Positions 1-61,549 of a stretch of DNA of 61,549 bases are shown in pieces; the stretch's first letter is position 1; each line of letters begins with the position of its first letter. The translations under genes were made by a program, and so were the position numbers. A model generated the notes under the pieces. The model was not told the origin of the DNA. It saw only the letters and a program-made list of their open reading frames with translations, and ran no database searches. Source of the stretch: an uncultured Saprospiraceae bacterium. GTDB lineage: Bacteria; Bacteroidota; Bacteroidia; Chitinophagales; Saprospiraceae. The stretch is from positions 1 through 61,549 of the forward strand of contig CALHAM010000048.1 of the NCBI GenBank assembly GCA_937934275.1, read 5' to 3'.

Positions 1-159
1 AATGGCCTTGACGGCGCCAGAGAAAACGAACCACACACCGCAGAAGTATTGAAGGAAGCTGATTAGCACACTATGTGTGCGTCGCAGGCGGTGGGTTATT
101 CCGGTGAGAACGGCGGCAACAAGCGCAAAAGCGAGGATGAGCGTGCTCAGGGATGTCAT
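1..159 (-). CDS. DoxX/BT_3928-like membrane protein, N-terminal part
   Basis: Only the first 53 codons are present; the gene runs off the left edge. The translation begins with a hydrophobic segment (residues 4-20) followed by a basic loop and a second segment with GVWFVFSGAVKAI. That motif resembles the opening of the DoxX/MauE-like BT_3928 family of Bacteroidota, where it is usually followed by DPLG. The protein would sit in the inner membrane; its function is not settled. It lies 67 bp downstream of the DUF1599 gene on the same strand. From family knowledge, DUF1599, a DoxX-like gene and tpiA are often neighbours in Bacteroidota, so an operon is likely. Identification rests on a short stretch. 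Confidence 0.6.
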   Translation of the reverse strand, partial: MTSLSTLILAFALVAAVLTGITHRLRRTHSVLISFLQYFCGVWFVFSGAVKAI

Positions 160-226
160 GTTACTATAAGATGGTTTTGCATAAAAAAACGCCGCAAAGG
201 AAGGCAATTTTCGCTATTAGATGTCT

Positions 227-793
227 TCAGCACCTTGGTAAAGGTGCCGTAGGGGTGCGGGTTTCTTCTAAGCGGATGAGGGCAAAGGCGGCGTAGTTGA
301 GGATGTCGCGGTAGTTGGCCTCCAGTCCTTCGGAAGCGAGCGTTTGGCCGGCATTGTCTTCGATTTGTTTGATGCGCAGGATCTTTTGCAGGATTAGGTC
401 GGTCATGCTGCTGAGGCGCATAAGCCTCCAGGCTTCGGCATAGTCGTGGTTTTTGGCGCGCAATAAGCGCAGATTTTTCTCGATGTGGTGGTCGTATCGC
501 TGAGCCGCCTCTTGTTCGCCCATCTCTAAGGGAGCATCGGGAGGGAGTTCCAATTGAATGAGCGCCAGCACGCAGTAGTTTAGGATGCCCATATATTCGC
601 TTTCTATGCTGTCGCTCACTTGTTGGTGTCCTTTTTCCTCAATGTTGCGGATGCGCAGGGCTTTGATGTAAATTTGGTCGGTGATGCTCGGTGGCCGCAA
701 GATGCGCCAAGCCGTGCCGTAGTCCTGCATTTTTTGCAGGAATACGATGCGGCATCGCTCGACTACGGCGCGAAATTGTTGTTCAGTATCCAT
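227..793 (-). CDS. DUF1599 (Nmad1-like) protein with two tandem domain copies
   Basis: A 188-residue protein made of two copies of the same helical unit. Both copies carry a DY(G/A)xAWR motif (KMQDYGTAWRILR and KNHDYAEAWRLMR), then a TD-I-x-KxLRI-x-IE segment and finish with ILNY followed by a hydrophobic helix. This is the DUF1599 / nucleotide modification associated domain 1 family, whose biochemical role is unknown; association with modified-nucleotide metabolism comes from phage homologues. The frame is open to an ATG at 922, but I chose the ATG at 793 because a TAnnTTTG promoter box lies at 834-841, downstream of the longer start, and the extra 43 residues are low in complexity. It probably shares a transcript with the DoxX-like gene. 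Confidence 0.85.
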   Translation of the reverse strand: MDTEQQFRAVVERCRIVFLQKMQDYGTAWRILRPPSITDQIYIKALRIRNIEEKGHQQVSDSIESEYMGILNYCVLALIQLELPPDAPLEMGEQEAAQRYDHHIEKNLRLLRAKNHDYAEAWRLMRLSSMTDLILQKILRIKQIEDNAGQTLASEGLEANYRDILNYAAFALIRLEETRTPTAPLPRC

Positions 794-833
794 CTTGGGT
801 ACGGCAATAACGGTGTTAGCGTTGACGCTCGAG

Positions 834-841
834 CAAAGATA
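834..841 (-). promoter_or_regulatory. Bacteroidota -7 box TATCTTTG for the DUF1599 gene
   Basis: TATCTTTG on the minus strand matches the Bacteroidota TAnnTTTG -7 element and sits about 40 nt before the ATG at 793. No clear -33 TTG was seen. Confidence 0.6.
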
Positions 842-979
842 CAGAGGAAGCCTTGAATCGGCGGCGAGGGGCGGTAGGGTGGGGCGCGTGTTGGCAGCCG
901 ACTTTTGCGGCGAGTGCCTCATAAAGCAATGCTTTGTGGGGCTTCTGCCGTTGGAGTATTCGGTTCGGATGGTATACCT

Positions 980-2209
980 TTACTCTACACGCGCCTGAAA
1001 AGTGCCATCGGCCATTTGAGTTTCTATGACATCGCCGGGTTGCGCATCTTGTGTGGAGGTCAGCACACGGCCGTTTTTGCGCGTAAGGCTAAAGCCGCGC
1101 CGTAGGGCGGCATCGGGGTGCAGGGCGTTGTAGAGCGTTTCGGCTCGGCTGAGGGCATTGTGGGCGCGGCGCAGGGTTTGATGGGCGAGTGTGGGCACAC
1201 TTTGCTCGAGGTAGGTGAGTTGTTGGAGGATGCTGCGCAGGTGTGTTTGAGCGCTCCATCGGGTGGCGGTTTCCCAATGCGTTAGCCGTAGATGTTGCTG
1301 GCGTAGATGCTGTTGGGCATATTTACGCAGTAATTCAGCTTGCTTAAGTAGAGCATTTTCAAAAAAGAGGTTGTGCTGGATGAGGAAGTCAGCCACAGCG
1401 GTGGGTGTTTTCAGGGCGGCGTAGGCCACGCGGTCAAGCACGGTCTCGTCGGTTTCGTGGCCGATGCCGGTAAGTAGCGGTATAGGCAATTGGGCAGCAG
1501 CTCGACAGACGTTTGGCGCATCGAAGCCGCTCAAGTCGAGCCGGGCGCCTCCTCCGCGCAGTACTACGGCGCAGTCGAACGCTCGACTTTGCTGGCTGAT
1601 TTGCTGAAGTGCTTGCAGGAATTCCGCCTCCAAATTTTCGCCTTGGACAGCGCTGGAAAACAGGTGCAGTTGAAAAGCAAAGCCAAACGGATTTTGCCGC
1701 AGATGCTCGTGAAAATCTTGCAGCCCGGCAGCGCCTTCAGAAGAAATAACGGCAATGCGCTGCAGGACGTGTGGCAGCGGTAGCGACCGATTGTGCTCCA
1801 GCAAGCCTTCTGCTTGCAATTGTTTGAGCGTTTGGCGGCGCTGTAGTTCAAGCCGTCCAATGGTGTAGGCGGGGTCGGCATCAAGCACCGTGAGTTTGAG
1901 GCCATAGCGCTCGTGAAAGTCTGCACGCACTTGCAAACGCACCTCCTGGCCTTCGCGCAGGGCCTCATTGAGGGCTTGGCCCAATTGAAGGCGCAACTGG
2001 CGGTATTGGCGTTGCCAAAGAACGGCGGCTGCCTGCGCAGCAATGGTTCCTGCTTCGCCTTCTCCTTTCTGCACTAAATCTAAGAATACGTGCCCACGCG
2101 CTTCGCTAACCTGGGCTATTTCTGCCGTTATCCAGAGAGGCTCCGGAAAGTTGAGCGCTATGGCATACCGGATTTGGGTGTTTAGGTCGAGCAGGCTGTA
2201 AGTCGTCAT
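980..2209 (-). CDS. xseA: Exodeoxyribonuclease VII large subunit
   Basis: Catalytic subunit of exonuclease VII, which degrades single-stranded DNA to oligonucleotides from both ends in repair. The 409-residue product has the N-terminal OB-fold start (YSLLDLN, EPLWITAEIAQV), the conserved core with VVLRGGGARLDLSGFD and GIGHETDETVLDRVA, then KTPTAVADFL. A helical arm follows, and the C-terminal segment has RRGFSL and GDVIE. Length matches the family. The small subunit xseB, often directly downstream, is not found here. It lies 215 bp downstream of the metallophosphoesterase gene on the same strand; the DUF1599 gene that follows has its own promoter box. Confidence 0.97.
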   Translation of the reverse strand: MTTYSLLDLNTQIRYAIALNFPEPLWITAEIAQVSEARGHVFLDLVQKGEGEAGTIAAQAAAVLWQRQYRQLRLQLGQALNEALREGQEVRLQVRADFHERYGLKLTVLDADPAYTIGRLELQRRQTLKQLQAEGLLEHNRSLPLPHVLQRIAVISSEGAAGLQDFHEHLRQNPFGFAFQLHLFSSAVQGENLEAEFLQALQQISQQSRAFDCAVVLRGGGARLDLSGFDAPNVCRAAAQLPIPLLTGIGHETDETVLDRVAYAALKTPTAVADFLIQHNLFFENALLKQAELLRKYAQQHLRQQHLRLTHWETATRWSAQTHLRSILQQLTYLEQSVPTLAHQTLRRAHNALSRAETLYNALHPDAALRRGFSLTRKNGRVLTSTQDAQPGDVIETQMADGTFQARVE

Positions 2210-2424
2210 GGCGAGTAAAGCAGTCAGAGCGAAGGGCGTACGGCAACAATGCGGAGAATGGTCAGGCTTTAGTCTTTGGCTAATGGCTCTCCTTGATGCG
2301 TAGGCGATATTTGCCGCGAGGCTCCAGAAAAAACAGCGTGGACAAAAATGGCAGCAGATGCGGCGTAGCCGTCGGTAGAGGAGTGCACGGCGCTTGCCCT
2401 TCCTTTCTTCGACTTTCCCTCAAC

Positions 2425-3573
2425 TTATCGCCCTCCGCGTGCGTGTTGGAGCACCGGTTTAGGCAGCAGCGGTTTGCGTTGGCCGTTGGCGTACAGGATG
2501 TAGGGTTCATCGTTCTCGATGATGAGGGTGTGTAGGTTGCCCGAGCGCAGGTGCTCTTCGTGCAACACATCTACGCACAAGAGCCGACCTCCATAGAAAG
2601 CCGACACCTCAGGCATGAGCGTATGGCCCACCACCATGCGCTCGGCGCCCGCAAAGGCAAGGACATTTTCCAGCTCTACAGGCGATATTTTACCGCGAGC
2701 CGCCGCCCGATACCACAATAGGCCATTTTCGCGATGAAAGACATGAAGCGCTGTGGGGTCAGTGATGTGTTCAAAAGGTACGCCTAAGTAGCGGTGAGCA
2801 GCGTTGTTGAGCGCCTCAAACGATACGCCCGAGGCAGCTACAGCAGGGCTAATGCCGCCGTGACAGAATACGTACTTGCCAATGCGCAAGATGACGTTTT
2901 TTGTGCGCAGCCAGCGGCCCAATTCGCTGTGCTCGTCGTACCAGCGGGCATAACTCTCACCGTACAGGCGCGCATTCTCGGTGTATTTGTTGCGCACGTA
3001 GCGGTGGTCGTTGCATAGATTCATCGCTTCGTGATTGCCCAGTAGATAGTGCACACCACCGCCGGCGCGCTCAGCTTCCTCTTCTAACTTATAAATGAGC
3101 CAGAGCACTTCCGTAACACTTAGCCCACGGTCAAAAAAATCACCTAAAAAGACTACGTGCCCTTGGCCAAACGTCCATCGGAACTGGACATCGATAGCCC
3201 CAGCGGCCAGCAACAAGCTTTTAAGGGCCTCAAAGTTGCCCTCGATGTCAGAGATGACTAAAATGCGCTCAGCCTCAGGGTAGTAGCATGAGGTCAATTG
3301 TAGCCTTTTTTTTAGCCGGAATTGGAAGGCATCACCAGTTTGAGGTACGGTACAGGTAAGCACGACTTCATCGCCGAGAGCATAGCGGCGCTCGCGAACG
3401 CGAGGGGTCGGCGCGCCGTCATGGCGTTCGACGCTCTTGACCACTATATCGGCTGCGCGATAAAATACATGCGGCCCATCGAAGTCTGCTGTTGAGTTGT
3501 CGCTCATGAGCGGCTGTGCAAACGAGGGCAGCCATCCGCTCATCCATAGAAGTATTCCTATCGTTTGACGCAT
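2425..3573 (-). CDS. Exported PPP-type metallophosphoesterase
   Basis: A calcineurin-like phosphoesterase, 382 residues, with a signal peptide (residues 1-19, cleavage SFA|Q) so probably periplasmic. Metal-site motifs are visible in order: SDIEGNF (about 108-114), GDFFDRG (144-150), LLGNHE (177-182), FCHGGIS (about 238-244) and VVGHT (about 313-317). The first motif has D-x-E where most phosphoprotein phosphatases have D-x-H, so one metal ligand may differ. About 80 residues precede the catalytic domain and may form a small beta domain. Substrate unknown. A TACCTTTG box 37 nt upstream supports the start. Confidence 0.85.
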   Translation of the reverse strand: MRQTIGILLWMSGWLPSFAQPLMSDNSTADFDGPHVFYRAADIVVKSVERHDGAPTPRVRERRYALGDEVVLTCTVPQTGDAFQFRLKKRLQLTSCYYPEAERILVISDIEGNFEALKSLLLAAGAIDVQFRWTFGQGHVVFLGDFFDRGLSVTEVLWLIYKLEEEAERAGGGVHYLLGNHEAMNLCNDHRYVRNKYTENARLYGESYARWYDEHSELGRWLRTKNVILRIGKYVFCHGGISPAVAASGVSFEALNNAAHRYLGVPFEHITDPTALHVFHRENGLLWYRAAARGKISPVELENVLAFAGAERMVVGHTLMPEVSAFYGGRLLCVDVLHEEHLRSGNLHTLIIENDEPYILYANGQRKPLLPKPVLQHARGGR

Positions 3574-3610
3574 GAAGAAGAGCAGCAGTTAGTAAAAGGC
3601 ATGTGAAAAA

Positions 3611-3618
3611 CAAAGGTA
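3611..3618 (-). promoter_or_regulatory. -7 box TACCTTTG for the metallophosphoesterase
   Basis: Minus-strand TACCTTTG, 37 nt upstream of the ATG at 3573, matching TAnnTTTG. Confidence 0.6.
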
Positions 3619-3684
3619 ATGGCTTTGCTGGGTAGGCTGGCGGTTAAAAATGAAGAAGACGCACTGGCATCCTGTTAAGTCCTC

Positions 3685-3692
3685 TACTTTTG
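3685..3692 (+). promoter_or_regulatory. Candidate -7 box TACTTTTG upstream of the aldehyde dehydrogenase
   Basis: Exact TAnnTTTG match followed by C, a common context for this box. It lies 206 nt before the ATG, farther than the other boxes in the window, and no -33 element is evident, so it is tentative. Confidence 0.4.
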
Positions 3693-3898
3693 CCGCTTTA
3701 AACATCGGACTGGCCACTCATAACGTCGGGCGGCTTCTGGTGTTTTAATTCTTCAACTAAGAAAGTGGCAAAAGGGTGCTTAATGACCTAAAGATTAGGG
3801 GCTTTGAGCCTGAGTTTGTCGAGGCAAAGCAGCTGAATTTTGGGCGTGTTTGAGGGGCGGGCGCCCTCTTCGTGAGGAAAGCGAAAAAATGAAATACT

Positions 3899-5428
3899 AT
3901 GGAAAAAGACTTTCTCCGAAAGCTTGGCCTGAAGGCCAAAAATGCGGGTACTTGGACTGGGCTGAACGACCTAAAAGGCAGCGCTCGCAGCCTGCAGAGC
4001 CACTCTCCTGTGGATGGCGCGCTCATTGGTTCGGTGACCGTTACTACGCCGGAACAGTACGAGCAGGTCATCGCTGCGGCGCAGGAGGCTTTTCGGCATT
4101 GGCGCGAGGTGCCGGCTCCGAAGCGCGGCGAGGTAGTGCGCCAATTTGGCGATATTCTGCGCCAGTATAAAGACGCTCTGGGTCGCTTGGTTTCTTACGA
4201 AATGGGTAAGAGTTTGCAGGAAGGTTGGGGTGAAGTCCAGGAAATGATTGACATCTGCGATTTTGCCGTCGGGCTGTCGCGTCAGTTGTACGGCCTAACG
4301 ATGCACAGCGAGCGCCCGCGCCACCGCATGTATGAGCAGTGGCATCCCCTGGGGCCGGTGGGCATCATTACGGCGTTCAATTTTCCAGTGGCGGTTTGGT
4401 CGTGGAATGCTTGCATCGCCTGGGTTTGCGGCGATGTGTGTATTTGGAAGCCCTCAGAAAAGACGCCCTTATGTGCTATTGCCTGTCAGCACCTGTTCCA
4501 AAAGGTGCTTAAGGCCAACCACCTGCCCGAAGGCATCTCTTGCATCATCAATGGCGATTACCGCGTGGGCGAGTTTCTGACCAAGGACTACCGCGTGCCG
4601 CTCATTAGCGCTACAGGCAGCACACGTATGGGGCGTGTGGTGGGCCGCACCGTAGCCGACCGCTTAGGGCGCAGCTTGTTGGAACTGGGTGGTAACAATG
4701 CCATCATCGTTACGCCCTCTGCCGACCTGAAGGTGGTGCTCATCGGCACTGTCTTCGGGGCAGTGGGCACGGCCGGCCAGCGTTGCACCACAACGCGTCG
4801 CCTCATTGTGCACGAGAGCATCTACGACATTGTTAAGGAGCGCTTAGCGAAGGCCTACGCCCAATTGCGCATCGGTAATCCGCTCGACCCGAGCAACCAC
4901 GTCGGCCCACTCATTGACCGGCAGGCCGTGGAGAATTACCTAAAAGCCTTAGAGGAAATTCGCCGAGCAGGTGGCCGGATGGTTGTCGAAGGCGGCGTGC
5001 TTTCTGGCCCAGGTTACGAAAGCGGCTGCTACGTAAGGCCCTGCATCGCCGAAGTGGAAAACCACTGGGATATCGTACAGCAAGAGACTTTTGCTCCTAT
5101 TCTGTACCTCATTAAGTATCGCACCTTAGAGGAGGCTATTGGCCTACAAAACGGCGTCCCGCAAGGGCTATCGTCAGCCATTATGACCAACGACCTGCGC
5201 GAGGCAGAGACTTTCCTGTCCGCTGCCGGTTCCGATTGTGGCATTGCCAATGTCAACATCGGCACCTCCGGTGCCGAAATCGGCGGCGCCTTTGGCGGTG
5301 AAAAGGAAACTGGCGGCGGGCGAGAGTCTGGCTCCGACGCCTGGAAAGCCTATATGCGTCGCCAAACGAACACCATCAATTATTCCGATGCAGTGCCGCT
5401 GGCCCAGGGAATTAAGTTTGACCTCTAA
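3899..5428 (+). CDS. ALDH7-family aldehyde dehydrogenase (aminoadipate-semialdehyde type)
   Basis: NAD(P)-dependent aldehyde dehydrogenase of 509 residues, closest in motifs to ALDH7 (antiquitin/AmaB), which oxidises alpha-aminoadipate semialdehyde in lysine breakdown. Visible residues are Asn161 in TAFNFPVAVW, Lys184 in WKPSEKTP, the general base Glu262 in LLELGGNN and the catalytic Cys296 in GTAGQRCTTTRRL. GQRCTT and the C-terminal GGAFGGEKETGGGRESGSD stretch are typical of ALDH7. No lysine-degradation partner lies beside it, so the substrate assignment rests on family membership alone. It is probably transcribed alone. Confidence 0.9.
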   Translation: MEKDFLRKLGLKAKNAGTWTGLNDLKGSARSLQSHSPVDGALIGSVTVTTPEQYEQVIAAAQEAFRHWREVPAPKRGEVVRQFGDILRQYKDALGRLVSYEMGKSLQEGWGEVQEMIDICDFAVGLSRQLYGLTMHSERPRHRMYEQWHPLGPVGIITAFNFPVAVWSWNACIAWVCGDVCIWKPSEKTPLCAIACQHLFQKVLKANHLPEGISCIINGDYRVGEFLTKDYRVPLISATGSTRMGRVVGRTVADRLGRSLLELGGNNAIIVTPSADLKVVLIGTVFGAVGTAGQRCTTTRRLIVHESIYDIVKERLAKAYAQLRIGNPLDPSNHVGPLIDRQAVENYLKALEEIRRAGGRMVVEGGVLSGPGYESGCYVRPCIAEVENHWDIVQQETFAPILYLIKYRTLEEAIGLQNGVPQGLSSAIMTNDLREAETFLSAAGSDCGIANVNIGTSGAEIGGAFGGEKETGGGRESGSDAWKAYMRRQTNTINYSDAVPLAQGIKFDL

Positions 5429-5589
5429 GGCTGGCGAGCGCTAGCGATACCGCTTACAACATTGGCCACAGCGGCTTTTCCGCTTAGCTATGACGGGAGT
5501 TGATGTTTTGCTCGAGAAAAAAGCGGCCGTTTTTGTCTAATTATGGCATTTCAAAAAGATTTTTTCCAGCAATACTCATCTAGCGCGTA

Positions 5590-5597
5590 TAGCTTTG
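5590..5597 (+). promoter_or_regulatory. -7 box TAGCTTTG for the T9SS protein
   Basis: TAGCTTTG about 50 nt before the ATG at 5647, matching TAnnTTTG and followed by C. No clear -33 TTG. Confidence 0.5.
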
Positions 5598-5646
5598 CCG
5601 GCCGCGTCTCAGATCGATTATCTTAAACTTAATTTTTTACGACATC

Positions 5647-7494
5647 ATGAAACAATGCTCGACCCTTTGCCTCTTACTCGCGCTACTGATGAGTATTGAG
5701 GTGCTCCCGGCACAAACGCCCTTTTGGACGCAAGACTTCGCCGGCGGCTTCCCAGCCGGCTGGACCACTACCGATGCTTCTAACCAGAACGTACTTTGGA
5801 CGTGGTGTGATAACCCTGGAAAAGGGCAGATGGGGGGCTGTCCGCCCATTTTCAACGACCCCCTCAACCAACAAGAGCCTTTTAAGGCCTCTACGGCTAC
5901 CAATGGCTTTATGACCTTAGACTCAGATAAGCCAGGTGGTTTGCCCGCCAACCACATCTCACGCCTCACTTCGGCCCCCATCAACTGTTCGGGCCGCTCT
6001 CAAGTGTTTGTAACTTTTGAAACGCACATTGGCGTGTACGAGGTGTCTGCAGAAACGGGAGCCATCTTGCGCGTCAGCACAAACGGCTCAACGTGGACGA
6101 GCTTCACTATTTTTCCAGGCCTAACCACTCAGGTGCGCTGGTCGGATAACCCCACCATCCCTGTAATTGACATTTCCTCGGTGGCGGCTAATCAGCCTAA
6201 TGTTATTCTTCAGTGGCAGTGGACGGGCAATTGGGAGTACTTTTGGAACTTAGACGACGTCAAACTATACGATCAGAACCCGACGCCCGCCCATAATTTG
6301 GCTATCGGCAACTTCTTCTATCCGGCTTCCAGCTTTGCTCAACCGGTCTCGCAAATCATTACCGATACCTTTAGCTTTGGAGCCAACCTGTCGAACCTGG
6401 GCCGACTGACGCAAACAAACATCGTTCTGCGCGCTTCCGTACTGACGGAGACAGACGAGGAAATCTGGGCCGATAGCATAACTATCCCTTCCCTCAACAA
6501 TACCGTCAGAGATTCTTTCTTCGAACTGCCCAACCGCTTTGTGCCCGATCAGCTGCCTGTCGGCATTTACAAAATCCGTTACAACGTGCGGGCCGACTCC
6601 ACCGACTTAGTGCCCGGCAACAATACTAAAGGAAGTCCTTTCCTGGTGACCAATGCGATCTTTTCCAAAGAAGTACTCCCTGAACAGGCATATCGCCCGG
6701 GCAATCTTCCGCAGGAGTGGTATGTGGCCAACCTCTACACGATGAGTCCACTCAGTCAGGACAAATATAAGGCGGTATTGGCCCAATTTACCTTCGCCAC
6801 CAACCAGGACCAGCTGCCCATTAAGGATGTAGAGGCTTCTATTTACTTGCTGCGCGTCAAAGATAACGTCAACTTCAATGCCCCTGGCGGTTTCGACGAC
6901 GCTTCTTTTCTTTCTCCTGACTTGGATTGGGTAGGGGTAGCAGCCTACTCTGCTCCAGATACTATGGTGGGAGGGCTAATGCAAGAAGTGGAGTTGCTCG
7001 ACCTCAACACCAGCCTGGTTGGCGTTGACCTCGACAAGGGAGCGCGCTACCTTTTGGCCGTAGGTTATGCCGCTCCGAGCAATGCAACCTTCCACGCCTT
7101 TAACGACGACGTGAGCTATTTCTTCCCCTCTACTTTTATCTTTACGGACAGATGGTACACCGGTGGCTTTGGCCCTGACGTCAATGCGGTCATTCGCATG
7201 GTCATTGCTTTGGTAAGTACTACCGATGAAAAACCACTGGCCGACAACACCCTGCGCATTATGCCCAACCCGGTCGTCAATGTGCTTAACCTGGTTGTTG
7301 AGTTGGAGCAGCCCACCGATGCTACCATCACCATCGCCGACATGAGTGGGCGCGTCATCTGGATGCAAGACTATCCGGCCATGACCTCTCAGCGCCTTTC
7401 CTATCCGCTGCCCAACCTGTCGGCCGGTGCTTATTTGGCGCGTATCGCTACGCCTAACGGTACGTTAACAAAGAAATTCGTCGTTCAAAAGTAA
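5647..7494 (+). CDS. T9SS-exported surface protein of unknown function
   Basis: A 615-residue secreted protein. It has a signal peptide with likely cleavage LPA|QTPFW near residue 22. An N-terminal beta-rich region (about 25-215) reads like a concanavalin-like or MAM-like adhesion fold, with WTTTDASNQNVLW early and WNLDDVKLYD at its end. The middle has no family I recognise. The last 80 residues form a type A T9SS sorting domain: MPNPVVNVLNL, ADMSGRVIW, LSAGAYLARI and a final KKFVVQK. It is therefore expected to cross the outer membrane through the T9SS pore and be attached or released at the surface. It stands alone, with a strong terminator behind it. Confidence 0.8.
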   Translation: MKQCSTLCLLLALLMSIEVLPAQTPFWTQDFAGGFPAGWTTTDASNQNVLWTWCDNPGKGQMGGCPPIFNDPLNQQEPFKASTATNGFMTLDSDKPGGLPANHISRLTSAPINCSGRSQVFVTFETHIGVYEVSAETGAILRVSTNGSTWTSFTIFPGLTTQVRWSDNPTIPVIDISSVAANQPNVILQWQWTGNWEYFWNLDDVKLYDQNPTPAHNLAIGNFFYPASSFAQPVSQIITDTFSFGANLSNLGRLTQTNIVLRASVLTETDEEIWADSITIPSLNNTVRDSFFELPNRFVPDQLPVGIYKIRYNVRADSTDLVPGNNTKGSPFLVTNAIFSKEVLPEQAYRPGNLPQEWYVANLYTMSPLSQDKYKAVLAQFTFATNQDQLPIKDVEASIYLLRVKDNVNFNAPGGFDDASFLSPDLDWVGVAAYSAPDTMVGGLMQEVELLDLNTSLVGVDLDKGARYLLAVGYAAPSNATFHAFNDDVSYFFPSTFIFTDRWYTGGFGPDVNAVIRMVIALVSTTDEKPLADNTLRIMPNPVVNVLNLVVELEQPTDATITIADMSGRVIWMQDYPAMTSQRLSYPLPNLSAGAYLARIATPNGTLTKKFVVQK

Positions 7495-7528
7495 TCCTAC
7501 ATCCGCTATTTTAGGCTGATTTTAACCG

Positions 7529-7569
7529 AACAGAGGCGTCGTCTATCCGATGACGCCTCTGTTCTTTTT
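7529..7569 (+). terminator. Rho-independent terminator after the T9SS gene
   Basis: AACAGAGGCGTC (7529-7540) and GACGCCTCTGTT (7552-7563) form a perfect 12-bp stem with an 11-nt loop, followed by CTTTTT. It lies 35 bp after the stop codon. Confidence 0.9.
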
Positions 7570-7636
7570 AAGAAAAGACGGCCGTCGTACCTTGCCGGCG
7601 GCTTCTCAACAAGTAAGACAAACAGACTTCAAACCT

Positions 7637-9313
7637 ATGCTAACAGACATCGAAATCGCCCAACGGGCAAAGCCCAAGCGTATTATTGCTCTCTCCGCCG
7701 AAACGCTCGGTCTTCCTGAGGATGCTCTTGAACCCTACGGACATTTTAAGGCCAAAGTCTCTCTCGATTACCTCAATGCTTTACCGGAGCGTCCCAACAG
7801 CAAACTCATTTTAGTGACTGCCCTTAGCCCTACGCCGGCGGGCGAGGGTAAGACCACCACTACTGTCGGCTTAGGCGACGCTTTGAGCCGCTTAGGTAAA
7901 AAAACACTCATCTGCTTGCGCGAACCCAGCCTTGGCCCTGTGTTCGGCATGAAGGGCGGCGCAGCAGGTGGGGGCTATGCCCAGGTGGTTCCGATGGAAG
8001 ACATCAACCTGCATTTTACAGGTGATTTTAGCGCTATCGCTCTGGCCAACAACCTGTTGGCAGCGATGCTGGACAACCACATCCACCAGGGCAACGCTCT
8101 AAACATAGATGTTCGCCGCATCCAATGGAAGCGCGTGGTGGACATGAACGACCGCGCTCTCCGCAATATCGTCATCGGTCTGGGAGGCCACGCCAATGGT
8201 TTTCCGCGCCAAGACGGCTTCGATATCGTAGTGGCCTCTGAGGTCATGGCCATCTTTTGTTTGGCTACTTCACTTAGCGATCTGAAAGAACGCCTAGCCA
8301 ACATCATCGTCGGCTACACGACCGACCGCAAACCTGTGCGCGCTCGCGACCTGAACGCTCACGGCGCCATGGCGGTATTGCTTAAAGATGCGATAAAGCC
8401 CAATTTGGTCCAAACCCTGGAGCACACGCCGGCTTTCGTACACGGCGGACCTTTTGCTAACATCGCCCACGGCTGCAACTCCGTCATTGCCACGCGCAGT
8501 GCCCTCAAACTGGCCGACTACGTCGTTACCGAGGCCGGTTTTGGCGCTGACCTAGGAGCGGAAAAATTTCTGGACATCAAATGCCGAAAAGCCGGGTTGA
8601 CCCCCCATGCCGTAGTCGTCGTGGCCACCTTGCGCGCCCTCAAATACCATGGCGGTGCCGACTTGAAAGAACTCTCGCGCGAAAACTTAGAGGCTCTGGC
8701 CAAAGGCGTGGTCAACTTGGAACGCCACGTGCGCAACCTGCGCGAACACTTCGGCCTACCTTGCATAGTGGCTATTAATCACTTCACTTTCGACACAGAG
8801 GCCGAAATTCGCCTGCTTCAAGAACAAATGGCTCCACACGGTGTGCCTGTCGTCGTGTCTAAACACTGGGCCGAAGGCGGCAAAGGAGCCGAAAATCTCG
8901 CTCGTGCAGTGATCGAAACCGTAGATCGCGGTGAAGCCAACTTCCGACTGCTCTACCCGGACAACCTCTCGCTGTGGGAAAAGATGCGCACAATCGCTAC
9001 TAAAATTTACGGTGCCGCAGACATCACTGCAGACGAAACGGTCAAGCGCCAACTGCGCAAGTGGGAAGAAGAAGGCTTTGGCCACCTGCCGGTGTGCGTG
9101 GCTAAAACGCAGTACTCCTTCTCTACCGACCCCAAAAAGTTGGGTGCGCCCAATGGCCACGTGGTCAATATTCGCGAAGTGCGCTTAAGCGCTGGCGCTG
9201 GCTTTGTCGTCATGATTTGCGGCGACATCATGACCATGCCCGGATTGCCTAAAGTGCCATCGGCCGAAAAGATCGATGTGGACGAAAACGGCGTGGTCAG
9301 CGGGTTGTTTTGA
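7637..9313 (+). CDS. fhs: Formate--tetrahydrofolate ligase
   Basis: ATP-dependent formation of 10-formyltetrahydrofolate from formate and tetrahydrofolate in one-carbon metabolism. The 558-residue length is normal for the family. Motifs include the P-loop [16 protein letters not shown] (about 65-80), [20 protein letters not shown] and [12 protein letters not shown]. The frame is open to an ATG at 7550, but that start lies inside the upstream terminator hairpin. The ATG at 7637 gives the usual MLTDIEIAQ beginning. No folD or other folate gene adjoins it. Confidence 0.97.
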
Positions 9314-9390
9314 CTAAAAATGGCTGATGGTGGCGAGGCTCATCTATTTTCGATGATTTTGGCCTCTTGCTACCCACTCCCTTGGGCCAT

Positions 9391-9431
9391 CAAACAAAAG
9401 CGGCTGCTCCCTCAAAAGTGGAGCAGCCGCT
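9391..9431 (-). terminator. Terminator of the tRNA-Arg gene
   Basis: AGCGGCTGCTCC (9399-9410) and GGAGCAGCCGCT (9420-9431) form a perfect 12-bp stem around a 9-nt loop. Read on the minus strand it is followed by TTTTGTTTG, so it fits the end of the tRNA transcript and may also block fhs read-through. Confidence 0.8.
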
Positions 9432-9444
9432 CAAGGGTTTGGAG

Positions 9445-9516
9445 TAGTCCCGAGTGGAATCGAACCACTATCTGAAGCTCCGGAGGCTTCCGTTCTATCC
9501 ATTGAACTACGGGACC
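9445..9516 (-). tRNA. tRNA-Arg (anticodon CCG)
   Basis: A 72-nt cloverleaf on the minus strand. The acceptor GGTCCCG pairs with CGGGACT (one G-T pair at the end) with discriminator A. The anticodon arm is GAAGC-CTCCGGA-GCTTC, giving anticodon CCG. The T arm is GTGG-TTCGATT-CCAC. CCA is not encoded. It decodes CGG arginine codons. Confidence 0.96.
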
Positions 9517-9573
9517 GACGTTAAAAAGTGCCCACAAAGGTAGAGCAAAAGCCGTTGTTCAGAGCGTTTTGGG

Positions 9574-10314
9574 TTAGTTTTGAGAAAAATTTTGACGGAT
9601 GCGCCGGAGGTGTTCGTCTATCCAGGCTCGGGCGGTGGCAACGGCTTCTTCGGCGTTGGCGGCCCGGATAGGTGGGCCGAAGTGGACAACAGCATCGTTG
9701 TAGCGTTTGCCGAAGCAGCGCACGAAGTGGGGAAGGAAGGTGTCGTCGCCGACCCAATAGGCGTCAGCGTCGCGGTAGTCTAAAGCAACGGGGATGATGG
9801 GGACGCCTTCTTCGATAGCGGTTTTAAAGGCTCCTGGGCGGAAGTCGCGCGTTTGCGCATCGGTATGGGTAGTGCCTTCGGGGAAAAGGATGACAGGATA
9901 CCCTTCGCAGAGTTTGGCGGCGATGGCGGCTAAGGCATTTTTACGGCTTTGCGTGTTTTCGCGCTGGACCAAGAGCACACCCGTCTGCCGGACGGCGCGC
10001 CCGACGAGCGGCCAGTGAGCCACTTCGGCCTTAGACAGCGGGAAGCCCAGCACTTCGGTGCTGATGAGGGCTGGGTCAATGTAGGAGCGGTGGTTGCTAA
10101 CCACCAAGCAAGCTCCTGTAGGTGGCTGCCCTTGCGTGCGCAAGCGCACGCCAAGCACAGGCAGCAGGTAGCGCCGCGTCCAGTGTTGGCGCAGGCGCAG
10201 CGCCCAAGAAATATCTTCTCCGTAGCGCCAAAAGTGGAATTGCACTCGTGCGATGAGTGCAAGGGCAAATCCGATGAAATAGAGCAGGCGAAAAGCTGCG
10301 CGCAGCAATTGCAT
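9574..10314 (-). CDS. plsC: 1-acyl-sn-glycerol-3-phosphate acyltransferase
   Basis: Transfers an acyl group to lysophosphatidic acid in phospholipid synthesis at the inner membrane. The 246-residue product has an N-terminal hydrophobic segment (about 8-24), the acyltransferase block I VVSNHRSYIDPAL (NHx4D), block III LFPEGTTHTD and block IV VPIIPVAL. It starts 28 bp after the helicase stop codon on the same strand, so the two may be co-transcribed, although their roles are unrelated. Confidence 0.93.
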   Translation of the reverse strand: MQLLRAAFRLLYFIGFALALIARVQFHFWRYGEDISWALRLRQHWTRRYLLPVLGVRLRTQGQPPTGACLVVSNHRSYIDPALISTEVLGFPLSKAEVAHWPLVGRAVRQTGVLLVQRENTQSRKNALAAIAAKLCEGYPVILFPEGTTHTDAQTRDFRPGAFKTAIEEGVPIIPVALDYRDADAYWVGDDTFLPHFVRCFGKRYNDAVVHFGPPIRAANAEEAVATARAWIDEHLRRIRQNFSQN

Positions 10315-10342
10315 AAAGCCCCGTTTTTTGAAGTCTTCGACT

Positions 10343-13300
10343 TTACGCCAATAGTTGTGCCGCTAATTTGCGCGCCTCTTGATGGGGGCTTTTCCACCAC
10401 TGTGCCGAGAACGTCGGTATGCTTTCGATGCCTTTGCGCGCAAAATAGCGCTTAACTTGTTCCTCCCACTCGTAGGAAGGCATCTCAGTAGGCGCAAAGA
10501 CGCCGTCGTAGAGCAGCAGCCGACGGCGCTGGCCATTGTCGGCCACGGTGGGCACCACAACACTTTCCACCACGGCGTTTCGGCGCAGTTGGCCAGGCAT
10601 GAAGTAGGGTTGCAAGGCAATTTCTACCTCTTGAGCAAACAAAGAAATCTCGTGAGCAGCTTCGGGGTATTCCAACAGCTCGCGCATGTGGCTGAGCTGT
10701 TCTTCGGCTGCCCGATAATTGCCCTGCTGAATCAGCGCGCCAAACGTCACTAAGTGCGACAGCACACAGGTGCCGCGGAAGTTCTTGTTCGCTGCCAATG
10801 CGGTGTGAAGCCCAGCAGGGATGGAGTGCGCAATGTAAATGCGCTGTGTGGCCCGCGTCATAAGTACGTGCAGTTGGTTGAAGCCCAATTGGGTGTTCCA
10901 AAAGTGCAGGTGTTGCGTCAGCGTGCCTTGGGCATCGACGAGGCCATGCACCAAAGAGACCAGCAGCACGTCTACGTGTTGGCCCTGTAATTCGGCGAAT
11001 TGGTAAACCCCCAGCCCATTGAGGTGGAGTTGTTGAATCTTTTCGTAGCCGGGCAGTTTTCTTTGTCGAATTTTGAGCAGCTGGCTAGCGATGAGGTCGC
11101 GTTGTTCGACGGTGGCGCAAGCAATGCCTACCACCGGGTAGGTCTTGGCTGGCGTTTGTTCGATGAGGTTGAGCCAGTCCAATATTTGGCGCGCTTCAGC
11201 CTCGTTGGTGCCGGTTTGTTCGTCGTAGCGTCCTTCGACGTTGCTCACTACAGTCACATCGCGCGCTGAAAGCCCTGAAGGCAGGCGCTTAAAGGGTGTT
11301 CCGAAGGCGATTTGGTTGAAGCGTAGCCATTCCTCTGGAGTGTTTTGGTGTTGGTACTCGAGCGAATACGTGCGGCTGCCCAGCGATTTGCAGTATTCCA
11401 GTAAGTCGTCTTCAGCAGAGGGCGTCATGTCTTGCTTGGCGTCGCCGAAGACGATTAAGCTACTGCCCAAACCAAAAAGGTGGTAGCATTCCTGCTTGGG
11501 GATATTGTGGGCTTCGTCTACGAGCACCACGTCGTATTTCATGTTGGAAGCCTGGACGACGTCTAAAGCCACGGGCGGTGTTACTAAAAGGACAGGCAAG
11601 GTTTCGGACAGCGGGATGAGGTGTTTTTCAAAGAGTTCTTCGGGTTTTCGCTGGAGCGACAGGGTCCGATTGTTTTTTCCAAACCAAGTTTTGTAGGCTT
11701 CTGGGTCGGCAGTGCGCAGTTGTTTGAGGGCAGCCGTTTTCCGGGCATGCCACAGGGCGCGTATTTGAGCGGGCAATACTTGGCTGAGTGCTTCGTGGTC
11801 GGCGTGGTAAGTGCGCAGGGCCTCTTCTTGCCACAGTAAGCCTGGGTGATAATGCTTTTGCAGAAAGTGATGCAGGTACCAGCTGTCGAAGGCAGCAGCC
11901 CAGTTGCGAGGCTTGATTTTGCACAGCGCTCTGACGACCTGTTGTTCAGGCAGGGAGAGGCGCAGCCAGTGGCGTTGCCAGATGTAGAAGTCCGGAAAAT
12001 CGCGCAAGTAAAACTGGGTTTCTTCCAGACGCTCGATGAGGCTTTCTAAGAAGGCTTGGCGTTTGGGGATGGTCAGCATTTCGTGTTTGAACGACTCCTG
12101 GTAGAGACCAGATTGGTTGAACTCCACCAGGAATTCGTCTAGGGCGGCTTCTAGTTCGCTGACAGCTTCGCGGAAATCTATGGCTGGATGCACGCTGCGC
12201 GCGTTGAGCCGTCGGACGTCGTCGCGCACTAATGAGGGGAGGCTGCGCAGCCAGTTGGTGAGCATTTTTTCGAAGGCGCGCGTTTGCTCAGCGATACGGG
12301 GGATTTCTCCCACGTCTATGTTGGCCGGAAAGTCGAATTCAAAGTATTTCCGGTTTTGGTGGGTTTGGCGCAGCAGTTCGTAATCGGCGCTAATTTTCTC
12401 TTTGGCCTCCACAATTTGTTTGTAGCGCTCGGAGAAAACGCCGTAGAGTTTTTCAGCAGTAGAAAGTTGCTTTTCGAACTCTGGCCCGAAGCGCTGTATG
12501 CCGTCTTCTAAGGCTTCCTGGATGCGTCGAACGATGTTGGACAGTTCCGAGTAGTGTTGCTCATAGTGTTCGGTGAGGAGTTCAGTGTATTCATTCGTTT
12601 TGGCAATATAGCGGTGGTGCAGCGTCGTGGCTTTAGAGAGCAATTGCCGGACTTGGGCTTCCGTCCAGGCCAAGCCGTCGTCGCTGGAGCGCTCCAGAAA
12701 GATGTCGTGTTTGAGTTGGCTCAGAGGGTGCTGGAGGGTGGGAAACCGTCGGAAGAGCGGCTCGCTGTCGAAAATGGCGGCTTTGATGCCTTCATATTCT
12801 TCGGGAGTAAAAGCGAAGTCGGTGGGGTTGAGTTGAGAGAGTAAGAGTTCCTTGCCTTCGGTCCGATTGGCCTGCATGAAAAGGCCGACTACATCGGTAA
12901 AGTGATGTTTGCCTAAGATGGGGCGATGCAGTTCTTCCCAAGCGCCGTTCAATTGGCGCAGAGCGCGCAGTGCTCGATTGAGCAGGGGGGGAAACTCTTG
13001 GAGTGCGGGAGCATCTTTAGGTTTACTTTCGGCGGCAGCACGCAACATGTCAGCCAGCATGAGCCGATCGTTGTCGGTGTCGCGAACAACGAACGATAGG
13101 TCTCCGATATCTCGGTCAAGTAAGAACTTTTGAGCACGGCGCAGCGCGTTGACACTTTTGGAAACGACCAAGCACTTTTTCCCATTGGCCAAGGCATTGG
13201 CCACGATGGCTGCCAGCACGTAAGTTTTCCCGGTGCCCGAAGCACCTTCCACCACCGTGAGGGTGTTGCGCTGTGCAGCGTGCAGAACGCGGCGTTGCGA

Positions 13301-14086
13301 GGGGTCTAAGGGCAATAAGGTAAAGGGATGCTGCCAGTTTAGGCCGTTTTCTCGCTCGAGGTGAATTTTGGGTTCGTCCGAAAATATAGTACGAGGCAGT
13401 GTAGGAAAGATGCCGGCGACGGCAGACCAGCGCAGCTGACCTTCTGCTTGCACGCGCGCGAGTTCGGCTGCGGTAGGCGCTGGCTGGATGCTCAGCGTTA
13501 GGCCCTCCTCTGTCAGCACCAATTGTTGGTGTATCGTATCTGCAAAAGCCGACAGCGCAGCGGCGCCGATGTAACTGCTTTCCGCCAAGGCTCGTGCGCG
13601 TTGAGTAAAATGCGTGCCGTGCAGATGGTCTATGAGGTGAAAAAGCGGGTAATTAGGCAAGATGCGGTGCATCTCGGTGCGCTGCACCAGCCACCGGTCG
13701 GGGTGCTGGGCGTGTGGCTCCAACTGAATTTGCCATATAAATAGCGGCGCGCTTAGGGCCTGATCGCCAGCCAGAGTGATGACTAAAGGATAACCTACGC
13801 CCAAGTTGCGCGTGCCAAATACTTTCTCTCGGTTGCGCGCTTCAAAATAAAAGTGGTTGAACCAGACCGATGAGGGATGTACGGCCTCTACCTCTACTTC
13901 AAATTGGGAGCGCTCCGTCAGCGCTCGAATGAGGCGGACGGCAAAATCGTCGTTGTTGAGCGCAAAGAGGTCTACTCGATCTAAAGAGTGGGGCAGGGTC
14001 TTCATCCAAAGCAGCGCTTCGGCGCTGTAAGCCAGGGCTGCAGGTTGTTTTTCCTCTGAGGGCGTAAGTGTGCTTTTTTCCGGCAT
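10343..14086 (-). CDS. Very large SF1 (Upf1/DNA2-like) helicase
   Basis: A 1247-residue ATPase. Walker A is EGASGTGKT near residue 282, followed by KCLVVSKSVNALRRAQ. The DEAH-like motif II VLVDEAHNIPKQ is near 856, motif III FGDAKQDMTPS near 883, and the C-terminal RecA domain has VDVLLVSLVHG and HVLMTRATQRIYIAHS near 1077. About 570 residues, many helical and charged, separate motif I from motif II, far more than in a minimal SF1B enzyme. The first 250 residues form an unrecognised domain and the last 60 (YEWEEQVKRYFARKG) another. Role unknown: RNA or DNA unwinding, repair, or defence are all possible. It diverges from the SRP RNA gene and precedes plsC. Confidence 0.85.
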   Translation of the reverse strand: MPEKSTLTPSEEKQPAALAYSAEALLWMKTLPHSLDRVDLFALNNDDFAVRLIRALTERSQFEVEVEAVHPSSVWFNHFYFEARNREKVFGTRNLGVGYPLVITLAGDQALSAPLFIWQIQLEPHAQHPDRWLVQRTEMHRILPNYPLFHLIDHLHGTHFTQRARALAESSYIGAAALSAFADTIHQQLVLTEEGLTLSIQPAPTAAELARVQAEGQLRWSAVAGIFPTLPRTIFSDEPKIHLERENGLNWQHPFTLLPLDPSQRRVLHAAQRNTLTVVEGASGTGKTYVLAAIVANALANGKKCLVVSKSVNALRRAQKFLLDRDIGDLSFVVRDTDNDRLMLADMLRAAAESKPKDAPALQEFPPLLNRALRALRQLNGAWEELHRPILGKHHFTDVVGLFMQANRTEGKELLLSQLNPTDFAFTPEEYEGIKAAIFDSEPLFRRFPTLQHPLSQLKHDIFLERSSDDGLAWTEAQVRQLLSKATTLHHRYIAKTNEYTELLTEHYEQHYSELSNIVRRIQEALEDGIQRFGPEFEKQLSTAEKLYGVFSERYKQIVEAKEKISADYELLRQTHQNRKYFEFDFPANIDVGEIPRIAEQTRAFEKMLTNWLRSLPSLVRDDVRRLNARSVHPAIDFREAVSELEAALDEFLVEFNQSGLYQESFKHEMLTIPKRQAFLESLIERLEETQFYLRDFPDFYIWQRHWLRLSLPEQQVVRALCKIKPRNWAAAFDSWYLHHFLQKHYHPGLLWQEEALRTYHADHEALSQVLPAQIRALWHARKTAALKQLRTADPEAYKTWFGKNNRTLSLQRKPEELFEKHLIPLSETLPVLLVTPPVALDVVQASNMKYDVVLVDEAHNIPKQECYHLFGLGSSLIVFGDAKQDMTPSAEDDLLEYCKSLGSRTYSLEYQHQNTPEEWLRFNQIAFGTPFKRLPSGLSARDVTVVSNVEGRYDEQTGTNEAEARQILDWLNLIEQTPAKTYPVVGIACATVEQRDLIASQLLKIRQRKLPGYEKIQQLHLNGLGVYQFAELQGQHVDVLLVSLVHGLVDAQGTLTQHLHFWNTQLGFNQLHVLMTRATQRIYIAHSIPAGLHTALAANKNFRGTCVLSHLVTFGALIQQGNYRAAEEQLSHMRELLEYPEAAHEISLFAQEVEIALQPYFMPGQLRRNAVVESVVVPTVADNGQRRRLLLYDGVFAPTEMPSYEWEEQVKRYFARKGIESIPTFSAQWWKSPHQEARKLAAQLLA

Positions 14087-14131
14087 GCACTTCGTTCAAT
14101 TTAAATATTCAGCGATATAAGAGGCAAGAGG

Positions 14132-14139
14132 CAAAGATA
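14132..14139 (-). promoter_or_regulatory. -7 box TATCTTTG for the helicase gene
   Basis: Minus-strand TATCTTTG, 45 nt before the helicase ATG. A T-rich stretch lies about 20 nt upstream. It is back-to-back with the ffs promoter, with 48 bp between the two boxes. Confidence 0.6.
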
Positions 14140-14187
14140 ACCGGGCTAAAAAATACTGGCGTTTAGTTTTTTTTCTAACGGACGCCC

Positions 14188-14195
14188 TACCTTTG
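14188..14195 (+). promoter_or_regulatory. -7 box TACCTTTG of the SRP RNA gene
   Basis: TACCTTTG ends 4 nt before the first base of the SRP RNA terminal helix at 14200, the spacing expected for a -7 element. A T-rich tract about 20 nt upstream may serve as the -33 region. Confidence 0.75.
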
Positions 14196-14199
14196 CCTC

Positions 14200-14282
14200 G
14201 CGCTGGGCGACCAGCTCCTGCAAAACTCCCCCAGGGCGGAAACGCAGCAAGGGTAATGCGGTTGAGCGGTGTGTCTGGCGCA
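14200..14282 (+). ncRNA. ffs: Small signal recognition particle RNA (4.5S type)
   Basis: The RNA that binds Ffh and targets nascent membrane and secreted proteins. The conserved apical domain is seen at about 14231-14254: CAGG, then GCG-GAAA-CGC (a GNRA tetraloop), then AGCA and AGGG. These are the symmetric and asymmetric loops of bacterial small SRP RNA. The ends close into a long helix: GCGCTGGGCG at 14200-14209 pairs, with some G-U pairs, with the TGTCTGGCGC end at about 14272-14281. The helix is followed by ATTTTTCATTTTT, a likely terminator. The promoter box placement fits the 5' end. The 3' end is approximate. Confidence 0.92.
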
Positions 14283-14341
14283 TTTTTCATTTTTGAGGTT
14301 GAAACGACCTCTCTTCTCACTCACTCAATCCGGCTCACTCC

Positions 14342-15004
14342 ATGCTTTTCTTTTTGGACACTGCCAATCTAGACCAGATACGCCAAGCCGCCGATATGGG
14401 TATTCTCGACGGTGTAACAACGAATCCTTCCTTAATGGCCAAGGAAGGTATCACGGGCGAGCAAAACATTCTTAAACACTACCGCACCATTTGCGAGCTG
14501 GTGGGCGAAGACTGCGACGTTAGCGCCGAGGTCATTGCCACGGATTTCAGAGGTATGGTGGAGGAGGGCAAACGGCTGGCCGATTTGCACAAAAACATCG
14601 TCGTTAAGGTGCCTATGATCCGCGACGGGATCAAGGCTATTGCCTACTTTGCAGAGGCGGACATTCGGACCAATTGCACGCTCGTCTTTTCGGCAGGTCA
14701 GGCTCTGTTGGCAGCTCGGGCGGGTGCCACATACGTGTCGCCGTTCATTGGGCGCATCGACGACATCGGTTGGGACGGCACGCAGCTCATCCAAGAGATC
14801 GCCGAGGTGTACTCGACTACGGGCTTCGACACGGCTATTCTGGCGGCTAGCATTCGCAGCCCTTTACACATCTTGCAAGCCGCCAAGGCGGGTGCGGATG
14901 CGGTTACCTGCCCGCTAAGTGCTCTGCTGGGTTTGCTCAATCACCCGCTGACGGATATCGGGTTGGCCAAATTTTTGGCCGACCATCAAAAGGCTAATGG
15001 CTAG
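14342..15004 (+). CDS. fsa: Fructose-6-phosphate aldolase / short transaldolase
   Basis: A 220-residue TIM-barrel enzyme of the transaldolase B/FSA (TalC) group, acting in the non-oxidative pentose phosphate pathway or as a fructose-6-phosphate aldolase. The opening MLFFLDTANL, then DGVTTNPSL, the Schiff-base lysine Lys89 in NIVVKVPM, NCTLVFSAGQALLAA and SPFIGRIDD are all visible. Length is typical for the short subfamily; sequence alone does not separate transaldolase from aldolase activity. It starts about 60 bp after the SRP RNA and ends one base before the stop codon of the convergent gene. Confidence 0.92.
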   Translation: MLFFLDTANLDQIRQAADMGILDGVTTNPSLMAKEGITGEQNILKHYRTICELVGEDCDVSAEVIATDFRGMVEEGKRLADLHKNIVVKVPMIRDGIKAIAYFAEADIRTNCTLVFSAGQALLAARAGATYVSPFIGRIDDIGWDGTQLIQEIAEVYSTTGFDTAILAASIRSPLHILQAAKAGADAVTCPLSALLGLLNHPLTDIGLAKFLADHQKANG

Positions 15005-15005
15005 A

Positions 15006-16052
15006 CTATCGTTGCCGCTTGCGAACCATGAGGACGTAGACAGGCAAGTGGTCGCTATAGCCGTTTAAGAAGATATCGCCCACAAACGTGCGGAGGGGGT
15101 AGCCGCGAAAAGCGCCCTCCTCTTGGAACATCCAAGGCTCTCGGAACACGACGGCGCGCAACAGTTGCCACCCTCCGGCTTGCTTCCAAACCAAGCCCTT
15201 CGATACGATAATTTGGTCGAATAGGTTCCAACTATCGCGATAGGCTAAGGTTCCATTGCCGCTTTGGTAGAGGGCATACATGGGGTTGTAGAGGTCGCCG
15301 GGCTTCATGCTCTCGGTGCTTTTGGCTGCTCGCAAGACCTTAGTCAGACTGGCGTTGTTAGGGTCGTCGTTGAGATCGCCCATGACGATGATCTTAGCCA
15401 ATTCATTTTGCCTCAGCAAGCTATCCGCTATGTTCCGGCATACTTGGGCTGCTGCAGCACGCATCCAAGCCGAGCCGGTTTCCCCTCCCCGGCGGGAGGG
15501 CCAGTGGCATACCATGACGTGTAAGGTGTCGCCTTGAAAAATTCCGGTTACGTATAACACGTCGCGCGTCGGATCGAGTCTGCCGGTTTTAGGGTCTCTC
15601 AGTTCGACGGGAACCGCCCTTGAACCTAAAAGGCGAAAGTACTTAGGCTGATACAGCAGTGCGACATCGATACCTCGCTCGTCAGGCGAGTCATAGTGAA
15701 CAATCTGGTAGTTGCGGTTTTTCAGTACTGGTTGTGCGACCAAGTCTTCCAAAACAGCGCGATTTTCCACTTCTGCCACCCCCAGCAGGGCCACGCCGTC
15801 GGGCGTTACTTCTGTGGCTAACAAGCTAATGACTTTGGCCATATTGGCCTGCTTCGACCAGTACTTCTCGCTGTTCCAAGCCAAACGCCCTTGCGGCAAG
15901 AAATCCGCATCGTTTGTATTCGAACTGGGTATAGTATCGAAAAGGTTTTCTAAGTTGTAAAAGCCGATGGCTGCCACATCGTACTCTGCCTTTTGAGAAA
16001 AAGACAGCTCTACAAAAGCAAGGGCAATACTCAACAGGAGTGTTTTTTTCAT
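15006..16052 (-). CDS. Exported endonuclease/exonuclease/phosphatase-fold protein
   Basis: A 348-residue protein with signal peptide (cleavage about SFS|QKAEY at residue 19/20) and an EEP-fold catalytic domain: IGFYNLENLFDT (metal-binding Asn and Glu), LLGVAEVENR, VMVCHWPSRRGG, VMGDLNDDPNN and the final YSDHLPVYVL. Relatives include extracellular DNases, sphingomyelinase-like and inositol phosphatase-like enzymes. The FxNLxNLFD form is typical of Bacteroidota endonuclease/exonuclease/phosphatase proteins. The substrate is unknown; nucleic acid is a reasonable guess. A TATTTTTG box lies 24 nt before the ATG. It converges with fsa with one base between the stops. Confidence 0.87.
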   Translation of the reverse strand: MKKTLLLSIALAFVELSFSQKAEYDVAAIGFYNLENLFDTIPSSNTNDADFLPQGRLAWNSEKYWSKQANMAKVISLLATEVTPDGVALLGVAEVENRAVLEDLVAQPVLKNRNYQIVHYDSPDERGIDVALLYQPKYFRLLGSRAVPVELRDPKTGRLDPTRDVLYVTGIFQGDTLHVMVCHWPSRRGGETGSAWMRAAAAQVCRNIADSLLRQNELAKIIVMGDLNDDPNNASLTKVLRAAKSTESMKPGDLYNPMYALYQSGNGTLAYRDSWNLFDQIIVSKGLVWKQAGGWQLLRAVVFREPWMFQEEGAFRGYPLRTFVGDIFLNGYSDHLPVYVLMVRKRQR

Positions 16053-16076
16053 AAAGAAGCCTATTCAGAACAGCGA

Positions 16077-16084
16077 CAAAAATA
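16077..16084 (-). promoter_or_regulatory. -7 box TATTTTTG for the EEP-fold gene
   Basis: Minus-strand TATTTTTG, 24 nt before the ATG at 16052. Confidence 0.5.
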
Positions 16085-16146
16085 GAGGCTTCCAAGAGGT
16101 TTCTCGCTTAATTTATACGTGGCCACAGCTCCTGGGAGAAGTGAGG

Positions 16147-17343
16147 TCAGTCCTTGTAAGGGTCGTACACATCCGCTGGAGCCATAGCTACGCCGATAGG
16201 GCGCAGGCGATGCACAATTTCAATGGTGCCGGCGTGTTGTTCGAGCACTTCTGCCAAAGGTTTGTAACATTCAGGTGCTTCGTCGGGAGCGCCGCCGCGC
16301 AGCACTATGCCGCGCTGTTTCATTAGCTTTTTGACATTCCCCCAGCGCACGCTGCCTTCGGACAGTTGTTGTAAACGGCCATTTTTCCAGCGGCGCTTGC
16401 CAGCGGCCTGCGTGCGACTAATGACGCGCCCGGCACCGTGAACGGTGGAGTACAGGCCTCGACGGCTCAGCGCGCTGTCTACACCGCGAATGATGACCGA
16501 TATGTCGGCCATATTAGCGCCAATGAAGCCGTATTGCCCGGGAAACGCAGGGGTGGCACCTTTGCGCACGACGTAGTACTTTTGACCAAAGTGCTCCTCT
16601 ATCCACAGGAAGTTGTGGTGGTTGTGCACTTCGAAAACGGCTGTGGTGCCCAGAATCTCAAGCACTTTCTGTACGACAAGGTCGCGCCCAGCGTAGGCGT
16701 ATTCACCCGCTAGTTGGATGGCGGCTAGGTAATCTTGTCCCAGCGCACTGCGCGCGTCAAAGAGGATGGGTGGAGCGTGCATGCCGCCTTCAGGCACGTG
16801 CTCGTCGAAGCGTTTACCCTTGGACAGAGCGATGAAGCCGGTAGTGGTTTTGTGCCCAAAACCGCGCGAGCCAAAGTGTACCCCTACCCAAAGCCAACCT
16901 TCCTCGTCTTCAAAAAGGTCGATAAAGTGATTGCCCGCACCCACAGTGCCCAGCTGTTCGGCGGCGAGTTTCAGCAGGGCGCGTTGAGGCTTGAAGGGCG
17001 CATGAGCGATGCGATCGAGCACAGGATGGTCTACGGGTTTGGGGTTGGGCCGCCCAATGCCAAAACCAATCTGCCGGAAAATCTCGTCCATCACCTTTTC
17101 TACCTCCACATCGGCCGCTCGCAGGCGCGTTTGGCAGGCCTTATTGCCGCAGGCGATGTCGAAGCCTACGCCCGAAAGACTAATCTGGTCGCGATAGGCC
17201 ACTACGCCGCCAATGGGATGCCCATAACCGACGTGAGCATCCGCTGTGAGTACAGCCCGATCATCGGGCGTCGTTAGGCAGCGCTCTAACTGCTGAATGG
17301 CCGCCGGATCTATCAGATCGGCCCCAAAGATAGTGTAGGACAT
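16147..17343 (-). CDS. rtcB: RNA-splicing ligase RtcB
   Basis: GTP- and Mn-dependent ligase joining 2',3'-cyclic phosphate or 3'-phosphate RNA ends to 5'-OH ends. The 398-residue protein has the metal ligands in FDIACGNK (Asp62, Cys65), GAGNHFID (Asn138, His139), VHFGSRG (His156) and EVHNHHNF (about 239-244), and the guanylated histidine His302 in STVHGAGRVISR. Length fits the short bacterial RtcB group. No archease, RtcA or peptide-release-factor gene is adjacent, so its role (RNA repair or tRNA/rRNA end healing) cannot be read from context. Confidence 0.95.
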   Translation of the reverse strand: MSYTIFGADLIDPAAIQQLERCLTTPDDRAVLTADAHVGYGHPIGGVVAYRDQISLSGVGFDIACGNKACQTRLRAADVEVEKVMDEIFRQIGFGIGRPNPKPVDHPVLDRIAHAPFKPQRALLKLAAEQLGTVGAGNHFIDLFEDEEGWLWVGVHFGSRGFGHKTTTGFIALSKGKRFDEHVPEGGMHAPPILFDARSALGQDYLAAIQLAGEYAYAGRDLVVQKVLEILGTTAVFEVHNHHNFLWIEEHFGQKYYVVRKGATPAFPGQYGFIGANMADISVIIRGVDSALSRRGLYSTVHGAGRVISRTQAAGKRRWKNGRLQQLSEGSVRWGNVKKLMKQRGIVLRGGAPDEAPECYKPLAEVLEQHAGTIEIVHRLRPIGVAMAPADVYDPYKD

Positions 17344-17420
17344 ATCAAGGCTTATTTTTGGCCTGAGCGCAGATGTTATTATTTAACACAGAAGCTCGGA
17401 GGAAACTGGAAGGAAGAGTA

Positions 17421-17428
17421 TACATTTG
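17421..17428 (+). promoter_or_regulatory. -7 box TACATTTG for the beta-barrel gene
   Basis: TACATTTG followed by C, 40 nt before the ATG at 17469. Confidence 0.55.
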
Positions 17429-17468
17429 CGTCTGACTAAATAAAAATCTTAAGCAAAGTGTCATTACT

Positions 17469-18149
17469 ATGAAAAATTATGCAAAGTTACCCTTGTTTCT
17501 CTTGCTACTGCTCTTTGCAGGAGTGAACCTCTCTGCTCAAGTTGGCCTAGGCCTTCGGGGCGGCTTGAACTTTGCCAATTGGTCGCTCAACGACGTGGCG
17601 AAGGAAGAATTTGCCTTTGATGCCAAGTCTGCCAACTCCTTGCTTTTGGGTGCTTTGGTGGAGATTCGCCTGAGCAACAATTTAGCCATTCAGCCGGAGG
17701 TGAATTACATTCAAAAGGGCACTAAGATAGATGAAACCATCCTGGGTGCGGCAGTGAAAGGGCGTTACACCATCAACTACTTGGAAGTTCCATTGCTGTT
17801 GAAGGTAGGGACAGGTTTTGGCATAGGGCGTTTTGACGTTCTTTTAGGGCCGAGTTTTGGCTACGGGCTGAACGGTAAGTACAAAATCACCGCGAGTATT
17901 GGCGGTGTTGAAGACACAACAGAGGAAGATCTCGACTTTGAGAAAGACGAAATTAGCCGTACGGACCTGGGCGCCCAGGTTGGAGGCTCCTTAGGTTTCA
18001 ATTTAGGGTCTTCAGCGCGTCTTTTTGTTGATGGCCGCTATTTGTTGGGCTTTACTAATTTGGATAAGCACGAGCATGGTGCTGGCGAGGAGCCATCGGT
18101 TAAAAACCGCGGCATTGCGCTGACGGCAGGACTCATCTTTGGCTTCTAA
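17469..18149 (+). CDS. Outer-membrane beta-barrel (PorT/OmpW-like) protein
   Basis: A 226-residue outer-membrane protein with signal peptide (cleavage LSA|QVGLG at about 23/24) and alternating amphipathic strands typical of the small 8-stranded Bacteroidota outer membrane beta-barrel domain: GLRGGLNFANWS, GALVEIRLSNNLAIQPEVNYIQKG, YLEVPLLLKVG, FVDGRYLLGFTNL and the final GIALTAGLIFGF ending in Phe. Function unknown. It has its own promoter box and is closed by a strong terminator, so it looks monocistronic. Confidence 0.88.
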   Translation: MKNYAKLPLFLLLLLFAGVNLSAQVGLGLRGGLNFANWSLNDVAKEEFAFDAKSANSLLLGALVEIRLSNNLAIQPEVNYIQKGTKIDETILGAAVKGRYTINYLEVPLLLKVGTGFGIGRFDVLLGPSFGYGLNGKYKITASIGGVEDTTEEDLDFEKDEISRTDLGAQVGGSLGFNLGSSARLFVDGRYLLGFTNLDKHEHGAGEEPSVKNRGIALTAGLIFGF

Positions 18150-18176
18150 AGGCCTGGGTCTAATCCACCGGTTGTG

Positions 18177-18222
18177 CATTCGGGGCGATTCCTTTTTAGG
18201 GGAGTCGCTCCGAATGTTTTTT
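18177..18222. terminator. Bidirectional terminator between convergent genes
   Basis: The arms 18177-18192 and 18201-18216 form a stem of about 16 bp, including two G-T pairs, followed by TTTTTT (18217-18222) for the beta-barrel gene. The stop codon of the minus-strand membrane gene (18221-18223) touches the same structure, so it can serve both. Confidence 0.85.
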
Positions 18223-18469
18223 AAGGCTCTTCGCTTTCGCGTCGCTCGCGTTCCCAATCGACATTTGCCACTACGAGAAGGATGAAGCCTGCCATAACCA
18301 TGAGGAGTTTGGCTACGAAGGAGAACAGACGGCCGGGCTTTTCTAAGAACTGAAGAAATACCCACTGGGCGCCCACCAATTGCAGGGCTAAGGCAGTGAT
18401 GCCCGACACCACGAGGAATAGACCTAAAAAAATCCAAAGAGTTTTGTATTTTGCTATCATCAGGTGCAA
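18221..18469 (-). CDS. Small two-helix membrane protein
   Basis: An 82-residue protein with two hydrophobic segments (about 10-32 and 47-67: WIFLGLFLVVSGITALAL and LLMVMAGFILLVVANV) and a charged C-terminus WERERRESEEP. No family recognised. Codon 4 is also ATG (18460) and could be the start. Support comes from the clean membrane topology and from the shared terminator at its stop codon. Confidence 0.65.
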   Translation of the reverse strand: MHLMIAKYKTLWIFLGLFLVVSGITALALQLVGAQWVFLQFLEKPGRLFSFVAKLLMVMAGFILLVVANVDWERERRESEEP

Positions 18470-18518
18470 AGATGTGCTACTCGTCGTTCATGAGTAGCAG
18501 TCACTAATGTGCAGTGCA

Positions 18519-18526
18519 TAACTTTG
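18519..18526 (+). promoter_or_regulatory. -7 box TAACTTTG for the HMG-CoA lyase gene
   Basis: TAACTTTG, 76 nt before the ATG at 18603. Confidence 0.45.
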
Positions 18527-18602
18527 GCCTGTCTATTTTGTTCAAAAAGGCCTCAACTAGCGGGAGCCGTCACTGCTTATTCCTTCTTTTCTCTTTTTTC
18601 CC

Positions 18603-19472
18603 ATGCCTCTGGCTTCTACTCAAGTACAGCTGATTGAATGCCCGCGCGATGCCATGCAGGGCCTACCATCCTTCATTGACACCGATGTTAAGGCGACTTA
18701 TATCAACCAGCTGTTGCGTGTAGGATTCCATACCCTGGATTTTGGCTCGTTTGTCAGCCCCAAAGCAATGCCTCAAATGCGCGATACCGCTGAGGTACTG
18801 CTTAAACTGGACTTGGATAACACTTCAACGCGCCTTTTGGCCATTGTGGCCAATGAGCGAGGGGCTACTGAGGCTTGTCAATATCCACAGATTTCGTATT
18901 TAGGTTATCCGTTCAGCATTAGCGAAACATTTCAATTGCGCAACACTAACGCCACAATCGCAGAGAGTGTTGAGCGAACGAAAGCTATTCAATCTCTGTG
19001 TGAAAAACACAACAAAGAGCTGGTTATCTATATTTCCATGGGTTTCGGCAATCCCTACGGCGACCCTTGGAATGTAGAAATCGTGCAAAAGTGGATCAGT
19101 CAGTTGATTCTCTTGGGTATTCGCATTTTCTCTCTTTCCGATACTATAGGATGCTCCACGCCAGAGAATATTACCTATCTGTTTAGCAACCTCATTCCGG
19201 CTTATCCCAACATTACCTTTGGTGCACACTTGCATACCCAGCCGCACAATTGGCGCGAAAAGATTGAAGCCGCCTGGGAAAGCGGTTGCCGTCGCTTCGA
19301 CAGCGCTATGCGCGGCTTCGGGGGGTGTCCTATGGCTAAGAATGAGCTTACGGGTAATGTGGCAACTGAGAACCTCCTGTTTTTCTTTGACGAAATGGGG
19401 GTGGAGTTGAACCTCAATCGCCGCGCCTTTGGCAAAAGCATGGCCATGGCCTTAGAAATTTTTCCGCATTAG
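18603..19472 (+). CDS. Hydroxymethylglutaryl-CoA lyase family protein
   Basis: A DRE-TIM metallolyase of 289 residues that would cleave 3-hydroxy-3-methylglutaryl-CoA to acetyl-CoA and acetoacetate, the last step of leucine catabolism. Visible motifs: LIECPRDAMQG (metal-binding Asp, about 16), FGSFVSPKAMPQM, the metal-binding GAHLHT and the GFGGCPMAKNELTGNVATE loop with the catalytic cysteine region. The first motif differs from the textbook EVGPRDGLQ, a form I associate with Bacteroidota members. No other leucine-degradation gene is adjacent, so a related lyase activity is possible. Confidence 0.85.
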   Translation: MPLASTQVQLIECPRDAMQGLPSFIDTDVKATYINQLLRVGFHTLDFGSFVSPKAMPQMRDTAEVLLKLDLDNTSTRLLAIVANERGATEACQYPQISYLGYPFSISETFQLRNTNATIAESVERTKAIQSLCEKHNKELVIYISMGFGNPYGDPWNVEIVQKWISQLILLGIRIFSLSDTIGCSTPENITYLFSNLIPAYPNITFGAHLHTQPHNWREKIEAAWESGCRRFDSAMRGFGGCPMAKNELTGNVATENLLFFFDEMGVELNLNRRAFGKSMAMALEIFPH

Positions 19473-19511
19473 GCCCTCACAAAAAGGCTTTCCGAACAGC
19501 TGAAAAAGCCG

Positions 19512-19554
19512 AAGGCGCGTTACCGTCGAGCTGAGCGATAACGCGCCTTTTTAT
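19512..19554. terminator. Terminator between HMG-CoA lyase and the DegP/Q gene
   Basis: AAGGCGCGTTA (19512-19522) pairs perfectly with TAACGCGCCTT (19539-19549), followed by TTTAT. It can act for both convergent genes. Confidence 0.85.
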
Positions 19555-19574
19555 AAAATACGAGGGGATTGGGT

Positions 19575-21062
19575 TTACATGCCGAAGGCGTAATAGTGGG
19601 TGCCGGGTTGGTCTGGATAGATGCCCTCCAGCATCACTCCGCCTTTGCGGCCTTGCAGGGCGCGGACAAACGTATCCACATCGGTAACGGGCTTGCCGTC
19701 TAAATGCGTGATGATGAAGCCTTCGCGCATGCTGGTATTGCGGCGAATTTTACCTTCTTCGATGGATTTGACGCGCAGGCCTCCAGCAATATCGAGACTC
19801 TGAGCTGTTTTTTTATCGATGGCTTCCACCTCTATACCCAATACGCCGAGCACATCCGTGCCGCTATCGCCGTTTTTGAGAGCAGTGATCCTGTCCTTAC
19901 CGCTGCGCGTGGTTAGGCGAACATCGTAGGTTTTGACGGCACCTTTGCGATTGACTTTGACCTTAACTACGTCGCCCGGGCGGTGGCGGGCGATGATTTC
20001 TTGCAGCGAAGAGGAATTGGTTATAGGCACGTCATTGATGCTGACGATGACATCGCCGGGTTTGATGCCCGCTGCTCCGGCAGCGCTGTTTTCCAATAAA
20101 CTATCTACGTAGGCACCTTGTGTGAGGTCGAGGCCTTTTTCACGGGCTAAATTGCCGTCGACGTTGCGGATCATGACTCCCAACACGCCGCGTTGCACGC
20201 TGCCGTATTGGATGAGGTCTTCCACTACCTTGCTCACGATGTTGGAGGGCACAGCAAAACCATAGCCCGCGTACGAGCCGGTGTTGGAGGCGATGGCGGT
20301 ATTAATGCCAATGAGGCCTCCTTCGAGGTTGACCAAAGCGCCGCCACTGTTGCCGGGGTTGATGGCGGCATCGGTCTGGATGAAGCTCTCTACGGCGAAT
20401 TTTTCGCGCAAAATATTGATGTTTCGAGCTTTAGCACTTACAATGCCCGCCGTTACAGTACTGGTCAAATTGAACGGATTACCCACGGCCATGACCCATT
20501 CGCCTACGCGAACAGCATCGGAATTAGCAAAGGGAATGGTAGGCAAATTCTTTTCTTTGATTTGGAGAACGGCTAAATCCGTAGTCGGGTCTGTACCTAC
20601 GACAGTAGCTTTATAGGTGCGGTTGTCGTGCAGCGTAACCTCGATATCGTCAGCTTTAGCAATGACGTGGTTGTTGGTTACGATATATCCGTCGGCACTA
20701 ATGATGACACCGCTGCCCGTACCTACAGAGGGTTGCCAATCGGGCATGCGAAAAAAGCGATCGAATGGGCTGCCGAAAAAGTCTTCCAGCGGGTCGCGTT
20801 GTTCGCGATTGTTGCGCCTGGTAGCGGTGGACTTGACGTGCACCACTGCTTGCATGGCCGTCTCGGCAATGCGCGTAAAGTCTAGCAAGATAGGTTCGCC
20901 GTTCTCGCCCAAGGTATAAACCGCGCTGCGGGCTGGAGTACCGCTGATGTGTTCAATTTTTAGGGTAGGGGCCGATGGCAGCAGGACATAATGGTATACG
21001 CCTACTACCAGTGAGGAAACAGCAAGGGCTATCACCGCAGCATAGGCCAATGTCTTTTTCAT
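19575..21062 (-). CDS. degP: DegP/DegQ (HtrA) periplasmic serine protease
   Basis: Envelope protein quality-control protease and chaperone of 495 residues. An N-terminal signal or anchor (about 5-28) is followed by a trypsin-like domain with the triad: His in IVTNNHVIAKADD, Asp in PTTDLAVLQI and Ser in INPGNSGGALVN. Two PDZ domains follow: the first has GVLGVMIRNV and GAAGIKPGDVIVSIND, the second has VLGIEVEAID, GLRVKSIEEG and GFIITHLDGKPV. Length matches Do-type proteases. The hsp20 gene lies upstream on the same strand, a sensible stress-gene neighbourhood, but a hairpin in the 254-bp gap suggests separate transcripts. Confidence 0.96.
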   Translation of the reverse strand: MKKTLAYAAVIALAVSSLVVGVYHYVLLPSAPTLKIEHISGTPARSAVYTLGENGEPILLDFTRIAETAMQAVVHVKSTATRRNNREQRDPLEDFFGSPFDRFFRMPDWQPSVGTGSGVIISADGYIVTNNHVIAKADDIEVTLHDNRTYKATVVGTDPTTDLAVLQIKEKNLPTIPFANSDAVRVGEWVMAVGNPFNLTSTVTAGIVSAKARNINILREKFAVESFIQTDAAINPGNSGGALVNLEGGLIGINTAIASNTGSYAGYGFAVPSNIVSKVVEDLIQYGSVQRGVLGVMIRNVDGNLAREKGLDLTQGAYVDSLLENSAAGAAGIKPGDVIVSINDVPITNSSSLQEIIARHRPGDVVKVKVNRKGAVKTYDVRLTTRSGKDRITALKNGDSGTDVLGVLGIEVEAIDKKTAQSLDIAGGLRVKSIEEGKIRRNTSMREGFIITHLDGKPVTDVDTFVRALQGRKGGVMLEGIYPDQPGTHYYAFGM

Positions 21063-21200
21063 ATCAGAACACTGTTTTTTGAGCTGAAAAAAATCTGAAC
21101 AAAATTCTTAAACGCTGTTGGCTCGTCGATCGTTTGCTCTTCCGACTAATATCGGTGTTTCTCTGCCTAAACGCCTTGTATGGTCCATGTAGTTTTTTCG

Positions 21201-21221
21201 CCTCTTAGCAGAGGTTTTTTT
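21201..21221 (+). terminator. Plus-strand hairpin with T-run in a minus-strand region
   Basis: CCTC-TTAGCA-GAGG followed by TTTTTTT on the plus strand. No plus-strand gene precedes it, so it may be chance or end a short divergent transcript. Confidence 0.3.
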
Positions 21222-21228
21222 GAGCAGA

Positions 21229-21265
21229 AAGAGCGCTCTGCAACTCAGGGCCACAGAGCGCTCTT
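21229..21265 (-). terminator. Hairpin downstream of hsp20
   Basis: AAGAGCGCTCTG (21229-21240) and CAGAGCGCTCTT (21254-21265) form a perfect 12-bp stem with a 13-nt loop, 51 bp past the hsp20 stop. The T tail is poor on both strands, so it may be a terminator or an mRNA-stabilising structure. Confidence 0.55.
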
Positions 21266-21316
21266 CTCTACAACGCTTCCGGTGTCTTTAAGCGACCGCC
21301 CAAAGCCGTCTATACC

Positions 21317-21769
21317 TTATTGTATCGCAATTTGACGGGCGGGCAACGCCTTCACTTCTTCGCGCTTAGGGATGCGGATGCTCAGCACACCGTTGTCGTA
21401 CTTCGCTTTGATTTGGTCGTAGTCCACAGCGCTCTTCGGCAGGTGGAAGCTGCGTTGGAACGATTGGTAGCTAAACTCCCGACGGGTGTAGCGCTCGCCT
21501 TCTTTTTCTTCATTCTCGGTCTCGCGCTCAGCAGAGATGGTCAAGACCTCATTCTCCAGGTTGATTTTGAAGTCTTCCTTCGTCATGCCCGGAGCTGCCA
21601 TCTCCACCGTAAAGCCGTCGCCGTCTTCTTTGATGTTAACGGCCGGGAGCGTTCCACCTACTACCGGCATGCGAGTATTCATCCAGTCGAATATGTCGCG
21701 CGTAAAAGAGTCGTCGAACAAGCGCGGCAATGCAGGAAACAGCGAAGAATTGCTTCTAACCAGCGACAT
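21317..21769 (-). CDS. Hsp20/alpha-crystallin small heat-shock protein
   Basis: ATP-independent holdase chaperone of 150 residues. The alpha-crystallin domain spans about 40-140: VNIKEDGDGFTVEMAAPGM, DFKINLENEVLTISAERE, YTRREFSYQSFQRSFHLP and YDNGVLSIRIPKRE (the conserved GVLxI). The N-terminal segment LFDDSFTRDIFDW is typical of bacterial class A members. An unusually strong Shine-Dalgarno sequence precedes it, and a perfect palindrome lies about 155 bp upstream, either of which may relate to stress control. Confidence 0.95.
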   Translation of the reverse strand: MSLVRSNSSLFPALPRLFDDSFTRDIFDWMNTRMPVVGGTLPAVNIKEDGDGFTVEMAAPGMTKEDFKINLENEVLTISAERETENEEKEGERYTRREFSYQSFQRSFHLPKSAVDYDQIKAKYDNGVLSIRIPKREEVKALPARQIAIQ

Positions 21770-21770
21770 A

Positions 21771-21781
21771 GTTACCTCCTT
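21771..21781 (-). promoter_or_regulatory. Canonical Shine-Dalgarno of hsp20
   Basis: AAGGAGGTAAC directly before the ATG, matching the anti-Shine-Dalgarno almost completely. This is rare in Bacteroidota and absent from the other genes here. Confidence 0.85.
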
Positions 21782-21923
21782 ATTTTTTTAATGTGTTTTG
21801 TTGTGAAAATGTGCTTAGAAACACCTTCTCTTGAACAAGCCTCGTACCAGTATACCAGAGCAGCCACTTTTACAGTATTACAGGAAGGGCTTGTGTCATT
21901 TTGGCGCTCTTGGGTGTGGTTGA

Positions 21924-21938
21924 CCGACAAAATGTCGG
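21924..21938. promoter_or_regulatory. Palindromic operator candidate CCGACA-N3-TGTCGG
   Basis: A perfect 6+3+6 inverted repeat with core GACA-AAA-TGTC. A related sequence, TGTCATTTTGGCG, lies at 21894-21906. The pair could bind a dimeric regulator of hsp20. The regulator is unknown. Confidence 0.4.
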
Positions 21939-22090
21939 GTTTTGGATTGAGCAGTGCCTTGCTTAGCAAAGCGCGCTCCGATTTTTCAGAGGAGCTGGTT
22001 GTTGTATTGGAGGTTTTTTTGGGTAGGCCATGCTCTTGTTCTTCTTTCAGTCTCTGTGTTTTTTTAGCTTTTTTCCCTTCCTCTTGCGCG

Positions 22091-22098
22091 TACCTTTG
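22091..22098 (+). promoter_or_regulatory. -7 box TACCTTTG immediately before cysS
   Basis: TACCTTTG ends 4 nt before the cysS ATG (22103), so transcription would start at or next to the start codon. Confidence 0.55.
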
Positions 22099-22102
22099 CC
22101 GC

Positions 22103-23614
22103 ATGAATACGACAAAGCGCACCCTTAAGATTAGCAATACTTTAAGTGGGAAAAAGGAAATCTTCAGCCCGTTGCACGAAGGTTTTGTAGGGATGTATGT
22201 CTGTGGGCCGACTGTTTACAGCCATGTCCATTTAGGTAATTGCCGCACTTTCACCAGTTTCGATATCATATATCGCTATTTACTTCATTTAGGCTATCGC
22301 GTTCGCTACGTTCGCAACATTACAGATGTCGGGCATTTGACCGATGATGGTGAGGATCGCATGGCTCGCGGAGCGCGTATCAACCAGATTGAGCCGATGG
22401 AGGTGGCGCAGAAGTACACGTTAGATTTTCACGAGATGATGCGTACCCTCAACAATTTACCGCCTAATATAGAGCCGCGTGCGACGGGACATATCTTAGA
22501 GCAAATCGAGATGGTGCAGCGGATTTTAGAGCGCGGCTATGCGTACGAACGCAACGGCTCCGTCTATTTCAATTTACGTCAATTTTCGCGGGATTATCCG
22601 GGTGTTTATGGTCAGGTTTCGGGTCGCATTATGGAAGACCTCATTGCTGAGAGTCGCGATGATTTGAAGAGTCAAGACGAAAAAGACCACCCGGCCGATT
22701 TTGCGCTGTGGATGAAGGCGCGTCCGGGCGATTTGATGGTGTGGAATAGCCCTTGGTCGGTGGGTTTTCCGGGGTGGCATTTGGAATGCTCAGCCATGAG
22801 TACCAAATACTTAGGTCAAACGTTCGACATTCACGGTGGGGGTGTTGATTTGAAGTTTCCGCACCACGAGAACGAGGTAGCTCAAAACCATGGAGCTTGT
22901 GGATGCTCGCCTGCGCGCTACTGGATACACACCAACATGCTGCAGCTCAATGGAGCGAAGATGAGCAAATCAGAAGGTAATTATATCACTCCTGAGCAGT
23001 TGTTTAGTGGCGACAGTCCGCTGCTGAGCAAGGCTTACTCTCCGATGGTGTTGCGTTATTACTTTCTGCAAGCGCATTACGCCAGCGTGCTCGACATGAC
23101 CGACGACGGGCTGTTGGCTGCCGAAAAAGCTTATCGCAAGATGATGGAGGTCAACAAACTCCTCCAAAGCCTACCTGCCGATACCACCGTTTACGATGGC
23201 TCCGAAAGTGCACACGACCGCGCTATTCTGCGCCACATCGAGGCAGCTTACGAAGGCATGGACGACGACTTCAACACCGCTATAGCGCTTGCCCACTTAA
23301 ACGAACTGAGCAGTTACGTCCATAAAATCGCCAATCGCCAAATTCCACTCAACGACGTGTCGCCTTGGGTGATCGAGCGCTTGAAGATAACTTTTCGCAC
23401 GTTCTTGTTCGACATCTTTGGCCTGCGGGATGAAACGGAAGTGGCCCACGGCAACAAGGTGGTTGAAGGCCTCATGGATCTCATCCTCGAGATCCGCGCA
23501 GCTGCGCGCGCTCAGAAAGACTGGGCTACGAGCGACAAGATTCGCGACACCTTAGCGGCGTTGGGTATTGCCGTCAAAGACTCCAAGGAGGGGGCTAGCT
23601 GGACGTGGTTGTAA
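22103..23614 (+). CDS. cysS: Cysteinyl-tRNA synthetase
   Basis: Class I aminoacyl-tRNA synthetase of 503 residues that charges tRNA-Cys. Motifs: zinc-binding MYVCGPTVY, the HIGH motif SHVHLGNCRT, ITDVGH, the GWHLECSAM and HGGGVDLKFPHHENE zinc/active-site region, and the KMSKS motif in GAKMSKSEGN. The frame is open far upstream (to 21320), but that extension only reads across the hsp20 gene on the other strand. The ATG at 22103 gives the usual start and follows a -7 box directly. Confidence 0.97.
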   Translation: MNTTKRTLKISNTLSGKKEIFSPLHEGFVGMYVCGPTVYSHVHLGNCRTFTSFDIIYRYLLHLGYRVRYVRNITDVGHLTDDGEDRMARGARINQIEPMEVAQKYTLDFHEMMRTLNNLPPNIEPRATGHILEQIEMVQRILERGYAYERNGSVYFNLRQFSRDYPGVYGQVSGRIMEDLIAESRDDLKSQDEKDHPADFALWMKARPGDLMVWNSPWSVGFPGWHLECSAMSTKYLGQTFDIHGGGVDLKFPHHENEVAQNHGACGCSPARYWIHTNMLQLNGAKMSKSEGNYITPEQLFSGDSPLLSKAYSPMVLRYYFLQAHYASVLDMTDDGLLAAEKAYRKMMEVNKLLQSLPADTTVYDGSESAHDRAILRHIEAAYEGMDDDFNTAIALAHLNELSSYVHKIANRQIPLNDVSPWVIERLKITFRTFLFDIFGLRDETEVAHGNKVVEGLMDLILEIRAAARAQKDWATSDKIRDTLAALGIAVKDSKEGASWTWL

Positions 23615-23656
23615 GTGTTTCGTCATTGCTTTATCTGACTGCTACTTTCTTTTCAC

Positions 23657-24724
23657 ATGGCTTTTGCTTCGCTCATCCAAAATAAACGGCTCTGGATTGT
23701 CGCCTTGCTGTTGGCAGCTGTTGCCGTTCCCTACGTGTTGCGCTTCTTTCCTGGTACGGTTACCCCTCCTCCTACTCCTACAGAGCCGGAGCCGCGCGTG
23801 CAGGTCAATGTGCCGCCTTTTAATGCAGACTCAGCGTTTTATTTCGTTGAAAAACAAGTATCCTTCGGGCCGCGGGTACCGGGCACACCGGCTCACCAGA
23901 AATGTGCTGCTTGGTTAGCAGGCGAGTTTAGGCGCTTAGGTTTAGACGTCGTCGAGCAGCCCTTTGTGGCCAAAACCTATTTTGGTCCTCGCGACGCAGT
24001 CAATATTATTGGTCAGTATCATCCGGAGCGAGTGAATCGCGTACTCCTTTGTGCTCACTGGGACTCGCGCCACATGGCCGATAAAGACTCTAAGGACGTG
24101 GATAAAGCCATTCTCGGTGCTGACGATGGCGGTAGCGGCGTGGCCGTCTTGCTCGAGCTGGCTCGAATGCTCCAGCAACACCCTATCGAAGGCATTGGCG
24201 TCGACTTTGTCCTCTTCGATGCTGAAGATTTGGGCGACGATCGCTCGGAGACCGGTCAGTCTGTCATGATGCAAGCTTCCAACGAGCAAAAAACGCTTAC
24301 TTGGTGCCTTGGCTCGCAATACTGGGCGCGCACGCCGCACCGGCCCGGCTACACTGCTCAGTTCGGTATCCTGCTCGATATGGTGGGTGCGCGCGGTGCG
24401 CTGTTTCCGCGCGAGGGCTATTCGGCTCAAAACGCCCCTGCTTTGCAAAACCGCATATGGGCAATTGCCCAAGAACTCGGTTACGGCGGCTTTTTTGTCG
24501 ATCGCTTCGGTGGTTTCATCACCGACGACCACGTCTTCGTCATGCGAGGGCTGCGCATTCCGATGGTCAACATTATTAGCATTCCGAACCCGCCGCCCGC
24601 TGCTTTCGGAGCACACCACCACACCCATCAAGATAACTTAGACATCATCGATCGCAATGTGTTGGGTATGGTCGGCCATGTGGTAGCTACTGTCCTTTAT
24701 CGCACTGCGGCCGGAGCTCTGTAA
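23657..24724 (+). CDS. M28-family glutaminyl-peptide cyclotransferase-like protein
   Basis: A 355-residue zinc enzyme anchored by one N-terminal membrane helix (about 12-28), followed by a Pro-rich linker. Motifs fit the M28/glutaminyl cyclase group: LLCAHWDSRHMAD (about 131-141), GADDGGSGVAVLLE (zinc Asp156), FDAEDLGDD (Glu190), LLDMVGARG and a His-rich HHHTHQDN (zinc His near 320). The set with DAEDLG and DMVG resembles glutaminyl cyclases more than aminopeptidases. Such enzymes turn N-terminal Gln into pyroglutamate on exported proteins. It is 42 bp after cysS and 7 bp before tatD, so the three genes may form one operon. Confidence 0.82.
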   Translation: MAFASLIQNKRLWIVALLLAAVAVPYVLRFFPGTVTPPPTPTEPEPRVQVNVPPFNADSAFYFVEKQVSFGPRVPGTPAHQKCAAWLAGEFRRLGLDVVEQPFVAKTYFGPRDAVNIIGQYHPERVNRVLLCAHWDSRHMADKDSKDVDKAILGADDGGSGVAVLLELARMLQQHPIEGIGVDFVLFDAEDLGDDRSETGQSVMMQASNEQKTLTWCLGSQYWARTPHRPGYTAQFGILLDMVGARGALFPREGYSAQNAPALQNRIWAIAQELGYGGFFVDRFGGFITDDHVFVMRGLRIPMVNIISIPNPPPAAFGAHHHTHQDNLDIIDRNVLGMVGHVVATVLYRTAAGAL

Positions 24725-24731
24725 TCTCCCT

Positions 24732-25505
24732 ATGCCACCCATCTTCATCGACACCCACGCGCATCTATACTCGAAGAAGTTCGACGGCGATCGCTCTGAG
24801 ATGGTGCAGCGCGCCCTTGCTGCTGGCGTAGAGCGCATGTATTTGCCCAACATAGATACCAGCTCTATCCAGCCTATGCTGGATTTAGAGGCGGCCTTCC
24901 CTCAGCATTGCTTTGCGATGATGGGGCTGCATCCGACGAGCGTTCAGCCCGATACCTATCGAGCCGAATGGCAGCATATTGAGCGCCATCTTTCAGAGCG
25001 TCCCTGGGCCGGCGTCGGCGAAACGGGTATTGACTTATACTGGGACAAGAGCACGCTCGACCTCCAGCAGGCATCCTTTGCCCGACATTGTGTGTGGGCA
25101 AAAGAACTTGGGCGGCCGTTGATCATCCACAGCCGCAGCGCCAACCGACCCGCGATGGACATCGTGCGCCAACACCAAGACGGACGCCTGCGCGGCATCT
25201 TTCATTGCTTTGAAGGCACCCTCGACGAAGCTTTAGAAATGATTGACTTGGGTTTCCTGTTGGGCATTGGCGGCTCGCTTACCCGCTCCAACTCACCCAT
25301 CCGAGAGGTAGTGCGGCAGTTAGGGCTCGAACACATCGTACTGGAGACCGATGCGCCTTATCTGACACCCACCCCTTACAAGGGCCAACGCAACGAAAGT
25401 GCCTTTGTAGTAGCCGTCGCCGAAACGCTGGCCCAACTTAAGGAAACTTCGCTTGAAGAAGTGGCTCACATAACAACCCAAAATGCCCTGCAATTGTTTG
25501 GGTAA
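24732..25505 (+). CDS. tatD: TatD-family metal-dependent hydrolase
   Basis: A 257-residue TIM-barrel amidohydrolase-superfamily enzyme; relatives are DNases acting in 3'-5' DNA trimming and D-aminoacyl-tRNA-related processes. The metal site is seen in IDTHAHLYSKKF (HxH), VGETGIDLYWDK (Glu), PLIIHSRSA (His), FHCFEGT (His) and LETDAPYLTP (Asp). Length is typical. It starts 7 bp after the M28 gene, indicating co-transcription. Confidence 0.93.
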   Translation: MPPIFIDTHAHLYSKKFDGDRSEMVQRALAAGVERMYLPNIDTSSIQPMLDLEAAFPQHCFAMMGLHPTSVQPDTYRAEWQHIERHLSERPWAGVGETGIDLYWDKSTLDLQQASFARHCVWAKELGRPLIIHSRSANRPAMDIVRQHQDGRLRGIFHCFEGTLDEALEMIDLGFLLGIGGSLTRSNSPIREVVRQLGLEHIVLETDAPYLTPTPYKGQRNESAFVVAVAETLAQLKETSLEEVAHITTQNALQLFG

Positions 25506-25579
25506 CTTAGCGCTAAAGTAGTTTCCAGCGCAAAAACCAAAGGACATTGCCCTCGCCTGTTCAGGCCCGGCAGCCCTAT

Positions 25580-25732
25580 CTATTCTTCGTCGTTATCCCA
25601 ATAGGTTTTTATGCGATACTTTGCCTTTTCGACGGGCTTTAATTTCTTTTTCTTGCTCGAAGGCTTGTTTTGAAGATAAGTGCGTTCGTCGGAGTAACGC
25701 GCATCTTTTTTGCTTTTTTCCTCGTGTCGCAT
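25580..25732 (-). CDS. Small basic protein
   Basis: A 50-residue, lysine-rich protein with RHEEKSKKDARYSDER near the start, a SSKKKKLK tract and an acidic C-terminal WDNDEE. No family recognised. The frame is open to 25825, but the ATG at 25732 starts the charged region and gives the more credible protein. It could bind nucleic acid or the ribosome, or be spurious; it stands alone between tatD and terC. Confidence 0.4.
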   Translation of the reverse strand: MRHEEKSKKDARYSDERTYLQNKPSSKKKKLKPVEKAKYRIKTYWDNDEE

Positions 25733-25864
25733 GGCAAAAGGAATTGAACAAGAGAGTAGATGAGGGTTCGGAAAAACGCTTTTACGCCCATACAAACGAC
25801 CTAAAATCGCCGTATGTGGGCACAAAAATAGGCGGTTCCTCTACAGAGACAAGAGGTGAAGGTG

Positions 25865-26944
25865 TTAAAATTTTGGAGCGTGCGAAATTTCCCGACTTAA
25901 AGGCGTCTTAGAGGCAGGAGGCGGCGGTATTTCAGCGGCAGTTTCTTCGGGCTGTATCAGCGTATTATCGTGGTCAGGCTCGCTCGACGCCGGTTTTAGA
26001 AGCGAGGCTCCTACCCCAACCACCAGGAGGCTGATAATAACGGCCAAAGAGACCAGTTCGTGAAGATGAATATGCAGAGGCAAGAGCACCATTTTAATCC
26101 CTATAAAGCTAAGGATAGCGATCATGCTGTAGTTCAGGTATCGGAAGCGATCGAGCATGTTCGATAGTACGAAGAACATCGAGCGGAGGCCGAAAATGGC
26201 GAAGATATTGGAGGAAAAGACCAAAAAAGGATCTGTCGTTATAGAAAATACAGCCGGCACGGAGTCGAAAGCGAACATGATGTCGCTGATTTCAACAACC
26301 AGCAGGGCTATGAGTAGTGGTGTAGCAACGCGTCGGCCGTGCTCTAAGGTAAAAAAACGCCCCCCGTCATATTGGCTGCTGACGGGGTAAAAGCGGCGAA
26401 TGAGCCGAGTAACACCATGATCGGAAGGAGGCGTTTCCGCTATCTCATTGCTGCTCCACATCTTGTAGGCTGACCAGAGCAACAGCGCTCCAAAAACATA
26501 AAAAAGCCAAGTGAAATAGTGCACTAAAGTCAATCCAACGCCGATGAGCAATCCTCGAAAAATTAATACGCCCAAGATACCCCAAAAGAGGACGCGGTGT
26601 TGGTGAGCCTTGGGCACGCGAAATTGAGCAAATATAAGGGCTATGACGAAGATGTTGTCCATGCTCAAAGACTTTTCGAGCAAGTAGGCCGTCAAATACT
26701 TGATACCAGCCTCGCGGCCGCCCATGGGTTCGTGCGCAAATAGCCCTAAACCCAACCACTTGTGTTCATAAGCCAAATAGATGAAGATGTTGAATAACAG
26801 TGCCAGAGCGATCCAAAAGGCGGTAGCAAAGAGCGCTTCGCGAGCAGTAGGCGCATGTGCCTTTCGATGAAGTACTCCCAGGTCGAGGGCCATAAAGATT
26901 AGAATCAAGGCCACAAACCCGACCCACACATATGGTGCTATCAT
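25865..26944 (-). CDS. terC: TerC/Alx-family membrane protein
   Basis: An integral membrane protein of 359 residues with about seven to nine hydrophobic segments and a soluble Pro-rich tail (about 315-359). The family signature acidic motifs are present: LEKSLSMDNIFVIALIF and VVEISDIMFAFDSVPAV. Known members export manganese (Alx) or are linked to tellurite resistance and metallation of secreted proteins. A -7 box embedded in an inverted repeat lies just upstream. I see no yybP-ykoY manganese riboswitch. Confidence 0.92.
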   Translation of the reverse strand: MIAPYVWVGFVALILIFMALDLGVLHRKAHAPTAREALFATAFWIALALLFNIFIYLAYEHKWLGLGLFAHEPMGGREAGIKYLTAYLLEKSLSMDNIFVIALIFAQFRVPKAHQHRVLFWGILGVLIFRGLLIGVGLTLVHYFTWLFYVFGALLLWSAYKMWSSNEIAETPPSDHGVTRLIRRFYPVSSQYDGGRFFTLEHGRRVATPLLIALLVVEISDIMFAFDSVPAVFSITTDPFLVFSSNIFAIFGLRSMFFVLSNMLDRFRYLNYSMIAILSFIGIKMVLLPLHIHLHELVSLAVIISLLVVGVGASLLKPASSEPDHDNTLIQPEETAAEIPPPPASKTPLSREISHAPKF

Positions 26945-26962
26945 TTTTTTCTGTGAATTAGG

Positions 26963-26980
26963 GCGCCAAAAGTATGGCGC
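26963..26980 (-). promoter_or_regulatory. terC promoter: TACTTTTG box inside a palindrome
   Basis: On the minus strand GCGCCA-TACTTT-TGGCGC is an inverted repeat with perfect 6-bp arms. The -7 box TACTTTTG (26974-26967) lies within it, 22 nt before the ATG. A repressor binding the palindrome would block RNA polymerase. Confidence 0.55.
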
Positions 26981-27059
26981 GGTATATTGATGACTACTCG
27001 GATTAACATTTTTATCGCCGATGACATGTAATCTTAAAAACAGGTGCAGCGGATCTCTC

Positions 27060-27067
27060 TACTTTAG
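27060..27067 (+). promoter_or_regulatory. Weak -7-like box TACTTTAG for the subtilase gene
   Basis: TACTTTAG differs from TAnnTTTG at one position and lies 58 nt before the ATG at 27126. Confidence 0.3.
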
Positions 27068-27125
27068 CACCATTAAGCAATAATAAAACAACGGTCTAAC
27101 ACTTTAAGTTCCGTAGTAAGAGGCT

Positions 27126-30100
27126 ATGCGGATTTTTTCCCTTTTTATTTGGTGCTGGTGTACAGGAGGTTGGCTTTTCAGCCAGCAGATGCCTCCTTCG
27201 CATGGGCGTTCCAACGGCGCACTATCCATTACCCTTAGCAACAATTATTCCCAAAGCGGCGAATCGGCTTCGTTTTGGCCCGAAGATACGGTCAAGGGTT
27301 ACTACCATCGTCGGGTCTACTGCGATCCGCTGCCCTCTTCGCGAGCGCGGGCGCTGCTGCAGGCAGAAGGGGTTCAGGTGCTTAGCTATGTTTCAAAAAA
27401 TACCTATTTGATGGCGTTACCGGTAGGCTTTGATGAGAAGCGGCTGTCGTTGGTCGGTGCGCGTCGGGTGTGGATGCCTACACCCGAGGAAAAGATGAAC
27501 GCCAACTTAAAGGAGAGACCTTACGGCACCTGGGCAGTGGACGGTGATCGAGTACACGCATACGTGCAAGTGTATCCGCAGCTGCGCATAGAGGAGGCCA
27601 GTGAGCGTTTTCGAGCGCTGGGGTACGATGTCGTGGAGATGGGCAATCAGAACGGTTTTTTGCATTTGTGCATTCCCATCGCTGAATTGAGTGCAGCCGC
27701 CGCCTTACCCTTCGTGCGCTACTTAGAGCTGTTGCCGCCCCCCTCGGTGTCGGAAGACGTTCAAGGGCGATCGCTGCATCGCGCCAATCTGTTGGATATA
27801 GACGCACCTTTAGGGCGCAAATACGACGGAACCGGCGTGTCGGTAGTCGTTCGCGACGATGGCCCTTTAGGGCCGCACATCGACTTTCAGGGGCGCTACA
27901 CTGACTGGTTTTCCGCTGATGAGGGCTTTAACGGCACGCACGGCGACGGTGTGGCCGGTATTTTGGGAGGGGCGGGCAACTTGAACCCACACATGCGCGG
28001 CATGGCCCCTGGCGTGCATCTGTACACGGTGCGCTATCAAGCTAGCTTCCAAGATGCTACGTTGAATTTGCATACTGAGCAAGGCGCTACGATTACTAAC
28101 ACGTCTTACTCGAACGGATGTAATGCGGGCTATACACTCACTGCGCAAACGGTAGAGCAACAGTTGTATAACTACCCAACGCTAATGCACGTTTTCTCCG
28201 CTGGTAACGAGGGCCAATCCAACTGCAATTACGGCGCTGGCTCGGGCTGGGGCAACATCACGGGTGGGCACAAGGTGGCGAAGAACGCTGTGGTGGTGGC
28301 TAACTTGCGCTCCGATGGGACGCTACACCCTACCTCCAGCAGAGGCCCTGCCCACGACGGGCGCCTAAAGCCCGATTTGGCGGCTCATGGGCATGGGCAA
28401 GGCTCCACTTCGCACCACCATACCTACCAAACCTTTGGCGGCACTTCGGCTGCAGCGCCGGGCGTAGCGGGAGTTATGGCCCAGCTCACGCAGGCCTATC
28501 GGGAACACTTCAACTCCGAAGATCCTCCTGCAGCCTTGCTCAAAGCAGCCTTGCTCAATACCGCTAATGATTTGGGCAACCCAGGGCCAGACTTTCAATT
28601 CGGCTTCGGCCTGGTCAATGCGTGGCGGGCTTATCGCCTGCTGCTCGAAAAGCGCTGGCTACAGGCTCAAACAGACCATCAAGTTGCGTCGGTCCATTCC
28701 TTGACGATACCCCCGAATGTGCGACGAGCGCGCATCTTGCTTTATTGGGTCGATCCACCTGCTGAAGCCGGCAATGCGCGCGCCCTCATTAATGACTTGG
28801 ACTTACTCGTTGTAGGACCCGACGGAACCACCTACCTGCCCTGGACGCTGGACCCAACACCGGATCCTGCAGCGCTTCAGACCCCTGCTAAACCTGGACG
28901 AGACTCGCTTAATAACGTCGAGCAAGTTACTGTAATTAACCCTCCAGCGGGAGAATATACGGTGAGCGTGCGCGGATTTGAGGTCCCTCTCGGACCACAG
29001 TCGTACTATCTCGTTTGGGATTTTCTCGACGACAGCCTGAAATTGGTCTATCCCACCGGCGGCGAAGGGTTGGCTCCAGGTGATACTTGCCGTCTCCATT
29101 GGGATTCGCCGGACTCTACACTGCCTTTTTTATTGCACTATTCTTTGGACGACGGGCAAACGTGGCTGCCTATCCAAGCCCTAAGCGGAGAGCAGCGCAT
29201 GTGCGAGTGGCGCGTACCCGATGTGGTTAGCCCCCGCGTGCGGGTGCGCGTGTCGCAGGGCAGTCGAAGCGATGTGTCTGAGTTGCCGCTTAGCATCGTA
29301 GGCGTGCCTAAAGACCTTAGAGTAGAGCGGGTGTGCTTAGATTCAGCGGTGCTGTCGTGGACGCCACTGCAGGATACCTTGCGCTACGATGTCTATCTGT
29401 TGGGTGAGAAATATATGGAGATAGCCACTACAGTAACTACTTCTCGCGCAGCAATACCCCTTGTGAACACGGGGCAGGAGTTGTGGTTTTCGGTGCGCGC
29501 CTCCGCGCCCTCTGGTCTAGCGGGGCGTCGGGCGGTGGCTGTATCTTGGTCGGGTGGTTTGTTTGAATGCGCGCAGCCGCATGATTTAGCACTGCGCGCG
29601 CTGCTCGCACCCAACAAGAAGGAGGTTGAATCACTTATCGCCTGCGAGCCAACGACTTGGCCTGTTAGCGTGCGTGTAGCCAACGAGGGCACACTGCCAG
29701 CCAGCGGTGCTCTCATTTGTTATCAGCTCAACAACGAGCCTGTCGAAACGGAAGCTTTGCCCGATTTGCCGGCTGGCCAAAGTATTGATTTTACCTTCTC
29801 TAAGGCAATCTATACCGCAAAAAACGGAGCGAATCAGTTGCGCGTGTGGACGAAGTTTGCTCCGGAAAAAGTATTTTTCAACGATACGCTGACGCTAAAC
29901 TTCCATACAGCATTAGAAGCTACAGGAGAGTATTTCACGCAAGGCTTCGAAGCGCCTGCTTTCCCACCCATAGGCTGGGCGATAGTAAATCCTGACGATG
30001 ACGTTACTTGGCGGCGTTTTTCGTCGACTGTAATAGGCCCAGATGGCCAGCCGACCAGAGCGGTATTTCTGAATTTTTTCTCCTACCCAATAACGGGTCA

Positions 30101-31229
30101 GGAAGACTACTTATATCTGCCCCCTTTAGATATGAGTTTGCTATCTGAGGCGCGCTTGGTTTTCAATTGGGCCTATGCGCCTTATTCCGCTGAGTTTTCC
30201 GATAGCCTGCGCGTGGAGGCTTTTCCAGATTGCGACCTTAGCGCACCCCCTGTGCTTTTGTGGGCGAAAGGAGGCGTAGGCTTGGGCACTCGAGCACCGC
30301 TAACCACGGCCTTTACGCCCAGCAGTGCAGAGCATTGGCGAAAAGCGAGTATTCCGCTAGGCCTTTTTGCAGATAGGCGAGTGATTGTGCGCTTTTCGGG
30401 GGTAAACGGCTATGGCAATAACCTTTTCTTAGACAACATCGGCATCGCCGTAAAAGATACTTCTCGCCCGCGCGCCCATATTCTGGCCTCGGCCGATACG
30501 CTTTGCAGAGTGCTGGACACAGTGCGCCTCTGGGCGATGCCGGTCAACGCAAGCCACGCTTATCGATGGTCTTTTGGCACAGGCGCCTTGCCGGCATCTA
30601 CCGCAAATGGTCCAGGCCCTCACGAAGTTCGCTTTCTGGTGGCCGGGCAACGTCAAATTCGGCTCATTGTTTCCGATGACAATGAAGCAGATACGGCTTT
30701 TTACTCCTTATTTGTCATCGGAACGGCTTCTTCGGACTTTTCGTGGGTGGCCCATCAGGACACTGTTGTGTTTACAAATGCCAGCGCGATGGCAGATACC
30801 TACGAATGGGATTTTGGCGACGGCAACACTAGCGCCGAAGTTAACCCCACCCACATCTACGCAGCGCCTGGGCAATACACCGTCAGACTAAAGGCGAGCA
30901 ACCGCTGCTCCGCGACGGCTGCTGTGCGTGAGCAGACTATACATTTGGATTTTGTGCGCGTGCGCGAGCCGGCGGAAGTGGCTTTTGCGCGCGTGGTACC
31001 CAACCCCAACACCGGTGCCTTTGCGCTGCAGGTATCGCTGCGGCAGCCCGTAGAGGTTCGCATTGACCTGCTCGATGCCCAAGGGCGCTTGATAGAACGG
31101 CGCGTAGAGACATTGCCTGCCGGGCAGAGTGCCCTCGCCTTCCATCGGCCTTTGCCAGCGGGCGTATACTTATTGCAGTTGCACACTTCCTCGGGGGTTT
31201 CCGTACAGCGCGTAGGAGTTACACCCTGA
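27126..31229 (+). CDS. T9SS-exported subtilisin-like (S8) serine protease
   Basis: A 1367-residue secreted protease. Signal peptide to about residue 19 (LFS|QQMPP), then a propeptide-like region (about 50-210). In the S8 domain the triad is Asp244 in VVVRDDGPLG, His272 in GTHGDGVAGILGG and Ser441 in FGGTSAAAPGVAGV, with the oxyanion region HVFSAGNEGQSN. Next come a pre-peptidase-like beta domain (DLDLLVVGPDGT), Ig/FnIII-like modules, a MAM-like module (about 930-1110) and a PKD domain (WDFGDGNTSAEVNPTHIY). A T9SS type A sorting domain ends the protein (VVPNPNTGAFAL, LPAGVYLLQL). Probably a surface or released protein-degrading enzyme. Confidence 0.93.
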   Translation: MRIFSLFIWCWCTGGWLFSQQMPPSHGRSNGALSITLSNNYSQSGESASFWPEDTVKGYYHRRVYCDPLPSSRARALLQAEGVQVLSYVSKNTYLMALPVGFDEKRLSLVGARRVWMPTPEEKMNANLKERPYGTWAVDGDRVHAYVQVYPQLRIEEASERFRALGYDVVEMGNQNGFLHLCIPIAELSAAAALPFVRYLELLPPPSVSEDVQGRSLHRANLLDIDAPLGRKYDGTGVSVVVRDDGPLGPHIDFQGRYTDWFSADEGFNGTHGDGVAGILGGAGNLNPHMRGMAPGVHLYTVRYQASFQDATLNLHTEQGATITNTSYSNGCNAGYTLTAQTVEQQLYNYPTLMHVFSAGNEGQSNCNYGAGSGWGNITGGHKVAKNAVVVANLRSDGTLHPTSSRGPAHDGRLKPDLAAHGHGQGSTSHHHTYQTFGGTSAAAPGVAGVMAQLTQAYREHFNSEDPPAALLKAALLNTANDLGNPGPDFQFGFGLVNAWRAYRLLLEKRWLQAQTDHQVASVHSLTIPPNVRRARILLYWVDPPAEAGNARALINDLDLLVVGPDGTTYLPWTLDPTPDPAALQTPAKPGRDSLNNVEQVTVINPPAGEYTVSVRGFEVPLGPQSYYLVWDFLDDSLKLVYPTGGEGLAPGDTCRLHWDSPDSTLPFLLHYSLDDGQTWLPIQALSGEQRMCEWRVPDVVSPRVRVRVSQGSRSDVSELPLSIVGVPKDLRVERVCLDSAVLSWTPLQDTLRYDVYLLGEKYMEIATTVTTSRAAIPLVNTGQELWFSVRASAPSGLAGRRAVAVSWSGGLFECAQPHDLALRALLAPNKKEVESLIACEPTTWPVSVRVANEGTLPASGALICYQLNNEPVETEALPDLPAGQSIDFTFSKAIYTAKNGANQLRVWTKFAPEKVFFNDTLTLNFHTALEATGEYFTQGFEAPAFPPIGWAIVNPDDDVTWRRFSSTVIGPDGQPTRAVFLNFFSYPITGQEDYLYLPPLDMSLLSEARLVFNWAYAPYSAEFSDSLRVEAFPDCDLSAPPVLLWAKGGVGLGTRAPLTTAFTPSSAEHWRKASIPLGLFADRRVIVRFSGVNGYGNNLFLDNIGIAVKDTSRPRAHILASADTLCRVLDTVRLWAMPVNASHAYRWSFGTGALPASTANGPGPHEVRFLVAGQRQIRLIVSDDNEADTAFYSLFVIGTASSDFSWVAHQDTVVFTNASAMADTYEWDFGDGNTSAEVNPTHIYAAPGQYTVRLKASNRCSATAAVREQTIHLDFVRVREPAEVAFARVVPNPNTGAFALQVSLRQPVEVRIDLLDAQGRLIERRVETLPAGQSALAFHRPLPAGVYLLQLHTSSGVSVQRVGVTP

Positions 31230-31281
31230 AAGGCGTGCTGTGCGCCCGCAGCCGCCAGCCGTCTTTGAAGCGTGCCGAGGC

Positions 31282-32559
31282 TCAGGGGTACGGATACCAA
31301 TGCTTCCACTCTTGGCGCAGTTTTTCCAGCACTCGGGCCTCGGCGGCGTTATCGGCGGGCTGGTAAAAGCAGGTGCCTTTGAGTTCTGCAGGCAGATAGT
31401 CTTGCTGGACGAAATGCCCCGGAAAATCGTGGCTGTACCGATAATCTGCGCCGTATTGCAACTGGCGCATGAGGTGCGTGGGGGCATTGCGCAGGTGTAG
31501 CGGTACAGCATAAACCTTACCGGTGCGCACAGCCTCAATGGCTTTGTCTATGGCTAAATAAGCTGAGTTGCTCTTAGGCGAGGTAGCCAAGTAGATGGTG
31601 CATTCCGACAATACAATGCGTGCCTCGGGCATACCAACGGCTCGAATAGCATCCATGGTAGCTGTAGCCAACAGCAAGGCGTTCGGATTGGCCAGCCCAA
31701 TGTCCTCAGCGGCCAGAATAATGAGCCGTCGGGCAATGAACTCAATGTCCTCTCCACCCTCGAGCATGCGCGCCAACCAGTACAAGGCGGCATTGGGATC
31801 GCTTCCGCGCACGCTCTTGATGAAGGCTGAGATGACGTCGTAGTGCTGCTCGCCGCTTTTGTCGTACAGGGCGATGTTTTGCTGGATTTTTTCGCGTACA
31901 AAGTCATTAGTGATGCAGATGGGTTGGCCTTGGGGGGCTGCTTCTACCACCAGCTCCAGGGCATTGAGCAGTCGGCGAGCGTCGCCACCTGAGTATAGCA
32001 GGAGGGCTTCCGTCTCGGCTAAGGTTACCTGCCGTGTCTTCAGGATTTCATCTTCCTCGAGGGCTTTGTGCAACAGGTACTCCAACTGTTCACGCCTCAA
32101 CGGATGGAGTACGTATACCTGGCAGCGCGACAGCAGGGCGGGAATAACTTCAAACGAAGGGTTTTCTGTGGTGGCGCCGATGAGCGTAACGATACCTTTC
32201 TCTACGGCGCCCAATAGGGCATCTTGCTGGTTTTTAGAAAAGCGATGAATCTCGTCGATCAGCAAAATGGCCCCTTTCGCCTGAAAAAGCGTGGCCTTTT
32301 GGGCATTTTCGATGGCCTCTCGAATGTCTTTGACACCCGAGTGAATGGCCGAGAGTTGGTAGAAGGGCTTTTTTAACTGTTGAGCAATGAGCTGAGCCAG
32401 TGTGGTTTTACCTACGCCGGGCGGCCCCCAGAAGATTAAGGATGGGATTTTGCCCATTTCGATGGCTTGACGCAGTACAGCACCTTCGCCTACCAGGTGT
32501 TCCTGGCCAACGAATTGCGACAGGTGGCGCGGGCGCATGCGTTCGGCTAAGGGCGTCAT
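31282..32559 (-). CDS. rarA: Replication-associated recombination protein A (RarA/MgsA)
   Basis: AAA+ ATPase of 425 residues acting at stalled replication forks. MRPRHLSQFVGQEHLVGEG opens the protein; Walker A is FWGPPGVGKTTLAQ (about 44-57), Walker B is AILLIDEIHRFSKNQQDALL and sensor 1 is LIGATTENPSFEV. The C-terminal MgsA tetramerisation domain includes SPKSNSAYLAI and VPLHLRNAPT. It follows the isoaspartyl peptidase by 33 bp on the same strand and converges with the subtilase gene. Confidence 0.95.
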   Translation of the reverse strand: MTPLAERMRPRHLSQFVGQEHLVGEGAVLRQAIEMGKIPSLIFWGPPGVGKTTLAQLIAQQLKKPFYQLSAIHSGVKDIREAIENAQKATLFQAKGAILLIDEIHRFSKNQQDALLGAVEKGIVTLIGATTENPSFEVIPALLSRCQVYVLHPLRREQLEYLLHKALEEDEILKTRQVTLAETEALLLYSGGDARRLLNALELVVEAAPQGQPICITNDFVREKIQQNIALYDKSGEQHYDVISAFIKSVRGSDPNAALYWLARMLEGGEDIEFIARRLIILAAEDIGLANPNALLLATATMDAIRAVGMPEARIVLSECTIYLATSPKSNSAYLAIDKAIEAVRTGKVYAVPLHLRNAPTHLMRQLQYGADYRYSHDFPGHFVQQDYLPAELKGTCFYQPADNAAEARVLEKLRQEWKHWYPYP

Positions 32560-32592
32560 GGTGGGCAGTGGTGCAGAGAGCAGGCGGCGTTT

Positions 32593-33618
32593 TTACTCAT
32601 CGGCAAAGATGGCAACTTTGCGCTCGCCAGGGCGCGCATAGCCGCGGTACATGCCTTCAGAATTAAACGACATAGCAATAGTGCCGCTTTTATCCACAGC
32701 AATTAGGCCGCCTTCGCCGCCTTTTTCCACCAATTTTTTCATCACGACCTCGCGGGCAGCCTCCTGCAAAGAAGCGCCGCCGTAAACCATGCGCGCCCAC
32801 ACGTCGTGGGCTACGGCATAGCGGATGAAGTATTCGCCATGCCCTGTGCACGACACGGCGCAGCCATCGTTAGAGGCATAAGTGCCGGCACCGATTACGG
32901 GAGAGTCGCCCAGCCGATTCCAGCGCTTATTGGTCATGCCCCCCGTAGAGGTAGCCGCCGCAAGATTGCCCTGACGGTCTAAAGCTACTGCACCTACCGT
33001 GCTAAATAGATAGTCGGCTTGATCGCTGGAGACGCGGCCCATCTCACCGCCGTTCTTCAGCACTCTTTGCAGGGCCTCCCAGCGCTCCTGGGTAAAGAAC
33101 CAAGAGGGAGAAACAGTATCCAAGCCGTTTTCAAGGGCAAATCGTTCGGCGCCTGGGCCAACTAAGAAGACGTGTGGCGACTTTTCCATGACGGTGCGCG
33201 CTAAGCGAATGGGGTTTTTCACGATCGTAACGCCGCCCACCGCGCCAGCGCGCTGGTCGCGGCCGTCCATGATGCTGGCGTCTAGTTCGTTGCGGCCTTC
33301 GTGGGTGAATACGGCACCGCGCCCGGCATTGAACAGCGGGCAATCTTCCAGCCAGGCCACCGTTTCGGTTACGGCATCCAGAGCCGTGCCGCCAGAAGCC
33401 AAGATGGCCTCTCCGACCTGTAAGGCTGAGTCTAAAGCGGCTCGATAACGCGCCTCTTGCTCGGCGCTCATCTTTTGCCGCGAGAGCGTGCCGGCACCAC
33501 CGTGGATGACCAAGACGTAGTCGGGCCGAACCTTATCCGTTTGTTGTTTAGTGCTGTTGTTCGAGGTGCATCGCATAGCAAAGATGACGACGACAAGCCA
33601 AAGGAGTCCACGGAGCAT
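32593..33618 (-). CDS. iaaA: Isoaspartyl peptidase/L-asparaginase (Ntn hydrolase)
   Basis: A 341-residue precursor of the type 2 asparaginase family, which hydrolyses isoaspartyl dipeptides and asparagine and matures by self-cleavage. Visible: VIHGGAGTL, NAGRGAVFTHEGRNELDASIMDG, the cleavage site with nucleophile Thr in STVGAVALDRQGN (Ser replaces the usual Gly before Thr), and CTGHGEYFIR. The start at 33618 gives a short hydrophobic signal with Cys17 (FAMRC), possibly a lipoprotein. A longer frame to 33792 is excluded by a -7 box at 33657-33664. rarA follows. Confidence 0.92.
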   Translation of the reverse strand: MLRGLLWLVVVIFAMRCTSNNSTKQQTDKVRPDYVLVIHGGAGTLSRQKMSAEQEARYRAALDSALQVGEAILASGGTALDAVTETVAWLEDCPLFNAGRGAVFTHEGRNELDASIMDGRDQRAGAVGGVTIVKNPIRLARTVMEKSPHVFLVGPGAERFALENGLDTVSPSWFFTQERWEALQRVLKNGGEMGRVSSDQADYLFSTVGAVALDRQGNLAAATSTGGMTNKRWNRLGDSPVIGAGTYASNDGCAVSCTGHGEYFIRYAVAHDVWARMVYGGASLQEAAREVVMKKLVEKGGEGGLIAVDKSGTIAMSFNSEGMYRGYARPGERKVAIFADE

Positions 33619-33656
33619 AGTCGAGCAGTTTTGTTTTTCGCACCAAATTACTGAGG

Positions 33657-33664
33657 CAAAAGTA
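33657..33664 (-). promoter_or_regulatory. -7 box TACTTTTG for the isoaspartyl peptidase
   Basis: Minus-strand TACTTTTG followed by C, 38 nt before the ATG at 33618 and downstream of the longer possible start. Confidence 0.6.
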
Positions 33665-33809
33665 GTCTGCTCCAACGCCTGTAGCGCCTTTTCTCCGCAT
33701 AGGTATTTTCTTAACGGCAAACGGCTCTCAGCGTGTGTAGAGGTAGGGCAAACCTCTTCAGCGATAGCGCCGTTGGGGTGTCTAAAACTCATCTTCGCAG
33801 CTTTTGGGC

Positions 33810-35312
33810 TTATCGGAGCAAGTCGCGCACGTCCGGCTCATCGTCGGCGTCGCCCAACGGACCATTGGCGAGGAAGTCTTTGAACGTCCACCGATGGAGG
33901 ACAAATTCTTTGTTGAGCACCTCAAATTCGGCCAGGCCATGCAAGACCAGCTCCATGAAAGCCGGTACCTCTGTTGCTGGGAGGTTATGGCTTTCGACAA
34001 ACTGGCGCAGACCAGCCACCTGCTCTAAGTTTTGGAGGAATTCACGGTCTTTGTGGCGGTGCAGTAGGTCTACGATGTTGCCCCCCGAAAACCAGGTTTT
34101 GATGACACCGTAGGGATCTTTCTCCTGGCCACGGCGCAGTTTAGTGGGGTTGGGAAAATATTTCAAGAAGGTCTTTTGGATGGCTTGCCCAATGAGGCGC
34201 AAGGCCACAGCATGCACTCCTTCCTGTTCGCCTTCGTAGACCATTTCTACCTTGCCGGTAATGGCCGGGATGACGCCCCAAAGATCAGTGATGCGAGCCG
34301 TAGTAGTATTTTCACCGTTGAGCAACATGCGGCGCTCGGCCGTGGAGTACAGATTTTCGTAGGCGGCAATGGTCAGTCGAGCGCTGACGCCACTGCTCTT
34401 GTCCACGTATTCGCTGTTGCGGGCGGCAAAGGCAATTTCTTCAATGAGGTCTTTGAGCAATTCGGGCACATGTACGGCTTCGATCTGCGCTGGGTCAATT
34501 CGGGCCTCCTGCTCGGTGATGCGCCGACCGATTTCGATAGAAGTAGGGTAGTGGGTGGTGATTTGGCTTTCGATGCGGTCTTTGAGCGGGGTAATAATGC
34601 TGCCGCGGTTGGTGTAGTCTTCGGGGTTGGCGGTGAAGACGAAGGTAATGTCTAAGGGCAGGCGGAGTTTAAAGCCCCGTATTTGCATGTCTCCTTCTTG
34701 CAGGACGTTGAAGAGCGCTACTTGGATGCGCGGTTGTAGGTCGGGCAATTCGTTGATGACGAACAGGCATCGGTGTGCCCGTGGGATGAGGCCGAAGTGA
34801 ATGACGCGTTCGTCGGAATAGGGCAGGCGCAGATTGGCTGCTTTGATGGGGTCGGCGTCGCCTACCAGGTCGGCAATACTAACGTCGGGTGTGGCCAGTT
34901 TCTCTACGTATCGCTCGTCGCGATGCAGCCACTCAATGGGCGTTTCGTCTCCGCGCTCAGCGATGAGATCGCGCGCGTAGCGGCTGATCGGAGTTAAAGG
35001 GTCGTCGTTCAATTCGCTGCCAGCCACGACGGGAATGTACTCATCCAGCAAGTTGACCAACAGGCGCGCGAGGCGGGTCTTGGCCTGACCGCGCAGCCCC
35101 AGCAGCAAGATGTTGTGTCGGCTCAAGATGGCGCGCTCGATGTCGGGCAGCACTGTGTCGTCGAAGCCATAAATGCCGGGAAAAATCTTTTCGCGGCGGC
35201 GGATCTTTTCCAAAAGGTTTTGGCGCAGTTCGTCTTTTATGCTTCTGGGCCGATATCCCGAGGCTTTTAGCGCGCCCAAGGTGCGTACTTGGGTGAGGAT
35301 GTTTGTCGTCAT
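33810..35312 (-). CDS. MoxR/magnesium-chelatase-like AAA+ ATPase
   Basis: A 500-residue ATPase of the ChlI/MoxR type. Walker A is LLGLRGQAKTRLAR (about 75-88). The Walker B position reads LFVINELPDL, with Asn where most members have Asp, as I recall is common in this subfamily. It continues IQVALFNVLQEGDMQIRGF, then FTANPEDYTNRGSIITPLKDRI (sensor region). The last 230 residues are family-specific. Such ATPases usually work with a von Willebrand factor A protein encoded next door, but none lies in the window. The ATG at 35312 (codon 7 of the open frame) is the likelier start. Function unknown; protein maturation or stress is possible. Confidence 0.85.
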   Translation of the reverse strand: MTTNILTQVRTLGALKASGYRPRSIKDELRQNLLEKIRRREKIFPGIYGFDDTVLPDIERAILSRHNILLLGLRGQAKTRLARLLVNLLDEYIPVVAGSELNDDPLTPISRYARDLIAERGDETPIEWLHRDERYVEKLATPDVSIADLVGDADPIKAANLRLPYSDERVIHFGLIPRAHRCLFVINELPDLQPRIQVALFNVLQEGDMQIRGFKLRLPLDITFVFTANPEDYTNRGSIITPLKDRIESQITTHYPTSIEIGRRITEQEARIDPAQIEAVHVPELLKDLIEEIAFAARNSEYVDKSSGVSARLTIAAYENLYSTAERRMLLNGENTTTARITDLWGVIPAITGKVEMVYEGEQEGVHAVALRLIGQAIQKTFLKYFPNPTKLRRGQEKDPYGVIKTWFSGGNIVDLLHRHKDREFLQNLEQVAGLRQFVESHNLPATEVPAFMELVLHGLAEFEVLNKEFVLHRWTFKDFLANGPLGDADDEPDVRDLLR

Positions 35313-35447
35313 GGGCACACAAACGCGCAAGCGGCAGTTTTGTTGAGGCGAATAAAGGACACGTCTTCCTGCAGGAAATTGCGCTTCGTTTGCGCATCGC
35401 TCCTCTGCTGGCCAAGGGACTGAAATGTCAGGTTTCTTTTGATCCTG

Positions 35448-36977
35448 CTAAAAGCCGCGGCGATTTTTGCCTATGCACTGTTTTTGTAGCCGAGCTAGCC
35501 CAGCCTTTGCCTTGGTGTGTAGGCTGATGCGGTACTGCTGAGGTTTTAGGCTGAGACAGGTTTGGTAAGCAGTTTTGGCCTGTTGACAGCGCTGAGTGTG
35601 TTCGTAGAGGATGCCCAATTGCAGTGCTGCCTGGCAGGCAAAGTAGGCCGGCTTTTGCGCGCCCTGTTCGATGGTTTGCAGGTAGTATCGCTCCGCTTCA
35701 TCCCAGTGGGTTAGGGCGTGGTTGATGCGGGCTAATCGGTAGGAATACTCCAAAGCGTCATCGCCGCTATACTGCTGAGCGGGGTATTGGGTCAGGCTTT
35801 TATAGGCTTGCTCGTAGTATCCGCCGTCGAAAAGCAGGCGCGCACGCAAGAGAGTAGGGTTGGGGGGGCGGCCTTGGCGGGCTTCGCGCCAGGCAGCTTG
35901 ATCTTGCTCCGACTGAGGGCGTTTAGCGGAGGCAATTCGGTTCATCCAAATGCGATATTCCGCAGTGTCGCCCCACAGCAGGGCGTGCCAAGCGATTTTC
36001 TGACAGGCCTCCCAGCGGCCTGTTTCGCCGAGGAAATGGCGCGCGAAAAGGCGCAGCGGCTGGTCGGCGTCGTTGTCTAAGCGGTTCATCTTCAGCGTTC
36101 CAAGGAGGTAGTAGCGCTGCCAGAAAGGGTGAAAAGCCTCGCCGTTTGGGCAGGCCTCCAACAGGTGAATAGCTTCGTCGTTGCGACCAGAGCGCGCCGC
36201 CACAACCGCCAGCGAATAGGCCGCTAACGGATTTTGAGGCGCATTCCAGTGCTTCGATTGTAGGATGCGCCATGCACCTTCCTTGTCCTCCAACAAATTC
36301 AGGCGCAAGAAGGCAATTGCCAATCGAATTTCCTCTTCGAAAAAACGCGTCTCCGGAGCACCTTCGGCCAGCAAGAGTTCCAGTTCGCTAATGCCTTCCC
36401 ACACAGATCCCTTAATACCGCTAAGCCATTCGGCTGCCCAACGAAACTCGTCGGGGATAGCTCCCAAAAGCGCTTGCACAAGGGATAGACTTTTGCGGTT
36501 GAGCGCAAAGTGCGGAAACAGACGTCGGTTTTCCTCCAGCAACGCACAGGCGCGGCGAGTTTCCTGCACACAGGGCAAGTACTTTCCTGCCCTGCCCAAG
36601 AGCGCAGCCTGCTGTAGCCGCATCTCCGCTTCAGCGTATCGTTGCCAGGGCGAAGGGTCGCGTACAGCTTGAACGCTCTGCAGGCGCGTAGCGATTTGTT
36701 GGTAAAAATACCGAGTACTAGCCTCCTGGTCATCCAATACCGCCTGTACAAAGTCAATGTAGTTTTCCAACAGGTAAATATAAGGAGCCAGCGGCTCGTC
36801 CTTCCGAAGAGCCTGCATTTCCCGGCGTGCTTCCGATAGGCGAAGCGAGACCACCTGGAGGTAGATATTTCGAGCAGCCGGTGGTGGCAGTATTGTATTT
36901 TGAGCGGTAAGGGTACTGCTCCAAAGGCTCAGGACGATGAGCGTTAAGCGAAACCTAAAAGTGACGGTTTGACTCAT
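35448..36977 (-). CDS. Exported TPR-repeat protein
   Basis: A 509-residue, helix-rich periplasmic protein with signal peptide (cleavage LTA|QNTIL at about 25/26). Tetratricopeptide-like repeats are clearest toward the C-terminus (ARLLFDGGYYEQAYKSL, YRLARINHALTHWDEAERYY, LQLGILYEHTQRCQQAKTAY). No catalytic motif. Its start overlaps the stop of the glycosyltransferase in an ATGA, so the two are translationally coupled. It may act as a scaffold in surface polysaccharide or envelope assembly, but that is only contextual. Confidence 0.8.
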   Translation of the reverse strand: MSQTVTFRFRLTLIVLSLWSSTLTAQNTILPPPAARNIYLQVVSLRLSEARREMQALRKDEPLAPYIYLLENYIDFVQAVLDDQEASTRYFYQQIATRLQSVQAVRDPSPWQRYAEAEMRLQQAALLGRAGKYLPCVQETRRACALLEENRRLFPHFALNRKSLSLVQALLGAIPDEFRWAAEWLSGIKGSVWEGISELELLLAEGAPETRFFEEEIRLAIAFLRLNLLEDKEGAWRILQSKHWNAPQNPLAAYSLAVVAARSGRNDEAIHLLEACPNGEAFHPFWQRYYLLGTLKMNRLDNDADQPLRLFARHFLGETGRWEACQKIAWHALLWGDTAEYRIWMNRIASAKRPQSEQDQAAWREARQGRPPNPTLLRARLLFDGGYYEQAYKSLTQYPAQQYSGDDALEYSYRLARINHALTHWDEAERYYLQTIEQGAQKPAYFACQAALQLGILYEHTQRCQQAKTAYQTCLSLKPQQYRISLHTKAKAGLARLQKQCIGKNRRGF

Positions 36978-38212
36978 GGTTCAGAGGATGAGCAATTTGC
37001 CCTTGAAAGACGCTCGAGCACTTGCTCATACAGCGTCAGATGTCGCTGGGCTACGAGGCTTGAGTGGTAGCAACGCTCCGCTTTTTGGCGGGCGGCAGCG
37101 CGCAACTCCTCGGCGCGTTCAGCCACCCAAGCAATGCCTTCGGCCAGGGCCTGGCTGTCGCCTACAGGTGCTAGAAATCCATTCTTCTCATGCTCCACCA
37201 TTTCTGGGATACCGCCCGTGCGGAAGCCCGCCACTGGGGTGCCGCAGGCCAGCGCTTCCATCACCGTGTTGGGCAGGTTCTCCTCCACAGAGGGGATGAC
37301 GAACAGGTCAGCTGCTGCGTATGCTTCAGCAATGGCTTTGGGGTCGGAGAGGGAGCCTAGCTCGTGCACCCGGCAGGGCAACTGGCGGAGGGTTTCGGGC
37401 TGTGCCTTACCCATAACGGCGAGTTCTATGGCCAGGTTAGGCCTCTGCTGGCGCAAATGCGCTAATGCTTGGGCCAGATTCCCAAAGCCCTTCCAAGGGT
37501 TTTCAATTTTAACTGACGAGAAAAGCCCCAGCACAGCCGATGCTGAAACACCAAGTCGCCGCCGAAAGGCTTGGCGCTGCTCCGCTGAGGCGGGAGCAAA
37601 AAGATCCGTGTCGATGGCATTTGGAATGACTTCAACGGGATAGCCGCCCAGCAGACTGCTCCGGCGCGCTCGTTGGCCCAGCCATTCGCTGCACGCAATG
37701 AGATGCATTTGCGGCGGAAAAAGGCGCTTTTTGCGCCGCCAAATGCGGTTCGACAAATCGCGCGGCCCTGGCCAGCGCAACATAGGGCAGTGCCCACAAG
37801 TGCGCACATAAGCCTCACAGCCGGCGCTGTGGTGGCAGCCACCGGTGAAGGCCCACATGTCGTGCAGCGTCCACACAATGGGTTTGCCCATCTGAGCCAA
37901 TCGCCAAAGGCTGCGAAGCGACAAAAAGCCTTGGTTTATCCAGTGTAGGTGAACAACATCGGCCTGCACAACGGCAGGATGGCGCGACATATCGCAGCCA
38001 AAATTGGCTAAGGAGAACTGAAAACGCACCGACCGATTGCGCTCGAAAGGCAAAAAGGACAACCGCTCGGCATAAAAAGGCCAGCGCGTCGGCGCATCAG
38101 CAGCAGTCAGCGTCTGAGCGGCTACGCCCATGCGGCCTAGCGCCTCTTGTAAGCGCCGACAGGCAATGCCCGCACCGCCATGCGGGTAAGTAGTGAGCAG
38201 AACAACACGCAT
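36974..38212 (-). CDS. GT4-family glycosyltransferase
   Basis: GT-B fold glycosyltransferase of 412 residues. N-terminal domain: LLTTYPHGGAGIACRRL and VVHLHWINQGFLSLRSL, then WTLHDMWAFTGGCHHSAGC, a segment common in Bacteroidota capsule/lipopolysaccharide transferases. C-terminal nucleotide-sugar domain: VIPNAIDTDLF, LFSSVKIENPWKGF and the EX7E region SVEENLPNTVMEALACGTPV. A cytoplasmic enzyme of surface-glycan synthesis is likely; donor and acceptor are unknown. I prefer ATG 38212 over 38242, since the family start MRVVLLTTYP is there. It overlaps the TPR gene by four bases. Confidence 0.9.
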   Translation of the reverse strand: MRVVLLTTYPHGGAGIACRRLQEALGRMGVAAQTLTAADAPTRWPFYAERLSFLPFERNRSVRFQFSLANFGCDMSRHPAVVQADVVHLHWINQGFLSLRSLWRLAQMGKPIVWTLHDMWAFTGGCHHSAGCEAYVRTCGHCPMLRWPGPRDLSNRIWRRKKRLFPPQMHLIACSEWLGQRARRSSLLGGYPVEVIPNAIDTDLFAPASAEQRQAFRRRLGVSASAVLGLFSSVKIENPWKGFGNLAQALAHLRQQRPNLAIELAVMGKAQPETLRQLPCRVHELGSLSDPKAIAEAYAAADLFVIPSVEENLPNTVMEALACGTPVAGFRTGGIPEMVEHEKNGFLAPVGDSQALAEGIAWVAERAEELRAAARQKAERCYHSSLVAQRHLTLYEQVLERLSRANCSSSEP

Positions 38213-38310
38213 GCATGGGTTTTGCGGCAAAGCTCTAAACAATTGTTCGAACTTTGCGTCTATGCTTGCAGCGCAAATGCCGAAGGCCTCCGACCCTCCT
38301 TCATCAAGTC

Positions 38311-38856
38311 ATGAAAAACTACATCATCTACGATTTGGAAGCCACCTGCTGGGAACACCGCCCTCCCGGCTACGTGCAGGAGATCATCGAGATCGGAGCC
38401 TTTCGCCTCAACGCTTACGGACAAATACGCGGCAAGTTCAATCGATTTGTGCGGCCAGTGGTGCATCCTACGCTGTCCCCCTTCTGTCGTCAACTGACGC
38501 AGATAAGCCAACAAGACGTCAATCGGGCTGCTACCTTTCCAGAGGTCATCGAAGAGTTCTGGGATTGGGCGCGCATCGGAGAAGAGGACTACACCCTGTG
38601 TTCTTGGGGCGCCTTAGACCAAAAAATGTTCGTACACGATTGTCGTCTGCACCGATTGGAGACTCAGTGGGTGGAGCCACACGCTAACCTCAAGCAACAG
38701 TACATGCAAATGAAAGGTCTGCGGCGCCCTGTAGGCCTCAAAAAAGCCGCTGAAATGGAGAACATTCCCTTTACCGGCACCCATCACCGCGGTATTTCAG
38801 ACGCGGAAAACTTGACCAAAATTTTTCTTAAGTATTTAGGGCATTGGTCGCTCTGA
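38311..38856 (+). CDS. DEDDh 3'-5' exonuclease (ERI-1/KapD-like)
   Basis: A 181-residue exonuclease of the RNase T/DnaQ fold. Catalytic residues: YDLEATCWE (Asp8, Glu10), EIIEIGAFRLN, CSWGALDQKMF (Asp) and the final HHRGISDAENLTKI (His and Asp). The ERI-1-like pattern suggests RNA or small single-stranded substrates. The frame is open to 38254, but the ATG at 38311 gives the canonical MKNYIIYDLEAT start. It is divergent from the glycosyltransferase gene with about 100 bp between. Confidence 0.9.
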   Translation: MKNYIIYDLEATCWEHRPPGYVQEIIEIGAFRLNAYGQIRGKFNRFVRPVVHPTLSPFCRQLTQISQQDVNRAATFPEVIEEFWDWARIGEEDYTLCSWGALDQKMFVHDCRLHRLETQWVEPHANLKQQYMQMKGLRRPVGLKKAAEMENIPFTGTHHRGISDAENLTKIFLKYLGHWSL

Positions 38857-38946
38857 GCGTTGGTTTGAGGGAGTGGATTCTTAATATCAACTTAACCTGT
38901 ATAAAGAGCTTTGTGCGCGTAAGGTCTTAGAATTTTGAAGCAAAAA

Positions 38947-39255
38947 ATGGAACTTATGCGCACTGACATCTTTACCTTAGAAGAGCGAGTAGCCTCTGCT
39001 GCTGTTGAAGAATTACTCTTGGCAGCTCTTTCTGAAGAGGAAGAGCCTCAGACAGAAGAAGCCAATGAAGAAGGTATGGACCTCGATGAGGATGACCTCG
39101 ACTACGAGGAGGACGGCGAAGCTGACCCCGAAGAAGAGGGCGAGTTTGACGGTGAGCGAGATGCTGAAGCCCTCGACGAAGAGGACTACTTAGAAGAAGG
39201 CGATGAAGCAGACAACGAAGGAGAGACGGGCATTGATGAGGAAGAGCAGGTTTAG
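38947..39255 (+). CDS. Extremely acidic small protein ahead of pstS
   Basis: A 102-residue protein whose last 75 residues are mostly Glu and Asp (EEEEPQTEEANEEGM, LDEDDLDYEEDGE, EEGDEADNEGE) with no hydrophobic core. Only the first 30 residues (DIFTLEERVASAAVEELLLAALS) could form a regular helix. No family recognised. A TTG at 38935 could extend it slightly; I use ATG 38947. Its last 20 bases overlap the start of pstS, so the two are coupled. It might bind cations or a basic partner; its composition alone does not show function. Confidence 0.65.
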   Translation: MELMRTDIFTLEERVASAAVEELLLAALSEEEEPQTEEANEEGMDLDEDDLDYEEDGEADPEEEGEFDGERDAEALDEEDYLEEGDEADNEGETGIDEEEQV

Positions 39256-40204
39256 CGGTTGGGCGGCTATTAGGTGGTTGTTGCTGGGTGCTATTGGGTG
39301 CGGAGTTGTGCTCAGCGCCTGCGATCAAATGCGCAGCGTAGAGCGCATAAAGGTCAAAGGTTCAGACACGGAAGTGAACTTGGTGTTTCGCTTGGCAGAA
39401 GCATACATGGCCGAAGACTCTACCGTTTCCATCAGTATTGCCGGCGGAGGCTCGGGCGTAGGCATAGCAGCTTTACTCAACGGCAAGACCGATGTAGCCA
39501 ATTCCTCGCGCGCCCTTACGGAGAAAGAGATGGCTATGGCGAGCCGTCGAGGCCTTCATGTGGTGGCCCATATTTTTGCTGCCGATGCCTTGGTGGTGGT
39601 CGTCAATCCAGCCACCGGTGTAGACAGCCTCACCTTAGAGCAGCTGGGGCGCATTTACGCAGGAGACATTCTCGACTGGCAAGAAGTAGGGGGACGGCCA
39701 GGTCGCATTTCGCTCTACGGTCGACAAAGCAACTCCGGCACGTTTGTCTATTTCCGAGAGCGCGTGGTAGGGCGAGACTTTTCTCCAGCGCTCAAGCAGA
39801 TGAACGGCACAGCGCAGATCGTGGAGTCGGTCATGCGCGATCCTTACGGCATCGGCTACGTCGGCTTGGGCTACGTCTCGAAAGCCGATGGAAGCATCCG
39901 CCAGGGGATACGCCTCGTGCGTTTGAAGGAAGATCCCACTCGTCCAGCAGCTTCGCCATTAGACGAGGCTGCGCTGCGCTCAGGCCATTATCCGCTGGTG
40001 CGCCCACTGTATCAGTTCACTAATGGCTATCCGGAGGGAAAAATCAAATCCTTCTTCCAGTTTGAGGCCAGCCCTAAAGGCCAGCAGCTGATTTTGGAAA
40101 ACGGCTACCTGCCGCCTTGGCCCGACATGCTTGCGGCCTATGACACGCCGAGCGAGTCTTTTTCTAAGGTAGAAACCCTGAACTACTACACAGAACGGCA
40201 ATGA
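39236..40204 (+). CDS. pstS: Phosphate-binding lipoprotein PstS
   Basis: Substrate-binding component of the high-affinity phosphate ABC transporter, 322 residues. A lipoprotein signal ends at Cys29 (VVLSAC). Phosphate-site segments are visible: VKGSDTEVNLV, AGGGSGVGIAAL, ANSSRALTEKE and YGRQSNSGTFVYFRERV. The ATG at 39236 is chosen over 39203 because it gives the normal signal peptide. It overlaps the acidic gene upstream by 20 bases and pstC downstream by an ATGA. Confidence 0.95.
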   Translation: MRKSRFSGWAAIRWLLLGAIGCGVVLSACDQMRSVERIKVKGSDTEVNLVFRLAEAYMAEDSTVSISIAGGGSGVGIAALLNGKTDVANSSRALTEKEMAMASRRGLHVVAHIFAADALVVVVNPATGVDSLTLEQLGRIYAGDILDWQEVGGRPGRISLYGRQSNSGTFVYFRERVVGRDFSPALKQMNGTAQIVESVMRDPYGIGYVGLGYVSKADGSIRQGIRLVRLKEDPTRPAASPLDEAALRSGHYPLVRPLYQFTNGYPEGKIKSFFQFEASPKGQQLILENGYLPPWPDMLAAYDTPSESFSKVETLNYYTERQ

Positions 40205-41088
40205 CCAGACGGCGTTATTTCTGGAATTGGTTTTTTGAAAAATCGCTGGCCTTGTCGGCCCTTGTGTCAATTGCCACGCTCATGGGTATTTTTTTGCTCT
40301 TAACCCTCAACAGTTGGAAGGCTTTTGAACGCATTGGGCTGGGCGAGTTCTTCTCACTGGATGCGTGGAACCCAGCGGCTTTCGATGCCCCTTCTTATGG
40401 CATCGCCTCGCTATTGGTTGGTACGTTTCTGACGACCGTTGGCGCTACGCTTTTAGCAGCGCCGTTAGGAGTGGGCATGGCGTTTTTTCTGTCCGAGGTT
40501 GGTCCGTCGTGGCTGCGCAACGTGTTGAAGCCGATGGTGGAACTTATGGCGGCAGTGCCATCGGTGATCATGGGTTTTGCGGGCATTGTTTTGGTGGGGC
40601 CATTTTTGGCGCAGGCATTTGATTTGCCCAATGGGCTAAATGCGCTTAACGGCTCTATCCTGTTGGCATTCATGGCTTTGCCCACAATTGTCAGCGTTTC
40701 GGAAGATGTGGTGCAGGCCGTACCGCAGGCGTACAAAGAGGCCAGCTACGCGCTGGGCGCTAACCGATGGGAAACGCTCACTCAGGTAACGCTTCCGGCG
40801 TGCTATTCAGGGCTTTTGGCAGCCATCATGTTAGGCGTAGGGCGCGCTATCGGAGAAACCATGACCGTGCTGATGGCTACGGGCAATGCTACGGCGATGC
40901 CGTCGGGCTTCTTCTCGTCGGTGCGCACCATTACGGCGACAGTAGCCATTGAAATGGGTGAAGTGCCGACAGGCACAACGCACTACTACACACTTTTTGC
41001 CTGTGCGCTAGTGCTTTTTCTCATTACACTGCTGATCAACTACTCTGCTGAGCGCGTAGCGGCTCGGCTAAGGAAACGCGGACAATGA
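40201..41088 (+). CDS. pstC: Phosphate ABC transporter permease PstC
   Basis: Inner-membrane permease of 295 residues with about six transmembrane helices (first at about 17-35) and the cytoplasmic EAA loop EASYALGANRWETLTQVTLPA followed by GRAIGETMTVLMATG. It overlaps pstS and pstA by ATGA at both ends, giving tight translational coupling. Confidence 0.95.
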   Translation: MTRRRYFWNWFFEKSLALSALVSIATLMGIFLLLTLNSWKAFERIGLGEFFSLDAWNPAAFDAPSYGIASLLVGTFLTTVGATLLAAPLGVGMAFFLSEVGPSWLRNVLKPMVELMAAVPSVIMGFAGIVLVGPFLAQAFDLPNGLNALNGSILLAFMALPTIVSVSEDVVQAVPQAYKEASYALGANRWETLTQVTLPACYSGLLAAIMLGVGRAIGETMTVLMATGNATAMPSGFFSSVRTITATVAIEMGEVPTGTTHYYTLFACALVLFLITLLINYSAERVAARLRKRGQ

Positions 41089-41939
41089 CGAGACGAACGC
41101 TTTGGATGTGGGTTGGCATCGCCTCGCTGGTCGCCTGTGCTGCGGGCGTTGTAACTTTTTTAATTATTATGCTCTTTGACTTGGGTCGCAAGGGTATTCC
41201 GGTACTCAGTTGGGAGTTTCTGTCCAGCTTTCCTCGCGAGGGCATGACTGAAGGCGGCATCTTACCGGCCATCTTTGGTACGACAGTACTCACCCTGTTG
41301 GCTACGTTACTGGCTGCTCCGCTGGGTGTAGCCTGCGCTATTTGGCTGGAGGAATACGCAGGTGAGGGATGGCTCACCCAGCTCACTCGGGCGGCAGTGC
41401 GCAATTTGGCGGGTGTGCCCAGCATTGTTTACGGTCTCTTTGGGTTGGCGCTTTTCGTCGAGGGCATGCGCATGGGTGCCTCCCTGCTGGCATCGGCCTG
41501 CACGCTGGCGCTGCTGACGCTGCCCTCGGTCATCGCTACTACCGAGGAAGCCCTGCGCCAGGTGCCGCGCGCCTTGCGCGAGGGAGCCTTAGCCTTGGGT
41601 GCTACGCGGTGGGAGACCACATATAGCGTCGTACTGCCCGCAGCAATTCCCGGCATCCTTACGGGAGTTATCCTGGCGCTTTCCCGCGCTGCTGGTGAGA
41701 CGGCTCCTATCCTCTTTACTGGTGTGGCTTTTTACACCCGATACCTGCCTGCCTCGCCTTTTGATGAGTTTATGGCCTTGCCCTATCATTTGTACATCCT
41801 ATCCACCCAGCACCACGACCCCGAGCGCGTGCGCCCGCTGGCCTACGGTACTGCCATAGCCTTGCTCCTGTTAGTGTTCCTGCTCAATCTCGCTGCTTTT
41901 CTGCTGCGCGCGCGCTATCGGCAGAAGAAACGTCTGTGA
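41085..41939 (+). CDS. pstA: Phosphate ABC transporter permease PstA
   Basis: Second permease subunit, 284 residues, about six transmembrane helices. The EAA loop reads REGALALGATRWETTYSVVL and is followed by SRAAGETAPILFTG, typical of PstA. A conserved SIVYGLFGLALF helix precedes it. It overlaps pstC by four bases; pstB starts 10 bp later. Confidence 0.95.
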   Translation: MTRRTLWMWVGIASLVACAAGVVTFLIIMLFDLGRKGIPVLSWEFLSSFPREGMTEGGILPAIFGTTVLTLLATLLAAPLGVACAIWLEEYAGEGWLTQLTRAAVRNLAGVPSIVYGLFGLALFVEGMRMGASLLASACTLALLTLPSVIATTEEALRQVPRALREGALALGATRWETTYSVVLPAAIPGILTGVILALSRAAGETAPILFTGVAFYTRYLPASPFDEFMALPYHLYILSTQHHDPERVRPLAYGTAIALLLLVFLLNLAAFLLRARYRQKKRL

Positions 41940-41949
41940 TAAAAAAACT

Positions 41950-42708
41950 ATGGAAAAATACGTCCTTCAAATCGAACAGCTCCACCTGTATGCCGGCTCA
42001 AAGCACATCCTCAAGGGCATTTCGATGAACATACCCGAACATCAGATAGTGGCTTTGGTGGGCCCCTCCGGCTGCGGCAAAACGATGTTGCTGCGCAGCA
42101 TCAACCGCATGCACGACTTAAACCCTGACATCCGTATCGAAGGGCGAATCTTGTTCAAAGGCAAAAATGTTCTGGACCGCCACACTGACCCAGTACAGCT
42201 ACGCCGCCAGATCGGCATGGTTTTTCAAAAACCCAATCCGTTTCCCAAATCCATTTTTAAAAACGTCGAATACGGCTTGAAAATTAACGGCATGCGCCAT
42301 TCGGCGCACATACGCGACGCTGTAGAAAACAGCCTTAAACAAAGCCACTTGTGGGACGAAGTCAAAGAGGAATTAGACAAATCAGCCCTTGAACTTTCCG
42401 GCGGTCAGCAGCAGCGCCTGTGCCTGGCCCGAGCTATTGCCGTAGCACCCGAGGTCATTTTGCTCGATGAGCCTTGCTCCGCATTAGACCCCATCAGCAC
42501 GGCTAAAGTAGAGGAAACACTGTTGGAACTCAAGCAACTGTTCACCATCGTCATCGTAACTCACAATCTCCAGCAGGCCCGACGCATTGCTGACCAAACA
42601 GCCTTCATGTATTTGGGCGAGCTCGTCGAGTACGGCCCAACGGTGCAAATGTTCGAGCAGCCCCAGCAAGAACTGACGTACAACTATCTGCACGGACATT
42701 TCGGATGA
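41950..42708 (+). CDS. pstB: Phosphate ABC transporter ATP-binding protein PstB
   Basis: ATPase of 252 residues. Walker A GPSGCGKTMLLRSINRMHDL, Q-loop MVFQKPNPFPKSIFKN, signature LSGGQQQRLCLARAI, Walker B VILLDEPCSALDP and the switch His in IVIVTHNLQQA. NPFPKSI is characteristic of PstB. No phoU follows, unlike many pst operons; instead a short signal-peptide-bearing frame begins in an ATGA overlap. Confidence 0.96.
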   Translation: MEKYVLQIEQLHLYAGSKHILKGISMNIPEHQIVALVGPSGCGKTMLLRSINRMHDLNPDIRIEGRILFKGKNVLDRHTDPVQLRRQIGMVFQKPNPFPKSIFKNVEYGLKINGMRHSAHIRDAVENSLKQSHLWDEVKEELDKSALELSGGQQQRLCLARAIAVAPEVILLDEPCSALDPISTAKVEETLLELKQLFTIVIVTHNLQQARRIADQTAFMYLGELVEYGPTVQMFEQPQQELTYNYLHGHFG

Positions 42709-42881
42709 CAGCCACAAGACCCCTTAGGCGATGCTTGGGCGGGCTTGCTTTTCTAACGGTGTGTGCAGGTTGGGCTGGGGGTCAGCCCAGCGGTTTTTCA
42801 TGCACCGCAGTGTCAATACCCTGGATTTTGGCGCATTCGCCCTTCTGTCAGGTCTATTTCGCTTTGAGGGATGGGCAGTAG
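42705..42881 (+). pseudogene. Possible truncated exported-protein gene after pstB
   Basis: An ATG overlapping the pstB stop (ATGA) opens a 58-codon frame. Its start reads as a signal peptide: basic MTATRPLRR, hydrophobic CLGGLAFLTVCAGW, then AGG|QPSGF with Gln after the likely cleavage site, as in the other exported proteins here. After about 36 codons it runs antisense into the 3' end of the susD gene and stops. It may be the remnant of an exported protein, such as a phosphate porin, cut off when the sugar locus was joined here. Chance is not excluded. Confidence 0.4.
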
Positions 42882-44306
42882 CTCGTGTTTGCCCGGCACG
42901 AAGAATTGTTTGCCCAGGGCTTGCATGACGGAAGCGGCGCGTCCCCAGCGCAACAGGTCAAACCACCGATGTTGTTCCATGGCCAATTCGGCGCGCCGCT
43001 CGCGGTAGATGCGCTCGCGCAGTTGGGCCTGGTCGGTGGTTGTTACATCGGGTAGGATGAAGTTGTTGGTGCCGCGGGCGCGTTTTCGAACCTGATTGAG
43101 GTACTGCAGGGCCTGGCTGGCTTTGCCGTTTTCGTTGAGGGCTTCGGCTGCCAACAGCAAGATGTCGGCATATCGGAGGATGCGGATGTTGCCGGGTCCG
43201 TTGTCCTGCAGCCCAGGGTGGGCGGGCACCCAGGCCTTCTGGTTGTAGCGCTCGTTAATGATCTCCGGGTTGTCTTGCACGATGGTGGAGCCGTCGGGCA
43301 GCACTTCGCCCACGTAAATGACCGTGGCCTCGCGGCGTGGGTCGCCTGGCTCATACGACGCCACCAAGTTATCGGACGGCCGATTGAAGCCCCAGCCTAA
43401 ATTAGGCACACCGCGCACCCCCTGAATCATGTTGTAAGGCGAGGCCCCCGGACCTGCTATGGGCGCAGGCAATGCGACACAGCCAATCTCGAAGACCGAC
43501 TCGGCGCCATTTTCGCCTACGGGCAGGAAGTTGTCCGAATACCGCGGCAATAGGCTGTATTGACCTGAGTTGATGACCTCTAAGGCGTACTGCTCGGCCT
43601 TGGCGAAGTCTTTCTTTACCATGTACAGCTTGGTCAACAACCCGCGAGCGGCGCCTTTGGTGGCGCGCCCTAAATCCGCTGCTGCATATTGCGACTTTTC
43701 GGGCAGTACCTCGAGGGCTTCTAACAAGTCGCGCTCAATTTGGTCGTAGATGACTGCTTTGGGCTGTCGCTCTTGTGCGTAGTACTCATCGCCCGTTAGA
43801 GGGCGAGTGATGAGTGGTAAGTCGCCAAACCATTGCACCAACAACAGGTAAGCGTAAGCGCGCAGGAATTTGCACTCGCCGACTAAGCGGGCGCGCAAGG
43901 CGGCATCCATGTCGATGTTCGGAATTTCGCTAATGGCGATATTAGCCCGCGCCACTACGCGGAAATAGCCTCGCCACACTGAGGCGAAAGCGATGTTGGT
44001 GGCATCGAAAGTGAAGCTATCCAGCTCCAGCATGTAGGGCGCATCATTGGGCGTAGAGCCTTTGTCGGCATCGTCGCTGATGATATCGGTGCAACCTAAG
44101 TAGGGCAAGCCCACGCAGTCCCAGCTGCGAAACTGATTGTAGACGGCATTGGTGGCCTGAATGGCCTGTTCGGCATTTTGGAAAAAATTTTCGTACGTCA
44201 GCTGCCCTAAGGGTTTCCGGTCTAGAAAATCTTTTTGGCAGCTCAAGACGGCTAAGGTGCTAAGCAAAAGAAGAGAGGGTATGAAGGAGCGAGCGAGGCG
44301 ATTCAT
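42813..44306 (-). CDS. susD: SusD/RagB-family nutrient-binding lipoprotein
   Basis: Surface glycan-binding partner of SusC, 497 residues. Lipoprotein signal ending at Cys23 (AVLSC) followed by QKDFLDRKPLGQLTYENFFQ, the classic SusD opening. The TPR-containing helical core includes LVGECKFLRAYAYLLLVQWFGDLPLI. The C-terminal ending RMRQNPGY is also typical, so the gene is complete. The ATG at 44306 is chosen over 44357, which overlaps susC. It is the last gene of the locus, 47 bp after susC. Confidence 0.95.
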   Translation of the reverse strand: MNRLARSFIPSLLLLSTLAVLSCQKDFLDRKPLGQLTYENFFQNAEQAIQATNAVYNQFRSWDCVGLPYLGCTDIISDDADKGSTPNDAPYMLELDSFTFDATNIAFASVWRGYFRVVARANIAISEIPNIDMDAALRARLVGECKFLRAYAYLLLVQWFGDLPLITRPLTGDEYYAQERQPKAVIYDQIERDLLEALEVLPEKSQYAAADLGRATKGAARGLLTKLYMVKKDFAKAEQYALEVINSGQYSLLPRYSDNFLPVGENGAESVFEIGCVALPAPIAGPGASPYNMIQGVRGVPNLGWGFNRPSDNLVASYEPGDPRREATVIYVGEVLPDGSTIVQDNPEIINERYNQKAWVPAHPGLQDNGPGNIRILRYADILLLAAEALNENGKASQALQYLNQVRKRARGTNNFILPDVTTTDQAQLRERIYRERRAELAMEQHRWFDLLRWGRAASVMQALGKQFFVPGKHELLPIPQSEIDLTEGRMRQNPGY

Positions 44307-44353
44307 AGCGCAAAAAGTGTTTGGAGGTGAGGTGCTGAGGAGAGTTGAGAACA

Positions 44354-47323
44354 TCAAAAAGTTACATCCACTCCGAAAGATACGGTTTTGGCAATGGGAT
44401 ACGAGCCGTAGTCCACGCCGGCGCTGAAGACGCTGCTGCCCGGGAACTCGGGCGAATAGCCGTCATAGGCTTGGCGCGTCCAAAGGTTGGTGCCGTTGAG
44501 GTAGAAGCGGGCGCGCTGAATGCCGACGCGCTTGGTGAGCGACGGCGGGAGGGTATAGCCCAATACGATGCTGCGCAAGCGGAAAAACGAGCCGTCCTGG
44601 ACGTAGAAGCTCGACATGCGGTAGTTGTGCCCGCCGTTCGTAACGCGAGGCACGCTGTTGCTGGTGCCCTCACCGGTCCAGCGGCCCTCGTAGTAGCGCT
44701 GGTGCCAGTTGTACACGCCAAAGCGAGCCATTTGCCAAGCACTGACGACCTTGTTGCCCTGTACTCCGAAGAAGTCGGCTGCGAAGTCGAGGCCAGCCCA
44801 TTCAAAGCCGGCCGAGAAGCCGTAAGTGAGCCGAGGTATTGGGCTTCCGAGAAACACCTTGTCGGCATCGGTGATTTTGCCGTCGCCGTTGATGTCCTCA
44901 TAGCGAAAGTCGCCCGGTTTTTCGTTGCCCAGCCGCGGATATCGGTTCAGATCGTCGGCATTTTGAAAAATACCGGCCACCTGAAAGCCGTAGAACTCGC
45001 CGATGGAGCGGCCTACGATGGTGCGCGTGGCGAAGTCTCCTTGTGCGGTTCCTGCAGCGCGCACTTCCGATTTGCGGGCGTCGAGTTCTACCACTTCGTT
45101 ACGCACGGTAGAGAAAATGGCCCCCAGGTTGTACGATACCTTGCCGCGCGTGTCGCGCCAGCTGAGGGTAACGTCCCAGCCGCGGTTGCGCACGTCGGCT
45201 ACATTGACCACCGGATTGCCCGCCGAGCCAACGTAATCTGGAATGGGCAATTCGTACAGGATGTCGTAGGTCAGCCGATGGTACCAGTCCACTTCAGCGC
45301 TCAGGCGTCCATTGAGAAGGGCCATTTCGAGGCCGACATCCGTTTGCGAGGTTTCTTCCCAACGCACGTCGGGGTTCGACAGCGTGGTTAGGGTTGCTCC
45401 TGTATTGAGGGCCTCATTAGGTCCAAAGATGGCGTATAAGTTGCCTTGGATGACGCCAAAAGAGGGGTACAGCTGTGTCTTGTCGTTGCCGACAACTCCC
45501 CAAGAAGCGCGCAATTTGAGGCGGTCGAAGAGGCGTTGATTAGCCATGAAGGCCTCCTGAGCAATGTTCCAGCCCACGGCAAATGACGGGAAGTAGCCCC
45601 AGCGGTTTTTGGGCGAAAACCGCGAGGAGCCATCGGCCCGGAAGGAGGCCGTTAGCAAATAGCGCTCAAAAAGCGTCAGGTTTATCCGACCCAAATAACT
45701 GACCATGGCCCACTCCCCGGCTCCTCCGTAGTTGAGTTGCGTGGTGTCGTTGCCGGCCGAGAGGTAGAGCAGTTCGTCAATGCCTGCTGGGAAGTTGCTG
45801 CGGCTAGCGCCAAAATATTCGAAGCGCGTTTCCTGAGCGGTGTAACCCGCCAGCGCATTCAGGCGCAAGTGTTTCCATTCGCGGTTAAAGGTCAGGGTAT
45901 TTTCCCACAACCACGAGCGGTTTTCGTTGAAGCCTAGCTCCAACCGGTCGTTGGCATTGCGCTGCGACACCGATACTTCGAACACCGGCTCGTAGTATCG
46001 GCTGCGCGCTATGCCGTAGTCTAAGCCGAAATTAGAGCGAAAGGTGAAGTATTCCCCCAATTTGAGGTCGCCGTAAAGTGTGCCCACCAAGCGATTGTTT
46101 CGCGAAAAATTGCGGCTTTTGTAGAACAAATCAGCAGCCGGGTTACCGATGGCGGTGCCGAAAAAGGTGGGGTCTGAAAATCGGCCGGTAGAGTCTCGTT
46201 CGGCGTAGATGGGCGGCATCCAGAGCGTCGAGAGGAGTACTCCAGGAGCATTTTGGCTATTGGCCGAAGCAAAAGAGACGTTGTGGCCCAGTTGAACGGT
46301 TCGGTTCACGCGATACTCGTTGTTGAGCCGCAGCGTAACGCGCTCGAACTCCGACTGGCGCACAATACCCGACTGGTTGAAGTAGTTGCCAGCGATGTTG
46401 TAGGTGAATTTATCGGAGCCTCCTGCGGCGCTCAATTGTACGCTTGCGATGGGGGCTTGCCGATAAGTGACGTCTTGCCAATTGGTACCCGCACCCAGCG
46501 CCTCAGGGTCGGGAAAGAACGGCTGGCCCCGCAGTTCGTTGTACATCTGAGCAAATTGGGCGGCATTGGCCATAGGTATTTTTCGGGTGAGTGCTTGTGT
46601 GCCATAGTAACTGTTCAGGGCAATGGCTGCGCGCTCGCCAGCTTTGCCGCGCTTAGTCGTGATGATGATGACCCCATTGGCTCCGCGGTTGCCGTAGATG
46701 GCCGTAGCGGAAGCGTCTTTGAGCACCTCAATAGACTCGACATCTTGCGGGTTAACAAAGGAAGCGTCTTCCAACAGCATGCCGTCCACCACATAGAGCG
46801 GGTTAGCGTTGTTCAGGGTGCCCGTGCCTCGTATTCGAACGACTGCTCCCGCCCCTGGTTGCCCACTGGCCGGCACCACATAGACGCCGGCGATCTTTCC
46901 CTGAAGTGCTTGGTCAACCGATGCCGTAGGAATGCGCTCAATTTCGCGCGTCTTCACGGTGCCGACGGCACCCGTCAGGTCGCTCTTGCGCTGGGAGCCG
47001 TAGCCAACTACGACAATTTCGCCGATGACCTCACTTTGCGGCACCAGCGCCACATCGAGCGAGGTGCGCCCTTGTAGGGCCACTTGTTGTTCTACGTAGC
47101 CGGTGTACGTGAAAATGAGCGTCGCGTTGAGATCGGGAACTTCCAGGGCATAACGCCCCTCTGCGTCGCTGATGGTACCCATAGGGGCGCCTTGTACGGC
47201 GATGGTTACGCCAATGAGGGCTTCGCCGGTTTCAGCATCGCTAACGCGGCCCACTACGCGCAGTTGGGCCGTTGCTGCCGTGTGGGCGAGCAGGCCAAGC
47301 AAAAGAATGGGAAAGAGTTTCAT
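44354..47323 (-). CDS. susC: SusC/RagA-family TonB-dependent transporter
   Basis: Outer-membrane TonB-dependent transporter of 989 residues. Signal peptide (ATA|QLRVVG), a carboxypeptidase-D regulatory-like domain (about 22-100: VVGRVSDAETGEALIGVT), then the plug with the SusC-specific EIVVVGYGSQRKSDLTGAV, LQGKIAGVYV and NANPLYVVDGM. A 22-stranded barrel follows and ends FGVDVTF. It imports oligosaccharides with SusD as lid, powered by TonB. Upstream GH3, symporter and glucanase genes indicate a glucan substrate. Confidence 0.96.
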   Translation of the reverse strand: MKLFPILLLGLLAHTAATAQLRVVGRVSDAETGEALIGVTIAVQGAPMGTISDAEGRYALEVPDLNATLIFTYTGYVEQQVALQGRTSLDVALVPQSEVIGEIVVVGYGSQRKSDLTGAVGTVKTREIERIPTASVDQALQGKIAGVYVVPASGQPGAGAVVRIRGTGTLNNANPLYVVDGMLLEDASFVNPQDVESIEVLKDASATAIYGNRGANGVIIITTKRGKAGERAAIALNSYYGTQALTRKIPMANAAQFAQMYNELRGQPFFPDPEALGAGTNWQDVTYRQAPIASVQLSAAGGSDKFTYNIAGNYFNQSGIVRQSEFERVTLRLNNEYRVNRTVQLGHNVSFASANSQNAPGVLLSTLWMPPIYAERDSTGRFSDPTFFGTAIGNPAADLFYKSRNFSRNNRLVGTLYGDLKLGEYFTFRSNFGLDYGIARSRYYEPVFEVSVSQRNANDRLELGFNENRSWLWENTLTFNREWKHLRLNALAGYTAQETRFEYFGASRSNFPAGIDELLYLSAGNDTTQLNYGGAGEWAMVSYLGRINLTLFERYLLTASFRADGSSRFSPKNRWGYFPSFAVGWNIAQEAFMANQRLFDRLKLRASWGVVGNDKTQLYPSFGVIQGNLYAIFGPNEALNTGATLTTLSNPDVRWEETSQTDVGLEMALLNGRLSAEVDWYHRLTYDILYELPIPDYVGSAGNPVVNVADVRNRGWDVTLSWRDTRGKVSYNLGAIFSTVRNEVVELDARKSEVRAAGTAQGDFATRTIVGRSIGEFYGFQVAGIFQNADDLNRYPRLGNEKPGDFRYEDINGDGKITDADKVFLGSPIPRLTYGFSAGFEWAGLDFAADFFGVQGNKVVSAWQMARFGVYNWHQRYYEGRWTGEGTSNSVPRVTNGGHNYRMSSFYVQDGSFFRLRSIVLGYTLPPSLTKRVGIQRARFYLNGTNLWTRQAYDGYSPEFPGSSVFSAGVDYGSYPIAKTVSFGVDVTF

Positions 47324-47444
47324 AGCGTGCTTCTAGTGTATTTTTGGGCCAAATCGGTGCAGACACCTCGGTGCTGTCCCTCTTTTGGTCGTGATGAATG
47401 AGCGGTTAATTTCGCAGGAGTAAAAAGTAGTTTGTGGAGTATAG

Positions 47445-49721
47445 TCATTGAAGTTCGACCCGCACCGGTTGCCCATGGGCCGAGTGGCTACAGATCCAGA
47501 GGTCGAATGCTCCGGGTTCTGAACCGAAGGACATGTCCCGCCGGTAGAAGCGTAGGTCGGTCTCGGTAAGGGTAAAGGTTACGGTGCGACTTTCACCGGG
47601 CTGCAGATGGATGCGCTGAATGCCTTTGAGCTCGCGCACGGGGCGAGTGACACTGCCTACTTGGTCGCGCACGTAGAGTTGGACGACCTCTGTACCGGCG
47701 CGGTCGCCTGTGTTGCGCACTTGAGCGCTGACGCGCAGCGTATCGCCCGCCCGAAAAGTCAAGGCTGAAGTAGTAGGGAGTGAGTACTCGAAAGAAGTGT
47801 AGCTAAGGCCAAAGCCAAAGGGGAACAGCGGGCTATTGGGGGCATCGAGGTATTTACTCGTCCATTTGCTGTTGGGGTCAAAGGGGCGCCCGGTGTTTTT
47901 TTCGTTGTAGAAAATGGGCACTTGCCCTACCGACCGCGGGAAGGTCATAGGTAGTTTGCCGCTGGGGTTGTAGTCGCCGAAGAGCACGTCGGCCAAGGCA
48001 TTGCCGGCTTCTGTACCCAGCCACCAGGCCTCCACGACGGCTGCGGCGCGCTCGACTACGTTCGGAATGGCCAATGGCCGACCGTTCATAAGCACAACTA
48101 CGAGGGGCCTGCCCGTAGCCGCCAGCGCTTCGACAAGGGCCTCTTGCTCTCCCGGCAGCGAAAGCTGCGTACGCGAAGCCGCCTCTCCACTCATGTAAGC
48201 GGCCTCGCCAACGGCTACTACGACAACATCTGCCTTCTTGGCTAGGGCTATTGCTTCGGCGAAACCGCGGCGGTCGTTGCCCTCCAGCTCGCAGCCTTTA
48301 GCGTGCCCGAGCACCCCTCGGCTGGTCGCTCGCAACCCCTCCAGCAAGCTCACGCAGTCGGAACCACTGCCGGCCGCACTCCAACTGCCGATGAGCTCGT
48401 CCTTGTTGTCGGCTAAAGGTCCTATCACCGCAAGGCGCGCTGTGCGCGACAGCGGCAGCACCTGGCCCTCGTTTTTCAGCAAAACGATGGATTTGCGGGC
48501 CATATCGCGAGCAGCAGCGCGATGTTCAGCACTGAGTATGAGGCGTTTTTCGCGCTCTGGATCGCAGAACTTGTACGGATCTTCGAACAGCCCCAACCGG
48601 TATTTCAACTTTAAAATGCGTCGCACAGCAGTGTCGATTTGAGCCATAGAAACCCTGCCGGCCTCTAAAGATGCTTTCAAATACTGCTGAAAAACAGCGC
48701 CCTGCATGTCCATGTCGACGCCAGCGTGTAGGGCCAGTTCGCCCGCCTCTTGCTCGTTGCGGGCGACGCCGTGCGGCACCAGCTCGTTGATGGCCGTGTA
48801 ATCGGTAACCACAAAGCCCGTAAAGCCCAATTCACGGCGCAGCACGTCTGTGAGCAAGTAGCGGTTGCCCGTGGCCGGCACTCCATCGTAATCGTTGAAG
48901 GCTGTCATGACGGTGGCTGCTCCGGCCCGCACTGCGGCCGCATAGGGTGGCAAGTAATACTCGCGGAAAAAGCGCTCGCTCATGTCTACCGTGCCGTATT
49001 CCCGTCCGGCGGTAGGTGCTCCGTAGGCGGCATAGTGTTTCACGCAGGCGGCTACAGCGTCGGTGTGCCCCAAGCCCTTGCCCTGAAAGCCTCGCACACG
49101 AGCCTCGGCGACCCGACACGCCCACCACGTGTCTTCACCAGCGCCTTCCATAACGCGGCCCCAGCGTGGGTCGCGAGTGAGATCGACCATAGGGGCAAAC
49201 GTCCAGTGCAACCCAGCCGCCGCTGCTTCGGTGGCAGCAACGCGGGCCGAGCGCTCGATGGCCTCCAGATCCCAGCTGGCCGCTTCCGCCAATGGAATGG
49301 GAAAAATGGTCTTGTAGCCGTGAATAACGTCGTAGCCAAACAGCAGCGGAATCTTCAGACGCGACTCCTCTACGGCCAAGCGCTGCAATTCGCGCGTAAA
49401 AGCAGCCGTGTGGCTGTTGAACAGCGCTCCGCAGCGCCCCTGGCGAATGTCTTCGCGGTAGCCTTCCCGAATCGTTGGCCCGGTGGCTTCCCAATCAGTG
49501 GTGAACAGCGTCATCTGGCCAATCTTTTCCTCTACTGTCATGAGCGTCAGCAGCGAGTCCACCAGACGATCTTCTGACGACGATAAAGGTACTGAGCTGC
49601 CCTGGAAGGAAAAGAAAAGGGCTATTCCCGCAAAAATAGCGGCAGCCATGCTTCCCAGCATTTTAAGCTGCGCGCCACTTCGGGACTGAAACGGCAAACG
49701 AGCGAGGAAAGAGGTAAGCAT
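47445..49721 (-). CDS. bglX: GH3 beta-glucosidase (BglX-like)
   Basis: Periplasmic exo-glucosidase of 758 residues releasing glucose from beta-gluco-oligosaccharides. The N-terminal hydrophobic segment (about 24-40) is a signal or anchor. The GH3 barrel holds LLFGYDVIHGYKTIFPIPLA, DPRWGRVMEGAGED, CVKHYAAYG and the nucleophile Asp near 307 in GFVVTDYTAINEL. The second domain has SIVLLKNEGQVLPL and the GEAAYMSGEAASR acid/base loop; a fibronectin-III-like C-terminal domain follows. Codon 21 (ATG 49661) is an alternative start. Some Bacteroidota GH3 enzymes of this type are beta-1,2-glucosidases, but specificity cannot be read here. Confidence 0.94.
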   Translation of the reverse strand: MLTSFLARLPFQSRSGAQLKMLGSMAAAIFAGIALFFSFQGSSVPLSSSEDRLVDSLLTLMTVEEKIGQMTLFTTDWEATGPTIREGYREDIRQGRCGALFNSHTAAFTRELQRLAVEESRLKIPLLFGYDVIHGYKTIFPIPLAEAASWDLEAIERSARVAATEAAAAGLHWTFAPMVDLTRDPRWGRVMEGAGEDTWWACRVAEARVRGFQGKGLGHTDAVAACVKHYAAYGAPTAGREYGTVDMSERFFREYYLPPYAAAVRAGAATVMTAFNDYDGVPATGNRYLLTDVLRRELGFTGFVVTDYTAINELVPHGVARNEQEAGELALHAGVDMDMQGAVFQQYLKASLEAGRVSMAQIDTAVRRILKLKYRLGLFEDPYKFCDPEREKRLILSAEHRAAARDMARKSIVLLKNEGQVLPLSRTARLAVIGPLADNKDELIGSWSAAGSGSDCVSLLEGLRATSRGVLGHAKGCELEGNDRRGFAEAIALAKKADVVVVAVGEAAYMSGEAASRTQLSLPGEQEALVEALAATGRPLVVVLMNGRPLAIPNVVERAAAVVEAWWLGTEAGNALADVLFGDYNPSGKLPMTFPRSVGQVPIFYNEKNTGRPFDPNSKWTSKYLDAPNSPLFPFGFGLSYTSFEYSLPTTSALTFRAGDTLRVSAQVRNTGDRAGTEVVQLYVRDQVGSVTRPVRELKGIQRIHLQPGESRTVTFTLTETDLRFYRRDMSFGSEPGAFDLWICSHSAHGQPVRVELQ

Positions 49722-49743
49722 AGTTTCGAAAAAGCGAAGTCGT

Positions 49744-51360
49744 TTAACCCGTGAACGTAAACATGATCCAGGCCACAATGCCCACTACAAGCGCCGAAGC
49801 CAGGATATCCCAAAGGTCGTAACTGGCCTTTAGCTCGGCGCGATGCTCTTCGGAAAGGGTAGCGTAGGTTAGGCCGTGCACCTGCTCTTCGGACTGAGGA
49901 GGTGTGAGTAGGCTGACCACTACGCACACGACGATGCAAAAGAGAAAAAACCAACTGGCAAACGTCAAGAAGTTAAGATCACCGAAAGCATACAAAAGCC
50001 CCTGAGGGTTGAGCGCTGGCCGGCTAATCTCCAGCACAAGGCGCACTACCGCTACCAACAGGCCCACCATGAGCGTAGCCATGGCGCCTTTGGCGTTGAT
50101 GCGACGGGAGAAGATGCCCAGTAAAAACACGGCCGTGATGGGCGGAGCAATGTAGGCTTGTACCGACTGCAAGTACTCGTACAGCACGCCGGAAATGTTT
50201 TGCATGATGGGTATCCAGGCAATGCCCAACAACACGACGACAGCAGTAGCTAGGCGACCCACGCGCACCAACTGAGTCTCCGGAGCGTCGGGGCGTATCT
50301 TTTTATAGACGTCCACGGTGAAGAGCGTCGAGCAAGAATTGAACACCGAGGCCAGCGAGCTCATTAGCGCCGCAAGGAGGCCCGCAGCCACCAGCCCGCG
50401 TAGGCCGTGAGGCATCAGCTGCGCCATGAGCGCAGCAAAAGCCTGGTCAGGCCTATCCCACATCAACTCGCCTCGGTTTTTTAGGGCTAAAGCGACGACG
50501 CCCGGCAGCAAGAAGAGGAATACGGGCATGAGTTTGAGCAACGCACCAAAGATAGTGCCGCGTCGGCCCTGCTGCAGGTTGCGCGCAGCCAATGCGCGCT
50601 GTACAATATATTGGTCGGTGCACCAATACCAAATGCCGGAGATGGTACTCGCCATGAGAAGCGACGGCCACGGAAACTCTGGGTCGTCGGGTGGGCGCCA
50701 CATGTTGAGGTACCCGGGGGCCAAGGCTTCGCGCATGCCCGACCATCCGCCTACGGCTTGAAAGCCAAAAAAGGTCAGTGCCCCAGCGCCGAGGATCAAG
50801 ATCACCGTCTGCAGGGCCTCAGTGTACACTACAGCCCGAAGGCCGCCCAAGGCGGTGTAAAGGCCAGTGAGGACCACGGTGATGAAAGCCCCTAACCAAA
50901 AGTCAATGGCCAACAGCGTAGAAATGACGATGCCGCCCGCATAGATGGTTACCGATACTTTCGTGAGCACATAGGCCAGCAGGGAGAACAGCGTCAGGAA
51001 CCAGCGCGCTTGAGGGCTGAAGCGGCGCTCTAGAAACTCGGGCATGGTAAAGACGCGGCTGCGCAAGTAGAAGGGCAAGAACACCCACCCCAGCAGCAAG
51101 ACGATCCAAGCGTGCAATTCGTAAATGAGCATCGGAATTTTGCCGCCTGCGCCTGCACCCGCCAGTCCGACGACGTGCTCCGAGCCAATGTTCGAAGCAA
51201 AGATGGAAGCCCCCACGACAAACCAGCCAATGTTTCGACCCGCCAAAAAATAGTCGGTGCTGTCGCGTTGTCGCTGCCGAATGACCCACACGGCCAGTAG
51301 GAGAAGTATTAAAAAGTAGCCGCCGATAACAGCCCAGTCAAGAAGGTTGAAGTGTTGCAT
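49744..51360 (-). CDS. Sodium/sugar symporter (SSS family, SGLT-like)
   Basis: Inner-membrane solute:sodium symporter of 538 residues with about 14 helices. The order DYFLAGRNIGWFVVGASIFASNIGSEHVVG is the SGLT signature. It is followed by LGGLRAVVYTEALQT and WYWCTDQYIVQRALAA, the latter matching vSGLT-type sugar carriers. It would bring glucose or short oligosaccharides from the periplasm into the cytoplasm. The ATG at 51360 is chosen over 51423, which overlaps the preceding gene. It is 22 bp before the GH3 gene and 63 bp after the glucanase-esterase gene. Confidence 0.93.
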   Translation of the reverse strand: MQHFNLLDWAVIGGYFLILLLLAVWVIRQRQRDSTDYFLAGRNIGWFVVGASIFASNIGSEHVVGLAGAGAGGKIPMLIYELHAWIVLLLGWVFLPFYLRSRVFTMPEFLERRFSPQARWFLTLFSLLAYVLTKVSVTIYAGGIVISTLLAIDFWLGAFITVVLTGLYTALGGLRAVVYTEALQTVILILGAGALTFFGFQAVGGWSGMREALAPGYLNMWRPPDDPEFPWPSLLMASTISGIWYWCTDQYIVQRALAARNLQQGRRGTIFGALLKLMPVFLFLLPGVVALALKNRGELMWDRPDQAFAALMAQLMPHGLRGLVAAGLLAALMSSLASVFNSCSTLFTVDVYKKIRPDAPETQLVRVGRLATAVVVLLGIAWIPIMQNISGVLYEYLQSVQAYIAPPITAVFLLGIFSRRINAKGAMATLMVGLLVAVVRLVLEISRPALNPQGLLYAFGDLNFLTFASWFFLFCIVVCVVVSLLTPPQSEEQVHGLTYATLSEEHRAELKASYDLWDILASALVVGIVAWIMFTFTG

Positions 51361-51423
51361 AAACAGTCGCTTTGAGCAGTGAGAAGGTGTTTCGCCGTTG
51401 CTTTTTGCGGATAGGTGTTCCAA

Positions 51424-53664
51424 TTATTCTCGGCGGTTTCGGCCGTGCTTTTTCGCAGAGGATGAAGGCGTTTTTCGCTGGGCAAAAAGCCACGCCATAA
51501 GCGACGGATTATAATACGTCTGATGCCAGATGGCGTGGGCTAAAGTCTCATATTCGGTGTATCGGACGGGCTGGCCGTGTTTGCGCAAGGCTTCGGCTAT
51601 GTGGCGCGAGCGCGAAGGCGGCACCACCTCGTCTTGCCGACCGTGAAAAATCCAGACAGGTACGTTTCGGATGCGATGCGCTTGGGCGGGGTCGCCGCCG
51701 CCGCATAAGGGCACTGCTGCCGCGAACCACTCTGGCCGACGCATGAGCAAGTCGAATACGCCAGCGCCTCCCATAGAGAGGCCTGTCAAATAGAGGCGCG
51801 AGGGGTCAATGTCTGGCTCGTCGCGCAGCAGTTGCTCGATGAGGGTCATCAGCAGGCGCATGGGTTCGGTGGGAGTTTCGCTCCAGGTAACAGCCGTGCG
51901 TATGTCGGCACCCGACCAGCGCGCATCGGGTGGGCATTGGGGCGCGAGCACGTAGCAGGGGTAACGTCGCTGGTGCGCTGTTTCGGCAAACGCCAGCACG
52001 CCGTTGAGCAGTTGGCGCTCATTGTCGTAGCCGCGCTCGCCTACGCCGTGAAGAAAAACGACGAGTGGCAGGCGCACGCGTTGACCTTGGGCATCCACCA
52101 AATGCCCTTGAGCGTTTCGGCGCAGGCCGTAGTTGGCCGTTGCTGGTAGCCCGTTGACGGGGCGCAGCAGCCGATAGGGTAGGGCACTGGTCTTGTCTTC
52201 TCGGAAAATGCGCCTTTCAAAGAGCCATTTCGGCTCTGCCGATATTTCTGGGTTGGGTTTGACCGGTTTCTCCGGCGGCAGCGGTGCCTCGCGGAAAGCG
52301 TCTAACCATCCTCCGCTAAAGCCTGCGCGCCTAAGGCCGGTGCGGAGGTAGGGATTTTTTTTCATCACATTCCACAACAGATTGCTGCGGTAGTTTTCCA
52401 GCATGAGCAAGATAGGCCCTTGGTCAATCCCTAAATAGTCTTCGGCAAACCAGCCCTCGGGCAGGCGCCCATCGGCGGTGAAAGTCAGGTTAAAAGCATC
52501 CTTAAAGCCGTATGGTCCCACCAGGCTATCGTAGTAGGTTTCCCACATGGCCTGTAGGGCGGGCAGGCAAACTTCGGGAGCAAAAGGCACAGAGCCTCCC
52601 GCAGCCGTAGGCGCTATGGTTCCGTCGTCTTCCAAATAGTCGCTGGCAACCCCTCGAGCGTGATAGGCGTGAAAAGACTTCCATGTGTCGGGGCGGCACA
52701 GGCCCTGACCGTAGCGCTGGACCCACTCCATAGGGCCGTCGCAAGCCGTTAGTCCCCACGTGTTTTCTGAATAGCCTTTGAACTGCTGCGGATTTCGGAG
52801 GCAATAGGCGCGGTTGGCCAAAGTGGCCCGGCGGCTGTTTTCAAAGTAGTCCATTCCCTTTTGGCGCATGTACCGGTCTTGGATGCCGCGAAAGTCTACC
52901 CAAACGTGGCTGTACTGATGACCGAAGAGCGGGCCGAAGTTGACATGGGGCTGGCCTTCGAAGTCATCCCAGTAGTAATTGAGCGTCCAGGCATCCCAGC
53001 TGGAGGCGGGAATAGGATGGGTTGGCGAGCCGAGGGCCAACACATAGAGAATCATGGCTTCCGTGTATCCAAACCACTCGGCGCGGAGGAAGCCTTTTTC
53101 GGGGCGCCAGCCCATGCTAAGGCGGTGATTAGGCCCCAGCATCCAGTCCCACTCTACCCGGCGGTAGAGCGTGTCCGCCAGTTGGCGAATGGCCTCTTCT
53201 ACGCTGTCGTCGCCGTCAAAATAGCTCATGCACGACAGCACCCCGGCCATGAGCAGTCCGCTATCTATGGACGACAGCTCTACATCCCGGTGGCGCCGCC
53301 CGCGCTCGTGGTCAAGAAAATGGTAGAAAAAACCGCGATAGCCAGCCATTCCCTCCACTTCTGGGCCTTGGGGCAGCGTTAGAAGCGTTTCTAAAGTATG
53401 CCTCACGCGCTGAGCAGCCTCTGGACGGCTAACCCAACCGCGCTCAATGCCGACGATGTAGGCGCTCAAGCCAAAGCCCGTAGCGGCAATGCTGGAAAAC
53501 GCCTTCGTCGGCCAACGGTCGGGTATCTGACCCAGCGCATCTGCCCGCTCCCAAAAATAAAGAAAAGTACGCCGCTGAAGTTCCTCTACGCTAAATGGAA
53601 CGCGCTCCTGAGCGGCCATTGCGCTGGCCATCCAGCACCACAGGTATGTGAGAAACACCCGCAT
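51424..53664 (-). CDS. PF10091 (GH144-like) glucanase fused to a serine esterase
   Basis: A 746-residue two-domain exported enzyme. Signal peptide MAA|QERVPF, then an alpha/alpha-barrel glycoamylase-like domain (about 20-455: [91 protein letters not shown]). A linker leads to an alpha/beta-hydrolase (about 490-735) with oxyanion VVFLHGVGERG, nucleophile Ser near 629 in LTGLSMGGAG, Asp near 676 in IFHGRQDEVV and His near 710 in TLAHAIWH. It has no T9SS sorting domain, so is probably periplasmic. Joined activities suggest hydrolysis of an ester-substituted glucan. The ATG at 53664 is chosen for its signal peptide. Confidence 0.9.
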   Translation of the reverse strand: MRVFLTYLWCWMASAMAAQERVPFSVEELQRRTFLYFWERADALGQIPDRWPTKAFSSIAATGFGLSAYIVGIERGWVSRPEAAQRVRHTLETLLTLPQGPEVEGMAGYRGFFYHFLDHERGRRHRDVELSSIDSGLLMAGVLSCMSYFDGDDSVEEAIRQLADTLYRRVEWDWMLGPNHRLSMGWRPEKGFLRAEWFGYTEAMILYVLALGSPTHPIPASSWDAWTLNYYWDDFEGQPHVNFGPLFGHQYSHVWVDFRGIQDRYMRQKGMDYFENSRRATLANRAYCLRNPQQFKGYSENTWGLTACDGPMEWVQRYGQGLCRPDTWKSFHAYHARGVASDYLEDDGTIAPTAAGGSVPFAPEVCLPALQAMWETYYDSLVGPYGFKDAFNLTFTADGRLPEGWFAEDYLGIDQGPILLMLENYRSNLLWNVMKKNPYLRTGLRRAGFSGGWLDAFREAPLPPEKPVKPNPEISAEPKWLFERRIFREDKTSALPYRLLRPVNGLPATANYGLRRNAQGHLVDAQGQRVRLPLVVFLHGVGERGYDNERQLLNGVLAFAETAHQRRYPCYVLAPQCPPDARWSGADIRTAVTWSETPTEPMRLLMTLIEQLLRDEPDIDPSRLYLTGLSMGGAGVFDLLMRRPEWFAAAVPLCGGGDPAQAHRIRNVPVWIFHGRQDEVVPPSRSRHIAEALRKHGQPVRYTEYETLAHAIWHQTYYNPSLMAWLFAQRKTPSSSAKKHGRNRRE

Positions 53665-53756
53665 AATACCGACAAATTTGACTGACGCAAAGAGAGGCTG
53701 CCCCCGCCCAAACATCACCAGCGGCGGGCAGCACTCTAGAGGAAGCGGTTGATGCG

Positions 53757-56700
53757 TCAGTTTTTGATGAATTTTGCGATACCCACGGGCAAGCCCTGAG
53801 CATCGAAAGCCGTCAATAGGTAAACACCCGCTGGAAATTGCGATACATCAACGTCCGTGCGCACGTCGCCACCGGTGTTTACTTCTGCCAAATGCCGCCC
53901 TATGAGGTCCGTAACGGATACGCGGGTTACTTGCTCCAAGTTCTCCACCCGAAGCCATTGCTCAGTGGGGTTGGGAAATACTCGCAGGCTCGCCAGCGGG
54001 AGCGGCTGCCACACCGACACGCTGGTGCAGGCGCCGTTGCCGATGACGAGGTCGTCAAAGTAAGACGTTACGTTTTGTCCTGTGGCGTTGATGCCCAAGT
54101 CGAAGAAGATAGTCAGTCGCTTAAATTCCGAATTGTCGGGCACAGCCGAAAAGTCGAACGTCAGCTCTTCCCAGGCGTTCAGCTGAGTATTGGCTACGGG
54201 GATTTCGAGGAAGAAGCCGTTAACGGCGTCGCCCTCGACTTTGACGGCAAAGTTGCCAATGTGGTCCATGTGCACTTTGGCGCGCACTTGTTTGACGCCT
54301 TTCCAATCAATGGGCGCTTCTAAGTCAGCATACATGCCGGCGAAGGGCAGCGCGTCGCCTGCCTTAACGAATTTGCCCACCTTGCTCGACGTATTGATAC
54401 CCGAAGGGTTAGGGTTATCCACTACCTCAAACTGGTAGCCCGCCTGCTCCAGTGAGCCATTAGCGAAATAGCGGAAATTAGTGATGCTCGTTTGAGGCGA
54501 CTCGTAGTCGGCAATGCAGCCGTTGTAGCCGGCGCGCGCCCAGCGGATGTTGTCCAAATAGTAAGTGCCGCCGCCAGTAGGGCTAAGCACGTTGACGAAG
54601 ATGACCAGTTTCCTGTTCTGAGTGCCGACGTATTTGCTGAAGTCAATGTTGAAGCGATACCAGCGGTTTGCTGCCTTGAGGGTATCGAAGATTTCCACAG
54701 GTGTATCCCCGCCCTCGAGTTTGAAGAGGAAGGGCACGTTGTTGAACGGCGACCAGACCTGCACTTGCAGTTGGTTGTACACCGACAGGTCGGGCGGAGC
54801 GGCGAATTCGTAACCGATGCCGGCAAATTCGGTTCCCGGCCCCGCGGGGTCTCGGTATTCGCCTACTTTGAGCGAGCCGTTTTCAGGGGCCAAATGCGGG
54901 TTGTTGACGACACTCACATCACTGGCGCCATAGAAGATCTGAACAAAGTTGCGCTGGCATTCAAAGTCATCAATGATGTTGGGAATAGGCACTGTACCTG
55001 CGCACGGGTCTACGGTGGCTTTGGATTGGCGCAGGTTGTCGATGCACCAGCTTTCGCCCGGGGCGGCCGTGCCAGCGTTGAAAATAAAGCGCACTTCGTT
55101 GAAGTCCTTAATGTTGTCGAAGGCGGAGAAATCGAAGTTGAGCGTTTCCCATTGCCCGGGAGTAGTAATAGTGGCTTCGGCGGACTTGTTGCCTTGGGTA
55201 GGGGAGCTGAGTTGCACAATGACTTTGCCGCCGCCAGCAGGGCTGAGCACATCCACATTGAACTGCGGGAACACCGAAAGGTCGAAAGGCGTCAGCGAGA
55301 AGGCTTGCAGAGTAGAGAACGGCGACGAGCCTTTAGCGTAGCAGCCGACGTTGGGTGAGTCGTTCACGCTGTTCGGACTCGGGTTAGGCGTCGGGCCGTT
55401 GAAGGTCCCGTGCAAGGCGGTATTTTGGTCGAGCGGTTGCCAGCCTAAGCTGATGCCGCCTTCAAAGTCCTCAATGACTACATCAGTAGGTGCCGACAAC
55501 TTAACGTTGTCGAAGTAGTATACGTCGCCCGGCTCTCCGTTGACGCCCGCGTTGAAGAACAGCACCCAGCGCCTATGACCTTTGCCGGCCTGGTCGCTGA
55601 AGTCCACTTTAGCCGTCGTCCACTGGTTGGGCACCATGGGCACGAACACTTCTTTAGGCGGGTTTGGGCCGCCTTCCAGTTTGATGAGAAGGTTGCCCGC
55701 CTTGGGCGACCACACCTGTACAGAGAATTGGTTGCGTTGCGATAGGTCTATGGGCGTTGGATAGGCTATTACCAAGGCCGCCCATTCGGTACCCGGGCCG
55801 GCGGGGTCGTTCCAGCGACCGACTTTGGGCGAATTGTTGTCGCCGGTAGGGTAAGGGTTTTTCACGACGGAGAGGCTATCCCATCCCAACGCGTAGGCAG
55901 CATTGCGGTTGCACTCAAAGTCATCAATAACGTCAGGGTCGAGGGTAATGCCTTTGCAGGTGTTAGGATAGGCGCATAGATTATCGAAATAGTACGTCCT
56001 GTCGTCGCCCGTGTTGCCCGGGTTGAAAACGATGAGGATTTTGGTGATGGTGTTATAGCTTTCAGCACCCGACATGTCGAAGGTCAGGCGTTGCCACGCG
56101 TTGGCTACGGGTACGTACTTTACCTTTTCCAGTGCTTGCCCTGTGCCTTCTAACTTAAACAAGACGCTGGTAGGCTGCGGCACCCACACGTCGAGGGCAA
56201 ATTGGTTGTACACCGACAGGTCAATAGGGCCAGTGCCTACGGTGCCGAAGGCAAAATTGTAGTCGAAATTAGGATTATTGGTAAAACTGCCCACCGTAGC
56301 TGTACTGTTCACCTGATTGGGAGCAGGGTTGGCGATGGCGCCATTGAAAGTGCCGTTCAGCCCTGTCCAAGTAATGTCGGAGCTGCCTTCGAACGTTTCA
56401 TAGCAGCGCTCGGCGCGCACAGCCACGATGTCGTCGAAATAGTAGGTTTTGTCGTCGCCCAGTACGAAGGAGTTGAACGACACCAACAGCGTTTTCAGGT
56501 GTGTGTACGAGGCGCCTGCCGACAGGTCGAAGGTGTACTCTACCCATTGGTTGGCCACGGTAATGTCCACGAATTTTTCCACAGGTGGCCCTCCTGGGCC
56601 TTCCAGCTTGAGCAATGCCTTGGAGGGCGCCGTGGGCGACCAGATTTTCATCTTGAACTGGTTGAACTCGCTGATGTCTACCGGTGTAGCAAAGGTGTGC

Positions 56701-56930
56701 AAGGCAAAGCAGAAGTCGAAACCAGGGTTGTTGGTGTAAGAGCCTACAAAGTCGCTCGTATTGATGCCTGATTTGTCGGGGTTGGCGATAGCACCGTTGA
56801 AAGTGCCGTTGAGGCCTATCCAGCTAAGCGTAGGGGTGCCGCTCTCAAAGTCTTCATAGACGACTACTTGAGCGTTTGCTGTCGGCCAAAGGAAGAGAGC
56901 AAACAGTGCAATGAGCAAAAGAGGTTTCAT
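53757..56930 (-). CDS. T9SS-exported protein with six carbohydrate-binding-like repeats
   Basis: A 1057-residue surface protein with no catalytic domain I recognise. Signal peptide ANA|QVVVYE. Six jelly-roll-like repeats of about 150 residues follow, at roughly 25-172, 176-320, 334-479, 485-640, 650-800 and 810-965. Each runs (Y/D)xFE near the start, VGxxxN or VGxxxDPAG, IDLSxYNQFxxxVWSP, LLKLEG, NQWxxxxFDxS and YYFDN at the end, like family 4/16-type binding modules. The last 80 residues are a T9SS sorting domain (RVFPNPTEQWLRV, PAGVYLLTAFDAQG). It lies between two glucanase genes, so it probably holds the glucan at the cell surface. Confidence 0.85.
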   Translation of the reverse strand: MKPLLLIALFALFLWPTANAQVVVYEDFESGTPTLSWIGLNGTFNGAIANPDKSGINTSDFVGSYTNNPGFDFCFALHTFATPVDISEFNQFKMKIWSPTAPSKALLKLEGPGGPPVEKFVDITVANQWVEYTFDLSAGASYTHLKTLLVSFNSFVLGDDKTYYFDDIVAVRAERCYETFEGSSDITWTGLNGTFNGAIANPAPNQVNSTATVGSFTNNPNFDYNFAFGTVGTGPIDLSVYNQFALDVWVPQPTSVLFKLEGTGQALEKVKYVPVANAWQRLTFDMSGAESYNTITKILIVFNPGNTGDDRTYYFDNLCAYPNTCKGITLDPDVIDDFECNRNAAYALGWDSLSVVKNPYPTGDNNSPKVGRWNDPAGPGTEWAALVIAYPTPIDLSQRNQFSVQVWSPKAGNLLIKLEGGPNPPKEVFVPMVPNQWTTAKVDFSDQAGKGHRRWVLFFNAGVNGEPGDVYYFDNVKLSAPTDVVIEDFEGGISLGWQPLDQNTALHGTFNGPTPNPSPNSVNDSPNVGCYAKGSSPFSTLQAFSLTPFDLSVFPQFNVDVLSPAGGGKVIVQLSSPTQGNKSAEATITTPGQWETLNFDFSAFDNIKDFNEVRFIFNAGTAAPGESWCIDNLRQSKATVDPCAGTVPIPNIIDDFECQRNFVQIFYGASDVSVVNNPHLAPENGSLKVGEYRDPAGPGTEFAGIGYEFAAPPDLSVYNQLQVQVWSPFNNVPFLFKLEGGDTPVEIFDTLKAANRWYRFNIDFSKYVGTQNRKLVIFVNVLSPTGGGTYYLDNIRWARAGYNGCIADYESPQTSITNFRYFANGSLEQAGYQFEVVDNPNPSGINTSSKVGKFVKAGDALPFAGMYADLEAPIDWKGVKQVRAKVHMDHIGNFAVKVEGDAVNGFFLEIPVANTQLNAWEELTFDFSAVPDNSEFKRLTIFFDLGINATGQNVTSYFDDLVIGNGACTSVSVWQPLPLASLRVFPNPTEQWLRVENLEQVTRVSVTDLIGRHLAEVNTGGDVRTDVDVSQFPAGVYLLTAFDAQGLPVGIAKFIKN
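54036..56858 (-). repeat. Six-fold tandem protein-domain repeat
   Basis: Internal repeats of about 440-480 bp encoding the six binding-like modules. Repeats 1 and 2 share nearly the same GLNGTFNGAIANP block (also visible as similar DNA near 56330-56360 and 56790-56820). Repeats 3 and 5 share DPAGPGTE, so duplication seems to have occurred in stages. Confidence 0.75.
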
Positions 56931-57004
56931 ACGAGACTGTTTTTAGTGAAAGGAATAAGGATGCGATTGTTCTTGTACAAATGAGTCTTTTTGAGCCAGG
57001 TAGT

Positions 57005-58873
57005 TTAATCGTCCGTTATCCAAAAATACCGAACAATAGGATGGGCATCAGGTATTTGTAGGCGCATCAGATACCAGCCTTTAGGCCAGTGAGTTGAAGA
57101 AAACGGAAAAAGATTTTCGCCGGCATTTAGCCAGCCTTCCTGTCGAGCAATAGCAGGGCTTTTGCCCAACACATTCAGCACCTCTATTTGATAGGGCAAT
57201 GCCTTAGGTGCAGTTATTTTCACCCAGAAAAAACCTTTGCCCACTGGGTTGGGAAATAGCGCACATTCTATCGCTTCCGTCGGTAGCGTTGGCGCCGATA
57301 CCGAAGAGTCGGGTTGAAAGCCGCACGCCAATAGTGCTGGCTCGATTTCCGGGTTTTGCATAAACAATCGCCACAATAAGCCGGTGCGGTAGTTTTCAAT
57401 CATGGCTACGATTGGGCCTTGGTCAATGGCTAAATAGCTGTTGGCAAACCAGTTTTGCGTCAGATTAAAAGCGTCGTAGAAGCCGCAAATGCCCCATAGT
57501 CGCTCGCCCAAATGGCGGTAGAAGTACCGCAAAGCGGCCATGCTTTGTTCTGGCGTGTAGGGCATGGAGGCCAAAGCAGCCGTTGGGGCTATGGTGCCTT
57601 GGTCATTGGCGATATCGAAGGCAAAGTAGCCGTTGGGGGCGTCGCAAGCGGTGAGGCCCCAGCATTCAGCGCTATATCCGAGGAATTTTTTCGGGTTCAG
57701 TTTGGCGTATTCCCACTGGATGAGGGCGTGATGCCGATTTCGGATGAAATAGTTGCAACAGGCATCTCGCCAGCCGCGCGGGTCGAAGCCCAAGTAAGAG
57801 TAGTGGGCGAAGAACATCGGGCCGCCGCCGTTTAGGCCCGTGTAGATAGGGTAGCCAAAATAAACGGCTGGTGTACAATAATTGGGAGAGACCGCCCACC
57901 CGCTTTGGTAAAGGCTGCCGGGCACCGGATGCGTGGGCGAAGCAGCAGCCAACAGATAGACGAGCTGGGTTTCGTTGAAGCCCCGTAGGGGGAAGTTCAT
58001 CTGCCAACCGTAATTGGGCGACCAGTGCCAGTACAGCACAGGGCTGTTGTTGCGCCGAAACCACGACCACTCCACGCCGTGCCACAAGCTGGTGATGGCG
58101 GCGCGCAGGCCCGCTTCTTGCGGGTCGTTGTGGTCGAAGTATTGGCGCGCTGCCAATAAGCCTTGCATCAGAAAAGCCGTTTCTACCAAGTCGGCCCCGT
58201 CGTCATAAGCGCTGAAGGGCAGGGCCTTACCCGTAGTGCCGTTAATCCAATGAGAAAAAGCTCCGTGAAATCGGTCGGCAAATTGAAGGAAGGAGACGAT
58301 CTGGATAAGGCGGTCGAGCGCTTGCTGGCGCGTGATCCAGCCGCGCTCAGCGCCGACGAGAACAGCCAAAATACCAAAGCCCGTGCCGCCTGTAGTAACG
58401 GTGAACACACTGCTGATGCGCTCGCGAGCCATGCCGCTGACGGGGTGGGCAAAGTCCCAAAAATAGCGAAAAGTGTAGCGCTGCACCATGTCGAGCAATT
58501 CCTCGTCGGTCATGGGTGCAGTTTGGGCGCAGGCCGTTTGAGAAAAGTCGCTGATGGCCAAGCCATTGTTGCGCACGCTGCGTATGCGGTAGCAGCGCGT
58601 CAGGTAGTCGCCTTCGTCGCCCGTCCAATCTACAATAACTGTGGGCGCAGGACCTACCGTGCGCAGGTGTTCGAACGTATGACCGCCATCCATCGAGCGA
58701 AAGACCTGATAACCTGTAATCTGGGCGTCGTTGACCGGCTGCCACCGTACTTCTACGTGTTTTTCGTAGCCATCGGCCCCCACGTAAGTAGGAGGATCAG
58801 GGACTTGCCCCCTCAGGAAAATAGGGCAAAGCCCTACGAACAGTACAATTTTGGCAGTAGTAATCTGGCGCAT
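57005..58873 (-). CDS. T9SS-exported PF10091 (GH144-like) endo-glucanase with FnIII-like domain
   Basis: A 622-residue secreted enzyme. Signal peptide (LRG|QVPDPP at about 23/24), an FnIII-like domain (about 28-115: [21 protein letters not shown]), then the PF10091 alpha/alpha-barrel (about 125-530: [102 protein letters not shown]). A T9SS sorting domain ends it ([28 protein letters not shown]). Characterised relatives in GH144 are endo-beta-1,2-glucanases. The ATG at 58873 is chosen because a -7 box lies at 58938-58945, downstream of the longer start at 59014. It is the first gene of the locus. Confidence 0.9.
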
Positions 58874-58937
58874 AGCACAGCAGCAGTCGAATGAAACCTC
58901 TAAACACAAAGTGAATGTGCGGTGATCGTCTGAAAGA

Positions 58938-58945
58938 CAAAGGTA
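58938..58945 (-). promoter_or_regulatory. -7 box TACCTTTG heading the glucan locus
   Basis: Minus-strand TACCTTTG, 64 nt before the ATG at 58873. It is the only exact match I found upstream of any gene in the locus, so it may drive much of it. Confidence 0.55.
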
Positions 58946-59040
58946 AAAACGCGCAGAAGTGAAGGAGTGGTGATACACATCATCCTGCGTGTTTATTATC
59001 ATTCCCCGTGCCAAAGAAAAACAGGCCCTGCTGCTGTCGC

Positions 59041-59062
59041 TGCAGCGCTCGCTGCATTTTTT
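59041..59062 (+). terminator. Hairpin with T-run between two minus-strand genes
   Basis: TGCAGC-GCTC-GCTGCA followed by TTTTTT on the plus strand, just beyond the arginine decarboxylase stop codon. No plus-strand gene leads into it. On the minus strand the same hairpin could help end the decarboxylase transcript, with TTTTTCTTT about 40 nt further on. Confidence 0.3.
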
Positions 59063-59086
59063 CGGAAGACGCCTGCTGTATGGCCG

Positions 59087-60505
59087 TTAAGAGGCGTAAG
59101 GAGAGTCGTAGCCCAAGATGCGCAGCATAGAGTCGGCGTCTTGTTCTGGGAACACTTCCCAGTCGGTCAGTTCTCCGTAGTAGTTTCTATCGATCAAAAT
59201 GTGCTTAGGCGAAGGGATGAGGCAGTGCTTAAGGCCTCCGTATCCGCTAAGCGACTCCTGATAGGCGCCCGTATGAAAGAAGCCAATGTAGAGAGGGTCT
59301 TCTGTTTGCTCGTCGTAGACGGGCAGATATACCTGATTGATGTGGGCTTCGGAGTTGTAGTAGTCGGCGTTATCGCAGCTGATACCGCCGATGTTGACGC
59401 GTTGGTGCTCTTTTTCCCAGTGGTTGATGGGCAGTAGGATAAATCGCTCTTTAATGCCCCAACTGTCGGGCAAGGTGTTGATGAGGGAGTTGTCGAGCAT
59501 GTACCACAGCTCGGCGTCGTTTTGCTGCTTTTTTCCGATTACAGAGAAAATGACAGCACCGCTCTCTCCGACGGTATATTTGCCAAACTCGGTGTAAATA
59601 TCGGGTTCGGGCACCCCTTCGTCGTCGCAATACGCTTTGATGAGGCGCACGATTTCGCCCACCATGTAGGGGTAGTCGTAGTCGAAACCCAAAGAGTTGC
59701 GAATGGGCATGCCACCTCCAATGTTGAGCGCTGTAACCGTAGGGCATTTCTTGCGCAATTCGCAATAGGTTTTGATGCCTTTCTTTAACTCGTTCCAGTA
59801 ATAGATGGTGTCCTTGATGCCCGTATCTACGAAGAAATGCACCATTTTAAGCACAAACTTGGGATTGGGTGCAATTTTTTCCTCGTAAAATCGCACGACG
59901 TCGCTTTGGCGAATGCCGAGGCGCGAAGTGTAAAATTCGAAATTCGGCTCTTCTTCGGTGGCCATGCGGATACCGATGTTGCACTGCTCTTTTTGGACTA
60001 AGGCGGCGTAGTAGTCTAATTCAGCGGCATTGTCGCATACGGGAATGACGTTCTGGAAGCCTTCGTTGATGAGGCGGGCGATACCTCTGAGGTAGGCCAA
60101 AGGCTTATAGCCGTTGTTGACGATGGTCGTACTCTTGTTGATTTTGCCCAGCCGATAGAGCCGCCAGATGAGGTCAATATCGAAAGCGGAGGACGTCTCC
60201 AGCTGGGTGCCGTTTTTTAACACCTCGTTGAGGACAAAGGCAAAGTGCGAACTCTTGGTGCAGTAGCAATACACGTATTTGCCCGTATAGTTGTGGCGTT
60301 GCATGGCGTCGCGAAAGAGCTTGCGCGCTGTCTGGATCTTTTCGCCAATCTTGGGCAAATAGGTTAGCTTAAGCGGAGAGCCATATTTCTGGATAAGCTC
60401 ATATAGGTCAATATCGTTAAAAATTAAGCGATTATCCTTGAGCCGAAAGCCGTCCTGCGGGAAATCGAAAGTCTGAGTAACGAGCTCGTAGTATGTATTT
60501 TTCAT
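59087..60505 (-). CDS. speA: Bacteroidota-type arginine decarboxylase
   Basis: PLP-dependent fold III decarboxylase of 472 residues that would make agmatine from arginine, the first step of polyamine synthesis. Visible: Lys84 in YCYCTKSSHF (Schiff base), the phosphate-binding NIGGGMP loop, TEFGKYTVGESGAVIF, the catalytic Cys in IGGISCDNADYY and FFHTGAYQESLSGYGG. It is shorter than E. coli SpeA and matches the form I know from Bacteroidota; diaminopimelate decarboxylase-like activity is the main alternative. ATG 60505 lies 22 nt after a TACTTTTG box. No agmatinase-pathway gene is adjacent. Confidence 0.85.
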   Translation of the reverse strand: MKNTYYELVTQTFDFPQDGFRLKDNRLIFNDIDLYELIQKYGSPLKLTYLPKIGEKIQTARKLFRDAMQRHNYTGKYVYCYCTKSSHFAFVLNEVLKNGTQLETSSAFDIDLIWRLYRLGKINKSTTIVNNGYKPLAYLRGIARLINEGFQNVIPVCDNAAELDYYAALVQKEQCNIGIRMATEEEPNFEFYTSRLGIRQSDVVRFYEEKIAPNPKFVLKMVHFFVDTGIKDTIYYWNELKKGIKTYCELRKKCPTVTALNIGGGMPIRNSLGFDYDYPYMVGEIVRLIKAYCDDEGVPEPDIYTEFGKYTVGESGAVIFSVIGKKQQNDAELWYMLDNSLINTLPDSWGIKERFILLPINHWEKEHQRVNIGGISCDNADYYNSEAHINQVYLPVYDEQTEDPLYIGFFHTGAYQESLSGYGGLKHCLIPSPKHILIDRNYYGELTDWEVFPEQDADSMLRILGYDSPYAS

Positions 60506-60527
60506 CTCTGATGTTAGCAAAGGCCTG

Positions 60528-60535
60528 CAAAAGTA
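60528..60535 (-). promoter_or_regulatory. -7 box TACTTTTG for arginine decarboxylase
   Basis: Minus-strand TACTTTTG followed by C, 22 nt before the ATG at 60505, the same spacing as at terC. Confidence 0.6.
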
Positions 60536-60601
60536 TTTCCCTTTGAAAATGTAGAGCCGGCTTTTTTAAGCCTCTTTCCAAACTCTTTCGTTGGCGGGTC
60601 T

Positions 60602-61549
60602 TTACCGGCCTTTTGATAGGGTTGTTCGTGCGAACGGCTGCCAAAAGTCCCATGCCAAAGCGGCCATTACGGCGCCGTACTCTATGGCAATGTACCCGTA
60701 TTTCTCCTGGAAATGGCCACCGGCATAATGGCTATAAGAGAGCACTGCAGCAGCAGCCCATACTTGAGGAAAGCACCAGGTCGGCCTTCGCGCTGAGGCC
60801 AATGCCAGTGCAAACGGCACGAGAACGTACCATGGATGTACCGTTGTGGCCAACAACAGGTACAGCGCCGAAGCCAATGTCATGCGATCGGCTAAAGAAA
60901 ACCCTTGAGGGCTTTTAGCCCGGTACAAAGCAATCATCCATACTCCCACGAATACTAGCCCGCCTAAGAGTACACCCAACCAGCGCGCCCGCATCATTTC
61001 TTTAGCCTCTAATACCACCAGCAGCTCCCTTAAGCCGTAATAAATGCCGGCATTGAAGGCAAACTGCCCAAAGTAAAGCCTTAAGCTGCTGAAAAGGTTT
61101 TGCAGTACTGTCCCACTCCAAAGCGGTATAGAGAGCAAAGCGCAAAACAGCGCAAAATAACTCAGAAACAGCCACCGGACACGCTTATCCAAATAGACCC
61201 AAAGAATGGGCAAAAACAACAGCGGCAGCAACTTGACGCCCACGGCTAAGACCCAAAAAAAGGCCGATGCCCTCCAGTGCCGTCGTTCTATGAGCAACAA
61301 CGCCACCCACAAAAAAGCAATCATGGCCACTTCAAAGTGGGCATTGCCCACACCCTCCAGAATGACTAACGGATGGAGCGCGTACGCCACTACCGCCCAG
61401 CTTTGGCCCCTTAGTCGCCACAGGGCCCATATAGCCAGCAACTCCGCCATAAATAAAAATACCTTCAAGACAAGCACACCACCTTCTGTGCTTTCGGGAA
61501 AAATTCGGGCAGCTGCCCAAAACACACCTTGGCACACCGGCGGGTAGAC
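60602..61549 (-). CDS. GT87-like polyprenol-sugar mannosyltransferase, C-terminal part
   Basis: At least 315 codons of a polytopic membrane protein that continues past the right edge; the visible frame has no start. It opens with VYPP followed by VCQGVFWA, matching the YPPxxQ motif of GT87/GT-C mannosyltransferases. At least eight hydrophobic helices follow, with LLPLLFLPILWVY and TTVHPWYVLVPFALAL (the HPWY motif of the family). Such enzymes transfer sugars from polyprenyl phosphate donors outside the inner membrane. Substrate unknown. Confidence 0.82.
   Translation of the reverse strand, partial: VYPPVCQGVFWAAARIFPESTEGGVLVLKVFLFMAELLAIWALWRLRGQSWAVVAYALHPLVILEGVGNAHFEVAMIAFLWVALLLIERRHWRASAFFWVLAVGVKLLPLLFLPILWVYLDKRVRWLFLSYFALFCALLSIPLWSGTVLQNLFSSLRLYFGQFAFNAGIYYGLRELLVVLEAKEMMRARWLGVLLGGLVFVGVWMIALYRAKSPQGFSLADRMTLASALYLLLATTVHPWYVLVPFALALASARRPTWCFPQVWAAAAVLSYSHYAGGHFQEKYGYIAIEYGAVMAALAWDFWQPFARTTLSKGR

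Follow-up and report, generated by a model that had tools for sequence, protein, structure and literature searches.

A predicted beta-1,2-glucan utilization locus with a GH144–esterase fusion in an uncultured Saprospiraceae bacterium

Gene content and conservation of the locus

The window analysed here, a stretch of 61,549 nucleotides from an uncultured Saprospiraceae bacterium, contained seven genes at positions 42813–58873, all on the minus strand and with short or no gaps between them. By Pfam and NCBIfam, their products were, in order of position, SusD, SusC, GH3, an SSF symporter, a PF10091 domain with an alpha/beta hydrolase, a Por_Secre_tail protein, and a second PF10091 protein; the last three correspond to a GH144–esterase fusion (E2), a six-module binder (R6), and a GH144 enzyme (E1), respectively. 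These assignments and the ORF coordinates bore out the preliminary description of seven closely spaced genes on one strand. The genes and their features were as follows.

57005–58873, minus strand: E1 (622 aa), predicted exported GH144 beta-1,2-glucanase; a signal peptide (by reading) and an FN3-like module precede the GH144 barrel, and a weak T9SS type A tail follows it
58538–58795, minus strand: E1 FN3-like module; its alignment with BDI_3064 (5z06) begins at chain residue 192
57314–58516, minus strand: E1 GH144 catalytic domain; residue matches to CpSGL
57053–57259, minus strand: E1 C-terminal T9SS type A sorting-like tail; under the curated cut-off in the window copy
53757–56930, minus strand: R6, putative beta-glucan-binding protein with six modules, 1057 aa; signal peptide (by reading), T9SS type A tail
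56412–56867, minus strand: R6 module 1; AlphaFold2 pLDDT 98, all-beta; nearest solved structure 8qx6
55941–56411, minus strand: R6 module 2
55488–55940, minus strand: R6 module 3
54987–55487, minus strand: R6 module 4
54528–54986, minus strand: R6 module 5
54030–54527, minus strand: R6 module 6
53808–53981, minus strand: R6 T9SS type A sorting domain; PF18962 28.7 bits (cut-off 27), TIGR04183 29.2 bits (cut-off 23)
51424–53718, minus strand: E2, a fusion of GH144 (XcSGL type) with an alpha/beta-hydrolase esterase; signal peptide assigned by reading
52273–53598, minus strand: E2 GH144 domain; residues invariant, likeness to XcSGL
51475–52074, minus strand: E2 esterase domain; nearest solved structure 3doh (Foldseek); Ser-Asp-His triad present
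49744–51423, minus strand: SSS-family symporter; Sodium/glucose cotransporter 1 and 2 are the nearest chains of known structure
47445–49778, minus strand: GH3 beta-glucosidase, BglX type; ATG start near 49721 or 49661 (by reading)
44354–47323, minus strand: SusC-type TonB-dependent outer-membrane transporter; TIGR04056 882.9 bits
42813–44357, minus strand: SusD-type protein; lipoprotein signal by reading, likelier ATG start 44306; PF07980 116 bits

SusC adjoined SusD together with degradative enzymes, which is the arrangement of a SusCD-type polysaccharide utilization locus (PUL). The order E1–binder–E2 was kept in 30 of 46 relatives' loci, which were retrieved as E2 matches (L091 and L092 only via the E1-type domain), and 19 of these 30 also carried SusC and SusD; thus, the grouping of these genes is not accidental. 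Genome-wide, PF10091 matched only two domains, both within the locus. No cyclic glucan synthase was therefore seen in the genome, which fits consumption rather than synthesis, and the locus was ruled out as a producer of cyclic glucan.

Two GH144 enzymes

The start of E1 was read as the ATG at 58873; the mechanical ORF start was the TTG at 59014. Its bit scores (466 to CpSGL, 510 to 4gl3, and 20 to the GH189 domain 8wy1) and its place in the tree described below put it nearer to GH144 than to other SGL-clan families by sequence, with identities of 52% to CpSGL (5GZH/5GZK) and 46% to BDI_3064 (5Z06) over the aligned part. The complete SGL-clan residue set (acid Glu, base-candidate Glu/Asp, Phe, and Tyr) was present: E301, E231, F354, and Y416 corresponded to E211, E142, F268, and Y330 of CpSGL, respectively, and were unchanged in 25 aligned E1 sequences. 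The FN3-like stretch, in which Pfam found no fn3 match, was common to E1 and BDI_3064; the first ~190 chain residues of the latter were missing from E1 and present in the E1 of a relative (L080). We take BDI_3064 to be an exo-acting GH144 enzyme, and the missing N-terminal residues, common to L080 and BDI_3064, disfavour an exo-acting, sophorose-releasing type for E1, which may instead act endolytically.

For E2, whose likelier start by reading was the ATG at 53664, the closest characterised relative was the GH144 endo-beta-1,2-glucanase XcSGL (XCC2207; PDB 8XUL), with 54.4% identity, 513 bits, and the catalytic positions kept, compared with 175 bits to CpSGL and 28 bits to PgSGL3 (GH194). In a tree of 84 GH144-type domains, which held no other SGL-clan family, a branch with support of 100 separated 18 E2-like rows and XcSGL from the other rows; E1 fell on the opposite side, outside a 24-row set holding CpSGL. 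By the bit scores and this 19-row grouping, E2 was also nearer to GH144 than to other SGL-clan families. D152, E220, F265, Y352, and D432 were unchanged in 28 aligned E2 sequences, and the first four represent the clan residues, whose roles have been described (PMC12102758). The new families GH192–194 were ruled out for E2 on the low score to PgSGL3 and on its nearest structure, XcSGL, being assigned to GH144 in the cited portion of PMC12102758. The preliminary description had called the fusion merely GH144-like, which was too cautious in view of the 54% identity to XcSGL and the tree, and had named placement of both PF10091 domains outside GH144 as a refutation of its reading; identities, tree, and clan residues instead placed both inside the family.

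Neither a lipobox nor a T9SS tail was matched in E2, and lipobox patterns occurred in none of 21 fused E2 rows versus five of seven unfused ones. E2 is predicted to be a soluble periplasmic protein.

The esterase domain and its relatives

The C-terminus of E2 was a confidently modelled domain with an alpha/beta-hydrolase esterase fold and a full Ser-Asp-His triad (S, D, and H kept in 57, 58, and 58 of 59 aligned sequences, respectively), whereas the C-terminal extra region of XcSGL is annotated as disordered (PMC12102758). Of the 42 genomes of the genus that were searched, 34 had the fusion. Among 51 other sampled GH144-carrying Bacteroidia genomes, a sample excluding the window's own genome, 25 genomes spanning six families had stand-alone esterase homologues within 10 kb of GH144, on the same strand. 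The fusion and these neighbours suggest an O-acylated glucan as the substrate, from which the esterase domain would probably strip acyl decorations; cyclic beta-1,2-glucans frequently carry succinyl and/or acetyl groups (PMC11842490).

The esterase family is broad, and two observations on it were counted against our reading of the locus: its best-scoring relatives do not adjoin GH144, and 26 of the 51 GH144 genomes had no esterase homologue within 10 kb of GH144. In the best tree, the fused and GH144-adjacent esterases did not form one clade, and a single clade was not rejected (AU p 0.075). Other sampled GH144 loci carried GDSL hydrolases, glycerophosphodiesterases, Exo_endo_phos genes, or sulfatases, which would fit other decorations. 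We tentatively raise a broader idea, which we hold to be somewhat less probable than its negation, that the esterase domain belongs to a group of carbohydrate esterases dedicated to beta-1,2-glucans with O-acyl groups (succinyl, acetyl, or similar) and recruited repeatedly to GH144 loci, and that these loci as a class consume decorated periplasmic or cyclic glucans of other bacteria.

The six-module protein and T9SS export

R6 consisted of six repeats of 151–167 aa and a sorting domain above both cut-offs, as initially described. Its module resembled 8QX6, a laminarin-binding CBM X584 (ligand known from the entry title), in both sequence (profile E 2e-21) and fold (Foldseek TM 0.78 on the query, with 21% identity in the structural alignment); R6 differs in having six modules, in being a T9SS protein, and in lying in a GH144 locus. 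Pfam matched R6-type modules weakly (CBM_4_9 in 10 of 59 and SGBP_B_XBD in 7 of 59) and gave neither match on module 1 of the window R6. We regard R6 as a putative beta-glucan binder; the locus would then set a laminarin-type binding module beside beta-1,2-glucanases, in the form of a six-module T9SS-exported protein. Two observations were counted against a reading limited to beta-1,2-glucan: the nearest solved relative of R6 binds, by its title, a beta-1,3-glucan, and of six R6-like proteins examined elsewhere, four are encoded immediately behind SusCD and have GH16 genes as neighbours.

The same genome encoded the T9SS components SprA, PorU, and PorV, and R6, with its sorting domain above cut-off, qualified as type A cargo. 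E1 has a T9SS-like tail, unlike CpSGL and BDI_3064, yet at 18.4 bits (E 0.0016) the window copy lay below the cut-off of 23 and did not qualify alone, which was also counted against our reading; the same model matched 24 of 25 E1 sequences, the window's included, with E up to 5 and a best E of 2.8e-9. Of the T9SS domains first assigned to both proteins, that of R6 therefore stood, while that of E1 did not by itself. Together, the tails and the machinery support T9SS export of E1 and R6 as predicted from sequence. The preliminary description had assigned surface attack to T9SS cargo, and its remark that this is less usual for SusCD loci failed for Saprospiraceae: a study of five genera of the family reports PULs and T9SS (PMC9304909, in the portion cited), and we ruled out this combination as unusual for the family.

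GH3 and the symporter

The GH3 protein scored 858 bits to the BglX model NF011678 (cut-off 666), and 714, 587, and 787 bits to 5xxl (presumably BT_3567), Lin1840, and 3u48, respectively. GH3 enzymes associated with beta-1,2-glucan hydrolyse sophorose and laminaribiose alike (PMC12369401); thus, this gene says little on linkage. The symporter scored 373 bits to Sodium/glucose cotransporter 1 (7sl8), and 248 and 227 bits to the sodium/glucose cotransporters 2xq2 and 3dh4, respectively, a closeness that points to an SGLT-type Na+/sugar symporter. It was present in only 3 of the 46 relatives' loci, which we counted against our reading as well; three GH144 loci from other families (L104, L129, and L130) had weaker SSS-family matches within or next to them.

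Predicted substrate and mechanism

Beta-1,2-glucans have mostly been described as products of bacteria, linked to osmoregulation, symbiosis, and infection; to our knowledge, their natural consumers, and the chemical form consumed, are poorly known. XcSGL and CpSGL are characterised beta-1,2-glucanases, and XcSGL was inactive on laminarin, on barley beta-glucan, on CM-cellulose, and on pustulan (PMC12102758, section 2.3). With both PF10091 domains in GH144 and their clan residues intact, the beta-1,2-glucan substrate proposed in the preliminary description is supported, and the beta-1,2 linkage is well supported as a prediction. The best explanation of the gene content, families, catalytic residues, T9SS tails and machinery, synteny, and esterase–GH144 linkage is, in our judgement quite probably, a catabolic PUL for beta-1,2-glucan, most likely O-acylated, made by other bacteria.

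In such a system, R6 would be exported by T9SS and tether the glucan at the cell surface through its six jelly-roll modules, where E1, likewise exported, would cleave it endolytically into oligosaccharides that could cross the outer membrane via SusCD. In the periplasm, the GH144 domain of E2 would shorten these further, and its esterase would take off acyl groups that otherwise block the glucanase or glucosidase. GH3 would then free glucose, which the symporter would carry into the cytoplasm.

The diet might also be mixed, with E1 and E2 cutting beta-1,2-glucan, R6 and GH3 serving mainly a laminarin-like beta-1,3-glucan, and several beta-glucans being taken up. The laminarin-binding relative of R6, the SusCD and GH16 neighbours of R6-like proteins, and the laminaribiose activity of beta-1,2-associated GH3 enzymes (PMC12369401) point that way; however, none of the seven window proteins was matched by Pfam as a GH16, GH17, GH64, or other beta-1,3-glucanase, and in 30 of the 46 loci R6 is flanked by a GH144 gene on either side, and we consider a mixed diet unlikely. 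Less probable still is a heteroglycan with beta-1,2-glucosyl links (e.g., with galactose), on which the esterase would act: a Bacteroides xylanisolvens GH144 PUL also encodes a beta-1,2-galactosidase (PMC11739564), and a recurrent gene cluster, of which the member scanned was GH43, occurs in 12 of the 32 sampled GH144 loci, but the only glycosidases that Pfam found among the seven window proteins were GH144 and GH3, with no galactosidase, GH43, or GH35.

The esterase could, alternatively, have been fused by chance and hydrolyse esters unrelated to glycan breakdown. Although the breadth of its family, with the best-scoring relatives away from GH144, and the lack of one clade in the best tree would suit this, the fusion is kept in most of the searched genomes of the genus, the triad is conserved, and stand-alone relatives adjoin GH144 on the same strand in 25 genomes of six families, so that we give a chance fusion little credence. 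The fusion and the GH144-adjacent relatives in many Bacteroidia instead point to an acylated glucan as the real substrate, an idea that a single protein, E2, makes testable.

Comparison with known systems

This kind of locus is already known, GH144 PULs for beta-1,2-glucan being named among the abundant Bacteroidota PULs (Lapebie et al. 2019, PMC6499787); the most distinctive part of the present locus is the fused esterase, which the preliminary description left undeveloped. In the report of Lapebie et al., marine versions add a sulfatase, whereas here the second GH144 carries a fused esterase. Neither a GH144–esterase fusion nor an esterase with demonstrated action on beta-1,2-glucan was found in the open-licence PubMed Central literature. 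Ignavibacterium album likewise has two GH144 genes, with breakdown proposed outside and then inside and a TonB-dependent transporter, and Streptomyces griseus has, near GH193, an unclassified gene with an acetyl-esterase annotation (PMC8861115, PMC12369401). The cited portions of these two reports mention no fusion or T9SS binder for either cluster, and describe ABC transporters at the inner membrane, unlike the symporter here. In 14 of 32 sampled GH144 loci, a LamG-domain protein follows SusD (cluster u0, two members scanned), in place of which this locus has the six-module binder with its predicted T9SS export.

The locus and its flanks

The seven-gene locus and its neighbours lie on a contig of 61,549 bases, part of a draft genome of 3.43 Mb, and are arranged as follows.

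58873 down to 42813, minus strand: E1 (GH144 enzyme with a T9SS-like tail), R6 (putative six-module beta-glucan-binding protein with a T9SS type A tail), E2 (GH144 fused to an alpha/beta-hydrolase esterase), SSF symporter, GH3, SusC and SusD, in that order
59087-60520: PLP-dependent decarboxylase, the next gene upstream of the locus and unrelated to it
39203-42708, plus strand: ORFs converging on the locus from downstream

The plus-strand ORFs, recognised by reading, presumably form a phosphate-transport set; beside them lies a highly acidic ORF of 106 aa (38935-39255). E2 is 100% identical to a stretch of the public MAG contig CALJPQ010000001.1, and its named matches point to Saprospiraceae, Bacteroidota.

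Assignment of E1 and E2 to GH144

Judged from their sequences, both E1 and E2 are GH144 members: E1 shares 52.0% identity with CpSGL and 46.2% with BDI_3064, and E2 shares 54.4% with XcSGL and 33.8% with CpSGL. The published numbering of CpSGL was laid on its chain, and the expected residue was found at every checked position. In the alignments, E231, E301, F354 and Y416 of E1 correspond to E142, E211, F268 and Y330 of CpSGL, and D152, E220 and F265 of E2 fall on the positions of E142, E211 and F268, while Y352 of E2 was placed at Y367 of XcSGL by alignment with XcSGL, as the alignment used for the other three residues misplaces this tyrosine. All these clan residues are invariant in the sequences aligned, 25 for E1 and 28 for E2. 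One study describes their roles in GH144 and reports that XcSGL acts on beta-1,2-glucan alone among the polysaccharides tested (PMC12102758). The solved XcSGL chain carries Gln at the acid position, and its entry title, which breaks off at "E23", reads as an E239Q mutant. In a tree of 84 domains, built without GH162, GH189 and GH192-194 sequences (the distance of E1 and E2 from those families was taken from bit scores), a branch with support of 100 separated 18 E2-like rows and XcSGL from 62 E1-like rows; E1 was placed among the latter, outside a 24-row set containing CpSGL.

Linkage of the esterase to GH144

The GH144-esterase fusion was found in 34 of the 42 searched genomes of the genus, own genome included, and in one genome of another genus (G054). 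Among the exceptions within the genus, E2 was unfused in G036 and G017, G026 was fragmentary, G009 had an E1-type match alone, and four genomes gave no E2 match. Ten other fetched loci had an E2 ORF of 458-502 aa without the esterase.

One sample of 395 Bacteroidia genomes was searched for both PF10091 and the esterase domain. After excluding the own genome and PF10091 matches below 90 bits (12 genomes had only such weak matches, many of them in very long ORFs), 51 GH144-carrying genomes were retained. The esterase domain gave 86 matches across 73 genomes, of which 25, in 25 genomes spanning six families, were no more than 10 kb from GH144 and shared its strand in every case (25/25), 18 of them being within 2 kb; the arithmetic expectation by chance, with 47 esterase matches in GH144 genomes, is well below 1. 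No esterase was found within 10 kb of GH144 in 26 of the 51 genomes, and the best-scoring esterase relatives occurred away from GH144. In a 41-row esterase tree (17 fused, 13 GH144-adjacent and 11 from elsewhere), the fused rows formed one clade with support of 98 and the adjacent rows required two changes, while a single clade of fused and adjacent rows was not rejected (AU p 0.075). The triad residues were retained in 57, 58 and 58 of 59 aligned rows. That the association recurs across families, and that a fusion exists, strongly hints at a common polymer substrate for the esterase and GH144. PF10091 was also seen in ORFs of approximately 2700-2920 aa in nine sampled genomes (G207, G230, G255, G288, G327, G339, G350, G422 and G427), which is the size of cyclic beta-1,2-glucan synthases.

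Cyclic beta-1,2-glucans often carry succinyl and/or acetyl groups (PMC11842490). We also examined 42 loci, of which 32 carry GH144 and the other 10 were chosen for an esterase located elsewhere. Recurrent clusters among the 32 included GH43 (12) and LamG (14), together with those listed below; one member of each cluster (two for LamG) was scanned with Pfam and the others were assigned by BLAST clustering, and the figures are small raw counts.

Candidate decoration-removing genes in the 32 GH144 loci
GDSL hydrolase (8): L092, L105, L110, L112, L123, L129, L130, L137
Exo_endo_phos (4): L104, L128, L140, L141
Glycerophosphodiester phosphodiesterase, GDPD (3): L132, L135, L142
Sulfatase (3): L103, L104, L126

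Phosphoglycerol is a decoration on periplasmic glucans, and the listed genes could remove decorations in other Bacteroidia.

Export signals

The R6 tail exceeded the T9SS cut-offs of Pfam and NCBIfam. The E1 tail scored 18.4 bits in the window copy against a cut-off of 23, and the tail model matched 24 of 25 E1 sequences, this copy included, at E up to 5. The genome encodes T9SS machinery, with matches to SprA (2331 bits), to the sortase PorU (1182 bits) and to PorV (414 bits). By reading, E2 appears to have a signal peptide, and the Pfam and NCBIfam scan gave no T9SS tail match in it. Among 28 E2 sequences, the lipobox pattern was matched by none of the 21 fused rows (L064 was a near match), whereas five of the seven unfused rows carried it (L079, L080, L082, L083 and L089); thus, the fusion seems to be accompanied by a switch from a lipoprotein to a soluble form. 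The soluble fused E2 would most simply be periplasmic, all locations here being predicted from signals only. Elsewhere in the window, a 1367-aa subtilase with a PKD domain (27126-31229) has a T9SS-like tail (22.1 bits; cut-off, 27), and the only Pfam match of a 615-aa protein (5647-7494) is a clear T9SS tail (45.9 bits).

The putative six-module binder

The modules of R6 are 151-167 aa each, modules 2-6 sharing 29-48% identity with module 1. A profile built from 59 modules matched PDB 8qx6 at E 2e-21, and weak Pfam matches were seen to CBM_4_9 (10/59) and SGBP_B_XBD (7/59). With the AlphaFold2 model of module 1 (pLDDT 98), Foldseek placed 8qx6 at the top (TM 0.78 on query), an entry titled "Novel laminarin-binding CBM X584". 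R6-like sequences were found at E up to 1e-15 in 26 of the 395 sampled genomes, own included, and close to GH144 in five of the 26 (own, G047, G459, G509 and G526), two match lists being compared by eye. Away from GH144, four of six fetched R6-like proteins directly follow SusCD (L154, L155, L157 and L158), with GH16 genes adjoining or one gene further; L153 and L156 showed no SusC/SusD match around the protein, the Pfam scan covering one neighbour, in L153. The module family thus seems to bind beta-glucans in general at the cell surface, here placed between two GH144 genes, which counts against taking R6 alone as beta-1,2-specific.

Proposed mechanism and relation to known systems

In the proposed scheme, R6 would capture the glucan and E1 would cut it outside the cell, SusCD would import the products, periplasmic E2 would perform a second cutting and deacylation, GH3 would liberate glucose in the periplasm, and the symporter would take it up. 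Since E1 lacks the N-terminal part present in BDI_3064, which is reported as exo-acting, its action is probably endolytic. GH3 itself is non-diagnostic. Earlier papers propose GH144 cutting outside and then again inside for Ignavibacterium album (PMC8861115), describe GH144 PULs as known and abundant (PMC6499787), and report T9SS together with PULs in Saprospiraceae (PMC9304909). Searches of the open-licence literature listed no report of a GH144-esterase fusion; as far as these searches show, this fusion, the wide GH144-esterase linkage, and the conserved six-module binder with a T9SS tail, set between GH144 genes of two types, are new.

Conservation of the locus

A search of 149 genomes with E2 gave matches in 68, own included, at a threshold of E 1e-30; part of these matches fall on E1-type or esterase-only genes. 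Among 46 loci fetched by E2 match, a non-random sample with several cut by contig ends, 30 had the E1-R6-E2 order, 24 had SusC and SusD, and 19 had both features. L083, L085 and L086 were rearranged, the latter two without R6; R6 was spread over two ORFs in L052 and L066, and no SusCD was found within the fetched stretch of L053, L054 and L060. The symporter, which among solved chains comes closest to Sodium/glucose cotransporter 1 (373 bits), occurred in only three of the 46 loci (L047-L049) and the window, and is thus a lineage-specific addition. Long ORFs were observed for the E1 orthologues of L080 (16596-19121, 842 aa) and L084 (12458-14935, 826 aa); that of L080 aligns with almost the entire BDI_3064, so forms with and without the N-terminal part appear to alternate at the same operon place.
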